From NCBI RefSeq assembly GCF_002834295.1, contig NZ_PISP01000003.1:310001-374000 (forward strand): 64,000 nt of DNA, written 5' to 3'. This stretch comes from Rhodohalobacter barkolensis. Its GTDB lineage: Bacteria > Bacteroidota > Rhodothermia > Balneolales > Balneolaceae. The translations under genes were made by a program, and so were the position numbers. The notes under the pieces were generated by a model, which ran no database searches, was not told the DNA's origin, and worked only from the letters and a program-made list of their open reading frames with translations. Below are positions 1 through 64,000 of this stretch, in pieces; the stretch's first letter is position 1, and the number at the start of each line of letters is the position of its first letter.

Positions 1-94
1 TTATGTTACAGCCATTGCCGGCGCCCTGTTTGTAGTAAACAGCCTGACGTTAATACGTACCGGGAAAAGAAAAGCAGACCTTACAACCAGCTAA
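1..94 (+). CDS. C-terminal end of a membrane protein (partial)
   Basis: An open frame enters from the left edge (first full codon at position 2) and stops at TAA 92-94. The 30 visible residues are a hydrophobic helix (AIAGALFVVNSLTLI) followed by a basic tail (RTGKRK), typical of a membrane protein ending in the cytoplasm. It runs convergently into the ABC ATPase gene and overlaps its 3' end by 14 bases. The family cannot be named from this fragment, and a chance open frame is possible. Confidence 0.5.
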   Translation, partial: YVTAIAGALFVVNSLTLIRTGKRKADLTTS

Positions 95-842
95 GCATAT
101 CATCACTTCTGCCGCCCGACTCAACATACTGTTCAAATATTTCGCTCAGGTTCGAATTTTTTTCTAGCTCTTTGCGTGTTGCTGAATCCAGATAGGCCAG
201 GATTTTTCCTTTGTGCAGAATCGCGATGTCATCGCATAAATTCTCCACCACTTCGAGAATATGGCTGGTAATGAAAATCGTAGTCCCCTTCTGTTTTAAT
301 CTTCGAATTACATTTTTCATACGCCCGATCGATATCACATCCACACTTTCGAACGGCTCATCTAAAAAAAGAAGCTTCGGCTCTGTTAAGATTGCAGCAC
401 AGAACGCCAATTTCTTACGGCTGCCGGAAGAGAGCTGCTTCGTTTTCACATGCATGAATTCCGTGATTTCAAAATAGTCGAACAGAGATTCTATTTTTTT
501 ATTCAGTCCGTGCGCCGGAATACTGTACATTTCGCAAACGTACGTTACAAATTCGTGAGATGTAAAATTCTCGAACAGCAACGGAGGTTGCAATACAGAA
601 GCCACATCCTTTTTTATTTCGATCTCATTGGAGGAATTATAACTCAATCCGTTGATCACAATAGAGCCCTGGTTATAATCTAACAGACCGGTTAAGATAC
701 CAATCAGGGTACTTTTCCCGGCTCCGTTTGGACCAATCAGGCCAAATATTGTACCGGTAGGCACCTCCAGGTCCAGCTCGGTTAAAACAGGTTCCTTGTC
801 GTAAGCTTTTGTAAGCTTTTCTATAATTAAAGCTCGTTCCAT
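81..842 (-). CDS. ABC exporter ATP-binding subunit
   Basis: This 253-residue protein is a single ABC nucleotide-binding domain. Walker A (GPNGAGKST) lies at about 37-45, a signature variant (LSSGS) at about 137-141, Walker B (LLFLDEP) at about 157-163 and the switch histidine near 194. It should energise the two large permeases encoded just upstream. Its ATG lies 16 bases inside the preceding permease frame, so the genes are probably translationally coupled. The layout of one ATPase and two unequal-copy permeases is that of ABC-2 type exporters; the substrate cannot be told from sequence. Confidence 0.9.
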   Translation of the reverse strand: MERALIIEKLTKAYDKEPVLTELDLEVPTGTIFGLIGPNGAGKSTLIGILTGLLDYNQGSIVINGLSYNSSNEIEIKKDVASVLQPPLLFENFTSHEFVTYVCEMYSIPAHGLNKKIESLFDYFEITEFMHVKTKQLSSGSRKKLAFCAAILTEPKLLFLDEPFESVDVISIGRMKNVIRRLKQKGTTIFITSHILEVVENLCDDIAILHKGKILAYLDSATRKELEKNSNLSEIFEQYVESGGRSDDMLSWL

Positions 843-2368
843 AAATGAGGGATCACTTTTTTGTTGAAGGAGATTGACACCCCTTTCAGTTTCTTAATAT
901 ACATAATCAGCAGTATTACGTTGCCCACACCAAGTGCGGCAATATGATACCACTGAACATTTTCGTAAACCGGAAAAGTCACAACACCCAATAAAAGCAC
1001 AATAAACATTCCCGAAAAATTAACGGATGCAGGTACAACCGGATTTGAAACCGACATCAGGCTAACATCTTCAATTTTTTTATAGTTGTTCATGGAGCTT
1101 TTAAAAACATAATGAGAAAACACCATGGTAATAAACAGCACTCCCATAAAAACCTGAACCATAGTCAACGGCGACTGGTATAGAAACGGAATAAACACCA
1201 ACACTGAGATCAAACCAACCAGCGTGATTTTAAAAGCCGTAAAAAACCGTTCAATAATAATTTTTTCCCGTTTAATGGGCGCCTGAAGAGTGAGTAAAAG
1301 TTCTCTGTTTTCAAATCCAAACATGTTTGCCATCATTACCATCAGAAAAATAACTGGAATCAGGGAGAGCAGAACGGAAGTCATAAATCCACCATTTTCC
1401 GTTCCGGTTGACACAAACACGATATAGGGGATCACAAAAAAGTAGGTCAGCAGAATTTGAGTTTTACTGAATGGGTGTTTCCACACCGAGTAGAAAAATT
1501 TACCTCCTTGCCTGCCCAGCCATTTGATAAAGAAGCGAATACCATTTGAATGATCTTCAGATGAATCGCTGGCCAATGGAGTAAGCAGGGCTTTTCGGGT
1601 TTGAAGGTAGAGATCTTTTTGGAGCACAAATCCACAGATCATCACTGTGATGAATACCACTAAAAATACCAGCTCACCGGGTATCCATGCAGCTGCGGAA
1701 TAGAAGATCATACCGGGTGAGTAGACCAGCCACTCGTTAATTTTGGGTGCAAAAAATTCAGGGTAAGCAACAAAATTCGTCAGATCGATCTGAGTAGCAA
1801 AGAGAATTAAGATCATGACGATCAATCCAAGTAATCCATTCAGCCATTTTGAATTTTCTGACGTAAACGTTTTGAATCTCCATTTAATCGCATTGATCAG
1901 GCCGTAGTTCAACACAATCAAAACGGAGACCATCACGGCCTGGTACACAGTTGTTGCCATCAATCCAAGATATACAAACCAGAATATGTTGAACATCAGA
2001 TTCACAGGATGCAGAAAACCTGCAATATTCATGTAGTTGATTAGCTTCTGAAGCGGCATCCCCAGGGCAAGCAGTTTTCGGTTATCGTTTAGTCTCAGCC
2101 GGCTAATTTTGGTATAGAACAGTTGTGAAAACCAAACCAGGTTAATAAACACCAGATGTACCAGAAATTGAACATCTCTCGTAAACCAGGGATACTCTTG
2201 CTGCACTGTGGCATGATCTGAAACAAATACCAATGTAAAAGCGACCCCCACAAACTGACCAAAAATCAGGAGCAGAAAGAGGGAGTAAAGAATGATTGCG
2301 CTAACTTCTACACTGCGAAGAGAACGCCACCACAATTTTCCGTTAAGTTCAAAAAAGAGCTTTACCAT
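827..2368 (-). CDS. ABC exporter permease, copy 2
   Basis: A 513-residue polytopic membrane protein with roughly a dozen hydrophobic segments and no soluble domain. It is clearly paralogous to the next gene: both have a LNDNRKLLALG/MEENRKLLALG stretch after the second membrane region, a HPVN motif, and a MMANMFGFENRELLLTLQAP-type stretch (MVMANMFGYEHREFLLHLQMP in the other copy). The pair probably forms a heterodimeric membrane domain with the ATPase. It starts 33 bases after the stop of copy 1, in the same operon. Confidence 0.85.
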   Translation of the reverse strand: MVKLFFELNGKLWWRSLRSVEVSAIILYSLFLLLIFGQFVGVAFTLVFVSDHATVQQEYPWFTRDVQFLVHLVFINLVWFSQLFYTKISRLRLNDNRKLLALGMPLQKLINYMNIAGFLHPVNLMFNIFWFVYLGLMATTVYQAVMVSVLIVLNYGLINAIKWRFKTFTSENSKWLNGLLGLIVMILILFATQIDLTNFVAYPEFFAPKINEWLVYSPGMIFYSAAAWIPGELVFLVVFITVMICGFVLQKDLYLQTRKALLTPLASDSSEDHSNGIRFFIKWLGRQGGKFFYSVWKHPFSKTQILLTYFFVIPYIVFVSTGTENGGFMTSVLLSLIPVIFLMVMMANMFGFENRELLLTLQAPIKREKIIIERFFTAFKITLVGLISVLVFIPFLYQSPLTMVQVFMGVLFITMVFSHYVFKSSMNNYKKIEDVSLMSVSNPVVPASVNFSGMFIVLLLGVVTFPVYENVQWYHIAALGVGNVILLIMYIKKLKGVSISFNKKVIPHLWNEL

Positions 2369-2401
2369 GTGATATATTGAGAACTATGAGAGCCTGTCTG
2401 A

Positions 2402-3952
2402 TTAATAATCGCTCCAGAGCTGATGTAAAATCCTGCCCTTAAACGCTTTTGACAGCAGATCGAAATTACGCCATAAGTAGATTGTAATTGCCCCGACTAA
2501 GGCGAACATCACCCATAATCTGTAGGGCTGCCATTCGCCCAGGGGCACAAAAACCGAATAACCAAGGATGAATATCGCGGATGACATTGTAAAAGTCACC
2601 TTTTGCGGAATAACCGGATGTTTAAAACTGAATGAACTGTAGCTGGCCTGTTGATATTGATAAAATGAGCTCCAGAGAAAAATGATCATAAAACATAGGA
2701 AAAAGAAAGTATTGGCAATGTAGATGGCAAATACGGTTCCCAGTTGAGGCAAGTAGATCAGTTCAAATATAGTAATTGCATAAAAAATGAACAGAGGTAC
2801 TGTAATTATGCCTAGAAACCGTTCTTTAAGCTGCTTTTCGAACGGAACCGGCATTTGAAGATGGAGTAAAAACTCGCGGTGCTCGTATCCAAACATGTTG
2901 GCCATCACCATACCGAGGAGTGCTACCGGGATTGCCGCAAGCATGGTCGTAATCAGTATTGTTGATATTACCCCAAAATCGACCAATAAAAGAATTGGGA
3001 TATACACCAATGGGATTAACGCAATCGCAAACACCTGAAGTTTATTATACGGATGTGTCATTACGTAGTAGTAGTACTTGCCCGCGTTGTTTCCCAAATA
3101 CCGTTTTAAAAACTTGAGTAAACTTCCCGCCTCTTTTCTGAATTTAATTGCCGCCGGTTTCATCAAACCATCTTTGGTTTTATAGAAATGATCCCGAAAA
3201 ATCAGCACTGTAAGTAAGAACAGGAAACCAAAGAGGACCCCGGTTAAAATCAGGCTGTGCTCGTATGATGCAGATTGAAGCAACAGGCCACCCGGCAGCC
3301 ACATAAACAGCTCTGAAAATCCGGTAAACTGTTCCGCAAAATCTCCGATTACAGATTCAGGGCGGCGGGTAAAAATAGTCAGGACAGTGATCACTCCAAA
3401 TACTATGAAGATGAAACTGAATACAATAATTCGAAAACGTTTTTCCACCATTCTTAAAAACCGATGCTTGATGGAAAAGATCATTCCGTAATTAAGAAGC
3501 ACCGCTGTTACCAGAATCGGGATATTCCACGCACTATCAATTTGAAGGGAGAGAAAGATCAACCAAGTAAAATTGTAGATCATGTTTACCGGGTGATATA
3601 GGGCCATCAAATTCAGATGCCAGGAGAGTTTACCGGCTGGGTATCCCAAAGCGAGCAGTTTCCGGTTTTCCTCCATATTCAACAGCCGGGTGCTCGTAAA
3701 CGAAAAGTGCATGATCCAGAATACGTTGGCAAAAACCAGAATAATCAACTGATGAATTTCGGGTGTGAGCCAGGGAAGTTCAACGGCAATTTCTGAACTC
3801 GAATCCAGGAAAAGTACAACGAGAGCAGATCCCATCAAGTTGACCAGCATAACCAGAAGAAACAGGCTGTACCCAACCAAAAGAACGGTCTGAAAAGTGG
3901 TAAGCCTGGCTAAAAACAACTTCCAGTTCAGGTAAAGCAGCTTGCTGATCAT
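2402..3952 (-). CDS. ABC exporter permease, copy 1
   Basis: A 516-residue polytopic membrane protein and the first gene of the three-gene exporter operon (this gene, copy 2, ATPase). The conserved cytoplasmic stretch MVMANMFGYEHREF is shared with copy 2, which indicates an old tandem duplication. It starts just downstream of the terminator of the neighbouring beta-barrel gene, so it should have its own promoter in the short gap. The substrate is unknown; bacteriocin, lipid or drug export are all possible. Confidence 0.85.
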   Translation of the reverse strand: MISKLLYLNWKLFLARLTTFQTVLLVGYSLFLLVMLVNLMGSALVVLFLDSSSEIAVELPWLTPEIHQLIILVFANVFWIMHFSFTSTRLLNMEENRKLLALGYPAGKLSWHLNLMALYHPVNMIYNFTWLIFLSLQIDSAWNIPILVTAVLLNYGMIFSIKHRFLRMVEKRFRIIVFSFIFIVFGVITVLTIFTRRPESVIGDFAEQFTGFSELFMWLPGGLLLQSASYEHSLILTGVLFGFLFLLTVLIFRDHFYKTKDGLMKPAAIKFRKEAGSLLKFLKRYLGNNAGKYYYYVMTHPYNKLQVFAIALIPLVYIPILLLVDFGVISTILITTMLAAIPVALLGMVMANMFGYEHREFLLHLQMPVPFEKQLKERFLGIITVPLFIFYAITIFELIYLPQLGTVFAIYIANTFFFLCFMIIFLWSSFYQYQQASYSSFSFKHPVIPQKVTFTMSSAIFILGYSVFVPLGEWQPYRLWVMFALVGAITIYLWRNFDLLSKAFKGRILHQLWSDY

Positions 3953-3974
3953 CTGTACATGATATTACTTCAGA

Positions 3975-4000
3975 AAAAAAGCCCCGAAAAAACGGGGCTT
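3975..4000 (-). terminator. Rho-independent terminator of the beta-barrel gene
   Basis: A perfect 7-bp stem (AGCCCCG/CGGGGCT) with a six-base loop is followed on the minus strand by six or more T residues. It lies 24 bases after the stop of the outer-membrane protein gene and separates it from the exporter operon. Confidence 0.85.
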
Positions 4001-4024
4001 AAAACAACTCTTTATAATTTAAAT

Positions 4025-4642
4025 TTAGAATGTGATTCCAAGGGCAATTGAGAGGACTGCGTTTTTCTCACCGTCATCTGCATCGTCTTCAAAAACCGAT
4101 GTAAATCCATAACTGTATCTTGCCTGTGCGTTGAGTTTCGTAACCCCAACATTGAAATCAAGGCCAACGGCTGCTACTCCGCCAAACTCCGAACTTTTTG
4201 TCTGATCGTCAATATCAACCCCGCCAAAAATTTCACCGTCATCAAACTCAGCTTCCGCATTCATATTAAAACCAATGTACGGGCCAATTAAAAAATGTGG
4301 AGTAATCGGTCCGGGAGGGCCCAATTGAAATTTTGCCGTCAGAGGCACTTCAATATAATCGAGCTTTACTTTTCCGGACACGCCGCTATCTTCAACCTTT
4401 GCACCTTTTTGGGTGTAGTAGACCCCACTTTCGATACCGAACGGTAATGCCGGCACAGAAAACTCTAAAGTGGCCCCAACCAACAATCCGGTTTTTGCGT
4501 CGTATTCAAAATCGGAACCGCTAAAATTTGATATGTTCATCCCTCCTTTCAGTCCAATACTGACCGGGCTTTGTGCATTCGCGCTCTGTACTACAACCGC
4601 TGCCATAAATATGACAACCAGCAGACTCGTTAGCTTTTTCAT
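4025..4642 (-). CDS. Outer-membrane beta-barrel protein (porin-like family)
   Basis: The start chosen is the ATG at 4642 (MKKLTSLLVV), 205 residues. A purine-rich AGAGA sits about six bases upstream, and this start gives a clean signal peptide ending at SANAQ; longer in-frame starts add only a basic leader. The mature part has alternating hydrophobic strands with SIGLKGGMNISNFSG near the N-terminus and a last strand ending in aromatic F (SIALGITF), as in small eight-stranded porin-like barrels of Bacteroidota. It is a single-gene unit with its own terminator. A structural or adhesive role is likely but not demonstrable here. Confidence 0.85.
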   Translation of the reverse strand: MKKLTSLLVVIFMAAVVVQSANAQSPVSIGLKGGMNISNFSGSDFEYDAKTGLLVGATLEFSVPALPFGIESGVYYTQKGAKVEDSGVSGKVKLDYIEVPLTAKFQLGPPGPITPHFLIGPYIGFNMNAEAEFDDGEIFGGVDIDDQTKSSEFGGVAAVGLDFNVGVTKLNAQARYSYGFTSVFEDDADDGEKNAVLSIALGITF

Positions 4643-4764
4643 ATACATTCTCTGTCTTTTTAAGTGTTTTGTTTTATTAAGGATAGATTCCCTCAACTTT
4701 TGTTACAACAATTAATCAAATTCGCTCATCAAATGAAATAGGGTTTTCATGATACCTCCAAATA

Positions 4765-4798
4765 AAAAACCACTCCGGCTTATATCGAAGTGGTTTTT
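4765..4798. terminator. Symmetric (bidirectional) terminator downstream of uvrA
   Basis: The 10-bp inverted repeat AAAAACCACT/AGTGGTTTTT surrounds a 14-base loop, with A and T runs on the two sides so that it could act in both directions. It lies about 115 bases beyond the uvrA stop. Confidence 0.7.
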
Positions 4799-4913
4799 AG
4801 AATAGAAGAAATTACCCGGTATTTTCAATCACGATCGGCAAAAATATTGCCTTGGCCTGAATATCTATCTAAAACAGAGCTGGAATGTAACGATCTACAA
4901 CTTTTGAGTAGAC

Positions 4914-7730
4914 TTACAATATCTCTTTCAGAAACTGTCCGGTATGGCTCTCCTCAACAGAAGCTATCTCCTCAGGAGTACCGGTTGCAACAACCTGTCC
5001 ACCGCCAAATCCACCTTCCGGACCAATATCAATAATCCAGTCGGCAGATTTTATGACGTCCAGATTGTGCTCAATGATGATGACAGAATGTCCCTGATTC
5101 ACAAGATCGTTAAACGACTTCAGCAGTTTTGCGATATCCTCAAAATGAAGTCCGGTGGTAGGTTCATCAAAAAAGTAAAGTGTGTGATCGTTGTTTGTCT
5201 TGGACAGGAATTTCGCCAGTTTCACGCGTTGTGCTTCCCCCCCGGATAGCGTGGTTGCACTCTGGCCCAGTTTCAGATAACCAAGCCCAACATCATCCAG
5301 CGGCTGAAGTTTATTCACAATCGAATTCTCATCCACAAAGAAATCGAGAGCATCACTCACGCTCATCTCCAATACATCGTGGATATTCTTCCCGCGATAC
5401 TTCACCTGAAGAATCTCTTTTCTGAAACGAGTTCCCCCGCACTCTTCACAAACAAGCTCGATGTCGGCCATAAACTGCATCTCGATCTTCTGAACACCTT
5501 CTCCCTGGCACGCTTCACATCGCCCGCCCGGTACATTAAATGAAAAGTGCCCGGGTGTGTATCCCATAATTTTAGACTGACGTGTATTTGAAAACAGATC
5601 GCGAATACCGTCAAACGCCTTGGTGTATGTGGCCGGATTTGAACGTGTTGATCGCCCGATTGGACTCTGATCCACCATCTCTACCGCTTCAACATGGCGC
5701 AATCCACTCAGTTTTCGATGACGGCCAATCTTCTCTTTCCACGTTCCAAGTTCGTTCTGAATGAATGCATAGAGTGTATCGTGAACCAAGGTCGATTTCC
5801 CGGAACCTGAAACCCCGGTTACACATACCAGTTTACCAAGCGGGAATTCTACGTCTATACTCTTCAGATTGTGTTCGGATGCGCCCTCCACAAGCAGGGA
5901 TTTTCCATTTCCTTTACGGCGTTTTTTTGGAACCGGAATCTCCTTTTTCCCACTCAGATATTTTCCGGTCAGCGTGTTTGATTTCAAAAGTTCATCATAG
6001 GGACCGCTGAATACGACCTCTCCGCCATAAGTTCCTGCAAATGGACCGATATCAATGATATTATCCGCCGATTTAATCATCTCCGGATCGTGTTCTACAA
6101 CCAACACGGTATTCCCGATATCCCTGAGTGACTTCAGAATGTTTATCAACCGATCGTTGTCTCTTGGGTGAAGCCCAATAGTCGGTTCATCCAGAACGTA
6201 CAGACTGCCAATCAGTGAGCTTCCCAGCGAGTTCGCAAGACTGATCCTCTGAGACTCACCACCGCTCAATGTATTTGTCAGACGTTCCAGTGTGAGGTAG
6301 TCAAGTCCAACCTCATCCAGATATTTCAGGCGTTTCCTGATTTCATACAGAATCTGACCGGCCACTTCTTTTTCAAAATCGGTAAGCGTCAGTTCCTCAA
6401 AAAATTCCCGGGCGTAGCCAATAGTCATCTCAGAAACCTCACCGATATGCAATCCGCCCACTTTTACATAGAGAGCATCTTTTCGAACACGGAATCCTTC
6501 ACAATCCGGGCAGCGGCTGTAACCACGGTAACGGGAATAAAGCACACGCATGTGAACTTTATAAAACTGACTCTTTACATCCTTAAAAAATCCGTGGATT
6601 CCTGTATAACCGTCTTTACCATTCCACAAAATACGCTTCGTATTCTTATCCAGATTTTTATAGGGAACATCAATCGGTAGCTGCTCTTTGGCCGCAACCT
6701 TGATAAAATCCTTCAGGTATTTACTAAATTTTGGCGAATCGAACGGAGCCACAGCACCGCCGCGAATCGTCTTGTCGTGATCGGGAATCACCAGATCTTC
6801 ATCAATGCCGGCTACGCGGCCAAATCCTTCGCAGGTGTCGCAGGCACCAAAGGGATTGTTGAATGAGAACATCTGTGGTGTCGGCTCCAGAAACTCCATT
6901 CCATCTCGTTCAAACCGCTCACTAAACGGGTACTCTTTCCCATCACGAACTTTAATAGAGCATCTGCCATTTCCTTCTCTGAATGCCGTTTCAATCGAAT
7001 CGGCCAAACGGCTTCGGCCTTCATCATCTTTTTTCAAGGCGAGACGATCAACCAATACACGGTAATTTTTCGGTTTGATTTTTTTCGGATCTGCATCATC
7101 ACCGCTTAAGTCGACTATTTGCTCATCATCAACTTTCAGCAAACGTGTGAGTCCTTTCTCCTTCAACACGGTCAGCTGCTCTTCCATCTTTCGCCCCTCC
7201 CTCAAATCGATCGGAAAAAGTACATAGAATTTTGTTTTCTCCTCAAGCTCGTCAAACAATTCCTTGATGATAGTCTCGGGTGTATCTTTCTGAACCTGCT
7301 TCCCGGATTTTGGAGAGATTGTTTTACCGATCCGGGCAAAGAGCAATCTCACATAATCGTAGATCTCCGTGGAAGTTCCAACCGTTGATCGCGGGTTACT
7401 GCTGGTTGTTTTCTGCTGAATAGCCATCGCCGGCGAAATCCCCTGCATAAAATCGACATCGGGCTTGTCCATCCGCTCCAGAAATTGACGGGCATAACTC
7501 GACAGACTCTCCACATAGCGCCGCTGTCCTTCGGCGTAGATCGTATCAAACGCGAGACTCGATTTCCCAGATCCGGATACGCCCGTAACAACCGTAAGCT
7601 TATTTCGGGGAATTTCAACATCAATATTTTTGAGGTTGTGAACCCTGGCCCCTTTTACTATGATGGGCCGTTCAGAACTGGGGATTCCGTTTTTTGAACT
7701 TTCTTTCTTTTCGATGGTAGATTCGCTCAT
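4914..7730 (-). CDS. uvrA: Excinuclease ABC subunit A
   Basis: At 938 residues this is full length for UvrA, the damage-recognition ATPase of nucleotide excision repair. There are two Walker A motifs (GVSGSGKSS at about 50-58, GVSGSGKST at about 639-647) and two signatures (LSGGESQRI near 488, LSGGEAQRV near 828). The C-terminal zinc module is intact, with cysteines at about 738, 741, 761 and 764. The N-terminal zinc module keeps only the later CDTC and CPDC pairs; the CPxCG pair usually found before the LEPxxFSFN stretch is replaced by acidic and basic residues, which I associate with Bacteroidota-type UvrA. The gene is monocistronic. Confidence 0.97.
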
Positions 7731-8586
7731 GAAGCGTTGATTAGATGATTCCGCAAACGTGTTAAAATACGAAACTATTTACCCGAATGGCAGAATGGAT
7801 TTATACAATAATCCACAACAATCAGATCAGCCTAATGCGTTCAGTGGTCCACCGCTAAGGCGCCGTGAGCACGGAAGTGAATGATACCATAAATGTCCAG
7901 TTGCTGCATATAGAGGATTTTGGGATTGATCAACCTGTCAGCACCCGCCGGATCTGACAGCGTTAAAGGATTTCCCGGCGTATGAAAAATCAATGTTATT
8001 GCATTTTTAAATTCCGGAGGAATGCCCCGTTTGTAGCCACCGAAAGAAAACCCACCTTCGCTCCGTAGGAGCGTCCTTTTATCCATAATTGTGATGAGAA
8101 AAAGATCACCGAAAGGAGGCTCCTCCGGAGCCATTTATGATGTCTCTGAGAGTTTCTATAAACAGGGAACTCCTGACGGAGTTTTTTTGAAACCCAAATA
8201 GGCAATTAATTTCGGAGTTGATAAAAGACATGTGGTTCAGAATCAACGGTTTAAGCGATACGTCAAGTGTAACTTCTGGAAAACAACCATTCAAAGTTGT
8301 AGCTAACACACATTCCGGAGGAATGTCCTGTTTGTAGCAACCGATAGAAAAACCACCATCGCTCCGTAGGTGCGACCTTTTATCCATAATTGTGATGAGA
8401 AAAAAAACCCCGAAAGGAGACTCCGCCGGAGCTATTTATGGTGTCTATAAGAGTTTCTATAAACACGATGAACACTAGTAGTGCCATCCTTACGACGCTG
8501 TCAGAAATTCCGCTTCGCTCCATATGCTGACAGGTCGGAGTAGATGATTCTCTTAGTTCTTAACGGCTTTACCCTCCTTCCCTAAA
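7731..8586. repeat. Gene-free stretch built of hairpin-rich repeats
   Basis: No convincing gene lies here. Two copies of a unit of about 155 bases (8011-8165 and 8312-8466) match at a constant offset of 301 bases without indels. Each carries TCCGGA/TCCGTAGGA-centred palindromes: ATTCCGGAGGAAT at 8011, CGCTCCGTAGGAGCG at 8059 and GGCTCCTCCGGAGCC at 8118, with AACTCCTGACGGAGTT at 8168. The block is flanked by CTGTCAG/CTGACAG hairpins at 7935-7960 and 8498-8533. Short open frames inside it are products of the repeat. Confidence 0.8.
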
Positions 8587-8625
8587 ACTAAAAAACCCTT
8601 CTCCAATGTTATTGAAGAAGGGTTT
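8587..8625 (-). terminator. Rho-independent terminator of the amidohydrolase operon
   Basis: The stem AAACCCTTC/GAAGGGTTT has a 15-base loop and is followed by a T-run on the minus strand. It lies about 24 bases after the stop of the second amidohydrolase gene. Confidence 0.8.
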
Positions 8626-8648
8626 GGTAGAAATAATTAAGGTTTAGA

Positions 8649-9893
8649 CTACTCCGGCATAGACACTACTTCACCGTTGATAATCACACCTTTTACATGA
8701 GTCAGATACTCAAATGGATCACCGTCAAACATGGCGATGTCGGCATCCTTGCCACGTTCAAGGGAACCTACACGATCTGCAATACCCAGAATTTCAGCCG
8801 CACCGGCAGTCAAGGCGTGAAGTGCATTCTCCATTCCCAAACCGTTTGCAGCCGCAATCCCCGCTTCGTAGCGAACTACACGGGTTTTGGGCACATATCC
8901 CTCATATCCGCTTTGGAAGGCAATCGGAATACCGGCTTCTTGCAGTTTAGCTGCAGTTTCAAAGCTGATATTCTTCATATCGCCACCCGGTCGGGCCATT
9001 GTTGGGTGAATAATCACCGGTATACCGGCTTCCTTGATTTCATCTATCAGAAGATAGGCTTCGGCAGCTCCTTCCAGAACCATTTTAAAACCAAACTCTT
9101 CCTGAATTCGAAGAGCCGTATTGATATCCTGCGCAGTTTGAGCATTTACCAGAGCTGTAATGTTTCCATCAATCAGATCTGCCAGAACTTCAGATTTCAA
9201 ATCAGTTCCATCAGAATCGCCTTCAGCGCGTTTTTCGGCGTAATCCTTTGCACGGATCAACTCCTGTCTCAACACGGCCACCGCTTTGGATCGGGTTCCC
9301 GGTGAGCTAAAATTGCTCCTTACTCCGGAACCGAGAGTCATAGACAGCATCGTCCCGTCCTGCACCAACGCTTGATCAACCGTGGTTCCAATTGGTTTTA
9401 CAATCATCATCTGTCCGCTAATTACAGCGCCGGGACCGTGACCGGTCTGAATAGTAGTAACCCCGTGATCCTTCAAATATTCAACCAGAAATTCTCGGGC
9501 ATTGTAGGAGTCTGATGCTCGCAATTCAGGCTGAACAGCTGAAGAGGTTTCTAGCTGATCCTGATCGTGGTCCTGGTTGTAATAACCGGCCAGACCAACC
9601 ACAGAACGCGCGTCAATAAGACCGGGTGTTACTACTTTGGCTTCATGCACTTCATATCCTGAGGGAATCCGAACACGACTTTCCGGTCCAACCCGCTCAA
9701 TTTTTCCATCGCTGATCAAAACCACGCCGTTTGTAATGGCGTTGCCGTTCATGGTATAAACCGTTTCACCTTTTACGGCGATCTGAGCTTCTGCTGTATC
9801 CGCAAAAAGGGACACCGCAAACATCATTACTATCAGGGCAAGACCTGAAAATTTCACTCTGTGTTTCATTGCTTTCATTCTTTTGTTCATCAT
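8649..9893 (-). CDS. Secreted amidohydrolase-fold protein lacking metal ligands (putative pseudoenzyme)
   Basis: This 414-residue protein has a basic N-terminus and a signal peptide ending near ADTAEAQ. The fold is recognisable from ISDGKIERVG, TPGLIDA and the closing GSLERGKDADIAMFDGDPF. Aligned by eye with its upstream paralogue, each expected metal or catalytic residue is changed: HxH becomes RSV (about 96-98), the VHNH stretch becomes VNAQ (about 249-252), the QH histidine becomes glycine (about 275) and FHTDDP becomes FQSGYE (about 326-331). In place of the active site is a conserved-looking GYYNQDHDQDQ stretch (about 103-112). A strong AAGGAGG ribosome site 7 bases before the ATG overlaps the TAA of the upstream gene. 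It may be a non-catalytic partner of that enzyme. Confidence 0.8.
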   Translation of the reverse strand: MMNKRMKAMKHRVKFSGLALIVMMFAVSLFADTAEAQIAVKGETVYTMNGNAITNGVVLISDGKIERVGPESRVRIPSGYEVHEAKVVTPGLIDARSVVGLAGYYNQDHDQDQLETSSAVQPELRASDSYNAREFLVEYLKDHGVTTIQTGHGPGAVISGQMMIVKPIGTTVDQALVQDGTMLSMTLGSGVRSNFSSPGTRSKAVAVLRQELIRAKDYAEKRAEGDSDGTDLKSEVLADLIDGNITALVNAQTAQDINTALRIQEEFGFKMVLEGAAEAYLLIDEIKEAGIPVIIHPTMARPGGDMKNISFETAAKLQEAGIPIAFQSGYEGYVPKTRVVRYEAGIAAANGLGMENALHALTAGAAEILGIADRVGSLERGKDADIAMFDGDPFEYLTHVKGVIINGEVVSMPE

Positions 9894-9905
9894 AATTCAG
9901 CCTCC

Positions 9906-11201
9906 TTAGTGGTGTGAGTGAAGTGTTGCAGCCCGGAAAATATCGTAACCGCCGGTTGCATATTTTCCTTGTTCAGGATCTTCTCGGTCCCACGCTTTTT
10001 CACCTTCAACCCAGGTCTGTTCCACATGCGTATAGACGCTGAATGGATCTCCCGACAAAATGATGAAGTCTGCATCCTTTCCACTCTCCAATGAGCCAAC
10101 CCGATCTTCGAGGTCCAGCATTCTGGCACCGGCAAGTGTTAATGACTCCAAAGCTTTTTCACGGCTCATACCTTCTTTAACGGCCATTGCCGCCATTCGG
10201 AATAGAAACCGAGAGTCTACAATCGGATCGTCGGTATGGAATGCCACATCCGCACCGGCTCTTTCCAGTTCACGTCCGTTGATATCGAAAATCTCAATCG
10301 TCTCCATTTTACCGCCCGGAGAATCCAGCCCGATAATGGATGAACCGATCACACTGGAGGAGTTGGCAATTTCATCAGCCACTTTCCACGCTTCACTTAC
10401 GTGTTGCAGCACCAAACGATACCCAAACTCTTCAGACAGGCGAATAGCCGTCAGTATATCATCATGGCGATGGGTATGGTTGTGAACAATTCGCTTTCCT
10501 TCCAGAACTTCGACCAGAGTTTCCATCTCCAGATCTCGGGAAGGCATTTTTTCAGGATCCCCGTCCGCCTCTTCGATTTTGTTTTGATAGTCCTGAGCTT
10601 TTAAAAAGAGTGATCGTACCATTGCAGCAGATTTAGCCCGGGTACCGGGTGTACCACCGGAACGCAGTGGATTGGTACCGTTTGCCATTTTCAATCCGCC
10701 GTATATACCGGTCTCTTCATCTACCACAACCAGCATATCTTCAATGGTGTTGGCCGGCATGGTCTTTACATATATCGTCTGTCCGCTCATCAGGTGACCT
10801 GAACCCGGCATAATATTTACCGTAGTCAATCCACCGGCAAGCGCCTTGTAAAAGGTTTTACTTCGCGGGTCGATCGTATCCATGATGCGAACATCCGGAT
10901 GCAATGTTGCCGAGCGATCGCCACCGTCGCCTTCCCCAATGTGGGAATGGGTATCGACCAGTCCCGGCATAATTACTTTGCCGGAGGCGTCCACACGTAC
11001 AGCATTTCGCGGAATAGAGACGGAGCCCGCCTCGCCTACAGCTTCAATTTTTCCATTTTGTACTACCAACACACCGTTGGATATTACTTCTCCCGTAATC
11101 GGGATAATCTCCGCACCTTCAAAAACATGCGGGCGATCTTGAGCTTGCAGGCTGATAGTCCACAGACACAACATCACAAATACAGTAAGCAGTTTTCTCA
11201 T
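9906..11201 (-). CDS. Secreted metal-dependent amidohydrolase
   Basis: This 431-residue protein has a signal peptide (MRKLLTVFVMLCLWTISLQAQ) and an amidohydrolase TIM-barrel of the imidazolonepropionase-like type. Metal ligands are visible: HSH at about 85-87, a histidine cluster (VHNHTHRH) at about 239-246, H267 (LVLQH) and the FHTDDP aspartate near 324. It ends with GSLESGKDADFIILSGDPF, the C-terminal beta-sandwich signature. It is the first gene of a two-gene operon with the ligand-free paralogue, 12 bases apart. The substrate is unknown; the export signal argues against a cytosolic histidine-degradation role and for periplasmic hydrolysis of a dipeptide or cyclic amide. Confidence 0.85.
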   Translation of the reverse strand: MRKLLTVFVMLCLWTISLQAQDRPHVFEGAEIIPITGEVISNGVLVVQNGKIEAVGEAGSVSIPRNAVRVDASGKVIMPGLVDTHSHIGEGDGGDRSATLHPDVRIMDTIDPRSKTFYKALAGGLTTVNIMPGSGHLMSGQTIYVKTMPANTIEDMLVVVDEETGIYGGLKMANGTNPLRSGGTPGTRAKSAAMVRSLFLKAQDYQNKIEEADGDPEKMPSRDLEMETLVEVLEGKRIVHNHTHRHDDILTAIRLSEEFGYRLVLQHVSEAWKVADEIANSSSVIGSSIIGLDSPGGKMETIEIFDINGRELERAGADVAFHTDDPIVDSRFLFRMAAMAVKEGMSREKALESLTLAGARMLDLEDRVGSLESGKDADFIILSGDPFSVYTHVEQTWVEGEKAWDREDPEQGKYATGGYDIFRAATLHSHH

Positions 11202-11640
11202 AAATCTGACTCTGTTTGGTTTATATTTACGTGTGAAATTAACATAGTTAAACGGAGCCTGTTTGTAAAAAGAAATAAAGACTGGCTTCAGGCTTCAGGC
11301 TTCAGAGGCGAGTTACGGAGAGAAACTGAAAGATGAAAGAGAATTTTGCTAATACGCTGAAAAGAAGGAAGATAAACTTCTCCTCTGGAGAGGAGACAGA
11401 ATCCGAAGTGTTCAGCGGAGGATTCAGAGGTGTGTTCCGCGCTGAATAGAATACTTACCTCAATGATTGTAGAGAATTTGAGATCTTTACTCCAAACAAC
11501 ACACCCCTCGCTAAATAAAGCCGACCAGGTCACTTTATTTACGCTTTTCCCCTCTCCGGAGGGGAAAATTTAGTAGCCGGAGCTGTGTGATTGTCGTTAC
11601 GGAGCAGAGCTCCGGACGAGGGAAGGCTCACATCTCAAAT
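11202..11640. repeat. Intergenic stretch with short repeats and a long hairpin
   Basis: No gene is visible. Three tandem copies of a CTTCAGG-type heptamer lie near 11283-11303. A near-perfect palindrome at 11545-11568 (TTTTCCCC, 8-base centre, GGGGAAAA) sits 72 bases beyond the metK stop. Between them, CTCTGGAGAG-type and TTCAGCGGAGG segments resemble the hairpin repeats seen elsewhere in the window. The hairpin lacks a T-run on the metK strand, so it is not scored as a terminator. Confidence 0.55.
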
Positions 11641-12792
11641 CTACTTAACAGCGTTCGTTATCTGATCCACAAAATCGAGCTTCTCCCATGTGAATTCATT
11701 GCGGCCAAAATGCCCGTATGCTGCAGTCTTTTTAAATCCGGGCTTTTTAAGGTCCAGCCGTTTTATAATTCCGGATGGTGTAAGGTCAAATGTTTTCATG
11801 ACGGCTTCGGCAAGCTTCATATCGTCCACTTTTCCGGTCCCGTAAGTATTCACGTTAACCGATACCGGTTCAGCAACACCAATTGCATAGGCAACCTGAA
11901 CCAGGCACTCATCCGCCAGCTCTGCGGCTACAATATTTTTAGCGATATGCCGGGTTGCATAGGCCGCGCTTCTGTCTACTTTCGAAGCATCCTTGCCCGA
12001 GAAAGCACCGCCACCGTGTGCACCGCGACCACCATAGGTATCTACAATGATTTTTCTTCCGGTCAGCCCCGTGTCTCCGTGTGGACCGCCAATGACAAAT
12101 TTACCTGTAGGATTAACGTGCAGAATAGTATCGGCATCAATCAGTTCTTCCGGGATTGTGGTCCCGATCAGATGTTTTTTGATATCCTGCTTGATCTGAG
12201 CCTGCTCAACCCCTTCATCGTGCTGTGTTGAAATTACAACCGTGTCGACTCGCTTCGGCTGCTTATTTACATCGTACTCTACCGTTACCTGACTCTTACT
12301 GTCCGGTCCCAGGTAAGGCATCAACGCCGTCTCTTTTCGGATATGAGCCAGTTTTCGAAGAAGATCATGCGAATACTGCAGCGTCATTGGCATGTACTGT
12401 TCAGTTTCACGATTGGCGTATCCAAACATCATACCCTGATCGCCGGCACCCTGTTTTTTCTCTCCTGCTTCATCAACACCCTGTGCTATATCGGGGCTTT
12501 GCTGATGAATCGTAGTGAGCACTCCACATGAATCGGCATCAAAACGATAACTCGCTTTGGTATAGCCAATATCCCGGATTACTTCCCGTACAATCTCCTG
12601 TACATCCACATAAGATTCGGTTGTAACCTCTCCGGAAACTACGGCCAATCCGGTTGTCACCAATGTTTCAACCGCAACCCTTGAGTTTGGATCGCCCTTC
12701 AGCATTTCATCTAATATCGCGTCTGAAATTTGGTCTGAAATTTTGTCCGGATGTCCCTCTGATACCGATTCGGAAGTAAATAATCTTTTCAT
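11641..12792 (-). CDS. metK: S-adenosylmethionine synthetase
   Basis: MetK makes S-adenosylmethionine from methionine and ATP. The ATG at 12792 gives [17 protein letters not shown], the standard N-terminus, and 383 residues, the usual length; an in-frame TTG just before it is not needed. Visible motifs are [25 protein letters not shown] and [16 protein letters not shown]. The gene stands alone between ruvB and the repeat-bearing intergenic region. No SAM-riboswitch-like structure was seen upstream. Confidence 0.97.
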
Positions 12793-13015
12793 CAATTTTG
12801 TCTGTAGAAATTAATTCTTTGATTTAAAAAGCGGATTGAAAGTACGAAAATTTTGTAAGGTTTTCACTCAAAGATGACTTTATAAAACCTTCTTAGTTAA
12901 CCTGAAAGAAGTAAACGATCTCACTTTATGAATGAAATCTGCTCGATTTATGAAATTAAAGTTAGGCTTGGGATGAATAATTTTGATGGATTTTCAATGA
13001 CTTCCTACTGAAAAA

Positions 13016-14044
13016 TCACTCATCCCCTGAAAAGAGATCACCATCGCCTGTCGAGCCGGATTGATTAATCCCAAGGTATTGATACGCTTTTGCAGCTGCC
13101 ACGCGTCCTTTTGGGGTTCGCTGCATAAAACCTTCCTTAATCAAAAATGGTTCGTAAACCTCTTCGATCGTCCCTTTATCCTCACCAACCGCAACACCAA
13201 GTGTGCTTAAGCCAACCGGTCCGCCATTATAATTTTCAATAATCGCTTTCAGGATACGGATATCCATATCGTCCAGACCATTTTGATCCACATCCAGTGC
13301 ATTCAGGGCCTTATCGGCAATCTTATCGTCGATCTCCGTCAACCCATCAACCTGGGCAAAATCCCGAGTTCTTCTCAGCAGCTTGTTCACAATGCGCGGC
13401 GTTCCGCGACTTCGGCGGGCAATTTCGTGCGCACCCGACTCTGTAATTCCAAAGTTGAGAATGTGTGCCGTTCGGAGAGCAATTCTTTGTAAAAGTTCAG
13501 TATCGTAGTAGTCGAGCCGCATATCGATCCCAAAACGAGCGCGAAGTGGAGCCGTTAGTAATCCTTTTCGTGTGGTAGCCCCAACCAACGTAAAATGATT
13601 CAGATCAATCTGCACACTACGGGCATTAGGCCCGGAATCAATCACAATATCGAGCTTATAGTCTTCCATTGCCGAGTAGAGGTACTCCTCAATCACCGGA
13701 TTAAGCCGGTGAATTTCATCGATGAACAGTACATCTCCCATTTCCAGATTGGTGAGCAGTCCGGCCAGATCTCCCGGCTTTTCTAGCACAGGCCCGGTAG
13801 TCGGTTTGATCTGAACGCCCATCTCGGCCGCAATGATATAGGCGAGCGTAGTTTTCCCCAAACCCGGCGGCCCCGAAAGAATAACATGATCGAGTGCTTC
13901 GTTTCTCTTTTTAGCCGCTTGAATGAAAACATTCAGATTGTTAATCACTTTTTGCTGGCCAACAAACTCATTCAATGATGATGGTCGCAGATTTTCTTCT
14001 ACCGTAAAATCTTTTTCTTCGGGGTCTAAAAGAGGGTTTTGCAA
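13016..14044 (-). CDS. ruvB: Holliday junction branch migration helicase RuvB (TTG start)
   Basis: A 342-residue hexameric AAA+ motor of RuvAB branch migration. Walker A GPPGLGKT lies at about 58-65, Walker B LFIDEIHR at about 106-113, sensor-type [18 protein letters not shown] follows, and the C-terminal winged helix is present ([25 protein letters not shown]). The frame has no ATG at its 5' end: the codon before QNPLLDPEE is TTG at 14044 and an in-frame stop lies 11 codons upstream, so TTG initiation is very likely. It is divergent from ppk1 with an 83-base gap. Confidence 0.95.
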
Positions 14045-14060
14045 AGCGGTACAGATCTGA

Positions 14061-14088
14061 TTTGTTTAAACTTTGGTAACACTATAAT
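14061..14088 (+). promoter_or_regulatory. Candidate promoter for ppk1
   Basis: TTTG at 14061-14064 and TATAAT at 14083-14088 are 18 bases apart in the 83-base gap between the divergent ruvB and ppk1 starts. The arrangement fits either a sigma-70-like or a Bacteroidota-like (TTTG upstream box) promoter. It is about 40 bases before the chosen ppk1 ATG. Evidence is by eye only. Confidence 0.35.
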
Positions 14089-14127
14089 ACTTAACTTAAA
14101 TCGAAATTGCTTCATTGCAATTGTGCC

Positions 14128-16362
14128 ATGACAAAATCGTCATTTTCACCCGATTCGTTTTCTAAAAAATTGTCCGCCGGGCAAAACAAGAAATCTGTCA
14201 ATTTCAAAAAGAATGAAGTATTGAGTAATAAAGGTTTAAAACCGGATTTAACACAGAGTGACTTAAAGATATTCGGCAAGGAGTACTTCATCAACTATGA
14301 ATTGAGCTGGTTGAAATTTAACTGGCGAGTTTTACATGAGGCCCAGAATCCAAATAATCCCCTTCTTGAAAGGGTAAAATTTATTGGCATCGTCTGTTCC
14401 AACCTGGATGAATTTTATCAGAAACGTGTGGGTGGACTTAAACGTCAGTTTCATGCCGGTGTTACTGAACTATCTCTGGATGGATTATCGCCTAAAGAAC
14501 AGCTCGTCGCAATCCGAAAAGATATCGGAAAGATGATCCGCGCCTATCGCGACTGCTTTTTCAACGACCTTTTACCCAACCTCAGAAAAGAGGGAATTCG
14601 AATTGAAGAGTACAAGAATCTGGACAAAGACTTGAAAAACAAAGCGGATGATTATTTCCTAAAGCAGATCTATCCAATCATCACACCGCTGGCTGTTGAT
14701 GAAGCACACCCGTTTCCATTTATCTCCAATAAAAGTCGTTCTCTGGCTATTAAGCTGAGAGAAAAAAACTCCAATAATTATCTCTTTGCAAGAATTAAAA
14801 TCCCGGCCAATCGCCCGCGCTGGATTCCTCTGCTGAATGAATCTCAAAATGTTATCCTGCTTTCTACAAGCGATTTAATTAAACAAAAGATCTCCACCTT
14901 TTTCCCGGGTATGGATGTAGAATCTGCACATATTTTCAGGGTAACACGAAATGCCGACCTCGAAAGAAATGAGGAGGAAGCCGACGACCTGCTCGAACTG
15001 ATTGAGGACGAGCTTCGTGAACGCAGGTTTGCTGAGATTGTACGTTTGGAAGTTGACAAAAAGATGCCCGAGGATGTAAAGCAATTTTTACTGAATCAAT
15101 TGAAGATTCAAAGTCATGATGTTTTTGAAATGGACGGCCCCCTGGGTTTGGCCGACGCAACGCAGCTCTATGATATCAACGGTTTCCACCACTTGAAATA
15201 TGACCCATGGACTCCCGCACTCCATCCTGTTTTCAAGCATGGGCTCGAAGAAGAATTGCCGGATATTTTTAACACCATCCGTAACGGTGATTTTATCGTA
15301 CATCACCCTTATCACAGTTTTGAAACATCAACCCAACGATTTGTTGAAGAGGCGGCGAAAGACCCAAAGGTTCTTGCCATTAAACAGACTCTCTACAGAA
15401 CCTCAAGTGATTCACCCGTAATGCATGCACTTATACGCGCTGCAGAAGCCGACAAACAAGTTGCTGTTTTAGTAGAACTGAAAGCCCGCTTTGATGAAGA
15501 GAGAAATATCTCCTGGGCTCAAAAACTTGAAAAAGCCGGAGCTCATGTATCTTATGGAATTGCGGGTTTGAAAATTCACACCAAGCTCACCATCGTTGTT
15601 CGTGAAGAGGATGACGGATTGAGAAGATATCTCCACATCGGAACAGGAAATTACCATCCGGATACGGCCCAACTTTATGAAGATCTAGGCTATTTCACAT
15701 GCCGTGAAGACCTTTCATCCGACGTCACCGATATTTTCAATCTCTTGACCGGATATGCGCCGGATCAATCCTATAAAGAGATGCTGGTTGCTCCTAAACA
15801 TATGCGCAACAAAATTACAAGTCTCATAGATTACGAAATCAAAGAGGCTAAAAAAGGGAAGGATGCACGAATTATTGGGAAGATGAATAATCTGGAAGAT
15901 CCATTGATCATTCAGAAACTTTATGAGGCCTCACAAGCCGGTGTTAAAATTGACTTAATTGTTCGCAGCGTCTGTAGGTTAATACCCCAAAAAAAAGGAT
16001 TGAGCGAGAATATCAAAGTGCATACCATCATCGGAAGGTTTTTGGAGCATTCCCGCTGCTACTACTTTCATGGGGGCGGACAGGATAAATACTTTATTGG
16101 TTCGGCCGACTGGATGCATCGAAATTTGGATGCAAGAGTTGAAGTACTCTCACCCATTTTAAATCCAAATTTAAAAGAGTATCTGCAGTTTCTTCTGAAT
16201 GTAAATTTGCGTGATAACCAACAGAGATGGGTATTAAAACCGAATGGGAAGTATAAAAAAATATCTCCCCAAAAAGGAGAAGAGAAGGTATCGGTTCATC
16301 AGTTTTTAATGAACCATGTTAAATCAATGAAAGCACCTATTCCCGGCTTAGGCCAAAGCTAA
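14128..16362 (+). CDS. ppk1: Polyphosphate kinase 1
   Basis: PPK1 polymerises the gamma-phosphate of ATP into polyphosphate at the membrane. The ATG at 14128 (MTKSSFSPDSF) gives 744 residues; seven codons earlier the frame offers only a TTG. The N domain (YFINYELSWLKFNWRVLHEA) and the two PLD-like C domains are present. The histidines that match the autophosphorylated and catalytic histidines of characterised PPK1 are at about 484 (KIHTKL) and 503 (LHIGTGNYH), with the expected spacing of 19. A non-conserved basic, polar N-terminal extension of about 50 residues precedes the family start. The gene ends 15 bases from the convergent anti-sigma-like gene. Confidence 0.95.
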   Translation: MTKSSFSPDSFSKKLSAGQNKKSVNFKKNEVLSNKGLKPDLTQSDLKIFGKEYFINYELSWLKFNWRVLHEAQNPNNPLLERVKFIGIVCSNLDEFYQKRVGGLKRQFHAGVTELSLDGLSPKEQLVAIRKDIGKMIRAYRDCFFNDLLPNLRKEGIRIEEYKNLDKDLKNKADDYFLKQIYPIITPLAVDEAHPFPFISNKSRSLAIKLREKNSNNYLFARIKIPANRPRWIPLLNESQNVILLSTSDLIKQKISTFFPGMDVESAHIFRVTRNADLERNEEEADDLLELIEDELRERRFAEIVRLEVDKKMPEDVKQFLLNQLKIQSHDVFEMDGPLGLADATQLYDINGFHHLKYDPWTPALHPVFKHGLEEELPDIFNTIRNGDFIVHHPYHSFETSTQRFVEEAAKDPKVLAIKQTLYRTSSDSPVMHALIRAAEADKQVAVLVELKARFDEERNISWAQKLEKAGAHVSYGIAGLKIHTKLTIVVREEDDGLRRYLHIGTGNYHPDTAQLYEDLGYFTCREDLSSDVTDIFNLLTGYAPDQSYKEMLVAPKHMRNKITSLIDYEIKEAKKGKDARIIGKMNNLEDPLIIQKLYEASQAGVKIDLIVRSVCRLIPQKKGLSENIKVHTIIGRFLEHSRCYYFHGGGQDKYFIGSADWMHRNLDARVEVLSPILNPNLKEYLQFLLNVNLRDNQQRWVLKPNGKYKKISPQKGEEKVSVHQFLMNHVKSMKAPIPGLGQS

Positions 16363-16377
16363 TATCTCGAATGGCGC

Positions 16378-17172
16378 TTACTCTGGTTGATCAGAATCGT
16401 GCCCCAATTCTTCATCCAGATTTTTCAATAGAGAGGCAGCTGGCTCAATAAAGCGACCTTCTAATAAGTACGCATTATTCACTGCACTCCTCGCGTCTTC
16501 CAGCATTTCCAGGTTTAGATAAGCATTTCCAAGAAACCACCATGCTTTTTCGTTAAAAAAGCGGCTCATAGCATCTGTTTCAGCGGCAGACTCAAAATAA
16601 ACCCTGGCTTGATCATAGTCTGCCATATTGTAATAAAGGATGCCCAGGTTCATCTCTATTCTGGCTTTCTGTTGTGGATCGGGATCTTCAAGCAACAGCG
16701 TCTTAAATTTTCCTGCAGCACTCTCCGCATTACCCTCATATGCCAATGCCAGTGCCCTGTTAATTTCAACATCAACGGAGTGGGAAGTTGTCCCCTCAGA
16801 GCGCATGATATCAGAACCTGACATTTCATCAATCTCAATCTGAGAAATTGAACTCAGGTGAGGGTTATCTGTGTCTCCCGCAAAAAACAGTTGCATTCCA
16901 AAACTCAAGATTACGACAGCTGCGGCAGCAATAATCCACGTTTTGTTATTATTCCGGGTATTTTCGGGTGTGCTTTGAGATCGTGAATGAATGGAATGAA
17001 TATTTTTTCCATTCTCATCTTTCGCCAAATCTCTTAAATGAAGTTCCGTTTCGAACCACTTATAATACTCCGGGTTATTGATAAATTGCTCCCAAAGGTT
17101 ATCCACTTCCTCTCCGGAAAGATCTCCATCTATATAACGGGTAATTTCTCTATAGATCTCTTTTTCAGACAT
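16378..17172 (-). CDS. Putative anti-sigma factor with TPR repeats
   Basis: This 264-residue protein has three parts. An N-terminal cytoplasmic region of about 75 residues (EITRYIDGDLSGEEVDNLWEQFINNPEYYKWFE) resembles the helical anti-sigma domain of ECF partners without a zinc motif. A single membrane helix follows (about 77-97, TWIIAAAAVVILSFGMQLFFA), then a periplasmic region with TPR-like repeats (ARIEMNLGILYYNMADYDQARVYFESA and the next two units). It lies 101 bases downstream of the ECF sigma gene on the same strand, which supports a sensor and anti-sigma role. The TPR part would be an unusual sensor. It could instead be a stand-alone TPR membrane protein. Confidence 0.65.
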   Translation of the reverse strand: MSEKEIYREITRYIDGDLSGEEVDNLWEQFINNPEYYKWFETELHLRDLAKDENGKNIHSIHSRSQSTPENTRNNNKTWIIAAAAVVILSFGMQLFFAGDTDNPHLSSISQIEIDEMSGSDIMRSEGTTSHSVDVEINRALALAYEGNAESAAGKFKTLLLEDPDPQQKARIEMNLGILYYNMADYDQARVYFESAAETDAMSRFFNEKAWWFLGNAYLNLEMLEDARSAVNNAYLLEGRFIEPAASLLKNLDEELGHDSDQPE

Positions 17173-17273
17173 TTCTCTTTACTTGCCGTTCAATAGCTCT
17201 GTTTGATTTTTTTCACAGTACTCAGTTGTAAGGACCCGTTTTTTAATAATCCTTACAAAATAATTTCACTTTT

Positions 17274-17813
17274 TTAAATATGATTTTCCGCACAAGAGCT
17301 TAACTGCTTAATAACTCTGTGCTTGCGCTGCCATGCATTATTCAGGGATATATCAAAATTCTCGGCAACATCCTGTGCATCTGCCTCCGGATGCTTAAAC
17401 AAGAATTCAACCAGCGCACGATAGTGAGTTTTTAACTTTTTGATACAGTGCTTCAATATCTTCTTTCTGTCGTCATTTACAAGATTCCATATCTGTCCCT
17501 CCTCCACATGCGGTTCTTCGCTGAGTTCTTCAAGTTCATTTAGGTTATGATCTCTCAGTAAATTCAGATAGGTGTGCCTTGATGCCTTCATCATATATTT
17601 TGCTAATCCGCCCGGATTATCTATAACGTCATCTCTGATTTTTGGAATCAGATACTCAAACATTTGCTGAACAGCATCTTCTGCATCATGAGGAGAAGCC
17701 CCCATCCTCGCAATCAAATATTTTTTTAGAATTAAAAGTGAATCTGAACAGATTGAATTGACTGACGTCTTATCCCCTTTTTGAAGCGCCTCCACAAGTT
17801 CCGAATAATCCAT
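17274..17813 (-). CDS. ECF-type RNA polymerase sigma factor
   Basis: This 179-residue sigma-70 family protein has region 2 recognisable from DAEDAVQQMFEYLIPKIRDD and the LAKYMMKASRHTYLNLLRD helix. Region 4 is less canonical: CIKKLKTHYRALVEFLFKHPEADAQDVAENFDISLNNAWQRKHRVIKQL, with the helix-turn-helix around 140-170. It is the first gene of a pair with the putative anti-sigma factor. Regulon and inducing signal cannot be read from the window. Confidence 0.85.
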   Translation of the reverse strand: MDYSELVEALQKGDKTSVNSICSDSLLILKKYLIARMGASPHDAEDAVQQMFEYLIPKIRDDVIDNPGGLAKYMMKASRHTYLNLLRDHNLNELEELSEEPHVEEGQIWNLVNDDRKKILKHCIKKLKTHYRALVEFLFKHPEADAQDVAENFDISLNNAWQRKHRVIKQLSSCAENHI

Positions 17814-17929
17814 ACCCCTATAGATTTTGTTCCTTTAAAATCTGAAGATAACGGTTGATCTGATTTGAGCAAATTAAAATATCCGTAAAAAAGCGTAGGT
17901 AACTTTAGAATTAACCTGCTTTTCCAGAT

Positions 17930-18646
17930 TCACCGAATCAGGTTTTTGTTTCTAAAACTGATGTATTGATCTCCAGCTATAATGATATGATCATCGAGTG
18001 GAATACCAATCTGCTTGCCGCTCTCAACAATCCGGTTTGTCAAATTGATATCCGACGCAGACTCTTTGGCATAACCTGACGGATGATTGTGAGCTACCAG
18101 GATGGAATTGGCCTGATTTAGAATCGCCTGACGCATCACCTCCGGTACATCAACCACGGTGGCTTTATTTCCACCCTGACTGATTCTTTTGTAACCGGTC
18201 AGTATTTTCGCATTGTTCAAAAAGGCCACATAAAACTCTTCGTGTGGCAGATCTCTCAATCGCGGAGCAAAAAATGCGGCCGCATCATCCGGTGATGTAA
18301 TTTTTACCTGATCACCCAGCGATGCCAACTGTATCCGTTTGGACAACTCAAATGTCGCTTCAAGAGTTAGCGCTTTAACTTTGGCAATTCCGGGAATCAC
18401 CTTCAGAGACTGCCAATCCTGCCGGGACAGATTTCTCAGGCCATCAAACCGGTCCAGCAGCGCCCGGGATGTGTCGATCACGTTCATTCCTTTGGTTCCG
18501 GTTCGAAGCAGAATGGCTAAAAGTTCGGCATCAGACAGAGAGTCGGCCCCGTATTTTAGAAGCTTTTCTCTCGGTTGCTCATCCGGCTGCATGTCGCGCA
18601 CAGCCCGTCCAAAATATCTCCCTGTATCAAATTCTTCTGTTTTCAT
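17930..18646 (-). CDS. radC: RadC-type JAB/MPN-domain protein
   Basis: This 238-residue protein has an N-terminal helix-hairpin-helix region (DAELLAILLRTGTKG and LKVIPGIAKVKALTL) and a C-terminal JAB metalloprotease-like domain. The JAMM motif is complete: H186-x-H188-PSG with D199 (AHNHPSGYAKESASDI). RadC was named as a DNA repair protein, but that role is disputed and its substrate is not settled. It is a single gene, followed at about 280 bases by the HTH/DUF2975 cluster. Confidence 0.93.
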   Translation of the reverse strand: MKTEEFDTGRYFGRAVRDMQPDEQPREKLLKYGADSLSDAELLAILLRTGTKGMNVIDTSRALLDRFDGLRNLSRQDWQSLKVIPGIAKVKALTLEATFELSKRIQLASLGDQVKITSPDDAAAFFAPRLRDLPHEEFYVAFLNNAKILTGYKRISQGGNKATVVDVPEVMRQAILNQANSILVAHNHPSGYAKESASDINLTNRIVESGKQIGIPLDDHIIIAGDQYISFRNKNLIR

Positions 18647-18966
18647 ATCTCTTTTTATCTGTAAGAGGGAAAAACAGAGAATTCCTTACAGAAAAAATTC
18701 AGAAACGTTGAATACTGAACGCCGAATATCAAATGATGAAGCAGAAAGTTGATGCCTAGGGATTATTGTTAGGGTCTAAAATCATACTATGTTAACGAGT
18801 TAGTGGTAAGAAATTAGCTTATGAGTTTTTTTCAACCACCCCTAAATCCCCTCCTTGAAAATGAGGGGACTTCTAATGTTACCAAATTCAATGATTTTTT
18901 ATCGAACTCACGCTATATCAGGAACGGACAATACTTCGACATTAGGTATTCAACATTTGATATTCT
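18647..18966. repeat. Intergenic stretch with inverted dispersed-repeat motifs
   Basis: There is no gene here. The motifs GTTGAATAC (18707-18715) and GAATATCAAATG (18724-18735) recur in inverted orientation as GTATTCAAC (18946-18954) and CATTTGATATTC (18954-18965), the last ending one base before the stop codon of the HTH gene. Between them lies the hairpin CCCCTC/GAGGGG (18848-18868), of a type also seen near 42983 and 51221. Confidence 0.65.
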
Positions 18967-19179
18967 TCATTCCTTATCTACCCGGTACTCCAGAATATCT
19001 CCCGGCTGGCACTCCAATGCTTCACAGATCGCCTGAAGAGTAGAGAAGCGAATGGCCCGGGCCTTTCCCGTCTTCAGAATGGAGAGATTCGACATGGTGA
19101 TGTCTACCTTCTCAGAAAGTTCTGTCAGCGACATCTTTCGCTTGGCCAGCATTACGTCCAGATTTACGATGATGGCCAT
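18967..19179 (-). CDS. Small Xre/Cro-type HTH regulator (YozG-like)
   Basis: This 70-residue protein is a single helix-turn-helix domain (LDVMLAKRKMSLTELSEKVDITMSNLSILKTGKARAIRFSTLQAICEALECQPGDILEY). Very small Xre proteins of this type are characteristically encoded next to DUF2975 membrane proteins, and here three such frames lie directly upstream, the nearest 2 bases away. It is probably co-transcribed and may regulate the cluster or respond to the membrane partner; the mechanism is not known. Confidence 0.9.
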   Translation of the reverse strand: MAIIVNLDVMLAKRKMSLTELSEKVDITMSNLSILKTGKARAIRFSTLQAICEALECQPGDILEYRVDKE

Positions 19180-19181
19180 GG

Positions 19182-19919
19182 TTATACCGTTAAGTCTTGT
19201 TCATTTTGAATAGGAATAGCTTGTTCCACTAATACAATCAATATGAGGATAACAACTGCAACATTTAACAATTCCGGAGATATGCCTGCAGTCAAAGACT
19301 CATTAAGTCTTGTGCTCTGATTTAGAAAATAGATCATCCTTCCAAAAATAACTGCGTAAAGAAAATAACCAGCCATGATCAATCCAAAAAAAGCGTAAAC
19401 TGCATATTTGAGTTCTTTGGTAAACAATTTTTGACCCTGACGAAATCTTAGTAAAGTCGCTGCAAATATGAGCAAACACAAAAGTAAATACCCTCCGGCA
19501 TGGTAAGCAAGCACCCAATTAAACTGAGACTTCCAAAATGATTTATTCTCGTCTGTAACCATAAAAGAAGGGTGACTAACAAGCCCGGGCATCAATATTC
19601 CGTTGGCCTCTAATTGATCTTCTGAAATCTTTTCGAAATCATTAATCGGGTAACTTAAACCTGTTATTGTAACATAAAATCGGGACCGCTGATCATAATT
19701 AGCAGAGTAATTTACTTTTGTAACATTTAGATATCCGATTTCATAGACCGACTGTTGATTGTCTGATACTTCACTTTCAAAAAAACCGTTTATCGCCTGA
19801 TACTTCTGGTAGCCGTTATATGCAATAAGTATCATCGCAAACCCCAAAAAGCCAAGAACTATTGTTTGAAATACAGATTTCGGAATAAAGTCACCCTCCA
19901 GATAATTTTTTCTGTTCAT
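19182..19919 (-). CDS. DUF2975-like membrane protein, long divergent copy
   Basis: A 245-residue protein with four predicted membrane helices (about 14-33, 120-145, 160-180 and 210-232) and a large loop after the first. The C-terminus ends in a degraded version of the family tail (NEQDLTV against QELKLTV in the neighbour). It is longer and more divergent than the next gene. It is encoded 2 bases before the HTH gene and 3 bases after the next DUF2975 gene, so the array is an operon. Confidence 0.7.
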   Translation of the reverse strand: MNRKNYLEGDFIPKSVFQTIVLGFLGFAMILIAYNGYQKYQAINGFFESEVSDNQQSVYEIGYLNVTKVNYSANYDQRSRFYVTITGLSYPINDFEKISEDQLEANGILMPGLVSHPSFMVTDENKSFWKSQFNWVLAYHAGGYLLLCLLIFAATLLRFRQGQKLFTKELKYAVYAFFGLIMAGYFLYAVIFGRMIYFLNQSTRLNESLTAGISPELLNVAVVILILIVLVEQAIPIQNEQDLTV

Positions 19920-19922
19920 ATT

Positions 19923-20543
19923 CTACACCGTAAGTTTTAATTCCTGATACATATCATGCCCTTTTTCAAATACTGCAGCCAAAGCAAAAAGCAATAGACC
20001 AAATACAAAACTTCCAAGTTCAAAATTCAGTCTTATTGAGATTTCATTAGCGACCATAAGTTCTTCAATGGGTACTATAAACAGCTGATACATAAGCCAT
20101 TCAAGAGGCTTGAAAGCAATGATCAAACCGGCAATAATTTTAAGTCGTTTGATGTTCATTTGGGTGAAAACCTGATCATTCCAGGCTGATTTTAGGATCA
20201 TCCGGAGTTGAAAAAAACCAAACAGAAATAATCCCAATCCAATAACCAAAGAGATCATCATTCCGACATAAAGGCCGAAGCGGTTATTCATGATATAATC
20301 CGGATTAAGGGAAGCTGTGGCTGAGTTAATGCTGATCATGGACGAGTCGATAGCTGTTTGAAGAGTAAGCTGATCAGCTTCTACCGGAATTTGAATATTT
20401 AAAGTCTCCAGCGTTAGACCAAAAGTATGTTTGGTAAAAATGGATCCAAGTATCAGTATTGCGACTCCACACAGTGCATACCACAGAAAGTTGATAATGG
20501 CGTATGAATAGTAAACTGAATTTCTGTCTTTGAGTGAATTCAT
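19923..20543 (-). CDS. DUF2975 family membrane protein
   Basis: This 206-residue protein fits the family best. It has four membrane helices, the cytoplasmic VFTQMNIKRLKIIAGLI stretch between helices 2 and 3, and the closing ALAAVFEKGHDMYQELKLTV. The family has no established biochemical function. Its usual partner, the small HTH regulator, is in the same operon. It starts 3 bases after the stop of the broken copy upstream. Confidence 0.85.
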   Translation of the reverse strand: MNSLKDRNSVYYSYAIINFLWYALCGVAILILGSIFTKHTFGLTLETLNIQIPVEADQLTLQTAIDSSMISINSATASLNPDYIMNNRFGLYVGMMISLVIGLGLFLFGFFQLRMILKSAWNDQVFTQMNIKRLKIIAGLIIAFKPLEWLMYQLFIVPIEELMVANEISIRLNFELGSFVFGLLLFALAAVFEKGHDMYQELKLTV

Positions 20544-20546
20544 AAC

Positions 20547-20916
20547 CTAAACCGTCAGTTTTTGTTCTTCGTAAATTTTACTCCCCTCTTCAATGATGTA
20601 GCCAAACAGCACGAGAATCATCCCCACCAAAATAAACTCATTCATATAGCCACTTGAACCACTAATCGCACTCCCCGATGCAGACAGTTCATCCCGGATC
20701 AAATAGGAAATGAGAAAGCCTCTGAGGTAGTAATAAATTCCAATTATCACCACTCGTATTTGAAATAGACTCTACAGGCATGCCTCCCACACCTCCATCA
20801 TGGATAAAAACAGCTAATGTGTAGGCCACAATAATTAACATCATCACTGCACCCAAGAGTGATAGAAACGCCAAACTACGAGGCAGTGAAAGTCCCTTTT
20901 CTACATTATGAATCAT
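20547..20916 (-). pseudogene. Broken DUF2975 gene (internal deletion with frameshift)
   Basis: Two overlapping frames carry opposite ends of one family member. The frame starting at 20916 encodes the N-terminus and first membrane helix (LAFLSLLGAVMMLIIVAYTLAVF) and then runs to a stop near 20689. The frame ending at 20547 encodes the last two helices and the family tail (FGYIIEEGSKIYEEQKLTV), with no ATG, only a GTG at 20753. The total of about 120 codons against 206 in the intact neighbour shows that the second helix and the RLKIIAG-type region are missing. The C-terminal piece could still be translated as a 68-residue fragment. Confidence 0.7.
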
Positions 20917-21136
20917 CTCATATCGAATTAGATCATAAATATCTCACTCCTATTATCAATAATTATTTATTGATATACAATAAATATTTGTCTTTTAAAG
21001 AAATTCCTAACGAATATATGCCTCATAGTTATCAGATGAATACTCCAGGTGAGTAGTTAAAAATATCCCAACCACTCGTGGCACGACTTTAAGGCGTGCC
21101 ACGAGTACAAAAGCATGATATCCGGGCAGTGTCTCA
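20917..21136. repeat. Intergenic region with a perfect 12-bp inverted repeat
   Basis: The segment ACTCGTGGCACG (21074-21085) is matched by CGTGCCACGAGT (21095-21106) around a 9-base loop. There is no T-run, so it is unlikely to be a simple terminator; the sequence looks like a mobile or dispersed hairpin. No gene is visible between the broken DUF2975 gene and the AMP nucleosidase terminator. Confidence 0.6.
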
Positions 21137-21172
21137 AACAAAAAAACCGGCAGACTCTTTCGAATCTGCCGG
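21137..21172 (-). terminator. Rho-independent terminator of the AMP nucleosidase gene
   Basis: The stem CCGGCAGA/TCTGCCGG with a 10-base loop is followed on the minus strand by seven or more T residues. It lies about 68 bases after the stop codon. Confidence 0.85.
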
Positions 21173-21239
21173 CTCTTAAATTGTAGATTAAAAATCTAAG
21201 CTTAACTCGCTTCTGGCCTCTTACCTCTCGCCAGTACCA

Positions 21240-22418
21240 TCATTCCGCTCCGCCCATCAGCGGCTCGTTTATAGCACGGATACTGGAGTTCGGCAATCCC
21301 TCCGGGTAGTGTGTTTTACTCAGGTCAAGTGCCTCAATGACCATTTTAAGATGCAGCTCTTTGGAGTTCTCGTAAAATGATTGAGCCGCACCGGTCAGTT
21401 TTGGCTTACCGTGAAGCGGTTTATCACTCACACAGAGCAGCGTAGCAAACGGTACACGGTAGCGATACCCATTGGTTGCCACCGTAGCCGACTCCATATC
21501 CACAGCCAGGCTGCGGCTGATGTGAATCTGCTCAACGGTTCTCTTTTTGATAAACTCCCAGTTTCGGTTAGCCGTCGTATACACGGTACCCAACCGATAC
21601 TCTCTTTCATATTTATCCATCACCTCTTTTAAATAGACGTTTAACAGATGATTTGGCGTGATCGGAATGTTGAGCGGTAATATGTCATCCAATACCTTAT
21701 CCTCGCGCATAAAACCGGTGGCTAGAACAAAATCGCCGATCTCCTGGTGATTTCTCAAACCGCCACAGTGACCCACCATCACCATCGCATCGGGGCGAAG
21801 AACAGCCACGTGATCAGAAATCGTTTTGGCGTTGGATGGCCCCACTCCCATGTTGATCAGTGTAACACCTTTATTATCGGGAAGTTTATGGTGATAAGCC
21901 GGCATCTGAACAGATCGGTCCGGTTTTACGCAGTCCGGATAGCGTGCGTTAAACACCTCCACATGCATATCGTAGTTAGTAAAAAGGATGTAGCGCTGAA
22001 AGTCCTGAGGTTTTGTGCCGGTGTAGTGTTCCAGCCTGTTCAGGGAAATATCGATCCGTTCCGGCGTAAAAAGGAAGAGCTTTTTCTGGGTGATATCCCA
22101 TTCATCCTCGTCGGCATTATCAAACAGGTTTGGGTCATTCATTTCAACACGCGGGCGTGATGGAAAAATCTTTACATCTGCACCTTTCTGCATCAGTTTT
22201 TTCATCTCGCGGGTCAGATACCAGCGATATGCATGAGGCAATGCCATCTCACCGGTTATGATTGGATTGTGCTCCGACCAAGACCTTTTAATCATCAGCT
22301 TTGGATAGTCTCCCTCATCATAGATTTTCTCCATCAAGTCGCATGCCTGATTTGCTAAATCATCGATTTCCTTTTCGTTGCTGATTGAGTCTTTCGTAAT
22401 TTCTAGTCGTTTATCCAT
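21240..22418 (-). CDS. amn: AMP nucleosidase
   Basis: AMP nucleosidase hydrolyses AMP to adenine and ribose 5-phosphate. The start chosen is the ATG at 22418 (MDKRLEITKDS, 392 residues); the longer frame adds a polar leader that runs into the divergent Nudix gene. The C-terminal half is a nucleoside-phosphorylase-like domain: INMGVGPSNAKTISDHVAVLRPDAMVMVGHCGGLR, then DMESATVATNGYRYRVPFATLLCVSDKPLHG with the conserved catalytic-region acid. The N-terminal part carries the family-specific KRSWSEHNPIITGEMALPHAYRWYL region. It is divergent from the Nudix gene with 13 bases between start codons. Confidence 0.93.
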   Translation of the reverse strand: MDKRLEITKDSISNEKEIDDLANQACDLMEKIYDEGDYPKLMIKRSWSEHNPIITGEMALPHAYRWYLTREMKKLMQKGADVKIFPSRPRVEMNDPNLFDNADEDEWDITQKKLFLFTPERIDISLNRLEHYTGTKPQDFQRYILFTNYDMHVEVFNARYPDCVKPDRSVQMPAYHHKLPDNKGVTLINMGVGPSNAKTISDHVAVLRPDAMVMVGHCGGLRNHQEIGDFVLATGFMREDKVLDDILPLNIPITPNHLLNVYLKEVMDKYEREYRLGTVYTTANRNWEFIKKRTVEQIHISRSLAVDMESATVATNGYRYRVPFATLLCVSDKPLHGKPKLTGAAQSFYENSKELHLKMVIEALDLSKTHYPEGLPNSSIRAINEPLMGGAE

Positions 22419-22431
22419 AAAAAGTTTACTG

Positions 22432-23001
22432 ATGAGTGATTCATTCAAATTTTCCAAGCCCAGATGGGAACTGCTCAAAGATAAGAAACTCTTTGAAACT
22501 CCCATTTTTTCTCTTCACCAATTAGAACTAAATCCGGCCGTTCAGGAATCCATTCATCCTTTCTATGTTTTGAAAGCTCCCGAATGGATTAACATGTTCC
22601 CGCTTACAGATAACAATGAGATCGTATTAGTGGAGCAATATCGCGTAGGAGTGGATGAAACCACCCTCGAGCTGCCCGGCGGAATGGTCGATCCGGGTGA
22701 ATCGCCTTTGGGTGCTGCTAAACGTGAGCTTCTGGAAGAGACCGGGTATAAATCTAATGAGTGGAAATTGATCGGAAAGACCAGTTCCAATCCGGCTATT
22801 CTGAACAACTTCACACATCTTTATATCGCCAAAAACTGCTCCTATACCGGCAGTAATAATCCCGACGGATCAGAAGATATCAAAGTGCATAAGATACCTC
22901 TGAATGATTTTCTGGAACTCGTGCGGGACGGCACAGTCCATCACGCCATCGTATTGGCTGCAGTAGCTCAGTTTCTTTTGAGTGAGGGTAGCAGCAGGTA
23001 G
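22432..23001 (+). CDS. Nudix hydrolase (ADP-ribose pyrophosphatase-like)
   Basis: With the ATG at 22432 (MSDSFKFSKPRWELL) the protein has 189 residues. The complete Nudix box spans about 84-106 (GMVDPGESPLGAAKRELLEETGY), preceded by TLELPGG, the arrangement of ADP-ribose/NDP-sugar pyrophosphatases. Its stop codon TAG (22999-23001) lies inside the first units of a heptamer tandem repeat, so the last residues (GSSR) are encoded by the repeat edge. The start is only 13 bases from the divergent amn start. Confidence 0.88.
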   Translation: MSDSFKFSKPRWELLKDKKLFETPIFSLHQLELNPAVQESIHPFYVLKAPEWINMFPLTDNNEIVLVEQYRVGVDETTLELPGGMVDPGESPLGAAKRELLEETGYKSNEWKLIGKTSSNPAILNNFTHLYIAKNCSYTGSNNPDGSEDIKVHKIPLNDFLELVRDGTVHHAIVLAAVAQFLLSEGSSR

Positions 23002-23063
23002 CAGGTAGCAGGTAGCAGGTAGCAGGTAGCAGGTAGCAGGTAGCAGGTAGCAGGTAGCAGGTA
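22994..23063 (+). repeat. Tandem repeat, ten copies of GCAGGTA
   Basis: Ten exact head-to-tail copies of a 7-base unit cover 70 bases, starting within the last codons of the Nudix gene. Because the unit is not a multiple of three, TAG appears in every frame within 21 bases, so changes in copy number cannot extend the upstream protein. A slipped-strand origin is likely. Confidence 0.95.
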
Positions 23064-23209
23064 AAGTATTTTTTAAGACCCCATTATGCAAAACCACTAC
23101 CTGATACTCCATACTTACTACTCAAAACCTGATACTCATATAAAGAACCCAATAGACAAACAGAGCCCTTTTTACTACCTTTCGGATCTCATTTAAAAAT
23201 CAGGAAAAC

Positions 23210-24403
23210 ATGATATCAAAGCGAGCCCAACAGCTATCACCATCAGAAACTTTAAAAATTACAGCACGAGCTAAAGAGTTAGCCAGAGAAGGTAAGTCGG
23301 TCATTTCTCTCAGCGCCGGCGAACCCGATTTTAAAACACCGGCACATATCTGTAATGCGGCCATTGAGGCTATTACAAATGGGTTCCACGGATACACCAT
23401 GAACACCGGAATGCCGGAACTTCGAGAGGCGATCAGCACCAAACTTAAAAAAGATAATCGCTTTCATTTCGAACCCAACCAGATCGTCTGCTCCAACGGT
23501 GCCAAGCAATCGATCGGGTTTACTCTGTTAGCCACAATTGATCCCGGGGACGAAGTGTTGATTCCCGCACCTTACTGGGTTTCATATCCGGAAATGGTAA
23601 AAATGGCAGATGGTAAACCGGTCATCATTAACACCACCTTTGCGAATAATTATAAACTTACTGCCGAGCAGCTTGAGGAGGCGATCACAGAAAAAACAAA
23701 AGCCCTGATCCTCTGTTCTCCGTCTAATCCTACCGGCGCCTGCTATACCAGAAATGAGCTCAAAGAGTTGGCCGATGTACTGAAAGATTATCCGGATCTT
23801 TTGATTATATCTGATGAGATTTATGAGTATATCGTTTTCGACCAGGATCACGTGAGTATTCTGAATGCAGCTCCTCAGTTGAAAGATCAAACTGTTATCA
23901 TCAACGGATTTTCGAAAGGGTTCGCAATGACGGGATGGAGATTGGGATACATGGCCGGTCCCAAGGAAATCGTGGATGCCGTGGCAAAAATTCAAAGTCA
24001 GGAAACTTCTGCCCCTTCTTCGATATCTCAAAAAGCGGGACTCGCCGCCTATACCGGCACAATGAAACCAATCCATGATATGCGCCAGGCATTTATGGAG
24101 CGTCGTGATTTCATCGTCAAAGAATTGAACTCGATGAATGGCGTTGAATGCTTTAAGCCATCCGGTGCATTTTACGTGTTCCCGGATGTTCACCAATTAC
24201 TTGGAAAAACAACCCCATCGGGTGAAAAAGTTAACACAACCACCAATCTTGCACTTTACCTGCTTGAAGATCATGGAGTAGCTACAGTTCCGGGGGATGC
24301 ATTCGGTGAACCAAACGGTCTGCGTCTCAGCTATGCCGCTTCCATGGAGAATTTAAAAGAAGCTGTTGTCAGACTGAAAAGCGGATTTGAACTGCTGAAA
24401 TAA
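23210..24403 (+). CDS. Pyridoxal-phosphate aminotransferase, aspartate aminotransferase type
   Basis: A 397-residue class I aminotransferase. It has SLSAGEPDFKTPAHI at the N-terminus, the NPTGACYTRNEL loop, ISDEIYEYIVF with the cofactor-contacting aspartate and tyrosine, and the Schiff-base lysine in INGFSKGFAMTGWRLGY. The type Ib architecture fits aspartate transaminase, though prephenate or alanine activity cannot be excluded. An AGGA Shine-Dalgarno sequence lies 5 bases before the ATG. It is the first gene of a + strand run through 26.5 kb. Confidence 0.92.
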   Translation: MISKRAQQLSPSETLKITARAKELAREGKSVISLSAGEPDFKTPAHICNAAIEAITNGFHGYTMNTGMPELREAISTKLKKDNRFHFEPNQIVCSNGAKQSIGFTLLATIDPGDEVLIPAPYWVSYPEMVKMADGKPVIINTTFANNYKLTAEQLEEAITEKTKALILCSPSNPTGACYTRNELKELADVLKDYPDLLIISDEIYEYIVFDQDHVSILNAAPQLKDQTVIINGFSKGFAMTGWRLGYMAGPKEIVDAVAKIQSQETSAPSSISQKAGLAAYTGTMKPIHDMRQAFMERRDFIVKELNSMNGVECFKPSGAFYVFPDVHQLLGKTTPSGEKVNTTTNLALYLLEDHGVATVPGDAFGEPNGLRLSYAASMENLKEAVVRLKSGFELLK

Positions 24404-24419
24404 TTCTGACAATCTTTTT

Positions 24420-24458
24420 TCGAATAGCAAAATGGCACAATTTCTGCTTTCTATTCGA
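24420..24458. other. 8-bp inverted repeat between the aminotransferase and fmdB-like genes
   Basis: TCGAATAG (24420-24427) and CTATTCGA (24451-24458) are perfect inverses with a 23-base spacer, in the 88-base gap before the FmdB-like gene. It may be a hairpin or an operator; it has no clear T-run after it. Confidence 0.4.
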
Positions 24459-24491
24459 GTAATTTATTAACCAAATTAAACTCTCAATACA

Positions 24492-24740
24492 ATGCCAACA
24501 TACGAGTATAAAAGAGAAGACGGATCCGTTTTTGAAGTTTTCCAAAGTATGAGCGATGACGCTCTGACTAACTGCCCCGAAACCGGACAACCGGTAAAAA
24601 GAATGATATCAGGTGGCGGCGGAGTCGTTTATAAAGGCACCGGCTTTTACAATACCGATTATAAAAACAAATCTGCTGCACCGGCTTGTGAACCTGCATC
24701 CGGTAGTGCGTGTGCCTGTTCTACAGAATCTGCTAATTAA
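24492..24740 (+). CDS. FmdB-family small protein lacking zinc-ribbon cysteines
   Basis: This 82-residue protein has the family frame MPTYEYK...FEVFQSMSD, VKRMISGGGGVVYKGTGFYNTDY. In the zinc-ribbon form the first CxxC sits where this protein has REDG (about 8-11), and the second knuckle is reduced to one cysteine (CPETGQ, C28), so zinc binding at that site is improbable. A cysteine- and alanine-rich tail (PACEPASGSACACS) follows. The family function is not settled. It is 8 bases upstream of the GbsR-type regulator gene. Confidence 0.85.
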   Translation: MPTYEYKREDGSVFEVFQSMSDDALTNCPETGQPVKRMISGGGGVVYKGTGFYNTDYKNKSAAPACEPASGSACACSTESAN

Positions 24741-24748
24741 CTCTATCT

Positions 24749-25336
24749 ATGGAAACTCCCAAATCTGATAATCACCGAAAAGCGATTGAACAATTTGTTC
24801 AGGTTTGGGGAGAAATGGCATCCGCCTGGGGAATAAACCGGACGATGGCTCAGATCCATGCGCTCCTCTACGCAGAGGGAGAACCATTGGATACGGACAC
24901 TATTATGGAACAGCTGAGCATCAGCCGCGGAAACGCCAACATGAACCTGCGTAATTTAATGCAGTGGAAACTGGTTCAAAAAGTTCACTATAAAGGCCAG
25001 CGAAAGGACTATTTTTCGGCTGAGCAGGATGTATGGACTATAGTCTCCCGAATCGTGGAAGAACGACAGCTGCGGGAAGTAGCCCCTATCAAACAAAACC
25101 TGGTAGATACACTTTCTATCATTGAGCACGAAAATGAGTTGAGCCGGGACGAAATCGAATTCAAAGAGAGAATTGATAACTTTGTTGAATTTCTTGAAAT
25201 GTTTGATCGATTCACCAAAGCGCTGCTTCCCTACATCAACAAAAAAAATCTCACTTTTCTAAAGCACCTGGTTAAGCTTGCGGAGGCTCATCAATCCCTG
25301 AAAGGAAGCAATCAAAAATCAACAGAGGATTCATAA
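24749..25336 (+). CDS. GbsR/MarR-type transcriptional regulator
   Basis: A 195-residue protein with a winged-helix domain: WGINRTMAQIHALLYAEGEPLDTDTIMEQLSISRGNANMNLRNLMQWKLVQKVHYKGQRKDYF (about 28-91). It is followed by a helical C-terminal region suited to dimerisation. GbsR-type members control osmoprotectant genes in Bacillus; no such gene is nearby, so the target is unknown. It is tightly spaced (8 bases after the FmdB-like gene, 5 bases before the YraN-like gene). Confidence 0.88.
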   Translation: METPKSDNHRKAIEQFVQVWGEMASAWGINRTMAQIHALLYAEGEPLDTDTIMEQLSISRGNANMNLRNLMQWKLVQKVHYKGQRKDYFSAEQDVWTIVSRIVEERQLREVAPIKQNLVDTLSIIEHENELSRDEIEFKERIDNFVEFLEMFDRFTKALLPYINKKNLTFLKHLVKLAEAHQSLKGSNQKSTEDS

Positions 25337-25341
25337 CCCAC

Positions 25342-25704
25342 ATGGCTAAAACCAGTAAAGAGATTGGCAATGAAGGTGAAGATATTGCGACGGCGTATCT
25401 TGAATCGAAAGACTGGCTAGTCTTTGACCGGAATTACTTTTTTGAAAAAGCAGAGGTTGATATCGTTGCCACCGACCGGAATTATATTATTTTTGTTGAA
25501 GTAAAATATCGGACCAATACCTACTTTGGTGAACCTGAAGATTTCATCACGCCTAAAAAAGAAGAAAATATCCGAAAAGCGGCTGAAGCGTGGCTTTATG
25601 AAAGAAAAATGGAAACCGCTGTTGCCCGGTTTGACGTTTTATCAATTGTGCAGGAAAGAAATGAAGCCCCTCAAATCAAACATTTTAAAGACGTTTTCAG
25701 ATAA
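25342..25704 (+). CDS. YraN/UPF0102 family nuclease-like protein
   Basis: A 120-residue protein with the restriction-endonuclease-like core of UPF0102: GNEGEDIATAYLESKDWLVFDRNYFFEKAEVDIVATDRNYIIFVEVKYRTNTYFGEP. The E, D and ExK residues (EDIA, EVDIV, FVEVKYR) of the nuclease motif are all present. The biochemical role is not well established. It lies in the compact run with GbsR and the acyltransferase. Confidence 0.9.
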   Translation: MAKTSKEIGNEGEDIATAYLESKDWLVFDRNYFFEKAEVDIVATDRNYIIFVEVKYRTNTYFGEPEDFITPKKEENIRKAAEAWLYERKMETAVARFDVLSIVQERNEAPQIKHFKDVFR

Positions 25705-25709
25705 ACAAA

Positions 25710-26546
25710 ATGTCCCTGTTTGATTGGCATCACACTATTTCCGTAATTGAATTAAAACTGGAACGGCACTCCTTATTGATGGCAAACAGCAGAACAAAGC
25801 TAACCCCGGCAGAATACTTGAGAAGTATTCTCTCTATTTTGGTTTTCTTTTTCATGCTGATAATAATGACACCCATCATTCTGCTTTTGCTGATCTTTTC
25901 CCTTGGCAGATTAAGCAGCTTTGTTGTTGAGAAAATTGCTCCTCTTATTGTTAAACCTGTATTTCCCGTAGCCGGAATTGACTTTAAGATCAAAAAACAT
26001 AGCGGAGAAATACACTATCCTGCCGTTTATATTATTAATCACAGTTCAACTTTAGATATACTTACCATACTTGCCTTGGGTCTGCCCAGGGTTCGGTTTG
26101 TAGCAAAATGGCAGCTTCAATACAATCCACTTTTTTTTCTGTTGGGAAGGTTAACCGGCCAGGTTTTTATTCGTCGCGAAAAGTCTGACAAAGCTGTTCA
26201 AACGCTTAAAAAAAATGTGAGCCGAATTAAACGAAATGGCCTTACGGTTATGCTCGCTCCCGAAGGATCGAGAAAACATCCCGGTATCATTGGCCCTTTT
26301 AAAAAGGGTCCGTTTCGGATGGCACTGGATTTACAATACCCAATTGTTCCGATCTACTTTGAAGGAAACCGAGAGTTAAGCGAGGGAGGTTTTTTGCTTA
26401 CAAAAACCGGAAGTGCAACCGCACATATTTATCCTCCAATTGATACTTCAGATTGGGATTTAGACAATCTGGATAAGAAAATTGATCAAGTAAGAGACCT
26501 TTACATGAAATGGGCAGGCGTAACGGAAGAGACGAATAACAAATAA
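25710..26546 (+). CDS. 1-acyl-sn-glycerol-3-phosphate acyltransferase (PlsC-like)
   Basis: A 278-residue membrane protein. A hydrophobic N-terminal segment (about 40-68) precedes an acyltransferase domain with the HX4D motif in NHSSTLDI and the glycerophosphate-binding APEGSRKHPG, with FKKGPFRMALDLQYPIVPIYFEG after it. It transfers an acyl chain to lysophosphatidate in membrane lipid synthesis. The frame opens 5 bases after the upstream stop; an internal ATG at 25779 (MANSRTKLTPAEYL) would remove 23 residues and is an equally possible start. Confidence 0.88.
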   Translation: MSLFDWHHTISVIELKLERHSLLMANSRTKLTPAEYLRSILSILVFFFMLIIMTPIILLLLIFSLGRLSSFVVEKIAPLIVKPVFPVAGIDFKIKKHSGEIHYPAVYIINHSSTLDILTILALGLPRVRFVAKWQLQYNPLFFLLGRLTGQVFIRREKSDKAVQTLKKNVSRIKRNGLTVMLAPEGSRKHPGIIGPFKKGPFRMALDLQYPIVPIYFEGNRELSEGGFLLTKTGSATAHIYPPIDTSDWDLDNLDKKIDQVRDLYMKWAGVTEETNNK

Positions 26547-26575
26547 AAAAGCACCCCGTAAGTCAGAGTGCTTTT
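26547..26575. terminator. Bidirectional terminator between convergent genes
   Basis: AAAAGCAC/GTGCTTTT forms an 8-bp stem with a 13-base loop and A/T runs on both sides. It overlaps the end of the acyltransferase operon and lies 24 bases beyond the stop of the convergent small gene. Confidence 0.75.
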
Positions 26576-26598
26576 AAAAATGAGCTTGACGATAAAAT

Positions 26599-26850
26599 CT
26601 ATTTTTCTCTATAGAAGTAAATTTTTTTGTTATTGGCGTCTTTGCCGCTCTTTATTTTCACATTATTTTCCTGATTGTACTGATATACTGCCGTCCGCAT
26701 CGAGTTTACACTCTTTTCATTAGTATAGCTAACCTCAACAGCCTGACCTCCGGGTTCCAGTTTATCCAGGGCATCCATCAGCGGTTTAAACTTAGAAGAC
26801 CTTCTTTTACTTGACTGAACTTGAGAACGTTTTACAAATTTAATATCCAT
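26599..26850 (-). CDS. Small basic hypothetical protein
   Basis: This 83-residue protein is rich in lysine, arginine and serine (FVKRSQVQSSKRRSSKF) and ends in KDANNKKIYFYREK. A middle stretch (LMDALDKLEPGGQAVEVSYTNEKSVNSMRTAVYQYNQENNVKIKSG) reads as a compact alpha/beta fold with a helix ending in TAVYQYNQ, suggestive of a nucleic-acid-binding domain, but I recognise no family. Codon use looks normal and a terminator follows it, which supports a real gene. Confidence 0.6.
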   Translation of the reverse strand: MDIKFVKRSQVQSSKRRSSKFKPLMDALDKLEPGGQAVEVSYTNEKSVNSMRTAVYQYNQENNVKIKSGKDANNKKIYFYREK

Positions 26851-27138
26851 CTTATTATTTTATTATTTTTAATAATTCAGTGTTCAAATATATAAAAGGT
26901 TTTCGCATTTGACCATCAGATTAAATTAATTTTTACAATCTATTCCAAAAGTCAAATCAACACTCATCTTAATTGGAATTCATATAATTCAAAATCAGGC
27001 AGTTAGAAACTTTTTTTAATATTGTTTTCAAAAAAACTGTTAGATAATAAATATTCTATATTTCTTTTTTGTGTATTTTTAGCCTGTTGCGATTCCCTGA
27101 AGTAACGTCCATGAAACCGAAACCAGCACTATTCAATC

Positions 27139-27534
27139 ATGCTTGAAACTACCCGACAAAATTATAAACTGATTGCCATTTTTATTTCTACACTGGCGGC
27201 TGGAATTCCTTTGTGGACGCAAACCGGAACTGCTGTAGATTTCACCGCTCCTTCGTTTTTAATTGCCTGGGGTGTATTGGGAATCATCGCTTCATTTGTA
27301 ACACTGATTGTAGTCAATCTTAAATCCAAAGATATGATTTCAAGTTTTATTATTGGATACATGCTTGCTGTTATTGTCTATTTTGTCAGTCGTATACTCA
27401 TTTCAAATATGATTCACAGTCAATTTATTCTCTCACTTGCCCTTGCCATTGGATTTGGAATAGTAACCGGATGGATTGGGACATTTATCTGGAGCAAAGT
27501 CAAAAAGAAGAAGAGAATCAAGAAAGGGAAGTAG
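27139..27534 (+). CDS. Small four-helix membrane protein, unknown function
   Basis: This 131-residue protein has four hydrophobic segments (about 11-25, 41-60, 69-90 and 98-120) and a strongly basic C-terminus (KVKKKKRIKKGK), which places the tail in the cytoplasm. I do not recognise the family. It is preceded by about 290 bases with no visible gene and followed by about 400 more. Confidence 0.65.
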   Translation: MLETTRQNYKLIAIFISTLAAGIPLWTQTGTAVDFTAPSFLIAWGVLGIIASFVTLIVVNLKSKDMISSFIIGYMLAVIVYFVSRILISNMIHSQFILSLALAIGFGIVTGWIGTFIWSKVKKKKRIKKGK

Positions 27535-27941
27535 CATACCTTTAAGGAGACACATTCCTTAAGGGGCATTGTCTACTTTATATTTTGACTAGTTACCTCT
27601 CCTTCTCTTATACATGCCTTTGCCCTTTAATTCTGCACCCGACCTCTGATCAACCAATTCATTTAGTTCTTTTCTCATTTGACTAGTGGTCGCAGTGTTT
27701 TTGCTGTATTACATGTAAGCAAACCTCTTTCTTTTTGACTGGACTTCTTTTATCAAGTCTTAAATATCACAGGATACCCACCCGGGTTATTCACATTAAA
27801 ATTTAATTACAGGCTTTTAATGTTAATTAGATTTTATTAATATATTAAGGAATCAGAAAATATCGGTAACAAAATTTCTTTTTCTGACTCTTATTTACCA
27901 AAGGAAGTGTATTTATATACAATTACTCTCATTTTATCCCT
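27535..27941. other. AT-rich gene-free stretch
   Basis: I see no gene of normal size. On the minus strand a 30-codon frame (27589-27678) reads MRKELNELVDQRSGAELKGK and then a basic tail; it could be a remnant of a longer gene but has no support beyond its sequence. No terminator or repeat was identified. Confidence 0.4.
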
Positions 27942-28220
27942 ATGAGCTCAAAAACAAATAAAGACCTTATCTACTACGGATTGGTTATTTCAATCATCAC
28001 ACCATTGATCTATGCTTTTGTTACCTGGCTTAACTGGCCTTTGCTAGCTGCGGTTGTATTTGGAGGAGCACTATTCCTTCACTTATTGAATATGTCTAAA
28101 CACAGCAAGGATTTCTTCTTTAGAATCAAAGAGGAAGGATTCAGTGACAGTCAAGTTAGTCACAAACTATTAGCACTGTTTGGACAGGCAGGTACTGAAA
28201 AAAATGATACGGATTCTTAA
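27942..28220 (+). CDS. Small two-helix membrane protein, unknown function
   Basis: This 92-residue protein has two closely spaced hydrophobic segments (about 12-28 and 34-48) followed by a soluble tail (RIKEEGFSDSQVSHKLLALFGQAG). The family is not recognised. It ends 25 bases before the convergent MraY-like gene and has no terminator of its own that I can see. Confidence 0.55.
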   Translation: MSSKTNKDLIYYGLVISIITPLIYAFVTWLNWPLLAAVVFGGALFLHLLNMSKHSKDFFFRIKEEGFSDSQVSHKLLALFGQAGTEKNDTDS

Positions 28221-28245
28221 GAAAGACGTTTGATACTCTTTCTAT

Positions 28246-29364
28246 CTATTCCTTAATCCAGTTCATTACCCAGGCAGTATTTTTCTTTGGGATTTTTCGT
28301 GAGGCTTCCTTAGCGAATAAAACTCCTTTGTATATACCTATCATATAGGTCATTGCCGATAGCATCAGTATCGTTGCCTGAACATATAAGCTTAGATGCA
28401 TTGTAGAGTAAGCAATGCCGATAATTACTAGGTTTATAGTCCAGAAGATAAGAGAGATTTGACTTTCATTCATCCCAGCCCGTTTGTAATTCATTACAAG
28501 TGTAAAGGGATGATCGCCAACCTTGTCACCATTCATTTTTATGTAAACCCTATCAATACACCAAAAAATGACCGGGATAATCAAAAGGGATAAAACAAGA
28601 TTACTCCCATTTGTAATATGCATGGCGTGACCGGAAATCATTGAATTGGCTAGTAAAAATTCTACAACTAAAAAAGCTAACACAAACCCGATACCGTTCC
28701 AGCCAAGATTCCCCAATTTCATCTCTTCAATATTTGCGCGGCAAACAGTATACCCTACAATTGAAGCTGCGATAATTAAAGAAAAAAGCGCAATTGCTAT
28801 GAAGCCAGCAGCCCAAAACCAGACACCCAACACCCCAATGGCAATGATCGCGGATCCTCCACTCAAGTGATTTATACTCACCAGCTGGTCAAAAGCGTGG
28901 GAAATGATCACAATAAAGAGGGAAAAAAGTATGATTGCCGCGTTATAGGATAGACCTTCAATTCCAAGTAGCGCAGGGAAATTTGAAATATCTGCGCTGA
29001 TACCGATCATCAGCACAACCGCGGCTGAGAATTGAATAACAAAGCTCTTTAATCTCTTCCATACTTTAGTTCCGTCAACATACCCTGAGAGAAAAAAGAG
29101 AAATAACGAGGAGATCAAATAGGGAGAAAAACTTCTGTATTCGCTATTTCCCCATAATTTGTAGGTAATCAGTACAGCCAGAATAATACCCACTGCCGGG
29201 GCAAGGTTATAAGCTGCAGAGTTGTTACCGCTCTTTCCATTCTCATTTGTTATACTCTCGATTATACGGTTTAGCAAACTGTATGAAAATGGAATAATTA
29301 TACACGTAATCACAAACGCCATCACTGCGGCAGGCAGAATGTAATATAGTTCTAAATTCAACAT
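28246..29364 (-). CDS. WecA/MraY-like membrane protein with lost catalytic residues
   Basis: A 372-residue protein with about ten membrane helices in the order of the polyprenyl-phosphate GlcNAc-1-phosphate transferase family. The motif regions can be located but are altered. The DDxxK motif is SGYVDGTKVWKRLK (about 93-106). The NxxDGxDGLA region is HAFDQLVSINHLSGG (about 156-170). The GDxGS region is LGNLGWNGIGF (about 217-227). The HHxL loop is HPFTLVMNYKRAGM. No intact catalytic aspartate set remains, so it is probably not a sugar-1-phosphate transferase; a lipid-binding, scaffold or decayed role is possible. It flanks the surface-glycan locus. Confidence 0.75.
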   Translation of the reverse strand: MLNLELYYILPAAVMAFVITCIIIPFSYSLLNRIIESITNENGKSGNNSAAYNLAPAVGIILAVLITYKLWGNSEYRSFSPYLISSLFLFFLSGYVDGTKVWKRLKSFVIQFSAAVVLMIGISADISNFPALLGIEGLSYNAAIILFSLFIVIISHAFDQLVSINHLSGGSAIIAIGVLGVWFWAAGFIAIALFSLIIAASIVGYTVCRANIEEMKLGNLGWNGIGFVLAFLVVEFLLANSMISGHAMHITNGSNLVLSLLIIPVIFWCIDRVYIKMNGDKVGDHPFTLVMNYKRAGMNESQISLIFWTINLVIIGIAYSTMHLSLYVQATILMLSAMTYMIGIYKGVLFAKEASRKIPKKNTAWVMNWIKE

Positions 29365-29617
29365 TTTAATTTACCCCTACTAACTAAAAATTATCTCTGT
29401 TCTCTCTACCAAAAAATCAATTGACTAACACAGTCACTCCTGATTTTTTTACCCATTCTTAGATTGTATTTATCTGTCTTAAATCAGGACTACGTAGTTA
29501 AGAAAATATCCATTCAAATAAAAGAAAGCCTTAGGTGAAAATGCTTAATTAGCCTGATATCTGATTAGAATTACTTAATCTAAAAGAGACCGTCAGGTCA
29601 ATTCTTCTCTTTTCTTC

Positions 29618-31528
29618 TTAATCATTCTTATGAACACCCAGCTCTCTCCTGCCCAAACCCATATTTCTGAGTTCATCCTTAAATGAGTAAGTGGGTACGA
29701 TTTCCTGAAGTGACGTCCTTAATGATGCTGTTGCACCTTTATCAATCAGGTTAAACAGATTCATGATCTTCATCTCAAGCTCCAGCTTTGTCAACTTACT
29801 GCTGCAAATTGCTTTAAAGATCTCTACATGCTCTGTCTTTAATACTCCCTCTTCCGCATTCAGTAACTCCTCAAACAATTTCTCTCCGGGACGAAGACCG
29901 GTGACTTCAATGTTAATATCTTTACCGGGTTCCAAACCATGTAAGCGGATTAAATCGTGGGCCATATCAATAATTTTGACAGGCTCACCCATATCAAGAA
30001 CAAAAACCTCACCGCCTTTACCCATTGAGCCTGCCTGCATAACCAGCAAAACAGCCTCAGGTATGGTCATAAAGTATCTCTGCATTCTGTCATCGGTCAG
30101 GGTAACAGGCCCTCCATTCTTTATCTGCTCCATAAATAACGGAACAACAGAACCACGGGAACCCAGAACATTACCGAACCGGACCGAGATAAATTTCGTC
30201 ACACAATCCCCGTTGTAGGACATGCAGATCTCTTCGGCCACTCTTTTTGTAGCTCCCATCACATTTGTAGGGTTCACTGCCTTATCGGTTGAAACCATTA
30301 CAAATTTATCCACCATATACTTGCAAGCCAGTTCCGCCAAAATACGGGTACCGCCAATATTCACTTTTACAGCCTCTTCCGGATAGCTTTCCAACATCGG
30401 AACATGCTTATATGCCGCAGCATGGAATATGACATCCGGTCTGTAATAATTCAGTATCTGATCAATTTTATGCTCATCGATTACACTTGCAACACACGGT
30501 ATTACATCAATGCCCGACTCTGCAAGTTCATTCTCAACATGAAACAGCTCTGTCTCGTCGATATCAAGAGCGATTAACTGACTTGGTCCCAACTTCACAC
30601 ACTGTCTAACCAGCTCGCTGCCAATTGAACCTCCGGCGCCGGAAATGAGCACCGTCTTGTTGCTGATACTGGCGGCAATTGAGTTCATATCCAATTTCAC
30701 AGGATCGCGACCTAAAATATCCTCAATGCTGATATCACGAATATTTTTCACCCCAACCGGGTCATCCGTTAAATGGTGAAACGAAGGTAAAATCTTAATT
30801 TCCATTTTTGGACGGATGGACTTCACGTTATCTATGATGTCCTTCAACTCACTTTTTGGTATCTCAGGGTAAGCCACTATCATCATTTCAGTAGGGCTCG
30901 ACTCCAGGTACTGATACATATCCTGCAAACCTCCTCTGCAACGTACTCCATGGATCATAACGCCGGGTATACTTCTTTCATCAAACAGTGCATTAACAAA
31001 AAGATTCCAGCTGCTGTTTCTCCTGATATCTCTCAGTATTTGCTCTCCCTCGGTCCCGCCGCCCAGTATGATAGCGTGCTTCTTATCTCTGCCGGGCATA
31101 TCAACTAACTCGATTAGCACACGCTTGCTGATTCTGAACGCACCAATCAGCAAAATGCTGTTAGCCAACACCAGTGCCATGTAGTTGAGCTCTGTATTGC
31201 CGGGTTCCCATAAGATATTTGAGATCACGACAGTAAATAGTCCACCGGCTGTAATCCCTAATATGAGCCTGATAAGTTCCCGGAGTCCCGTATACCGCCA
31301 CGTAACCACATACATTTTAAATAACCCAAGCCCGGTTAAAATCGACAAGGTCATCAGTGCCGAGTAGCCAATAATAAATGAGAACTGATCAACGAGAAGC
31401 ACGGCTAATAGCTGATAAGAAATCAGACAGGATAGTACAATGGCGATGAAGTCCCCGGTCAGAAGAACCAGCCCTCTCGTATATTTATTTAGTAATTTGT
31501 AGCGTTTATTGAATATTTCAGTTTCCAT
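29618..31528 (-). CDS. Membrane-bound nucleotide-sugar 4,6-dehydratase (PglF/WbpM/CapD type)
   Basis: A 636-residue protein with four N-terminal membrane helices (about 20-130), a first Rossmann-like region (AIILGGGTEGEQILRDIRR) and a C-terminal extended SDR domain. That domain has GAGGSIGSE at 297-305, AAYKHVPMLE near 371 and STDKAVNPTNVMGATK at 413-428. The tyrosine of the SDR YxxxK triad is methionine (M424, K428), the altered triad known for this dehydratase group. It should convert UDP-GlcNAc to a 4-keto-6-deoxy sugar, the first step to bacillosamine-type sugars. The DegT aminotransferase gene lies upstream on the same strand, 278 bases away. Confidence 0.93.
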   Translation of the reverse strand: METEIFNKRYKLLNKYTRGLVLLTGDFIAIVLSCLISYQLLAVLLVDQFSFIIGYSALMTLSILTGLGLFKMYVVTWRYTGLRELIRLILGITAGGLFTVVISNILWEPGNTELNYMALVLANSILLIGAFRISKRVLIELVDMPGRDKKHAIILGGGTEGEQILRDIRRNSSWNLFVNALFDERSIPGVMIHGVRCRGGLQDMYQYLESSPTEMMIVAYPEIPKSELKDIIDNVKSIRPKMEIKILPSFHHLTDDPVGVKNIRDISIEDILGRDPVKLDMNSIAASISNKTVLISGAGGSIGSELVRQCVKLGPSQLIALDIDETELFHVENELAESGIDVIPCVASVIDEHKIDQILNYYRPDVIFHAAAYKHVPMLESYPEEAVKVNIGGTRILAELACKYMVDKFVMVSTDKAVNPTNVMGATKRVAEEICMSYNGDCVTKFISVRFGNVLGSRGSVVPLFMEQIKNGGPVTLTDDRMQRYFMTIPEAVLLVMQAGSMGKGGEVFVLDMGEPVKIIDMAHDLIRLHGLEPGKDINIEVTGLRPGEKLFEELLNAEEGVLKTEHVEIFKAICSSKLTKLELEMKIMNLFNLIDKGATASLRTSLQEIVPTYSFKDELRNMGLGRRELGVHKND

Positions 31529-31806
31529 ATGAATTCCCCTTTCTCAAAATCTTTTTGCAACACAGCAGTCAAAACACACTCTACAAAAAGAACTCTACTC
31601 TTAATTCAATTATTGAATCATTTTATTTCCAATAAATGGATGTATTAATAAAATCAGTTTTTATTGAAGCTATTCAATTATTTCGGAAAGTCAGATTACA
31701 ATCTCTTAATTAAACAGTCTCAATTATTAATTTTTATGAGCCCTAAACCACAAGACCTCGATTTTCATTAAAAATAACTCAAAAAAGTTTACACCTCTTT
31801 CGCTGA
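31529..31806. promoter_or_regulatory. Upstream region of the dehydratase with TTCAAT dyads
   Basis: ATTCAAT-T-ATTGAAT at 31604-31618 is a perfect 15-base dyad, and a second pair, ATTGAA (31663-31668) and TTCAAT (31673-31678), uses the same half-site. Both lie 75-150 bases before the dehydratase ATG on the minus strand. They could be operators; the AT-rich composition means chance cannot be excluded. Confidence 0.35.
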
Positions 31807-32985
31807 TTAAGAGTTACCCAACACCTCCTTAATCGCGTTTAAAACTCTCCATCTTTCTTCATCGCTTAGATTACTGCCGGATGGCAAACAGAGCCCATAT
31901 TCAAATAAAAATTCTGATACTCCATTTTTGTAAACCGGGCTTTTCCCATATAAGGGCTGAAGATGCATAGGCTTCCACAAAGGCCGGGACTCAATGTTCT
32001 GTTTTTCAAGAGCCTGGCGTAAATGCTCTCTGGTGATACCGTCTGTTTCATCAGGATTTACCAAAATCGTTGTTAACCACCGATTACTTTTATAGCCATC
32101 CGGTTCTTGAAGAAAATAGATACCTGAACCTGACTTCATCTCATCGTTGTCAGAAAAATCTTTACCATTACCTTTATACCAAGCACCTTTCAGATTCTCA
32201 AAGTAGAACTGATGATTTGCTCTTCTTGCCGCAACCCGTTCATCCAAAACCTTCATCTGTCCACGGCCTATCCCGGCCACAATATTACTCATTCGATAGT
32301 TATAACCGAGCTCAGAATGTTGATAGTGAGGAGCGTCGTCCCGGGCCTGTGTAGACAAAAACCGCGCTTTCTGCACAATCTCTTCATCATCACTTAAGAG
32401 GGCTCCACCACCCGATGTTGTAATAATTTTATTCCCATTAAATGACAAAACCGAAATTTTACCGAACGTGCCACATTTTCGTCCATCTATTGATGAACCC
32501 AGAGCTTCTGCAGAGTCTTCTATCACCGGAACACCATATTTTTCAGCAATGCTCAGAATGGATTCCATTTTAGCCGGCATGCCGTAGAGATGGACCACTA
32601 CAATGGCTTTGATCTTATCTCTTCTCTCACGTAAAGCCTTTTCAAGCAGCACCGGATCCATATTCCATGTTTCCGGTTCAGAGTCGATAAAAACAGGCTG
32701 AGCTTCCTGATACTTAATCGGATTAGCTGTTGCAGCAAATGTGAAGGATTGGCAAATGACTTCATCTCCCGGTTTTACACCGCACAAAATCAAACCCAGG
32801 TGAATTGCAGCTGTTCCGGTAGTTACTACAGCAGCATGCTTCCTGCCGGTGTATTTCTGTAGATCCTCCTCAAAACCATTCACGTTTTTTCCAAGGGGTG
32901 CTATCCAGTTTGTTTCAAAGGCTTCGTTTACAAAATCAATTTCCTGTCCGCCCATATGGGGCGAGGAGAGATATATTCTATTCAA
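31807..32985 (-). CDS. DegT/DnrJ family aminotransferase (PglE-like, TTG start)
   Basis: A 392-residue PLP-dependent sugar aminotransferase. It has TNWIAPLGKNV and TGTAAIHLGL at the N-terminus, EDSAEALGS near 156 and the internal aldimine lysine at K186 in SFNGNKIITTSGGG. It should aminate the 4-keto sugar made by the neighbouring dehydratase. The codon before NRIYLSSPHMGG is TTG (32985); there is no ATG upstream before an in-frame stop, and starting at the next methionine would cut the conserved IYLSSPHMGG N-terminus. Confidence 0.9.
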   Translation of the reverse strand: MNRIYLSSPHMGGQEIDFVNEAFETNWIAPLGKNVNGFEEDLQKYTGRKHAAVVTTGTAAIHLGLILCGVKPGDEVICQSFTFAATANPIKYQEAQPVFIDSEPETWNMDPVLLEKALRERRDKIKAIVVVHLYGMPAKMESILSIAEKYGVPVIEDSAEALGSSIDGRKCGTFGKISVLSFNGNKIITTSGGGALLSDDEEIVQKARFLSTQARDDAPHYQHSELGYNYRMSNIVAGIGRGQMKVLDERVAARRANHQFYFENLKGAWYKGNGKDFSDNDEMKSGSGIYFLQEPDGYKSNRWLTTILVNPDETDGITREHLRQALEKQNIESRPLWKPMHLQPLYGKSPVYKNGVSEFLFEYGLCLPSGSNLSDEERWRVLNAIKEVLGNS

Positions 32986-33215
32986 TGCTTCTCGATATAA
33001 TTAAGTATTAATGCCTAACCATAAAGTAAAGACAAATTCATTACTATGAACTATCAATAAGAGTAAGCTCATAAATATTACACCTTTCTAATTATCCCAT
33101 AAAAGCATCAGTTTTACTATTTCTTTTAATAGATTTACGTGTTGGCGTCCAAAGCAAATATCCCTGAGAGATTATTTAATTTTTTAATTCGACCACAGAA
33201 TAGAAGAGAATCAAC

Positions 33216-33947
33216 ATGAATAGAATTCGATACATTATTTATACCACTTTATTCGCTTTCTTATTAACATTGCATGCTACAAATGAAGCGTATGCACAGA
33301 AGGTAGAGTTCGGTGTCTCGGCAGGTTTAAATGTGAGTACTCACCTCAAGAACTTTCAGTTTGAAGACGGGGATATTCAAATCAACTTTAGCCCCGAGGC
33401 ATCCATGGGCTTCAACGGCGGACTTATTGTCAGAGCACCAATTTCCCAATCCGTTCGTTTTCAGGCAGAACCTTCTGTTATAATGCTTGGTGCTAAATAC
33501 AACGACAATTTTGAACTGCGGGGTTTTGATTTTCAATCCGACAGCAAAACTGATCTTCTCTACTTACAGCTGCCGTTATTGATCCAAATTAGCACTACAC
33601 CGCCCAAGAGAGTCGTTTACGGACGGCAACGCGCCGAGACTACCTACCATTTAACCGGAGGCGTTTACGGAGGCTATTTGCTTAACGCCAAGTTTAGCGG
33701 AACAAACAGCGGTGCACCTATCGGTATTCAGTTTGAAGGTGACTTTTCTGAAGATGTGATGAATCAATACAAACCGTATGACGGAGGCTTGATTTTTGGC
33801 GGCGGAGTTGAACACGGAAATCGTTCTAAGATTGGACTGGAAGTGCGTGCACTCTTCTCCGTTATAGATTCCGGTAACCGTGACACCTTTGAAACGTTTA
33901 AACCACAGAATATGGGTGTTACAATTGCGGTTTATTATGTGATTTAG
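33216..33947 (+). CDS. Outer-membrane beta-barrel protein
   Basis: A 243-residue protein with a signal peptide ending near ATNEAYAQ and a barrel of the porin-like type: VEFGVSAGLNVSTHLKNF at the start, alternating strands, and a last strand ending in aromatic residues (MGVTIAVYYVI). It is similar in plan to the barrel gene at 4.0-4.6 kb but not close in sequence. It stands alone at the edge of the sugar locus, so a structural or adhesive role is a guess. Confidence 0.8.
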   Translation: MNRIRYIIYTTLFAFLLTLHATNEAYAQKVEFGVSAGLNVSTHLKNFQFEDGDIQINFSPEASMGFNGGLIVRAPISQSVRFQAEPSVIMLGAKYNDNFELRGFDFQSDSKTDLLYLQLPLLIQISTTPPKRVVYGRQRAETTYHLTGGVYGGYLLNAKFSGTNSGAPIGIQFEGDFSEDVMNQYKPYDGGLIFGGGVEHGNRSKIGLEVRALFSVIDSGNRDTFETFKPQNMGVTIAVYYVI

Positions 33948-34031
33948 TTGGCGTCTATCAACACCAGAAAAGATTTGCAATCATAAAAATCAAGAATAGC
34001 AGATTCTAATTACTAATTTGATATAAAACCT

Positions 34032-35462
34032 ATGAGAGTCCTAAAGTTTGGAGGAACATCATTAGCGGATGAAGTCGCCATAAAAAAAGTTTTATCCATT
34101 ATAAAAAATAGGATTAAAGACGAGCATATCATTGTAGTTACATCTGCATTAAATGGCGTCACCGATCAATTATATGAACTTAATAAACTTTGTTCTTCGA
34201 ATAACGCTCAATATCAAGACCTGCTAGAAGCCTTAAAAGAGAGGCATTATAAAATCATCGATAATTTATTAAAAAATATTGAGCACGAGAGGGCCACAAG
34301 GCAAGTAAAAAATACTTTCATAGAATTAGAAAATGCACTTTCAGTAAAAGCCTACTCTCCAAAAGATTTTAAAAAAAAGCAAGATTACGTTGTTGGGTTT
34401 GGTGAAAAGCTTTCAACACAGATAATTACTGAATGTCTTATAAGTCTTAAAATCAACGCATTGTATACAGATTCTAGTAGGCTTATTAAAACGGATGATA
34501 ATTATGGTTCAGCAGCAATTATAGAAAATCTTACCTACAAGAACATTAAACAGTATTACCGTGAAAATCGAAATGCTGTAATAATAGCAACCGGTTTTAT
34601 ATCTTCAACAGTTGACGGTATTCCTACTACCCTGGGAAGAGGAGGCTCTGATTATACTGCTTCACTTTTTGGAGCTGCTATTCAGGCAAATGCAATAGAA
34701 ATCTGGACTGATGTAGATGGGCTAATGACTGCGGACCCTAAAAAAGTCGAATCGGCATCTTTAATAACCAGAGTTTCATATGAGTCTGCAAAAAATATGT
34801 CTTTTTTTGGAGCTAAAGTAATCTACCCTCCAACAATTGAGCCCGCCATGAGATATGACATTCCCATTTATATAAAAAACACATTCAGGCCAAGCAACCC
34901 CGGAACGATCATAGAAAGCAATTCCAATATTAATTATAGAAAACAATACTGTATCTCATCTTTCTCAAATATTTCGCTCATTACATTTCAAAGTAAGGAC
35001 ATTAGTCAGATTGAGAATAGTATGCTCAAGAATATTTTTTTTAATGACAAACTCGGAATTACTTTTGTCACCCACACTAAAACAAATACTGACATCAAAT
35101 TTGCTTTTTCTAGTCGTCATCAATCGTTAACCAAGTCCAAAATAGATAAATTAATAAGAACTGATTTATCTAAAATTATTACTAAGTACGTATATCACCA
35201 GAATCTGTCAATGGTTACAATAGTTCACGATAATGCATCAGCCCTTTTTCATAAAACCATTGTAAATTATCTATCGAAGACTCCAAAAAACATGTTGGAA
35301 TCGGTTATGTACGATAACAATTCAAAGAGTCTTTCAATCTTTTCCGACAAAAAACATGAACTTCAAATCCTCAACTCAACACATCATCTAGTCTCTTCGT
35401 TACCTGAAAATATTATTAACTCATCAATTAAAAATCTATACAAAAACACCATAAGTACTTGA
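34032..35462 (+). CDS. Aspartate kinase, monofunctional, AT-rich
   Basis: This 476-residue kinase has the amino-acid kinase fold: VLKFGGTSLADE at the N-terminus, GRGGSDYTASLFGAA near 200 and EIWTDVDGLMTADPKKV near 220. A C-terminal region of about 170 residues corresponds to the paired ACT domains but is divergent. The domain architecture lacks homoserine dehydrogenase. The gene is clearly richer in A+T than the flanking sugar genes and has low-GC codon choices, suggesting separate ancestry. It sits in a glycan locus with no other amino-acid biosynthesis gene. Confidence 0.85.
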   Translation: MRVLKFGGTSLADEVAIKKVLSIIKNRIKDEHIIVVTSALNGVTDQLYELNKLCSSNNAQYQDLLEALKERHYKIIDNLLKNIEHERATRQVKNTFIELENALSVKAYSPKDFKKKQDYVVGFGEKLSTQIITECLISLKINALYTDSSRLIKTDDNYGSAAIIENLTYKNIKQYYRENRNAVIIATGFISSTVDGIPTTLGRGGSDYTASLFGAAIQANAIEIWTDVDGLMTADPKKVESASLITRVSYESAKNMSFFGAKVIYPPTIEPAMRYDIPIYIKNTFRPSNPGTIIESNSNINYRKQYCISSFSNISLITFQSKDISQIENSMLKNIFFNDKLGITFVTHTKTNTDIKFAFSSRHQSLTKSKIDKLIRTDLSKIITKYVYHQNLSMVTIVHDNASALFHKTIVNYLSKTPKNMLESVMYDNNSKSLSIFSDKKHELQILNSTHHLVSSLPENIINSSIKNLYKNTIST

Positions 35463-35480
35463 GCTATTTAATTCATTCCT

Positions 35481-36809
35481 TCAGAATCGAGGATCTTTAA
35501 TTAAGTGATGCTCTAGTAATTGATTTATTTCTTTTTCCACTTCTAAAATTGAGTACCCATATTTCTCACATATGGACAGTAGATCTCTCTCTCCATCCAA
35601 AAAATTCAGCAACCGCAATCTGCGCTTAATTATTTCAGAATGCGATAATTTGGAGTTCAGATCTTCAAATAAATTTCGCTTCCCCAAAAACGGTTCTCCA
35701 TATGTTATTTGATTCTCGTAAGTAGTATTCAAATCAAATGACTTTACTATATCACTCAGAATCTTTATCAATTCAACCATTTTATCAAAATTCATTAGAC
35801 TTTTGTTATCCAACGACGTGTGATACTGAGGATACTTCGAAAAGGGTGTTCGCATCATTACCCCAACCGGAAAGTTGAAGCCGGGTGAAGAGTATTGACG
35901 CTCATCACTGCCTATTGGGTCAAATGGAAGCGTATCGAAGTTCTGATTACTATTTTCAAGTACATGTTCAGCAACTCTATCCGTAAGTGAATCTTCCTGC
36001 CTGGTTTTTTTATAGGTAATTGAACCATCGTCTCCACAGCAAGTAAGTACAAATCCGGCCTTAAGTTTATTCTGCAATTTCTCTTTATTCTGATGCAGAT
36101 AACAAATAGCCCCAATCGTTTCAGGAGCGATCACAAATCGGATACTATATTTTCTATTCTTTATTTTTTTCAACTCATTATAAAGAAACGCCAATGTTAA
36201 AGGTCCTGAAAGCTCATTGTTTGCCATACTCGGGTGACATAAGTAGCTGCTAAACAGGATTTCTTCATCCAATTCACCCGGCAATACTAGATCTCCATAG
36301 GTCAGGCTCCCTTTTTTGAGACTCGAATCGATTTTGACTTTATACTTTCCTTCTCTTGGCAGGTTTTTAAATGTTTCGTACGTAACACAAAACCCCCATC
36401 TTTCTTTATAATAAGAAGCTATATATGGAATCGCCTTGGGTAAATCTTTCTTATAGTGCAAATGATTTACTAACTCATCATAAGAAACTTCTCTATCCAC
36501 CGGTACTGAATAATTTACTACATGAAGGTTATTTTTATGAAAGTCAGCAATTTTTTTTCCTTCCGGCGTAATTATATATGCATCTTTGATATTCCACTCA
36601 TCCGGCACCTCCCAGTCAAAAACTTTTGTACCGCTTGTAATTTCATGCAATTGCAGAGGAATGATTTTTTGGAGAATCCTGAATGAATCCCTCAATCCAT
36701 CACCGGTTATGCTCCTGCATATAGGCCATAATTCGTCAAATATTTCTTCTATATCACCAGCACTCAGTCTAATGTCACTTTTATTATCGTTGAGGTCCCT
36801 TTTTATCAT
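35481..36809 (-). CDS. DUF4910 peptidase-like protein with C-terminal winged helix
   Basis: This protein resembles the DUF4910 family, an M28-aminopeptidase-like fold often encoded in polysaccharide clusters. Zinc-site candidates are SSYLCHPSMANNELSG (about 217-232 with the chosen start), the APETIG stretch and the YHTSLDNKS histidine. A C-terminal helix-turn-helix-like region (LLSICEKYGYSILEVEKEINQLLEHHLI) follows. The ATG at 36809 (MIKRDLND, 442 residues) is preferred; the longer frame begins with TTG. It is convergent with the aspartate kinase (18-base gap) and also AT-rich. Its substrate is unknown. Confidence 0.75.
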   Translation of the reverse strand: MIKRDLNDNKSDIRLSAGDIEEIFDELWPICRSITGDGLRDSFRILQKIIPLQLHEITSGTKVFDWEVPDEWNIKDAYIITPEGKKIADFHKNNLHVVNYSVPVDREVSYDELVNHLHYKKDLPKAIPYIASYYKERWGFCVTYETFKNLPREGKYKVKIDSSLKKGSLTYGDLVLPGELDEEILFSSYLCHPSMANNELSGPLTLAFLYNELKKIKNRKYSIRFVIAPETIGAICYLHQNKEKLQNKLKAGFVLTCCGDDGSITYKKTRQEDSLTDRVAEHVLENSNQNFDTLPFDPIGSDERQYSSPGFNFPVGVMMRTPFSKYPQYHTSLDNKSLMNFDKMVELIKILSDIVKSFDLNTTYENQITYGEPFLGKRNLFEDLNSKLSHSEIIKRRLRLLNFLDGERDLLSICEKYGYSILEVEKEINQLLEHHLIKDPRF

Positions 36810-37055
36810 CTCTTTACACTCTTTAAAGTTTTCTTGAGTTACCAATTCTTTCTAATTATGCAAGATTGAAAATTTCGTTCTGAGTTTGTAGTTATTTCAA
36901 TATGAACCTACAGTAATTACAAAAACCATTAACCACAATCTATACAACAGTTTAAATACAGTAAATGTAAGCTGTAAGTTAGAGAATAATAATTTCACCC
37001 TAATCCATTTTATCATTTAGATTGGAGTTAAATCGAAAATTAAAAATTCAGGGGT

Positions 37056-38030
37056 ATGGAAAAAGTTTTAGTTACAGGTGGAGCAGGATATATTGGATCA
37101 GTTTTGGTTCGATTGCTGCTCGAAAAGGGGTACAACGTTAGAGTATTTGACAATTTAAGTTTCGGCGGGGAGTCGATTGTAGATCTTCTGAATCACGATC
37201 GTTTTGAGTTTCTCAAAGGAGATATGAGAAATGAAGATGATTTAAAAAAAGCAGTAGATGGCATCGACTACATTGCACATCTTGCAGCGATTGTAGGTGA
37301 TCCGGCTTGCCGTAAATTTCCGGAAGATGCAAAAGCAATAAATCTTGAGGGTTCCAAAAGTCTCTACTCCATTGCCAATGAAGCCGGTGTGAAAAAATTT
37401 GTCTTTGCATCCACATGCAGCAATTATGGAAAGATGGATGATCCTGAAGCTTATGTAAATGAGGATTCGAAGCTGGCGCCTGTTTCACTCTATGCAGAAA
37501 CCAAAGTTGCTGTTGAAAAGTATTTATTGAACCAGCCAAAAACGAATAATTGCAAACCGACAAGTCTCCGCTTTTCAACAGTGTACGGGCTCTCACCCCG
37601 CCCTCGGTTTGACCTTACCGTTAATGAGTTTACACGAGAGCTTGCACTGGGTCGAGAACTTGTAATTTTCGGGGAGCAATTCTGGCGTCCTTACTGCCAT
37701 GTTGTTGACCTGTCTCGCTCTGTTATTGAAGTGTTTGAGGCTGATGATGAAGCAGTGGCTTATGATGTGTTCAATGTGGGCGATACAGACGAAAATTATC
37801 AGAAAGAAATGATTGTGAACGAAATTTTGAAGGTCATTCCCGATGGTAACATTAAATACGTTCAGAAAGATGAAGATCCCCGCGACTACAGGGTCTCATT
37901 TGATAAGATCAAGGATCGACTGGGTTTTAAAATAACAAAACGGGTACCTGATGGAATTAAAAATATCAAACAGGCTGTGGTCGATGGTTTCTTCCATGAT
38001 CCTGATGATTCAAGGTTCAGCAATATTTGA
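37056..38030 (+). CDS. NAD-dependent sugar epimerase/reductase (extended SDR)
   Basis: This 324-residue extended SDR has GGAGYIGS (8-15), HLAAIVGDPACRKFPEDAKAINLEG, FASTCSNYG and the catalytic YAETK (YxxxK). The STCSNYG stretch lacks the Thr-Asp-Glu triad of 4,6-dehydratases, so it is more likely an epimerase or reductase than LegB. It is the first gene of the + strand run that includes the nonulosonate genes. The substrate is unresolved. Confidence 0.85.
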   Translation: MEKVLVTGGAGYIGSVLVRLLLEKGYNVRVFDNLSFGGESIVDLLNHDRFEFLKGDMRNEDDLKKAVDGIDYIAHLAAIVGDPACRKFPEDAKAINLEGSKSLYSIANEAGVKKFVFASTCSNYGKMDDPEAYVNEDSKLAPVSLYAETKVAVEKYLLNQPKTNNCKPTSLRFSTVYGLSPRPRFDLTVNEFTRELALGRELVIFGEQFWRPYCHVVDLSRSVIEVFEADDEAVAYDVFNVGDTDENYQKEMIVNEILKVIPDGNIKYVQKDEDPRDYRVSFDKIKDRLGFKITKRVPDGIKNIKQAVVDGFFHDPDDSRFSNI

Positions 38031-38196
38031 GTCAGATTGAAACAGACAAAACGCCAAGTTTGATTTGCTAAACATTACCAGCAAATGGTTCAAAGAACTA
38101 AATGAATAGAACTGACCCATTGGAATTTGGTACTTGTTATTTAGAATTTCACCCTTAGAATTTCGATTTTCTTCTATCAACAATTTTATCGCATCT

Positions 38197-39345
38197 ATGA
38201 ACAAATTCAATAATACAGTTTCCTTTATACGGGATCAATTCAAAACTCCTGAAGCCTTTATCCCACTCCACGAACCCCGGTTTAAAGGTAAAGAGCGTAA
38301 ATATTTAATAGATGCCATCGACTCTACATTTGTATCTTCAGTAGGGGCTTATGTGGATAAATTTGAAAAAATGATGTGTGAGATTACAGGGGCACAGTAT
38401 GCGGTGGCCACAGTGAACGGTACCTCGGCTCTTCATGCTGCCCTGATTGTAGCAGGTGTGAAACCGGAAGACGAAGTAATAACCCAGCCGCTCACATTTG
38501 TAGCCACAGCCAACGCCATTGCCTATACCGGGGCAAAGCCTGTATTTACCGATGTAGACCGAGACACAATGGGTCTTTCACCTGCCAAACTCCAAACGTA
38601 TCTGCAAGAAAACTATTCCAAAAAAGATGGTGGGGCATTCCACAATAAGAGTGGAAACAGAGTCGCAGCCTGTGTGCCTATGCACACGTTTGGTCTGCCT
38701 TGCCGTATCGATAAAATTCAACATATCTGTGAAGAGTGGGGAATTCCGCTGATTGAAGATTCTGCCGAATCACTTGGAAGTACATACAAAGGAAGGCATA
38801 CAGGAACTTTTGGAAAACTCGGAGTATTCAGCTTTAACGGGAACAAAACGGTAACCTCAGGCGGGGGCGGTGCCATTGTTACAGATAACGAAGAGCTCGC
38901 AAAACTGGCTAAGCACATTACAACAACCGCCAAAAAACCTCATAAGTGGGAATATATACATGATCATGTTGGTTATAACTATCGGATGCCCAATCTGAAC
39001 GCAGCACTGGCGTGTGCACAGCTCGAACAGCTCGACTATTATATCGAAAACAAGCGCGAACTAGCCAAGAGTTACCGGGATTTTTTCAACAACACCGGAA
39101 TCGGCTTTGTCACCGAAATTGAAGGTGGATTCAGTAACTATTGGCTCAATGCCGTTTACCTTAAAAACCGGGAGGAACGCGATCAATTTCTGGCTTTCAC
39201 CAACGAGCAAGGAGTAATGACAAGACCGATCTGGCAACTCATGAATAAATTGAAGATGTACCGTGATTGTATGACAGGAGATCTTGAACATGCCGAATGG
39301 CTTGAAGACCGCATTGTAAATATCCCTAGCAGCGTTAGGGTATGA
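38197..39345 (+). CDS. LegC-like DegT aminotransferase
   Basis: The ATG at 38197 (MNKFNNTVSFIRDQF) gives 382 residues; the longer open frame adds a non-family leader. It has FIPLHEPRFKGKERKYL, SSVGAYVDKFE, NGTSALHAAL, EDSAESLGSTYKGRHTGTFG and the aldimine lysine K217 in SFNGNKTVTSGGGG. This matches the LegC group, which aminates a 4-keto sugar nucleotide in legionaminate synthesis. Its stop overlaps the next start by four bases (ATGA), and NeuD-, NeuB- and NeuA-like genes follow. Confidence 0.9.
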   Translation: MNKFNNTVSFIRDQFKTPEAFIPLHEPRFKGKERKYLIDAIDSTFVSSVGAYVDKFEKMMCEITGAQYAVATVNGTSALHAALIVAGVKPEDEVITQPLTFVATANAIAYTGAKPVFTDVDRDTMGLSPAKLQTYLQENYSKKDGGAFHNKSGNRVAACVPMHTFGLPCRIDKIQHICEEWGIPLIEDSAESLGSTYKGRHTGTFGKLGVFSFNGNKTVTSGGGGAIVTDNEELAKLAKHITTTAKKPHKWEYIHDHVGYNYRMPNLNAALACAQLEQLDYYIENKRELAKSYRDFFNNTGIGFVTEIEGGFSNYWLNAVYLKNREERDQFLAFTNEQGVMTRPIWQLMNKLKMYRDCMTGDLEHAEWLEDRIVNIPSSVRV

Positions 39346-39995
39346 AGCAGAAACCAATCATATTGGTCGGTGGAGGCGGTCACTGCAGGTCCGTAATCGA
39401 TATAATCGAAGAGGCAGGGAATTACAGCATCGTTGGTATTACCGACAAACAGGAAAAGATCGGCGAAATTGTTAGTGGCTATAAGATCTTCGCAGAGGAT
39501 GAACGTCTTCCCGAACTGATCAAAAAATATAAACACTGCGTTGTGACCGTGGGCCAATTAAAGAGTGCCAAACTAAAAACGAAGCTCTTCCAATTTGTAA
39601 ATGAATCAGGCGCAAAGCTTCCTGTTATCTCCTCAACACGAGCATATATTTCAAAGAATGCAGAGATCGGAAAAGGTACTGTGATAATGCATGGTGCTAT
39701 CGTAAACGCCGGAGCATCAGTTGGAGAAAATTGTATCATCAATACAAATGCCATTATAGAGCATGATGCAAAGATCGGCGATCATACACACATCTCCACG
39801 GGAGCAGTTGTGAACGGCCACTCCACTGTTGGGAGCCGCACGTTGATAGGAAGCGGTTGTGTAGTTTTGCAGCAGGTTAGCATCGGTGATGATATTATAG
39901 TAGGCGCAAACAGTACGGTGATTGAAGATCTAAGTGAAACGGGTGTCTATGTTGGTTCACCTACAAAAAAGGTTCATTCACAGAATGAGCATTGA
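39342..39995 (+). CDS. NeuD/PglD-type hexapeptide acetyltransferase
   Basis: A 217-residue protein with an N-terminal sugar-nucleotide-binding region (ILVGGGGHCRSVIDII) and a left-handed beta-helix of hexapeptide repeats from about 100 (AEIGKGTVIMHGAIVNAGASVGENCIINTNAIIEHDAKIGDHTHISTGAVVNGH, broken here only by notation). The catalytic-type histidine in IIEHDAKIGDH is present. It should acetylate the amino group installed by the LegC-like enzyme, with which it overlaps by four bases. Confidence 0.88.
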   Translation: MKQKPIILVGGGGHCRSVIDIIEEAGNYSIVGITDKQEKIGEIVSGYKIFAEDERLPELIKKYKHCVVTVGQLKSAKLKTKLFQFVNESGAKLPVISSTRAYISKNAEIGKGTVIMHGAIVNAGASVGENCIINTNAIIEHDAKIGDHTHISTGAVVNGHSTVGSRTLIGSGCVVLQQVSIGDDIIVGANSTVIEDLSETGVYVGSPTKKVHSQNEH

Positions 39996-40073
39996 AACGG
40001 TATATATCTTAATTTTAGCAACCTTTTCGCAACTCAATTTGATATGAACTCACTTTTAATTTCATTCTAAACA

Positions 40074-40952
40074 ATGTCTGAATCTGTTTGCCTTTTTACA
40101 GTAGTTTATCCGGGATGTGAGCCTTATCTCGACCGGTTCATGCAGGCTGTGGAGGAACAGGATTATAAGGAGTTCGAGCTACTGGTTTTGAATGACGGGC
40201 TTCAAAATTTTGATCACTTTGCAAAGAAAACAGAAAGACCGGTTCGCTCAGTTGCTGTTAGCGGAAGTATTGCAGCCGTTCGTGAAAAGGGTATAGCTAT
40301 GCTTGCTGAAAGCGACTATGATGTGATTATTTTCGCTGATGCAGATGATTACCCTGCACAAAATCGAATCGAAATAGCGATTGGGAAGCTGGAACAGTGT
40401 GATGTTTATGTTAACGATTTGACTACTGTTGACAAATATGAACAAATTCTGACAAAAACCTACTTCTCTCACCGGCTCGGCAGTAGGTTCGAGATTACCT
40501 CAGACTTTATTCTTCAAAAAAATATCATTGGTTTGGGCAATACCTCTGTAAGAAAAACAGCTCTGCGAAAAATAAAAATCCCGCATGATACCATTGCTGT
40601 TGACTGGCTGCTGTTTACTGAGATGCTGCATCGTGGACAAAAAGCTATTTTCACCAACGACACAACTACATTCTACCGTCAACACGAAGAAAATACGGCA
40701 GGCTTCAAAAAACTGTCGCCCGAGAGACTGGAGCACTCCCTCAAAGTACAGTTACAAAATGCTTCCTATTTTAGAGAAGAGTCGAAAAGCCATCTTAAGT
40801 GGCATAAAAAACTTGTTAAACTACAATCCACCATTACTCAAAACGGATATATTAAAGACGACTATATAAATAATCTAGAATTGATGCTGCCTCAGTATCC
40901 GCTGTGGTGGGAAGAGATTAAATACTTAAACGAAATCATACAGAACTCATGA
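40074..40952 (+). CDS. Family 2 glycosyltransferase
   Basis: This 292-residue protein has a GT-A fold: LFTVVYPGCEPYLDRFMQAVEEQDYKEFELLVLNDG, then the metal-binding FADADDYPAQ (DxD-type) near 85. It ends in a basic helical tail. It overlaps the NeuB-like gene by four bases (ATGA), so it is co-translated with nonulosonate synthesis and may transfer that sugar or a neighbour in the repeat unit. The acceptor and donor are not readable. Confidence 0.85.
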   Translation: MSESVCLFTVVYPGCEPYLDRFMQAVEEQDYKEFELLVLNDGLQNFDHFAKKTERPVRSVAVSGSIAAVREKGIAMLAESDYDVIIFADADDYPAQNRIEIAIGKLEQCDVYVNDLTTVDKYEQILTKTYFSHRLGSRFEITSDFILQKNIIGLGNTSVRKTALRKIKIPHDTIAVDWLLFTEMLHRGQKAIFTNDTTTFYRQHEENTAGFKKLSPERLEHSLKVQLQNASYFREESKSHLKWHKKLVKLQSTITQNGYIKDDYINNLELMLPQYPLWWEEIKYLNEIIQNS

Positions 40953-42004
40953 ACATTCAACTCACACCCGGCTTTACCGTAGATAACTTCACCAATCCAT
41001 ACATCATAGCAGAAATTGGATCCAATCATAATGGTGATATGGACCTTGCCCGTAAAATTATTGATGCGGCTGTGAAAACCGGTGTTCATGCTGTTAAGTT
41101 TCAATCCTGGACTCCTCAATCTCTTATTGCGAAAGAGGAGTATAAGGCGAACACCGTTTACACGGACGATCCAAAAAAGCATTGGGGTTCACTTCGTGAG
41201 ATGGTTGAGGAGTACTACCTCCGTGAAGAACAACACGCAGAACTGAATGAGTACTGTAAGAGCAAGGGAGTTGATTTCTGCTCCACTCCTTTTTCTGAAG
41301 AGGAGGCCGATCTGCTCATGGAGTTGGACGTCCCCTTTTTCAAAGTTGCATCGATGGATATCAATAACCTGAGGCTGCTTCGTTACCTTGGCAACACCGG
41401 CAAACCGGTGATCTTATCAACCGGGATGGCAACAATGGGAGAAATTGAGCAGGCCATACTTACTGTTGAAGAAACAGGTAATAAAAACATCGTGCTACTA
41501 CACTGTGTATCGGTCTATCCTCCTGAAATGGAAACGATCAATCTGAGAAATATCACCACACTGCAGCAGGCATTTGGTTACCCGGTCGGATTTTCGGATC
41601 ACACCATCGGTTCAGCTATCCCCCTGGCATCTATTGCACTTGGAGCCTGCCTCATTGAAAAGCACTTCACCATAGATAAAGACCTGCCGGGATGGGATCA
41701 CATGATTTCAGCTGACCCGGATGAAATGAAGGTAATCACATCAGAATCAGAAAACATCGTTACCTCACTCGGTTCAACCCGCAGGGTAATTTCAGAAGCT
41801 GAGAAAGAGAAAATGCCGAAAATGCGCCGAAGTATTGTGACTTCCCGAAGTCTCAAAAAAGGAGAAATTATTCAGGCTAATGACATTTTATTCAAACGTC
41901 CCGGTACAGGCATAGCACCCGATCAAGAATCTATTGTGGTGGGCAGAAAAGTAATCAGAAATATAGACCAAGATGTTGTATTGAGATGGGATGATTTTGA
42001 ATAA
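40949..42004 (+). CDS. neuB: Nonulosonate synthase, LegI/NeuB type
   Basis: A 351-residue NeuB-family enzyme that condenses phosphoenolpyruvate with a six-carbon amino sugar. Visible features are IIAEIGSNHNGDMDLARKII, VKFQSWTPQSLI, FFKVASMDINNLRLL, LSTGMATMGEIEQAI and HCVSVYPPEMETINL. EKHFTIDKDLPGWDHMISADP and a C-terminal SAF (antifreeze-like) domain at about 290-350 follow. The SW-, SMDINN- and VSVYPPE-type stretches are those I associate with legionaminate rather than sialate or pseudaminate synthases. The required 2-epimerase is not in the window. Confidence 0.92.
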   Translation: MNIQLTPGFTVDNFTNPYIIAEIGSNHNGDMDLARKIIDAAVKTGVHAVKFQSWTPQSLIAKEEYKANTVYTDDPKKHWGSLREMVEEYYLREEQHAELNEYCKSKGVDFCSTPFSEEEADLLMELDVPFFKVASMDINNLRLLRYLGNTGKPVILSTGMATMGEIEQAILTVEETGNKNIVLLHCVSVYPPEMETINLRNITTLQQAFGYPVGFSDHTIGSAIPLASIALGACLIEKHFTIDKDLPGWDHMISADPDEMKVITSESENIVTSLGSTRRVISEAEKEKMPKMRRSIVTSRSLKKGEIIQANDILFKRPGTGIAPDQESIVVGRKVIRNIDQDVVLRWDDFE

Positions 42005-42112
42005 AAAATAATCGTATAACATTGGCTCCGAAGATTGATCGGTTAGCCTTAGTAAAGACTCACGATTTTTCAGAACAAATGTAATTACATTATGACCAAA
42101 AATTAAACCATT

Positions 42113-42793
42113 ATGATTGCGATAATACCGGCCAGAGGTGGATCAAAAGGTTTACCGGGTAAAAACATTAAACCCTTGAACGGAAAACCACTCATTGTAT
42201 ACACAATAGAGGCAGCACTCACATCAGACTACATTTCTGAAGTAATCCTTACTACAGATAGTGATGAAATAGCCTCAGTTGCCCAAGAAGCCGGTGCAAC
42301 TATTCCGTTTATGCGACCAACTGAGCTTGCCGGAGATAAAAGCAAAGCGATCGATGTTTACATATACACCATCGAAAGACTCAAAAAAGAAAAGGCTATT
42401 GAAGTACACGATTTTATTGTACTTCAGCCAACCTCCCCCTTGCGCCTAAAAGAAGACATTGATGCATCCATACAATTGTTCAGGCAAAAAAAAGCAGATT
42501 CCGTCATTTCTGTGACCGAAGCCTCCCACCCACCGGTATGGGCGAAAAAAATAACCCCCGAAGGTACCCTTTCAGACTATTTTCCCGAGTATTCAACAAA
42601 CGCAAACCGACAGGAAATTGAACCCGCATACATGCCTAACGGTGCAATTTTTATTTTTAAATATAGTTTACTTAAAGATAAATACAGATACTATTTCAGC
42701 CGAACTTATCCCTATATCATGCCGGCAGAGAGATCCGTTGATATTGACTCTCAACTTGATTTTGATTTCGCCGAGTTTCTCCTTAGTAAATAG
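42113..42793 (+). CDS. neuA: Nonulosonate cytidylyltransferase (NeuA/LegF type)
   Basis: A 226-residue CMP-sugar synthetase. It has the signature IPARGGSKGLPGKNIKPLNGKPLI (written here in two parts: IPARGGSKGLPGKN and IKPLNGKPLI), then TTDSDEIASVAQEAGA, LQPTSPLR and the C-terminal VDIDSQLDFDFAE. It should activate the nonulosonate with CTP for transfer. The gene follows the synthase after 108 bases and is followed by a repeat-bearing gap of 478 bases. Confidence 0.92.
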   Translation: MIAIIPARGGSKGLPGKNIKPLNGKPLIVYTIEAALTSDYISEVILTTDSDEIASVAQEAGATIPFMRPTELAGDKSKAIDVYIYTIERLKKEKAIEVHDFIVLQPTSPLRLKEDIDASIQLFRQKKADSVISVTEASHPPVWAKKITPEGTLSDYFPEYSTNANRQEIEPAYMPNGAIFIFKYSLLKDKYRYYFSRTYPYIMPAERSVDIDSQLDFDFAEFLLSK

Positions 42794-43213
42794 AAATCTG
42801 TTGCCTGAGTTTAATCATAGGTTATACTACTGATTTCTTTTGACATTCTAACTTAAACTCAACAAAATTAAGGGTAACTAACTGCACCTTATAGCTTAAT
42901 TCCATAACATTAAATACAGCAGATAGTAAATTTTGTAGATTAAATAACGTGAGTTCGACATAAGAATCTTGAATTTGACTCTCCCCTCCTGTGTAAGGAG
43001 GGGTTGGGGGAGGTTGCTTTGATGATTTCAGGCTTCAAATCGAATCTGAATTTGATTTGAACTACCTCTAAATCCCATCATCGAAAAAGGTGGGGATTTT
43101 TTCAATGCCTTTACATTCTTTTTATATCGAGTTCACGTTAAATACATTACTGAAATTTCCTTCTTAAAACTTCTACGAAACGGGTTAAATTTAAAATACG
43201 GAAATGCACATAC
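42794..43213. repeat. Intergenic stretch with CCCCTCC-type hairpins
   Basis: No gene is seen. CCCCTCCT/AGGAGGGG (42983-43003) forms a strong hairpin, and AAATCCC/GGGATTT (43070-43099) forms a second one followed by a T-run (43097-43102), which could terminate + strand transcripts far downstream of neuA. The same hairpin style occurs at 18848 and 51221. Confidence 0.6.
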
Positions 43214-43248
43214 AATCAATTCATTTCAGCTCTTTGAATGAATTGATT
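43214..43248. promoter_or_regulatory. 12-bp perfect inverted repeat before the PtmE-like gene
   Basis: AATCAATTCATT (43214-43225) is matched by AATGAATTGATT (43237-43248) with an 11-base spacer, 23 bases before the start codon. It may be an operator or leader hairpin. It is too AT-rich to be a convincing terminator. Confidence 0.5.
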
Positions 43249-43271
43249 CTATTTCAAAATACGGGTGGCTT

Positions 43272-44336
43272 ATGAAAAATTTTGAAACCAATCTTATAAA
43301 TAAAGATTCATCTCTGGAAGATGCTATAAGACTATTAAATCACATTTCAGATAATCTTCCTAACCAGCCTCTGACTCTCTTGGTTGTAAATAGCGATAAC
43401 CGGTTGTTTGGAACTTTAACAGACGGGGATATCAGGAGGACTCTCCTTGCCGGTACAGCCATGAAAGATTCAGTATCGTCATTTATGAACAAAGACTATA
43501 CTTTCATCAAGAAAAATGGATTAAACCATTACAATGTAAAAAAATACGTAGAAGAAGGAATTCAACTTATTCCAATGTTGAATGACAAAAACCAGATTGT
43601 AAAAGTTTATGACTTAAGTGAAATCAAATCGATACTGCCCATTGAGGCTGTTATCATGGCCGGCGGTGAAGGAACCAGACTCAGACCACTTACATATGAT
43701 ACCCCCAAACCTATGCTGCATGTGGGTGATAAACCCATACTGGAAAGAAACATGAACCGGCTAATATCCTATGGAATTGAAAACCTTACAATTTCTATTC
43801 GTTACTTAGGTGAACAAATTACATCCTATTTCGGAAATGGAGAACAAAAAGATGTTAATATCAGATATATTCGTGAGGAAAATCCGCTGGGAACTGCCGG
43901 CAGCCTGAGTCTTATCGATTCTTTTCATGCCGAAACAATACTTCTTACAAATTCAGACATATTAACTACGCTGGACTACGAAGAGTTTTATCTCGATTTT
44001 GTAAATCGAGGCGCTGACATATCCATCGTTACTATACCTTATCGCGTAAAAGTTCCTTACGGTGTATTTGAAATGAATGGTGATCATATTGCTGCACTCA
44101 AAGAAAAGCCTGAATACACTTACTACTCAAACGCCGGAATCTATCTTATTAAAAGAGAACTGATCAATCAGATTCCAAAAAATCAGCCTTTGGATATTAC
44201 TGATTTTATTGAGCAGCAAATTTCCAACGGAAAGAAAGTTACATCATTTCCTTTTTGGGGGTATTGGCTGGATATAGGTAAACATGAAGATTTTGAGAAT
44301 GCGCAGAAAGCCATTCAAATCCTTGACAGTTATTAA
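43272..44336 (+). CDS. ptmE: CBS-domain nucleotidyltransferase, PtmE-like
   Basis: This 354-residue protein joins an N-terminal CBS pair (about 10-118, LLVVNSDNRLFGTLTDGDIRR and VKVYDLSEIK) to a nucleotidyltransferase domain with MAGGEGTRLRPLTYDTPKPML at about 129-149, SDILTTLDYEE and FWGYWLDIGKHEDF. This is the architecture of Campylobacter PtmE, which primes the GDP-linked route to legionaminate by making a GDP-amino-sugar. Its place after LegC-, LegI- and LegF-like genes supports that role. It could alternatively act on another hexose-1-phosphate or on heptose. Confidence 0.8.
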   Translation: MKNFETNLINKDSSLEDAIRLLNHISDNLPNQPLTLLVVNSDNRLFGTLTDGDIRRTLLAGTAMKDSVSSFMNKDYTFIKKNGLNHYNVKKYVEEGIQLIPMLNDKNQIVKVYDLSEIKSILPIEAVIMAGGEGTRLRPLTYDTPKPMLHVGDKPILERNMNRLISYGIENLTISIRYLGEQITSYFGNGEQKDVNIRYIREENPLGTAGSLSLIDSFHAETILLTNSDILTTLDYEEFYLDFVNRGADISIVTIPYRVKVPYGVFEMNGDHIAALKEKPEYTYYSNAGIYLIKRELINQIPKNQPLDITDFIEQQISNGKKVTSFPFWGYWLDIGKHEDFENAQKAIQILDSY

Positions 44337-44350
44337 TTATATATCCACCT

Positions 44351-45682
44351 ATGTCTACCCAAGCCAAAGAAAAAGTTGTATACGTAGTTCACTCTATTGA
44401 TACAGAAGGACCACTCTATGAAAGCCTGGAAGCGACTTTTGAACGCCTTGAGAAGATTTTTGGCCTGCAAATTGAACCTACCAGCGAAAATCTGCGGAAG
44501 ATACAGAATCAAAAATTGGATTTAGGAGGGTTGGAAGAACAGGCCGCCAGGGTGGTCGCTCCCCAGCTGATCAATTACAATGATGATTATGGCAAAATCC
44601 GGAAAATGCTCGAACGAATTGGCAGCAAAAAGTTCCGCAACAGAATGCCCGACAGTTATGGTAGCGGCTGGATCTACAACTGGCACTGTGTGGACCATGT
44701 GGGATATGATGTAAACCCCCGAAAGAAGGACATAGGCTTTCACAACATTTTTGACTTTTATCGGGAGTTTATACGCGACACCGGTGCCCCGGATAAAATA
44801 CACTGGCATTTCCATCCCACCCATCACAGAAATATTTCACATCTCAACGTCAACACCTACTTGCGGGACAATAAGATTTTTGAAATTCTTGCAAGACGGA
44901 TTATTGAGCGGAACTGGTTTCCATCTGTTAACCGGGCCGGCTTTCATGTGGAGCGCCCCGACAGCCATTGGTTTCTGGAACAGTGGATGCCTTTTGACCT
45001 TTCAAATCAGGCATTTCCGGAAGAGGATGAACAGGCAGATCTGATCGAAGGTCGTTTTGGAGACTGGAGGCGTTCACCGGATGATTGGTCGATCTATCGG
45101 CCATCCCATGATGACTATCAAGTTCCGGGCAATTGCCGAAGATATATTGGCCGCTGCCTGAATGTGGGAACCCGAATGCGATGCATCAATGAAATGGAAG
45201 TTAGAAAGGCTTTCGATCTGGCAGATCGTCAAGGAACTGCACTCATGGGTTTTACCAACCATGATTTCCGGGATATGCAGGCCGATGTTGAATTAGTTCA
45301 AAAACTGTTATCTAAAGCGAAGAGTGATTATCCCGATGTGAAATTTAAATACTGCGATGCGCGGGAAGCCTTTAACCGGGTGATATTTGGTGATTACAAT
45401 CCACCCGAAAAAAACATCCTATCAGGTTCACTTGATCAGACAAAAGTGGCTGGGCAATGGAAACTGACTGTAGAAGCATCCGAAAACACCTTCGGACCGC
45501 AACCGTTTCTCGCTGTTGAAACGAAAGATGGCAGATTTCATCATGACAATTTCGACTTTCAAAAACATTTTAGAACGTGGAGCTATGTATTTGATGAACA
45601 CACCTTCCCGATGGATACAGTGAAAAATATTGGGCTGGGGACCAATGATGAACGTGGATTTTTTCACACGCTACATTTTTGA
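44351..45682 (+). CDS. Deacetylase-like (NodB-fold) protein of unrecognised family
   Basis: This 443-residue protein opens with VVYVVHSIDTEGPLYESLE; the DTE at 17-19 matches the first motif of NodB-type deacetylases. A histidine cluster HWHFHPTHH (about 151-159) is placed like the metal-binding histidines. NRAGFHVERPDSHW (about 194-207) and TNHDFRDM (about 297-304) follow at motif-like positions, and a beta-rich C-terminal part of about 100 residues ends the protein. It lies 14 bases after the PtmE-like gene, so it probably acts on the same glycan. The assignment rests on motif order only. Confidence 0.5.
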   Translation: MSTQAKEKVVYVVHSIDTEGPLYESLEATFERLEKIFGLQIEPTSENLRKIQNQKLDLGGLEEQAARVVAPQLINYNDDYGKIRKMLERIGSKKFRNRMPDSYGSGWIYNWHCVDHVGYDVNPRKKDIGFHNIFDFYREFIRDTGAPDKIHWHFHPTHHRNISHLNVNTYLRDNKIFEILARRIIERNWFPSVNRAGFHVERPDSHWFLEQWMPFDLSNQAFPEEDEQADLIEGRFGDWRRSPDDWSIYRPSHDDYQVPGNCRRYIGRCLNVGTRMRCINEMEVRKAFDLADRQGTALMGFTNHDFRDMQADVELVQKLLSKAKSDYPDVKFKYCDAREAFNRVIFGDYNPPEKNILSGSLDQTKVAGQWKLTVEASENTFGPQPFLAVETKDGRFHHDNFDFQKHFRTWSYVFDEHTFPMDTVKNIGLGTNDERGFFHTLHF

Positions 45683-45788
45683 TTTTCAACATCATTGATT
45701 ACAAATAACTAAAAATATTATTTAGCACTAGTTCTAAATATTTATGATCCTTTTAACAAGGGTCTTATGAAAATTGAGTTGCTAAATT

Positions 45789-48611
45789 TCACTTTATAAG
45801 CGTCATCTTCTGAAAGCTTTGATGAGAACCTGCCCGCAGACGAACTATGTATATTCCTGTTGCCAAGCCTGCCCCGTTAAACGTTTCCGTATAGATACCT
45901 GCATTCTGCTCACCATTTACCAGCGTGGCCATTCTCCTACCGGTTACGTCAAATACTTCCAGTAATACGTCTGAGCGTTGATCCAATCTATATCGAATTT
46001 TAGCAGCCGGGTTAAATGGATTGGGATAGGCCGGATCGATAACTGTTTCCAAGATCAGCTCATCCGTTGCAACCCGTTCCAGAATAAGAACGTCATATGG
46101 CTGTTCAAGAGAATAAGTACTTCCGGGAGTAAGGTTGAAATGTATTTCATTGCCTGTCTCATCCAATGCAATGATTCTATACTGATCATTTGTGCTTACA
46201 GAAAATTGAGTGCGGATTGTTACCGGATATCCTGGAGTTGAAAGCAGAAGCTCTTCAGATTGTCTGTCTGATACACTGTATCCTTTATTTGTCCGTACGT
46301 CAAGTGTTGGTTCAGGCGGCATTGGTGGGACAAGGAAGTGACTTTTCTGATCATCAGGCAACGGCATCGGTGATACGGCAAACTTCGATTCTGTGCCCAG
46401 ATATTTGAAAATGATATTATTCAAATCCGGACCTGAGATATCATCAGAGATTTCACTTCGTTTATCGCTACTGGTTTGCATGATATCCAAACTGACAGAA
46501 CCCTCATTTTCCGCATAGATCCAATACCCCCTGCCCGGTTCAATTGTAGTTACAGGTTCGTAGGCCGCTCCATTGTAGAGGTAGATGGGTGCATTGGTGA
46601 GCACTCCGTCTATATCCTGAATGGCCTCTTTTTCAATAGTTCCGGTTAACCCGCCAACCATGTTCCACCCGCTTTCCAGGTTCAGAACCGCGTTTACAAG
46701 CCCACTTCCGCGCAGTGAAATACTCTCTTCTGTATTGCTGCGTGTCCAGTATCCCTTTAAAGGAATGATTGAGTTTTCATCTTGGTACGATCCGCTAAAA
46801 CTGAACAGCTGCGTATTTTCGGGTGCCGGTTCTTCATTAAAAACCGGTATGCTAACCATTTCCCACTCATTTGTAATCGCGAGCTCTCCGTTATAGAACG
46901 AAACGATATCGGACAGACTACTCTCAACACCCGAGGCATCCACTGCCCCGACTGCATAAAAAGAGGATCCCTGGAGGATCTCTGTGTCCGTATAACTGTA
47001 CTGGTCTCCGGATAAATTTTCGATCGCGGTCAGGGTCAGTTCTGCAGGTTCCTCACCCCTGTATATAATAAATTCATCAATAAGTTCGGGTGTTTCAGAG
47101 TTCCAGGATAGAACTAGATCCTCACCCTCTGCCTCAATGGCGACAATACTTATATCAGGAACCGGCGGCGGGATAGTCGTAAAACTCCACACCTGGCTCC
47201 ACTCTCCATCACCCGCAGCATTGACGGCACGAACCCGCCAATAATACTGCGTTTCATAATCCAGGCCCGACAACTCAAACTCAATCTGCACCACATCAGA
47301 CTCATCCACAAACATAGTAGCAAAATTCTCGCTCGAAGAAACCTGCACCTTGTACCTTGCCCCCTGATCCACCGGCTCCCACCTTAGTGTCGGATCCAGG
47401 CTTACATCCGTAGCTCCATCTGCAGGTGCATTTAACACGGTTTTCCCGGGAACGGCCGGAGATTCCTCTTCCAGGAACCTAAAGATTCTTGCTACTGGCC
47501 CCCACCCCACTACGTACAGTTCATTTGAGTTGTCACTGCCAAATGACGGGATAAGCATCGGCGACTGGGCAATCTCAGTATTAGAAAGCACTTCCTTCGT
47601 ATCATGATCAATTTCCAAAGCCCAGATTCTTTTCGAAATAAAATCCCCATAAATATATTTGCCATATAACGATGGATTATTACTACCGCGATAAACATAC
47701 CCACCCGTAATGGATTTTCCGGTATCCTCCTCATCCCATGGATATAGATAGAGAGGCTTTTCCAGTCCTGTTTTATCACATTCCGTGCCTATGGGGTAAC
47801 AATCTGTGCCTTCGATAACAGGCCATCCGTAATTCTTCCCATTTTCCACAATATAGATCGTCTCCCAGGATTTTTGCCCCACATCTGCCACCCACAGATA
47901 CCCTGTAACCGGATCAAAGCTGATTCTCCAGGGGTTTCGAAAACCCCATGCAAAGATCTCATTCATTCCATCGGGATTGCCTACAAAGGGGTTGTCCGGC
48001 GGGATATTGTAGCCTGTTTCGGGGCTTACATCTATTCTGAGGATGGAGCCATTCAGCGTGAGCGTATTCTGTGCATTCGAACCCGCACCCCGACCGCCAT
48101 CACCTACAGCAACATAAAGGAATCCGTCAGGGCCAAATACCAGTTTCCCACCGTTGTGATTGTCAGCAGGCTGAAATATGGTCAGCAGTCGCTCTTCACT
48201 TTTCCGGTCGGCAATCCCCCCCGGCGCCTTGTATCTAGCCAGGGTACTGTAGTACTCACCGTTCTCCTCAAACGTATAATAAAGGAAAAAGGTCTCATCC
48301 TGTTCATAATTCGGGCTGAACGCCATCCCAAGCAAACCCTGCTCGCCTTCTACCGCATATACCCGGTCAGATATATCAATGAAAGTGGTTGACGGCGTCT
48401 CGGGGTTGTTAAAATCTTTTCGAAACACCATGCCAAATTTGCTTACAATGTATCCTTGATTACTTTCGTCATCCGGAAATTCCAGGCCCAATGGCCGATT
48501 GAATGTCTCGCTAAAGGCATCCTCCAGTTCTACACTTTGCGCATTCAGTTCTCCCCATGCAGTAAATTGAATGAACAGAAATACGGCTATTATCGGAAGT
48601 TTTTTTTTCAT
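45789..48611 (-). CDS. Secreted PQQ-type sugar dehydrogenase with T9SS sorting domain
   Basis: A 940-residue protein with a signal peptide (MKKKLPIIAVFLFIQFTAWGELNAQ) and a glucose/sorbosone dehydrogenase beta-propeller (about 30-385: GLLGMAFSPNY, NHNGGKLVFGPDGFLYVAVGDGG, WGFRNPWRISFDP, DVGQKSWE). Two fibronectin type III-like regions follow (about 395-580, with WRVRAVNAAGDGEWSQVWSF), then an Ig-like region. The closing T9SS type A sorting domain reads DPAYPNPFNPAAKIRYRL and ends in GIYIVRLRAGSHQSFQKMTLIK. A ribosome site AGGGGA precedes the ATG. It would be exported by the type IX system and act extracellularly; the substrate is unknown. Confidence 0.88.
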   Translation of the reverse strand: MKKKLPIIAVFLFIQFTAWGELNAQSVELEDAFSETFNRPLGLEFPDDESNQGYIVSKFGMVFRKDFNNPETPSTTFIDISDRVYAVEGEQGLLGMAFSPNYEQDETFFLYYTFEENGEYYSTLARYKAPGGIADRKSEERLLTIFQPADNHNGGKLVFGPDGFLYVAVGDGGRGAGSNAQNTLTLNGSILRIDVSPETGYNIPPDNPFVGNPDGMNEIFAWGFRNPWRISFDPVTGYLWVADVGQKSWETIYIVENGKNYGWPVIEGTDCYPIGTECDKTGLEKPLYLYPWDEEDTGKSITGGYVYRGSNNPSLYGKYIYGDFISKRIWALEIDHDTKEVLSNTEIAQSPMLIPSFGSDNSNELYVVGWGPVARIFRFLEEESPAVPGKTVLNAPADGATDVSLDPTLRWEPVDQGARYKVQVSSSENFATMFVDESDVVQIEFELSGLDYETQYYWRVRAVNAAGDGEWSQVWSFTTIPPPVPDISIVAIEAEGEDLVLSWNSETPELIDEFIIYRGEEPAELTLTAIENLSGDQYSYTDTEILQGSSFYAVGAVDASGVESSLSDIVSFYNGELAITNEWEMVSIPVFNEEPAPENTQLFSFSGSYQDENSIIPLKGYWTRSNTEESISLRGSGLVNAVLNLESGWNMVGGLTGTIEKEAIQDIDGVLTNAPIYLYNGAAYEPVTTIEPGRGYWIYAENEGSVSLDIMQTSSDKRSEISDDISGPDLNNIIFKYLGTESKFAVSPMPLPDDQKSHFLVPPMPPEPTLDVRTNKGYSVSDRQSEELLLSTPGYPVTIRTQFSVSTNDQYRIIALDETGNEIHFNLTPGSTYSLEQPYDVLILERVATDELILETVIDPAYPNPFNPAAKIRYRLDQRSDVLLEVFDVTGRRMATLVNGEQNAGIYTETFNGAGLATGIYIVRLRAGSHQSFQKMTLIK

Positions 48612-49013
48612 CTTCCCCTATATATGTTTTTTTATTCAGCTAGCAGAATTGATTTTTGCAAAAAGGCTCTCCATCTTCATTTCCTGTTCAGGTTCTATAC
48701 GAGACATTAGAGGCTGACAGGAAAAATGATCCTACACAGTTAACAATGATTCACCGATTCATGAAAAAGCAACTCTTTCATAGTTCTTTGAAATGTTACT
48801 GAGGCACAACACATACTCTTTATACTTACTAAAGGTACTTAACAGACTTTTAATTAATCAATAGATACAATTAAAGTAAAGGAGACCATAATAAATCTAT
48901 TTAATGATGTAATCCATTGCCGATTCCCTTTCATTTATCCGAACTCTAATTATTACTGATCTCTTTTACTATAGGTTTACCTGATCCACCCACAAAAAAG
49001 ACCGTAAAATCAA
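48612..49013. other. AT-rich intergenic stretch
   Basis: This 402-base gap between the dehydrogenase and YdcF-like genes shows no gene, repeat or terminator that I can support. It contains the promoter region of the dehydrogenase gene by position. Confidence 0.5.
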
Positions 49014-49796
49014 TTATTCAAACACATTATCACGAAACCAATTTCGAACTATTGCAGCATGTTCGTGAATAGCTTTTGTTAAATAACCAATATTGTTATA
49101 AGACGGTATAAGTGAAAAATCAAAATATGATATTCCCTTAGACCTATAAGTAAAATTTGTCGGTGATGCCAAAGGTTCACTTACAAATTTACTAAACTCA
49201 TACATAGCTCTTGGCATATGAGCTGCATCAGTCACAATAATCACCTGCTGACCTGCATAAATTTTTTCATAGTATTGCTGCGCTTCGTGATAAGTGGTAA
49301 GAGTCTCAGTAAGTGTTATTATGGACTCTGGATCCACTCCAAGCTCAACTGCCGTTTTTTTAGATATTTCTGCCTGAGAGATACCTTTTGAAAACGCATC
49401 ACGTCCGGACGTAATCAGTTTACTGTTTGGCAAGGAGTTATGCAGACGAATGCCTTCTATTAATCTTATAAGCGTTTTATCTAAAAGAATCGAATTCGGC
49501 GGAAACCGATTATTGTTTCTCCTGTAGCCTGCCGCAAGCACCACTACATGATACTCCAAATCCAAATTTAGTGTTTCCTCTTCGTTGATAATCGGATCAT
49601 ATTGATCCTCAAGAGAGGTAAGCAAAAATTTTGGAACCATTGGGGTAGATATAATAAAAAACCATACGGTTGACACAATGAGTATTCTCAGACCCGTTTT
49701 GTGCTTCTTAAGGAAAAAGAAAACCAACGACACTACGAGAAGTAACCAAAATACGGTGAAAGGGTTCAGTATAAACTTTATGGCTTCAGTCGACAT
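49014..49796 (-). CDS. YdcF/ElyC (DUF218) family membrane-anchored protein
   Basis: A 260-residue protein with two N-terminal membrane segments (about 11-29 and 34-50) and a periplasmic DUF218 domain: HVVVLAAGYRRNN, SKLITSGRDAF, TLTETLTTYHEAQQY, and VIIVTDAAHMPRAMYEF with the family H-P-R-A. Relatives are linked to envelope stress and lipid-carrier metabolism, but a defined enzymatic step is not settled. It is the last gene of the run with the sugar transferase and acyltransferase. Confidence 0.85.
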   Translation of the reverse strand: MSTEAIKFILNPFTVFWLLLVVSLVFFFLKKHKTGLRILIVSTVWFFIISTPMVPKFLLTSLEDQYDPIINEEETLNLDLEYHVVVLAAGYRRNNNRFPPNSILLDKTLIRLIEGIRLHNSLPNSKLITSGRDAFSKGISQAEISKKTAVELGVDPESIITLTETLTTYHEAQQYYEKIYAGQQVIIVTDAAHMPRAMYEFSKFVSEPLASPTNFTYRSKGISYFDFSLIPSYNNIGYLTKAIHEHAAIVRNWFRDNVFE

Positions 49797-49879
49797 ATAA
49801 TATTATTAATTCTGATCGTACAATCACAGTACTAACATCTTGATTGCACAATAAAACCAATGTTATCACTTCAATCAGA

Positions 49880-50488
49880 CTAGTTTGTGCCATCGAAAGG
49901 TACCATCGTTTTCTCTTCAGATTGATTAATCCCTTCCCGTTTTATTACTTTCAAAATCGTGAGCCACATTATTTTCATATCCAGCAAAAAGGTGAGATTT
50001 TCAATATAGTAAACATCCAGTTTAAACTTTTTTGACCAACTTATTGCATTCCTTCCATTTACCTGGGCCCATCCTGTTATACCGGGTCGCACATTGTGCC
50101 GCTTTCTCTGCTCATCGCTATATAGTGGAATATATTTAAAAAGAAGTGGGCGGGGCCCAATCATACTCATCTCTCCTTTTAATACATTGATAAGTTGAGG
50201 TAGTTCGTCCAAAGACAGCTTCCGAACCCCTTGCCCAAGCCAGGTAATGCGCTCACTGTCCGGAAGCAGGTTTCCCTCAGCATCTTTTTCATCCGTCATC
50301 GTTTTAAACTTCACAATATAGAAAGGCTCTTCCATATATCCCGGTCGTTTTTGATAAAAAAAAGCACTTCCCCGGTTTTGGATTGACAGTAATAGGGCCA
50401 CAAGTAATAAAATCGGAAAAGTGATAGTCAGTAGGACAAAAGCTGCTGCAATATCGAATAAGCGTTTCAAATAATTCCTGTAAATCAT
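49880..50488 (-). CDS. PglC-like phosphoglycosyl transferase
   Basis: This 202-residue protein is a small monotopic phosphoglycosyl transferase. It has a reentrant N-terminal membrane segment (LFDIAAAFVLLTITFPILLLVALLL), then FFYQKRPGYMEEPFYIVKFKTM, LDELPQLINVLKGEMSMIGPRPL and RHNVRPGITGWAQVNGRN. The catalytic DE dyad is normally the LDELPQL region. The small size without an extra membrane domain matches PglC, which loads a bacillosamine phosphate onto undecaprenyl phosphate. It is 13 bases from the acyltransferase gene, in one operon. Confidence 0.92.
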   Translation of the reverse strand: MIYRNYLKRLFDIAAAFVLLTITFPILLLVALLLSIQNRGSAFFYQKRPGYMEEPFYIVKFKTMTDEKDAEGNLLPDSERITWLGQGVRKLSLDELPQLINVLKGEMSMIGPRPLLFKYIPLYSDEQRKRHNVRPGITGWAQVNGRNAISWSKKFKLDVYYIENLTFLLDMKIMWLTILKVIKREGINQSEEKTMVPFDGTN

Positions 50489-50501
50489 TTTCCGAGACTC
50501 A

Positions 50502-51158
50502 TCAGTTCGATTTGGGTATAGCGATAACTCTCTCTTTTATCTTATAAAAAACAGTTGAATCATCTTCCACATTTTTATCCAGAGTCATACCCGCCGCTAT
50601 TTTGTTTCTACTCCCGACTGAGAGTCCGGGAATTGTAGCACTGTTTATACCAAACATATTTTCATCTCCAACCTTCGTAAACCCGGAAAGACAAACATTC
50701 GGCCCAATAAAATTAAAGTCGCCTATTTCGCAGTCATGTGAAACGCTGGCCCGCGCATTTATCAGACTGTATCTTCCAATCTTTGCATTCGGACCAATAT
50801 TGCAGTGGTATGAAATTACAGAACCCGTACCGATCTCCGCAGACTCGGAGACAAAACTCTCAGGATGGATATAGGTGATAAACTTTGCGCCTTTTCCAAG
50901 AAACTCTTCCACTATCTTTCTGCGATATGTCAGATTGGCTATCCCGATCAGATATTCGCAATCGGAGCGAATCTCATGGCCTTTTATCGAACCGAGCAGG
51001 GGTGCCGAAAACATGTAGCGATGATAGTTATCCGGATTATCATCCAGGTATCCCAGAATTTTTATTGGATCATCCTTGCCGGATTTATTGCCATAGCGGA
51101 TGTAATCATCAAGCTCTGCTCCATGGCCGCCGGATCCTACGATGATGATGTTTTTCAT
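50502..51158 (-). CDS. PglD-like hexapeptide acyltransferase
   Basis: A 218-residue protein with an N-terminal nucleotide-sugar region (IIIVGSGGHGAELDDYIRYG) and hexapeptide repeats from about 104 (AEIGTGSVISYHCNIGPNAKIGRYSLI...VSHDCEIGDFNFIGPNVCLSG). The catalytic-type histidine is in ASVSHDCEIGD. It should acylate the 4-amino group made by the PglE-like aminotransferase. With the acyl carrier protein and KAS III genes upstream, the donor may be a longer acyl-ACP or CoA ester rather than acetyl-CoA. This is the second enzyme of its type in the locus. Confidence 0.88.
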   Translation of the reverse strand: MKNIIIVGSGGHGAELDDYIRYGNKSGKDDPIKILGYLDDNPDNYHRYMFSAPLLGSIKGHEIRSDCEYLIGIANLTYRRKIVEEFLGKGAKFITYIHPESFVSESAEIGTGSVISYHCNIGPNAKIGRYSLINARASVSHDCEIGDFNFIGPNVCLSGFTKVGDENMFGINSATIPGLSVGSRNKIAAGMTLDKNVEDDSTVFYKIKERVIAIPKSN

Positions 51159-51524
51159 TTTTGGTTTAGGCTTTGTAAAATTTTTGAGTTCATTGCTCTT
51201 TTTATTGGACTCACCCCTGTCCCCTCTCTATTCTGATAGAGAGGGGGACTCTTTAACGAAATAAATATCGTAATATAACGTCAGTTTTACATAAGGAATT
51301 GAACAGAAAAAGTCCCCCTTCGAAGGGGGGATGAGGCTCGCAAGAGCCGAGGGGGATGACACGCTGAGTGTTAATTTGACTCTAATAATTAAATTTTACC
51401 CTTAATTTCACTACAGTTCATCCCCCATTGCCCCCCTTCAAAGGGGGACACTCTTTAATAAAAACTTACACCGAACTCACATTAAGTTAGAAATTGAATA
51501 TCGAATTCTTATCACTATAAACCA
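51159..51524. repeat. Hairpin-rich repeat island
   Basis: Three strong hairpins lie in 230 bases: CCCCTCTCTAT/ATAGAGAGGGG (51221-51246), CCCCCTTCGAAGGGGG (51314-51329) and CCCCCTT/AAGGGGG (51432-51447), with GGCTC/GAGCC (51335-51348) between. The segment AAAGTCCCCC/GGGGGACACTCTTT is repeated in inverted order at its ends. There is no gene, and it splits the acyltransferase/PglC operon from the reductase gene upstream. Confidence 0.75.
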
Positions 51525-52289
51525 TCATCTGGCGGTGTAGCCGCCGTCTACAAACAAGTTTGTTCCGGTAACCCATGCGGATGCATCGCTCAACAGATAC
51601 ACAGCGGCATGGGCTACGTCTTCAGGCTTGCCAAGGCCTAATGGGTGAAGCGCTTCAATCTTACCACGCGCTTCTTCATTCCGGCTGTATACGGCACTAT
51701 CGGTCATCGGTGTTTCTACAACACCCGGAGAAATACAGTTTACGCGAACCTTCTTCGAAGCCAGTTCAACAGCAAGTGACCGGGAGGCAGCCAATAGGGC
51801 TCCCTTTGTCAAACTGTAGATAAATTTTCCCGATTCACCCACACTTCCCATCACCGATGAGAGAAAAACGATACTCGAACCGCTTTCAGGCAGCATTTTC
51901 TTCCGTGTTATCCACTTACACAGATAGATCGCTGCGGTAACATTCACATCTACAAATGTTTGAATCTTTTCCGGGTTAAAAGCCCTGAGAGGTAGAGTGG
52001 TAGAAATACCTGCGCTATTTATAATTCCGTTTATCTTTATCCCTTCTGCTTCGAAGGACTCCATCATACGGTCTACCTGATTAAAATCCGTAAGCTCAAC
52101 ACTATAGGATATATGTTTTTTTTTATTATCCAGTAGTTTCAGGGTTTGATGAAGCCTTTCTTCATCCCTGCCCAGCGCAATAATTCTCGCACCCGCTTCA
52201 CTGCACGCCACAGCACATGCCCGTCCAATACCGGACGATGCGCCGGTTATGAGTATTGTACTGCTGGCTAATGAGAATGGGCTATTCAT
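51525..52289 (-). CDS. FabG-like short-chain reductase
   Basis: A 254-residue classical SDR with TGASSGIG (16-23), NSAGIST, the catalytic serine in VFLSSVMGS and YSLTK (YxxxK). The closing GTNLFVDGGYTAR is typical of 3-oxoacyl-ACP reductases and relatives. With an acyl carrier protein and KAS III encoded upstream it probably reduces a 3-oxoacyl group to a 3-hydroxyacyl group for a sugar. A sugar-oxidising role is the main alternative. Confidence 0.82.
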   Translation of the reverse strand: MNSPFSLASSTILITGASSGIGRACAVACSEAGARIIALGRDEERLHQTLKLLDNKKKHISYSVELTDFNQVDRMMESFEAEGIKINGIINSAGISTTLPLRAFNPEKIQTFVDVNVTAAIYLCKWITRKKMLPESGSSIVFLSSVMGSVGESGKFIYSLTKGALLAASRSLAVELASKKVRVNCISPGVVETPMTDSAVYSRNEEARGKIEALHPLGLGKPEDVAHAAVYLLSDASAWVTGTNLFVDGGYTAR

Positions 52290-52341
52290 GGCGTAAAAAT
52301 CTCATAAGAAGATGAAATGTATTTTGTTAAGATCATAGAAG

Positions 52342-52830
52342 CTAAACCTCACTGTTTTCTTTAAGCAGCTTACCCAATGGAAACTCTTTGTCAATATAAT
52401 AGATGCGCACCGTACTGACCCCCTTCATTTTCTTAAATATTGACAGGACCTCATGCATAACAATTCCAACAATATTCACCCCTTCCTCTTTATAAATACG
52501 GCTGCACTCTTCATGAAGCGCCATATGAACAATCGTGATTCTCTCTTCTGAATCACGAACGTACATGACCGCACCAATTAAAGCGGCACCCTCATAATCT
52601 CCGTCAAAAATATGCAGGGTCTGGCCAATCTCCCTTTCTTTAAAGACGAGCGCAACTTCTCCGTTTTCTTCTACAACAATCGGTTTTGAATACTCTTTTA
52701 TGGACTGATTAATACGGTCTACATAACGCGACTGATTGCGGTTAAAGTAGAACATACTGTCCAATTCAGGCCTATAGCCAGAATCAATACTCGATTTGAA
52801 ATGAATAACAACATCTTCTCTATTCAACAT
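52342..52830 (-). CDS. Small protein of unknown function in the acyl gene set
   Basis: This 162-residue protein has a beta-strand-rich pattern (PIVVEENGEVALVFKEREIG, AALIGAVMYVRDSEERITIVHMALHE) followed by an amphipathic helix (NIVGIVMHEVLSIFKKM) and a strand (VSTVRIYYI). The order loosely recalls an N-acetyltransferase (GNAT) fold but I see no firm motif. It lies between the KAS III and reductase genes (52 and 87 bases), so it probably works with them, perhaps as an acyl transfer or accessory protein. Confidence 0.55.
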   Translation of the reverse strand: MLNREDVVIHFKSSIDSGYRPELDSMFYFNRNQSRYVDRINQSIKEYSKPIVVEENGEVALVFKEREIGQTLHIFDGDYEGAALIGAVMYVRDSEERITIVHMALHEECSRIYKEEGVNIVGIVMHEVLSIFKKMKGVSTVRIYYIDKEFPLGKLLKENSEV

Positions 52831-52917
52831 GAACCAACAGGATATATTTTAAAACTCTCTTTTTCCGGGATTAACGGACAGTGAATTATTTTGAATTTTC
52901 AAACTCATGTAAACCTG

Positions 52918-53982
52918 TTAAACTTCAACGAGACTGGATATATGTACCTTACTTGTATTGATAACAGCTGAAGCCCAGGACATCCCAACTCCAAATCCGC
53001 ACAGCAGAAGTTTTTTCTGTTTTTCACCCTTCAATTCGTCTTTTAATTCTGAAACGATTGTGAGAGGAATGGATACGGAGGAGGTATTCCCAAAACGATC
53101 AAGAGATATGGGCATTTTATCACTATCCAGCTTCAGCTTTTTTCCCAGATAGTTATTCATATAGATATTGGCCTGGTGCAGAACAAAAAAGTCAATGTCT
53201 TCCTTATCAGCTCCTGCATATTCCAGTGTATGCCTGATATCTTTCGGGATTTCCCGTATGGCAAAATTAAATACATCCGCTCCGTTCATGTATCCGTGTT
53301 CATCGGTTCGGATATTCCCGTACTCATCCACTACCTTTTCCTTTAGCGTTTCCGGCGTACTTGGGTTTCTGTAACCCCCGGCGTCCATTTTTATCAGATC
53401 CTGACGGCTTCCGTCTGAATTAAGAGAAAAATAGCTTTTGCCGTATGCTTCATCCCGTGAAATCAACGCCGCAACACCGCCGTCTCCGAAAAGAAAAGCC
53501 GTTTTCCGATCTTTTGGATGATACACCTTCGAGCGTGTTTCACCATCTAACAATAGCACATTTTTAAAACCCTGCTGCTGCATAAAAGAGTATGCAACCG
53601 ACATACCGTATACAAATGCTGAACAACCCAGATTCATATCAAACGCCAGAGTAGACTTTGGAAGACCAAGCCGGTCCTGCAGAATCACTGAGCTTGCAGG
53701 CATCCGGTAATCGGGAGTTTGAGAAACAAAAATGAGGGCATCTATATCTTCAGCTTTAACTTCATTATCTTCCATCAGCTTTTTAGCGGCATGAAAACAG
53801 AGGTCTGATGCAGTCATCCCCTCTGTTACAAAACGGCGCTCTTTAATACCCGTCTTTTCTACAATCTCCTTCACATCCTCGGCCGGAAAGTGCTCAGTGT
53901 ATGTCAGATTATCAATTATATTTGCAGGTACAGCCGCCGCCATCGCTTTTATACCAATGTTCTCAAACGTTAAATTTGCCAT
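52918..53982 (-). CDS. 3-oxoacyl-ACP synthase III (KAS III-like)
   Basis: A 354-residue condensing enzyme with the complete KAS III triad: C120 in NLGCSAFVYG, H269 in LHQANIYM and N299 in FGNTSSVS. It is slightly longer than housekeeping FabH (about 320), with an insertion near 205-235 (RNPSTPETLKEKVVDEYGN). It should condense a starter acyl-CoA with malonyl-ACP on the dedicated carrier encoded 104 bases upstream. No malonyltransferase, dehydratase or enoyl reductase is nearby, so the product would stop at the 3-oxo or 3-hydroxy stage. Confidence 0.9.
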   Translation of the reverse strand: MANLTFENIGIKAMAAAVPANIIDNLTYTEHFPAEDVKEIVEKTGIKERRFVTEGMTASDLCFHAAKKLMEDNEVKAEDIDALIFVSQTPDYRMPASSVILQDRLGLPKSTLAFDMNLGCSAFVYGMSVAYSFMQQQGFKNVLLLDGETRSKVYHPKDRKTAFLFGDGGVAALISRDEAYGKSYFSLNSDGSRQDLIKMDAGGYRNPSTPETLKEKVVDEYGNIRTDEHGYMNGADVFNFAIREIPKDIRHTLEYAGADKEDIDFFVLHQANIYMNNYLGKKLKLDSDKMPISLDRFGNTSSVSIPLTIVSELKDELKGEKQKKLLLCGFGVGMSWASAVINTSKVHISSLVEV

Positions 53983-54086
53983 CTCTTCCCTGCTTTCTTA
54001 TTAATTTTAAATTCCAATATAGAGAGTATCTTCCGAAAATCTACCTGATAGCTGCTTTAGGACTTTTGGAATTTGGTCACTCCTCA

Positions 54087-54311
54087 CTATGCCTTTGCCT
54101 TCACAGCTTCCAGAAGATCTTTAACTGTTTCGAGCTTTCGAAACTCTTCATTCTCAATTTCTACACCAAATTCCTCATCCAAAGTTGCAATCATAGAGAG
54201 GTAGGCCAATGAATCCCAATCCTCGTACTCCCGAAAGTTATCTGAAAGATTGATTTCAAGATCTTCATTATCCATTGCCTCTCTGAATGCGTCAAATATT
54301 TTTTCTTCCAT
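54087..54311 (-). CDS. Dedicated acyl carrier protein
   Basis: A 74-residue acidic helical protein with the phosphopantetheine site DSL at 33-35 (S34) in YEDWDSLAYLSM, followed by FGVEIENEEF. Its sequence is that of a specialised rather than housekeeping carrier (DSLAYLSM instead of DSLDTVEL). It is the first gene of the acyl set and is encoded next to KAS III. Confidence 0.92.
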   Translation of the reverse strand: MEEKIFDAFREAMDNEDLEINLSDNFREYEDWDSLAYLSMIATLDEEFGVEIENEEFRKLETVKDLLEAVKAKA

Positions 54312-54434
54312 AGATTTATTAAATATGTTTATGGTTGTTCATTACAATCTTATCAACATTCTGTTGCGTATGCAATTAGAAAGTGATAATAAGATGCGTC
54401 AAACATGTGATATTTTTTAATGTGGATTGAACAT

Positions 54435-54531
54435 AAACATGGTATGTCTGTTTAAACTAAATTCAAAGATCTCCCTACAGACCGGCTTTTGTACTGAACC
54501 ATGAATGGCGAGAGACAGACATACCATGTTT
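54435..54531. mobile_element. 97-bp element with perfect 16-bp terminal inverted repeats
   Basis: AAACATGGTATGTCTG (54435-54450) and its exact inverse CAGACATACCATGTTT (54516-54531) bound a 65-base interior. One end lies one base from the stop codon of the deacetylase gene (54533). The size and perfect ends suggest a MITE-like element or a stable hairpin. No target duplication is obvious and no transposase gene is present. Confidence 0.55.
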
Positions 54532-54532
54532 C

Positions 54533-55438
54533 TTAATCCGAAATCTCAAAAACCGGTAACTCTGCAGCCTCCTGCTTTTCCTTAATAATATCAATGATCG
54601 GTTTTGATCCGGATAATGCCATAAGCTTTCTAAACTTCTCTTCAACTGTATTCCTGAACAACCAATTTGAACGAAGGGAAAGATTCTTTTTAATCGACGC
54701 TTTTTTAAGTTCAGTGAAGAAATACTCCGGATATCTTTGATTATCCAATTCATAAGGATGGATATAAACTACAACAGGTTTTTCCTTTTGAACCTTTTTG
54801 AAAAATTTTTTTGTCATATTGTATGGAAGTAACCGTAAATAACTCCCGCCGCATGTCGGGATTTCTCTGCTCAAGAACTTAGTTGTGGACATTGGAACTT
54901 CAATAATCCTATTTCCATTTGCAGTATTTACCATCACAATATTTTTACTAAACTCCGGCCATCCATAACGAAGGCCTTTGCAGGGCATAATACTGCTGTC
55001 GTACGTAAATCCGCATTTTGCAATGACATCCAGCCCCCAACTCGTCTTCGGATTTATAGAAAACGCAGGAGCCCGGTGCCCGTATACTTCTTGCCCAGAA
55101 AGATCTTCTATTAGCTTTTTTGCACTGTCCAACTCTTGGAAGGCTTTCTCCGGCGTCATTTTTGAAAAAATAAGATGATTGTAGCCATGCACAGCCAATT
55201 CATGGCCTTCACTACCTATTCTTTTTACAAGTTCAGGGTAGTGTTCTGCAATAATTCCCAGTATGAAAAATGTCCCTTTAAAACTTTTCTCTGAAAATAT
55301 CTCCAATATTCTCTCAGTATGCTCAAAGACCCTGTCAGTTGGATCCATTTTAACTCCAAACGCATCCCTCATGGCGATGCTTATACCATCTTCTACATCA
55401 ACAGTAAAAGATGCGATATTTGTATCTAAATGACTCAT
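54533..55438 (-). CDS. Polysaccharide deacetylase (NodB homology domain)
   Basis: This 301-residue enzyme has motif 1 FTVDVEDG (12-18), motif 2 HGYNH (H84 and H88, metal ligands), motif 3 GHRAPAFSI near 135, and later YDSSIMPCKGLRYG and VVYIHPYELD. The DVED first motif and the GHRAPAFS stretch match the DUF3473-associated group of exopolysaccharide deacetylases. It should remove N-acetyl groups from the glycan. It overlaps the upstream deacetylase-like gene by four bases (ATGA). Confidence 0.9.
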   Translation of the reverse strand: MSHLDTNIASFTVDVEDGISIAMRDAFGVKMDPTDRVFEHTERILEIFSEKSFKGTFFILGIIAEHYPELVKRIGSEGHELAVHGYNHLIFSKMTPEKAFQELDSAKKLIEDLSGQEVYGHRAPAFSINPKTSWGLDVIAKCGFTYDSSIMPCKGLRYGWPEFSKNIVMVNTANGNRIIEVPMSTTKFLSREIPTCGGSYLRLLPYNMTKKFFKKVQKEKPVVVYIHPYELDNQRYPEYFFTELKKASIKKNLSLRSNWLFRNTVEEKFRKLMALSGSKPIIDIIKEKQEAAELPVFEISD

Positions 55439-56568
55439 TTCGACATTTTCTTCTCTCCAGCGATAATATCACCGAGTTGATCAGATGTTATAAACTCCAC
55501 ATCCGGCCAGTTCTTCATTATTGCTGATAGCAATTCATCCAGTTGTTTTAAACCTCGTTTCCGGTTGCTCTCCTCAAGTGCCCCAATGTAGTTTACCCGA
55601 TGAGTACTGATAACGGCCGGTTTTCTCATTCTGAATGCAATTTTTATATCACTTAGACAAGAAGACACCCAATCTTTACCCTCCTCACTCGGTTCAAAAA
55701 CACAATTCCGTGTAAGGATTAATTGGCCGTGTTCATTTTGCCTACCGGGAATATGGAAAACTGTTCGCGTTTCCCCCCACCCTAAGGGCTCTATCTGCCT
55801 CTTAGCTTTAGATATATATTTAATGCCATATTCGTAAGCTGTTTTTTCAAGCGAATTATTAAATGGGCCGTTTGGCGGGACAAAGAATATGGCTCTGTAT
55901 CCGAATATCGTTTCAAACATATGCAGGCCCTCGATAATGGACTGCTCCTGCACCTGCAAATCTTTCGGGTCATACAGGTCGAATGCTGCCTGAAAACTGC
56001 TAATTCTTGTATTATCTCCATCACCCAATCTTAATCCCCAAAAACCATGGTCAAATGCTATACAATTGGTTTTATCACTGTTTTGCAGTGAGCGCATCCA
56101 CTCTGCCACGTTCAAATGTTCCCGGCCGTGAAACTGAGGTTTAAATACACCGGCTTTCATTCCCTGCTTCCACGTTTCCATGATATTGTTGTTCTCACCA
56201 TAATATCTTTTCAGTGTTTCAGGAAAAGGCTCTGCATAGTACTTCTCAAAATTTTCCTCTTTAATCTTTTCAAAATCGGGATTGCCTGTAATGGTTACAG
56301 GAGTCATCACTGCAGGATTTCCATCTCCACCTATGTACCTGCTCAATACCTCAAATAACTCTTCCAGGTCATCAGCTTTAGCGAGCGTATCGTAACGATT
56401 ATAGCGATTACCTTCATCTATAATTCCTTTTTCAAGAAGCTGTGCACGGTCTATTGAGGTGGGCATTCGTATGCTGCCCCAATCGTCTGACTCAATCACT
56501 AGCAATTTACGTTTTGTACGCCAACCCGGAAAATTGCTAACGTGTCGTTTAAATTCGTTAATTATCAT
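55435..56568 (-). CDS. NodB-like protein with SDDWG motif
   Basis: A 377-residue protein with a deacetylase-like frame: VIESDDWGSIRMP (D28 and D29 as motif 1), HGREH (H147 and H151, matching HxxxH), FVPPNGPFN near 250 and VISTHRVNYIG near 320. A 118-residue stretch separates motifs 1 and 2, longer than in standard NodB. The function is probably deacetylation or another carbohydrate hydrolysis. It is co-translated with the adjacent deacetylase. Confidence 0.7.
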   Translation of the reverse strand: MIINEFKRHVSNFPGWRTKRKLLVIESDDWGSIRMPTSIDRAQLLEKGIIDEGNRYNRYDTLAKADDLEELFEVLSRYIGGDGNPAVMTPVTITGNPDFEKIKEENFEKYYAEPFPETLKRYYGENNNIMETWKQGMKAGVFKPQFHGREHLNVAEWMRSLQNSDKTNCIAFDHGFWGLRLGDGDNTRISSFQAAFDLYDPKDLQVQEQSIIEGLHMFETIFGYRAIFFVPPNGPFNNSLEKTAYEYGIKYISKAKRQIEPLGWGETRTVFHIPGRQNEHGQLILTRNCVFEPSEEGKDWVSSCLSDIKIAFRMRKPAVISTHRVNYIGALEESNRKRGLKQLDELLSAIMKNWPDVEFITSDQLGDIIAGEKKMSK

Positions 56569-56681
56569 AAGTTTAAATATACCTTAATACTCATCTTCAT
56601 TTATATTGAACAAAGATATTTAATTTTACTAGAGATAATATTATGTTCCTTTTTATTTTTTAAACGATAAATTCACTATTT

Positions 56682-57533
56682 CTATTTATACCATCGCCTA
56701 TAAAATTTTTTTATGTTAGATATATTTATTTCAGACGTTCTAAACTTCAATTGCCGATTAATGTGAAATGACAATGTGTTCATACTCCTCGATAACTTAC
56801 TCTTCCCTCTGCTTTTGTCAATTTTAACAAATTCCTTAACCTTAAACTTTGGCCAAATATTATCTCTGACATACTTATATAGTTTTATGTCGTTTTCATT
56901 CTTTTCATGAATAAAATCTAAATGATTTTTATACACATTTTTTTTTACTTCTTGGTCAGCAAGATTTTTATTGCTTCTTTCTATTTCAAAATAGAAGTTA
57001 TTTAAATTAAAGTGTGATTTAAATGAGTATAAGCTTTCTTCATACTCTTCAGTAAGGCCAACCCATTCTATCTTTTTTTCTAGTAGCTCCACAGCCTTAT
57101 CAAAATTATTTTCTCCTGCGATAAACCTTGTTTGATAATTTGAAAAATTATAAAACTTATCCCATTCAATAATTGTTGAATCCTTCATTACTTTGTGACT
57201 ATTATGAGAAAAATGATTAGTCCATTTATAGTCATGAAGATAATGTGAAACAAACCGTTTGGTCGGTTCTCTGAAAAAAGTAAACCAAACCATATTTTTT
57301 TCATGCTCTCCAAAATCTATGTACGGTCTCATCGGGTGGCCACTAATTAGTTTTAGCCTCTGATGTAGTTTTTTATAATCATTTATAAACTTCTCCTTAT
57401 TATAATAATCATCATTCATCAGGAGTCCACCCGGCACAATATGCATTTTGCTTCCGTAGTGTGCAATCAACTGCTTGCTAAGACTAGTACCTGCAGTTTT
57501 CATCATATGAGAAAAAACAAGCATCTTATTCAT
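56682..57533 (-). CDS. Sulfotransferase family protein
   Basis: A 283-residue protein with a PAPS 5'-phosphosulfate loop (MMKTAGTSLSKQL, about 10-22) and a 3'-phosphate-binding stretch (FTFFREPTKRFVSHYLHD, near 88-105). It probably sulfates a sugar of the surface glycan. It is notably AT-rich and lysine- and asparagine-rich compared with the ATP-grasp and glycosyltransferase genes, suggesting separate ancestry. It follows the HAD gene after 2 bases. Confidence 0.8.
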   Translation of the reverse strand: MNKMLVFSHMMKTAGTSLSKQLIAHYGSKMHIVPGGLLMNDDYYNKEKFINDYKKLHQRLKLISGHPMRPYIDFGEHEKNMVWFTFFREPTKRFVSHYLHDYKWTNHFSHNSHKVMKDSTIIEWDKFYNFSNYQTRFIAGENNFDKAVELLEKKIEWVGLTEEYEESLYSFKSHFNLNNFYFEIERSNKNLADQEVKKNVYKNHLDFIHEKNENDIKLYKYVRDNIWPKFKVKEFVKIDKSRGKSKLSRSMNTLSFHINRQLKFRTSEINISNIKKFYRRWYK

Positions 57534-57535
57534 AT

Positions 57536-58129
57536 TTATATGATTTTATCATGATGGATTTCATTAACTTCATCATTTTTAACTAAAAATATTTTTTTTG
57601 ACATTTTCATTAATGGCAAATCTGAATATGAATCCGTATAGAGGCAGTCAATTTCATTAATTCCAATACTCATAAGATAATTTCTCTTACGAATACCATA
57701 CATATTCCTATCTAGCCCCACTATCGTTCCTTTTTTAATTTTTAATAATGAACCGACTACAATCTCTTCTGGAAATAATTCTTTCAAATAAATTTCAAAT
57801 GATGCAGAGATGATGACTCGTTTTTGTTTTGGGGCATTCAGGAAATCATGATAATAGACCTGATTTAACTTAATATCACCAATATACTCTTTTGCCATTA
57901 TTTTCAGCTTAGAAACAGGCATGCCGCTGAGAAACAGACTAACTCCAATTTTTTTTAGTTGATCATTGTTTATTATTCCAAGTTTGTAAATAAAAGCTGC
58001 CCCTAAGTGAATAGTTCTTCTGATTAAAAATGAAAAATTTTCTTTGTGTACAGATCGATAAAACCCAAACAATGTATCTTTCTCAGTAAGGGTTTTATCA
58101 AAATCAAAAACAATCATCTGCTCTTTCAT
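57536..58129 (-). CDS. HAD-IB family phosphatase
   Basis: A 197-residue HAD hydrolase. Motif I is FDFDKTLTEKDT (8-19), motif II IISASFE near 107, motif III the lysine in GIRKRNYLM, and motif IV the acidic YTDSYSDLP. IB members act on phosphoserine and similar small phosphates; in this operon a sugar phosphate or lipid-linked phosphate is equally plausible. It overlaps the ATP-grasp gene by four bases. Confidence 0.85.
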   Translation of the reverse strand: MKEQMIVFDFDKTLTEKDTLFGFYRSVHKENFSFLIRRTIHLGAAFIYKLGIINNDQLKKIGVSLFLSGMPVSKLKIMAKEYIGDIKLNQVYYHDFLNAPKQKRVIISASFEIYLKELFPEEIVVGSLLKIKKGTIVGLDRNMYGIRKRNYLMSIGINEIDCLYTDSYSDLPLMKMSKKIFLVKNDEVNEIHHDKII

Positions 58130-59274
58130 GAGAAAACTTTTTTAAAATAGCGCGTAATCGACCGACTATTAAATGTGAAAAAGAGCAGAAAAATCAGATT
58201 TTTGTGCCATTTCCCGTATGTAAAGTTAATATAGCAGGTATTGTGACGGTTCAAGCGAAAAAATTCAGCCACTCTTATTTTTCCTTTTATCAAATTGAGC
58301 AGGTCAAATGGAAAGATCCAGCGGATAAAGCGTTCCGTTTCTATCGGTTCCTGAACAGGTTGCTCCCCACTACAAAGTCTCACATAGTTTTCAAGCAGGG
58401 ATGCATTGCAAAACTCTGAGAGCATGACAGATCCCCATAATCTTGGATTCAGCTCAATGATCTTCCAGGTGTGATCCCTTAGGTCGTACATAAATTCAAT
58501 CATCGCAAAGCCGTTCCAGTTCAGTCTCTTTAAAAGATCAGCACCCGCATCCCTTATTTCCGGATTGTAATCCGCTTTGGAGTAAACCGTTACTCCTCCC
58601 TTTTCAGGAAAGGTGCGAATACGCCGGTGGCCGTGATAGGAAATCAGCTCACCATTTTTACAGAGATAGAAAGCGCCGTAGATTTTCCTGTCGCTTTCAA
58701 TTTTCTCCTGCACCAGGTATTCGCTGTGATCAATGTCCTCCAGCAGATAAAGCTGTTCTTTCTCCTCCACATACTTCATTCCAACCGAACCTGCTCCGAT
58801 ATTCAGCTTGGCAATAACCGGCCTGAACTCCTTCTGCAGATCTGATATTATCTTCCCATTATATGATCTGGGAACCGGGAGAGAATGAGTTTCACAGTAC
58901 TCCTGAAAAATTTTTTTATTCCGGGCAAGCTGAAACGAATCGATATCGGGAAGCAGTGAGTTAATCGCGGCTGAATACTTTTCCTTTCTTTCCAGGTAGC
59001 CGTACAATTGCAGTGTAGGCGTTTCCGAAACCGCCATATAGCAAAAATTCCCATCTGTCTCTCTCTCTTCATCGAGTGCACTATTAAGATCCCTGGTAAA
59101 CTCATCACTGTTATCGCTCCGAAGTTTATACACTTTTTGACCATAAATAAGTGGAAGCGGAAAGCGAATTCCACTGGATGAAAATAGGATTAGATCATAA
59201 TTATAAACATTTTTTAAAATATTGATAATATCATATGCCTTTCTTGAGTCTGCATCAGTAATCAGTATTTTCAT
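58126..59274 (-). CDS. ATP-grasp ligase of unknown substrate
   Basis: The ATG at 59274 (MKILITDADSRKAYDII) gives 382 residues; it is 1 base after the TGA of the upstream glycosyltransferase. The ATP-grasp frame is visible: PVIAKLNIGAGSVGMKYV (ATP-binding), EYLVQEKIESDRKIYGAFY, and the metal site FMYDLRDHTWKIIELNPRLWGS (ELNPR). Members form amide or thioester bonds on carboxylates. A tail of about 90 residues after the core is rich in Phe and Arg. It may attach an amino acid or acyl group to a glycan. Confidence 0.85.
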   Translation of the reverse strand: MKILITDADSRKAYDIINILKNVYNYDLILFSSSGIRFPLPLIYGQKVYKLRSDNSDEFTRDLNSALDEERETDGNFCYMAVSETPTLQLYGYLERKEKYSAAINSLLPDIDSFQLARNKKIFQEYCETHSLPVPRSYNGKIISDLQKEFRPVIAKLNIGAGSVGMKYVEEKEQLYLLEDIDHSEYLVQEKIESDRKIYGAFYLCKNGELISYHGHRRIRTFPEKGGVTVYSKADYNPEIRDAGADLLKRLNWNGFAMIEFMYDLRDHTWKIIELNPRLWGSVMLSEFCNASLLENYVRLCSGEQPVQEPIETERFIRWIFPFDLLNLIKGKIRVAEFFRLNRHNTCYINFTYGKWHKNLIFLLFFTFNSRSITRYFKKVFS

Positions 59275-59275
59275 A

Positions 59276-60526
59276 TCACTTAACAACCTTAACCGATGGT
59301 TTGCATGTCTTTATTGTGGCAGATTCCAGCATTTCGATCAGCTCGGAATATACTTTACCTGAATCTCCTTTTTCCCGTGTTAAATCTATAGCATTTTTCT
59401 TATACCGGTTCAGTTTATCTCTGTCAAACAGAAAACTCTCGATATTGGCCACCAACTCTTCCACATTTCCGTTCATATTATTCATCCCCACACTATTGGA
59501 ATCAATAATCTCTACCATCTCGCTCTGAAGCGAATTCAGAATCGGGAGACCTGCACTAAGATAGCTGAACAGCTTATAAGTCACCGTCTGCGTCAGATTA
59601 TTTTTATGTTGCAAAAGCCCAAGATCTGATAAGTAATACTGCCTCAGCAGCTCTTCGTCAGAAATTCTTCCCAGGTACTTCAGGTTGGTCAATTTCTTCT
59701 CATACTCTTTCGCAATCTCCGCCTGTGGTCCCGACCCGGCTAAAGTAAACTCAGTTTTTCCCGGATGTTTTTTATCCAATACCGCCGCCGCTTTTACAAT
59801 TGCGGGAATATCGTAAGAGCTCCCAAGGCTGCCCACGTAGACCATTCTCAGTACATCTTCATTTCTAACCTCTTTCCCGGAGAGCTTCAACAATTGGTCT
59901 TGAATCTTATCGAGCTCTAAGGCGGGATAAAAGCAAGCCGTTTTCCTAACTCCATCATAGCGGGATCTCGCCCAATCAAGATATCCATTAGAGATCGATG
60001 TAACCACCGTGCTGTTTTGCAAAATTCTCTCAAGCTTTTTGAAAAATGGCCGGATAAAAAACCGGCTAAGAGGTTTTAAAAATGACGGTACATCCTTGAT
60101 AAATGAATCGGGCCAAGGATCTATAATATCCACAAAAACCGGAATCCCTGTCGCCTTTCCCCACTCTGTTACTGCTTCCGCAGAGCTGAGAGGTGGCATA
60201 CTGATAAAGATGGCATCAGGTCGAGGCTTTTTTTTCAGTGTTTCCATCAATCGATCCGCAAAGTCCGCGTGTGCACGTACCCGTTCAAGTGAAATGTTTT
60301 TTTTGTATCCTTTTGAGAATATATACTCTATGCTGTAGCCGGGATTCTCCTCAATGGTTGTATTCTGTTTAAATCGGTGCTCTTTGGAGGGATGGTGGAA
60401 AGTGCTGGTAAAATGGGTTACACTGTGGCCCGCCCTGTTCGCCGCTTTAGCAATCTGAATAAATCGAAGCTCACCCACTTGGTCGTAAGGTGTGGGGTCA
60501 AAAAGTGATATTGTCCAGAAGTTCAT
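59276..60526 (-). CDS. Family 4 glycosyltransferase
   Basis: A 416-residue GT-B glycosyltransferase similar in outline to WbuB-type enzymes: WTISLFDPTPYDQVGELRFIQIAKAANRAGHSVTHFTS at the N-terminus, MVYVGSLGSSYDIPAIVKAA near 230, FTLAGSGPQAEIAKEYEKKL, and LGLLQHKNNLTQTVTYKLFSYLSAGLPILNS. It likely adds one sugar of the surface repeat unit. It is the first gene of the operon with the ATP-grasp, HAD, sulfotransferase and deacetylase genes. Confidence 0.88.
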   Translation of the reverse strand: MNFWTISLFDPTPYDQVGELRFIQIAKAANRAGHSVTHFTSTFHHPSKEHRFKQNTTIEENPGYSIEYIFSKGYKKNISLERVRAHADFADRLMETLKKKPRPDAIFISMPPLSSAEAVTEWGKATGIPVFVDIIDPWPDSFIKDVPSFLKPLSRFFIRPFFKKLERILQNSTVVTSISNGYLDWARSRYDGVRKTACFYPALELDKIQDQLLKLSGKEVRNEDVLRMVYVGSLGSSYDIPAIVKAAAVLDKKHPGKTEFTLAGSGPQAEIAKEYEKKLTNLKYLGRISDEELLRQYYLSDLGLLQHKNNLTQTVTYKLFSYLSAGLPILNSLQSEMVEIIDSNSVGMNNMNGNVEELVANIESFLFDRDKLNRYKKNAIDLTREKGDSGKVYSELIEMLESATIKTCKPSVKVVK

Positions 60527-61063
60527 TTGTATTTTTCTTTTTGCGAATTTAATTTAGCATTCTAATTGTGAAATTTATTATGCAATCATTTCTAAAAAGA
60601 AGCAGGAGTCCCATCAGACCAAGATCTCTATTCAGTTTTTTCCACTCAATTACTTCATCCTATTTAAGATCATAGATTTTAACTTTGTCTTAAATTATAA
60701 TGTCTTAAACAATGACCATGAAGTACTGTAAGGAGTCTATTTATGTTTATTATTTTTTAATATGACTGCAATCATTTAAACGAGAAGTATTGGTGGATAA
60801 AAAAGTTCTGGAACCACAAGATAGATTATTAATTAGGAATAGTATTTATAAAAATATAAAAGTCATGATTATAAAATATTCTTGGTTCAAGCTGATGGTT
60901 GTATATACTTCAAATTTAGACTCCGAAGCATAGTTTGGATTGCAAATACTAAATTCTGAAACTCCAGTGACTTTTATACTTAGAAAATTGAATTACAGAA
61001 GGTAACAATATATAATGCATTATTGCAGTGCCCTTTTGCGAGAAAAACCATTCATAATTTCAA
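60527..61063. other. AT-rich intergenic stretch of 537 bases
   Basis: I see no gene, hairpin or repeat that I can support. The composition is lower in GC than the flanking genes. By position it holds the promoter of the operon that starts at 60526. Confidence 0.5.
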
Positions 61064-62284
61064 TCATTTAATCTGAATTGTCACTAATTCCTCATAAAGA
61101 TTCACGTAGTCCTGAAATCTATCATTCTTATCATAATGACTGATAGCTTGTTCTCTGCATTTATCTTTATAGAAGCTTTTCCCTTTCTCTGCAATTTCAA
61201 CGATAGCATTTTTTATCCCTGTAATATCTCCTTGATCAACTTTTTTTCCCGTTTGCCTATTAATAGACTCCGGACTTCCGCCTGTATCGTAAGTAATAAC
61301 AGGAGTTCCACAAGCCAGTGATTCAATGTTTGTAGTCGGAAAATTATCCTGCCAGGTAGGGTTTACAAATACCTCGGCTAACCCATATAGAGCCGCAAGC
61401 TGATGAACATTCTCAGTCCTGGCTATACCTGTAATTCCGGATGGCAAGTCGCTGAGCTGCTCATTATTTAGCCCAACTAGTACGATCCGGAAGCTTTTGT
61501 CCAAAATCTGTCGCAGCTTCTTAAAATCCTCGAGACCTTTTCTTTTATCCCAGACGCTGGCTACACCAAGCACTATTTTCCTTTCATCCTGCTCAAAACC
61601 TGAAGGCAGTTCTTTTGCCTGCGGTGTAAAAATATCAATGTCTACTCCATTATGGATCACATCTACTGGATATTTTTTTAAGAATGATTTCTTTACAAGC
61701 CCTGCCAGCCATTGAGATGGAGTTACTATCCGCAGATTTTCCAGGCCGTTAAATAGTTCCTTCTTTTTTTCATAGTTCCATTTTGAGTTATCGAGACCAT
61801 AACTCGCAGGATAAAACCTTGTTTTGGGACAATCATAACACCCATTGATCCATTTTTTGCAGCCTACTGAGTCGAAATATGTACAGTGACCGGTAAATGG
61901 CCAGCAGTCATGAAAAGTCCAAACCACCGACTTTTGAGACTCTTTCAGAAAATTAAAGAGCACCTCTATATTTAGATAGTAACCGTGAAGATTGTGCAAC
62001 CCTATTACATCAGGCTTAATTATTTTTATCTTGTCAATTAAAGCCAATGTTGCATTTTTTGACCCAAAACCGTGAAGGTCAAACATCCGGGTTTTAAGAC
62101 CATGAAGCATCATTTCAGGCCTCGAGCCTACCTTGATTAATTTTGATCGACTATCCTCGCTGCCTGATACACCATAAGCAATACTACTAATATGGCCGTT
62201 TTGAATTGCTTTTCGGCCAATCTGCTCCGTGATTCGACCGGTACTGCCCGTATTTACAGACGTATTGATTTGTAATATAATCAT
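61064..62284 (-). CDS. Family 4 glycosyltransferase (WcaC-like)
   Basis: The ATG at 62284 (MIILQINTSVNTGSTGRITEQI) gives 406 residues and sits 1 base after the stop of the upstream glycosyltransferase gene. GT-B features are VIGLHNLHGYYLNIEVL, VWTFHDCWPFTGHCTYFD with a C-x-C-rich loop (YFDSVGCKKWINGCYDCPKT), VILGVASVWDKRKG-type stretch, and LAEVFVNPTWQDNFPTTNIESLACGTPVI. The cysteine loop is characteristic of this WcaC-like group. Donor and acceptor are not readable. Confidence 0.88.
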   Translation of the reverse strand: MIILQINTSVNTGSTGRITEQIGRKAIQNGHISSIAYGVSGSEDSRSKLIKVGSRPEMMLHGLKTRMFDLHGFGSKNATLALIDKIKIIKPDVIGLHNLHGYYLNIEVLFNFLKESQKSVVWTFHDCWPFTGHCTYFDSVGCKKWINGCYDCPKTRFYPASYGLDNSKWNYEKKKELFNGLENLRIVTPSQWLAGLVKKSFLKKYPVDVIHNGVDIDIFTPQAKELPSGFEQDERKIVLGVASVWDKRKGLEDFKKLRQILDKSFRIVLVGLNNEQLSDLPSGITGIARTENVHQLAALYGLAEVFVNPTWQDNFPTTNIESLACGTPVITYDTGGSPESINRQTGKKVDQGDITGIKNAIVEIAEKGKSFYKDKCREQAISHYDKNDRFQDYVNLYEELVTIQIK

Positions 62285-62285
62285 A

Positions 62286-63389
62286 TTATGATGGCTCTGG
62301 CGTAGTTGTAATAAATCTGTAGATTTGTTGTCCGATTCCACTTACTGAATTAGCCTGTATTTTTTTTTCACCAGCTTCACCCATCTGCTGTCGCAGAGAT
62401 TCATTATTCATCAGCTTTTCAAGGTTATCCTTAAATGTTTTATCATCAAAAAGATCCACAAGATAGCCGGTCACACCATTTTCAATCATATCCGATGGAC
62501 CTGCTATGCAGTTGTATGAAATAACAGGCAATCCGGCTGACATGGCCTCACCGATCACATTCGGGAATCCTTCCGAACTGGAGGTGAATGCAAAAATCTT
62601 ACTTTTAAGAAAATATGTATCAACATCCGATATTTTCCCCGTTAAAATAACCTGCTCCTGCAAACCATTGTCTTCAATCACTTTTTTTAAGCGAGTCATT
62701 CCATCTTCTTTATTTGCATTTCCTCCAACGATGACGAGCTTCCAATTTCCCGGGTTTGCATTCCGGAATATGGTTAGTAACCGTTCATGATGTTTCGTAG
62801 AGATTAATCGCCCCACAGTTAAGACAATATTCTCTTTGTCGGGTACCTTGCCTTTCTTATCAACCTCACGTACGGGATTACCAATAGTACGTATATTTTT
62901 ATTATAGCCTTTCTCTCTGTAGATAACCTCTGCTTTTGAAGTTTGTGATATAATTCCCGAAACACCAGGGTATAATATTTTTCTGAGGAGTTCGTGGGGG
63001 GTGTTGAGATTTTTAGCAGGGCTGCACCGATCAGAAATAAACAAGGGCACTTTTAACCCTAAAAGTGAGATTATAACAAAACTGTTCCAATATTCACCGA
63101 AACTCAATACTACATCAGGATCAACACTTTTAACCCTTTGCCGAAGAAACATTAAAGTTTTCAACGTGTGAAGTGTTCTCCATCTATCACTAAATGTCCA
63201 ATCTGGCCGATGTATTTGAACACCGTCAGGCACTTCATAAAAAAGTTCTCGTTCTTTTCCGTACAGTACTAAATGTACTTTAGTATCATGCTTTGCAGAA
63301 AAAAAGCCAGCAAGTTCACTCATTACACGCTCCATTCCTCCGGATTGCAGTGTTGGAATAACAAGACATATTACTTTTTTTCTATTCAC
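62286..63389 (-). CDS. Family 4 glycosyltransferase (GTG start)
   Basis: A 367-residue GT-B enzyme: LVIPTLQSGGMERVMSELAGFFS at the N-terminus (donor loop), FISDRCSPAKNLNTP, LTVGRLISTKHHERLLTIFRNA, LVIVGGNANKEDGMTRLKKVI, and FAFTSSSEGFPNVIGEAMSAGLPVISYNC with the E-x7-E motif. The initiation codon at 63389 is GTG (NRKKVICLV follows). It is 1 base upstream of the WcaC-like gene and co-transcribed with it. Confidence 0.88.
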   Translation of the reverse strand: MNRKKVICLVIPTLQSGGMERVMSELAGFFSAKHDTKVHLVLYGKERELFYEVPDGVQIHRPDWTFSDRWRTLHTLKTLMFLRQRVKSVDPDVVLSFGEYWNSFVIISLLGLKVPLFISDRCSPAKNLNTPHELLRKILYPGVSGIISQTSKAEVIYREKGYNKNIRTIGNPVREVDKKGKVPDKENIVLTVGRLISTKHHERLLTIFRNANPGNWKLVIVGGNANKEDGMTRLKKVIEDNGLQEQVILTGKISDVDTYFLKSKIFAFTSSSEGFPNVIGEAMSAGLPVISYNCIAGPSDMIENGVTGYLVDLFDDKTFKDNLEKLMNNESLRQQMGEAGEKKIQANSVSGIGQQIYRFITTTPEPS

Positions 63390-63605
63390 GAATTGATTAA
63401 TTCTATATTTTAATAGGGTATTCAGAGGTATTAATAAATTTCAAAAAACCAATTTTCAACAATTTTTCAAACCAAAATTTACTATCTACACCCAATTTTA
63501 CTTTTATAAATTATGGTTATTTACACTCTGAACTCAAGGCGGCAATCAAATTCTTTCAATCTTTTTTTATATTTAAAACAAGGTTCCAAATACTTTAATC
63601 AAAAA

Positions 63606-64000
63606 TTAAATATTCCCCTCAAATATCTCATGATATGAGTTTAAGACTCGTTCATCATCAAAAAGTTTTGAACGCTCAATAGATTTCTTTCGATAGTGCT
63701 CCAAAAGGTGAGGGTTTTCTAAATATTGTTTCATTTTTTCTGCCAAGTCAGCGTCATCCTGTTCTGCCATCAATCCATACTCACCGCTATTGACCAGTCC
63801 CCGGCATCCTGAACAATTTGTCACAACGGTAGGTACACCCAAAATCATTGCTTCACAAAGAACCGTGGGTAATGCTTCAGAGATAGAGCTCATCACAAAT
63901 ACATCGCTTTTTTTTATTAAAGGGTACGGGTTGGGTAAAAACCCATGCAATATTACTGTATCTTCAAGCTTCAGACTTTTTATCAATCTGCGAATGTTCG
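63606..64000 (-). CDS. C-terminal part of a family 4 glycosyltransferase (partial)
   Basis: The frame runs off the right edge without a start. The 131 visible residues carry the second GT-B domain: VILHGFLPNPYPLIKKSDVFVMSSISEALPTVLCEAMILGVPTVVTNCSGCRGLV with E-x7-E, then the closing helices. It is the fourth family 4 glycosyltransferase on this strand. A gap of 216 bases separates it from the next gene. Confidence 0.88.
   Translation of the reverse strand, partial: NIRRLIKSLKLEDTVILHGFLPNPYPLIKKSDVFVMSSISEALPTVLCEAMILGVPTVVTNCSGCRGLVNSGEYGLMAEQDDADLAEKMKQYLENPHLLEHYRKKSIERSKLFDDERVLNSYHEIFEGNI

Follow-up and report, generated by a model that had tools for sequence, protein, structure and literature searches.

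A compact gene set of Rhodohalobacter barkolensis, at positions 49880-54311 of the window (the whole 64,000-nucleotide stretch of contig NZ_PISP01000003.1 that was analysed), probably builds the N4 acyl group of a bacillosamine-type sugar in a single round of ACP-borne acyl synthesis and is dedicated to this task. This reading is based on the genes, their intact catalytic motifs, their synteny, and the association of an altered acyltransferase tail with neighbouring acyl carrier protein (ACP) genes. Cisar et al. 2019 (PMC6519341) proposed the same pathway for Flavobacterium psychrophilum, drawing on gene content and on a glycan of solved structure. New here are the tail marker on the acyltransferase and a one-KAS variant of the already proposed system.

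The set comprises six open reading frames, all on the minus strand, and both their positions and their family matches agree with the initial annotation. The ACP (54087-54311, 74 residues), predicted to be dedicated, scores 37.2 bits against PF00550 (cut-off 20.8), has Ser34 in a DSL motif, and adjoins KAS III in homologous loci. The FabH-like KAS III (52918-53982), the predicted condensing enzyme, is assigned to this type by its NF006829 score (269.6 bits, cut-off 249) and by a Cys-His-Asn triad that is intact, as had been claimed (Cys120, His269, Asn299); against TIGR00747 it scores 238.9, below the cut-off of 292.1. A 162-residue protein (52342-52830) with a predicted GNAT fold and a presumed accessory role is followed by an SDR (51525-52289; PF13561/PF00106), a probable 3-oxoacyl-ACP reductase. 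The SDR falls below every FabG equivalog cut-off shown (TIGR01830, 160.9 vs 297.75) and has intact catalytic residues (Asn116, Ser145, Tyr158, Lys162). The predicted PglD/NeuD-like sugar N-acyltransferase (50502-51158) exceeds the cut-offs of PF17836 (33.4 vs 23.4 bits) and of the Hexapep family PF00132 (53.5 vs 27), reaches 156.5 bits with TIGR03570, just short of the cut-off of 160.8, and keeps the active-site histidine, His141. Last comes a PglC-like polyprenyl-phosphate sugar-phosphate transferase, the initiator (49880-50488; PF02397, 206 bits).

The reported lack of a dehydratase, an enoyl reductase and a malonyltransferase was borne out, none being found among the ten proteins scanned at 49014-57533. 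A complete housekeeping plsX-fabH-fabD-fabG-acpP-fabF operon is located on another contig of the genome; the ACP/KAS III/SDR set is therefore an extra one, and a housekeeping role of the KAS III, which is 32% identical to the FabH of the same genome, is ruled out. Beside the cassette, the product of 55435-56568 matches no Pfam family above cut-off, and relatives of it are often found close to the cassette elsewhere. By eye it resembles two proteins of locus L005 (2093-3226 and 13550-14704), these 377- to 384-residue proteins being repeated in the cluster. Just past the window end, L005 also holds four related-looking proteins of 354-370 residues in a row (8973-13563), ATP-grasp-like by eye.

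In the proposed pathway, the KAS III would condense malonyl carried on the dedicated ACP with a CoA starter, for which acetyl-CoA is the likeliest candidate; malonyl loading would presumably fall to the housekeeping FabD. The 3-oxo group would then be reduced by the SDR, giving an acyl that is most likely 3-hydroxybutanoyl. A UDP-4-amino sugar, probably of the bacillosamine type, would be supplied by PglF and PglE. The PglD-like enzyme would transfer the 3-hydroxyacyl group straight from the ACP to the 4-amino group of this sugar, and the PglC-like enzyme may then initiate the glycan by placing the acylated sugar-1-phosphate onto the lipid carrier.

Such sugars are known. Bacillosamine N-acylated by 3-hydroxybutyryl or 3,5-dihydroxyhexanoyl has been described, and a review lists bacillosamine with (S)-3-hydroxybutyryl in Pseudoalteromonas and QuiNAc4N with (S)-3-hydroxybutanoyl in Plesiomonas (PMC3210612). 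The O-antigen of F. psychrophilum bears a 3,5-dihydroxyhexanoyl group, and its wfp locus contains two KAS genes. The R-group genes wfpC-wfpG encode an ACP, KAS, a 3-ketoacyl reductase and a PglD homolog proposed to transfer the hydroxyacyl onto UDP-Qui2NAc4N; the N-acyl groups that such genes place on diamino sugars influence the antigenic type (PMC6519341). The window likewise combines ACP, KAS, ketoreductase and a PglD homolog in one surface-polysaccharide cluster, and its PglE and PglF homologs belong to the same locus, at 29618-32985, about 17 kb from the PglC gene. In contrast to the two different KAS genes of wfp, however, it has a single KAS III, and the predicted product of this one-KAS version is most likely 3-hydroxybutanoyl instead of 3,5-dihydroxyhexanoyl.

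Solved acyltransferases offer partial parallels. Campylobacter jejuni PglD (3bss) and VioB (7txp) share with the window protein a PglD_N domain and a left-handed beta-helix, an active-site HD/HE pair and the same acceptor type; the window PglD differs in having FxKxKER for GxPxK, Met191 in place of the Ala, Ser or Thr of ordinary Bacteroidota members, and a donor predicted to be acyl-ACP. The 3-hydroxybutanoyltransferases FdhC and QdhC also place 3-hydroxybutanoyl onto a sugar amine (PMC4869667). Their acceptors, however, are 3-amino sugars and not bacillosamine; furthermore, the solved complex of FdhC (5ktc) holds coenzyme A as product and appears among GNAT structures.

Loci with a related KAS III were gathered by a named-genome scan (15 loci, 65-85% identity), a phylum search and a Flavobacterium search, yielding 25 loci at about 56% KAS III identity or more once duplicates were removed. 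A PglD-family gene lies within 3 kb in 22 of these 25 non-redundant loci, and this synteny rules out a chance neighbourhood of the cassette genes. The order PglC-ACP-KAS III-SDR-PglD, often continued by PglE and PglF, forms a single run in Flavobacterium, Lewinellaceae and other Bacteroidota, some of them distant relatives; in Balneolales, too, the ACP/KAS III/SDR set adjoins PglD. Locus L013 agrees with the window in every gene from ACP through PglC, the 162-residue protein among them, and also in the two upstream deacetylase-type genes. The initial annotation had proposed a search for conserved synteny and had named, as grounds for abandoning its reading, genomes where the bacillosamine genes stand apart from the ACP/KAS/SDR set; the search was positive, and linkage in one gene run across Bacteroidota was found instead. 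As far as sequence can tell, synteny and the published wfp precedent both support a hydroxyacyl set serving a bacillosamine-type sugar.

Positions for the PglE-like aminotransferase (31807-32985, minus strand; PF01041) and the PglF-like UDP-GlcNAc 4,6-dehydratase (29618-31528, minus strand; PF02719) were missing from the initial annotation. PglE homologs (53-62%) follow PglD in several other cassettes, and PglE and PglF stand directly or nearly directly after PglD in L015, L016, L017, L053, L078 and L175. Since other genomes often keep this order, the arrangement in the window resembles a dispersed form of it. Between PglE/PglF and PglC lie, among others, plus-strand legionaminic-type nonulosonate genes (37056-44336) encoding LegB-like, LegC, NeuD, NeuB, NeuA and CBS-nucleotidyltransferase proteins. 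A family 2 glycosyltransferase gene (40074-40952) accompanies them, and none of the genes scanned in this stretch was recognisable as a LegG-like 2-epimerase. The presence of these genes, together with the 3-hydroxybutyramido nonulosonic acid of the Flexibacter maritimus O-antigen (PMC3210612), would fit a hydroxyacyl group destined for the legionaminic-type nonulosonic acid and not for the initiating sugar. This destination is very improbable: the legionaminic-type genes have their own NeuD (39342-39995) with a GxPxK-type tail, and most other cassettes sit beside PglC/PglE/PglF, with no nonulosonate genes recognised in the stretch examined.

The SDR and PglD genes of the window are separated by a spacer of about 365 bp (51160-51524), a feature that the initial annotation did not mention. 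It contains two copies of a palindromic element, CCCCCTTYGAAGGGGG, which also reads as a minus-strand terminator; the palindrome CCCCCTTCGAAGGGGG has TTTTT shortly after it. The palindromic GTCCCCCTTYGAAGGGGG element (51312-51449) occurs in 8 copies in the genome, compared with 0 for the reversed control. Because this terminator-like palindrome precedes them, PglD and PglC may have their own promoter in this genome. The palindrome also bears on the possibility that the PglD-like protein is an ordinary CoA-dependent N-acetyltransferase, the ACP/KAS/SDR acyl being destined for something else that the same surface-polysaccharide cluster makes (a different sugar, a lipid or a glycan decoration). 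TIGR03570, which describes sugar acetyltransferases, points the same way, as does one of the three loci without linked PglD: while L011 and L049 are ended by contig edges, L012 is a real exception, a close cassette (KAS III 84%) that has no adjoining PglD and possesses a different, distant one. We nevertheless regard an ordinary acetyltransferase as improbable. In most other loci PglD is directly downstream of the set, the tails of 27 of 27 cassette-type proteins differ from that of ordinary PglD, and no ACP genes lie close to the ordinary PglD genes sampled from the phylum.

The GxPxK motif forms part of the CoA site in left-handed beta-helix acetyltransferases; a literature search for a statement of what exactly the GxPxK loop does when CoA is bound returned none. 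Ordinary PglD members carry this motif, whereas the window protein ends in an FxKxKER tail. Across the cassette PglD clade, the C-terminal GxPxK is replaced by FxRxKE[KRQS]; the one-KAS cassette proteins show [YF][YFH][RK]xK[EQ][KR] followed by a short strand-like end, and no GxPxK. All 27 distinct proteins with the FxRxKE tail are encoded near ACP and KAS III genes. When selection was made on PglD alone, 11 of 11 tailed matches besides the window were near ACP and KAS III genes, against 0 of 28 ordinary GxPxK members near ACP genes in a PF17836 search of the same phylum (Fisher p about 6e-10, phylogeny ignored). Other positions separate the two groups as well: Met191 is present in 27/27 tailed proteins and replaced by Ala, Ser or Thr in 32/32 ordinary Bacteroidota members, Asn185 occurs in 27/27 tailed proteins, and several further non-tail positions are discriminating.

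In the phylogeny, a single clade (support 100/97) unites the tailed proteins; second PglD copies from L021 and L022, both with GxPxK, belong to it as well. The tail label needs two changes. Because the label changes only about twice, the strong association between tail and ACP represents few independent events. The two clusters concerned each encode two PglD copies (L021, 6826-7470 and 9827-10498; L022, 6257-6907 and 9922-10596), of which one ends in GVPGK and the other has the FxRxKE tail, both within the same clade, and constitute a natural test pair for CoA versus ACP use.

The altered tail suggests, at the level of sequence, that the acid is taken from a carrier protein and not from coenzyme A: the basic FxRxKE tail would replace the GxPxK-built part of the CoA site and would suit an acidic ACP. 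Its position in the PglD structure model is not placeable because confidence there is low (pLDDT <50). Loci with the wfp-like, two-KAS gene order (L023, L050-L052, L183, L186, L187) have ACP genes and yet keep GxPxK, as GNPAK or GVPAK; L183, L186 and L187, likened to wfp by gene order, differ in this from the window. The presence of an ACP thus does not force the tail, and for the same reason acyl-ACP transfer is kept here as a prediction. The two-KAS PglDs may accept ACP in some other way; alternatively, the tail signifies something else.

The association holds across two kinds of acyl module. A search of Flavobacteriaceae with tailed PglDs alone retrieved six more, all beside ACP and divergent KAS III genes (31-38%) and mostly with an AMP-ligase; L192-L194 provide three more tailed PglDs of this AMP-ligase/divergent-KAS III type. 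In such Flavobacteriaceae clusters (L078, 9553-15441; L079, 6458-10306; L080, 6559-10363; L082, 5633-10343; L083, 5351-10347; and L192-L194), an AMP-ligase-like gene, one or two ACPs and a divergent KAS III lead to a tailed PglD. L078 additionally encodes a formyltransferase-domain protein and a metallo-beta-lactamase-fold protein. Clusters of this kind give the impression of assembly lines whose product is a sugar acyl group that is N-formylated or unusual in some other way.

The 162-residue protein belongs to no Pfam or NCBIfam family in profile scans, and no GNAT model matched it. Almost all structures that match its model (pLDDT 82) are GNATs (best Z 9.7, rmsd 3.4, 129 aligned residues), and a GNAT fold is predicted from this model; in a Foldseek search with it, no match reached E 0.001 (best E 1.2e-3). 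Among eight sequences of the family, Asn30, Gln33, Asp76, His102 and Tyr145 are invariant, and no R/QxxGxG/A loop was seen by eye. A Pfam scan of eight homologs gave nothing firm, PF00583 appearing at E 0.0031 in one. Full-length matches were found in 5 of 394 genomes, and homologs adjoin ACP, KAS III or SDR genes in L023, L026, L027 and L028, of which L027 has no KAS III. A part in the core reaction is unsupported, the gene being present in a minority of loci and missing from most one-KAS cassettes; an accessory role in acyl transfer or acyl tailoring is a guess.

These observations also bear on the identity of the acyl group. The module might operate as described and deliver something other than 3-hydroxybutanoyl, either through a non-acetyl starter of the KAS III or through the GNAT-like protein altering the acyl before or after transfer. 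We consider this unlikely, though less so than the other alternatives. In its favour, the GNAT-like protein shows polar positions that are invariant and it accompanies ACP/KAS/SDR sets, and the AMP-ligase and formyltransferase genes beside other tailed PglDs indicate that acyl groups vary; on the other hand, the GNAT-like gene is missing from most one-KAS cassettes, and the core reaction can therefore do without it.

A broader reading, to which we give an even chance, is that a PglD subfamily swapped the GxPxK part of its CoA site for a basic ACP-docking tail, and that Bacteroidota plug different ACP-borne modules (KAS III and SDR; AMP-ligase, formyltransferase and two ACPs) into one bacillosamine pathway, thereby diversifying the surface sugar. 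If the tail marks ACP-fed PglDs, sequence alone would reveal which genomes use custom acids instead of acetate, and these enzymes would offer a simple way to study how a sugar acyltransferase selects ACP in preference to CoA. The module provides a compact and testable connection of fatty-acid-type chemistry with the diversity of glycans.
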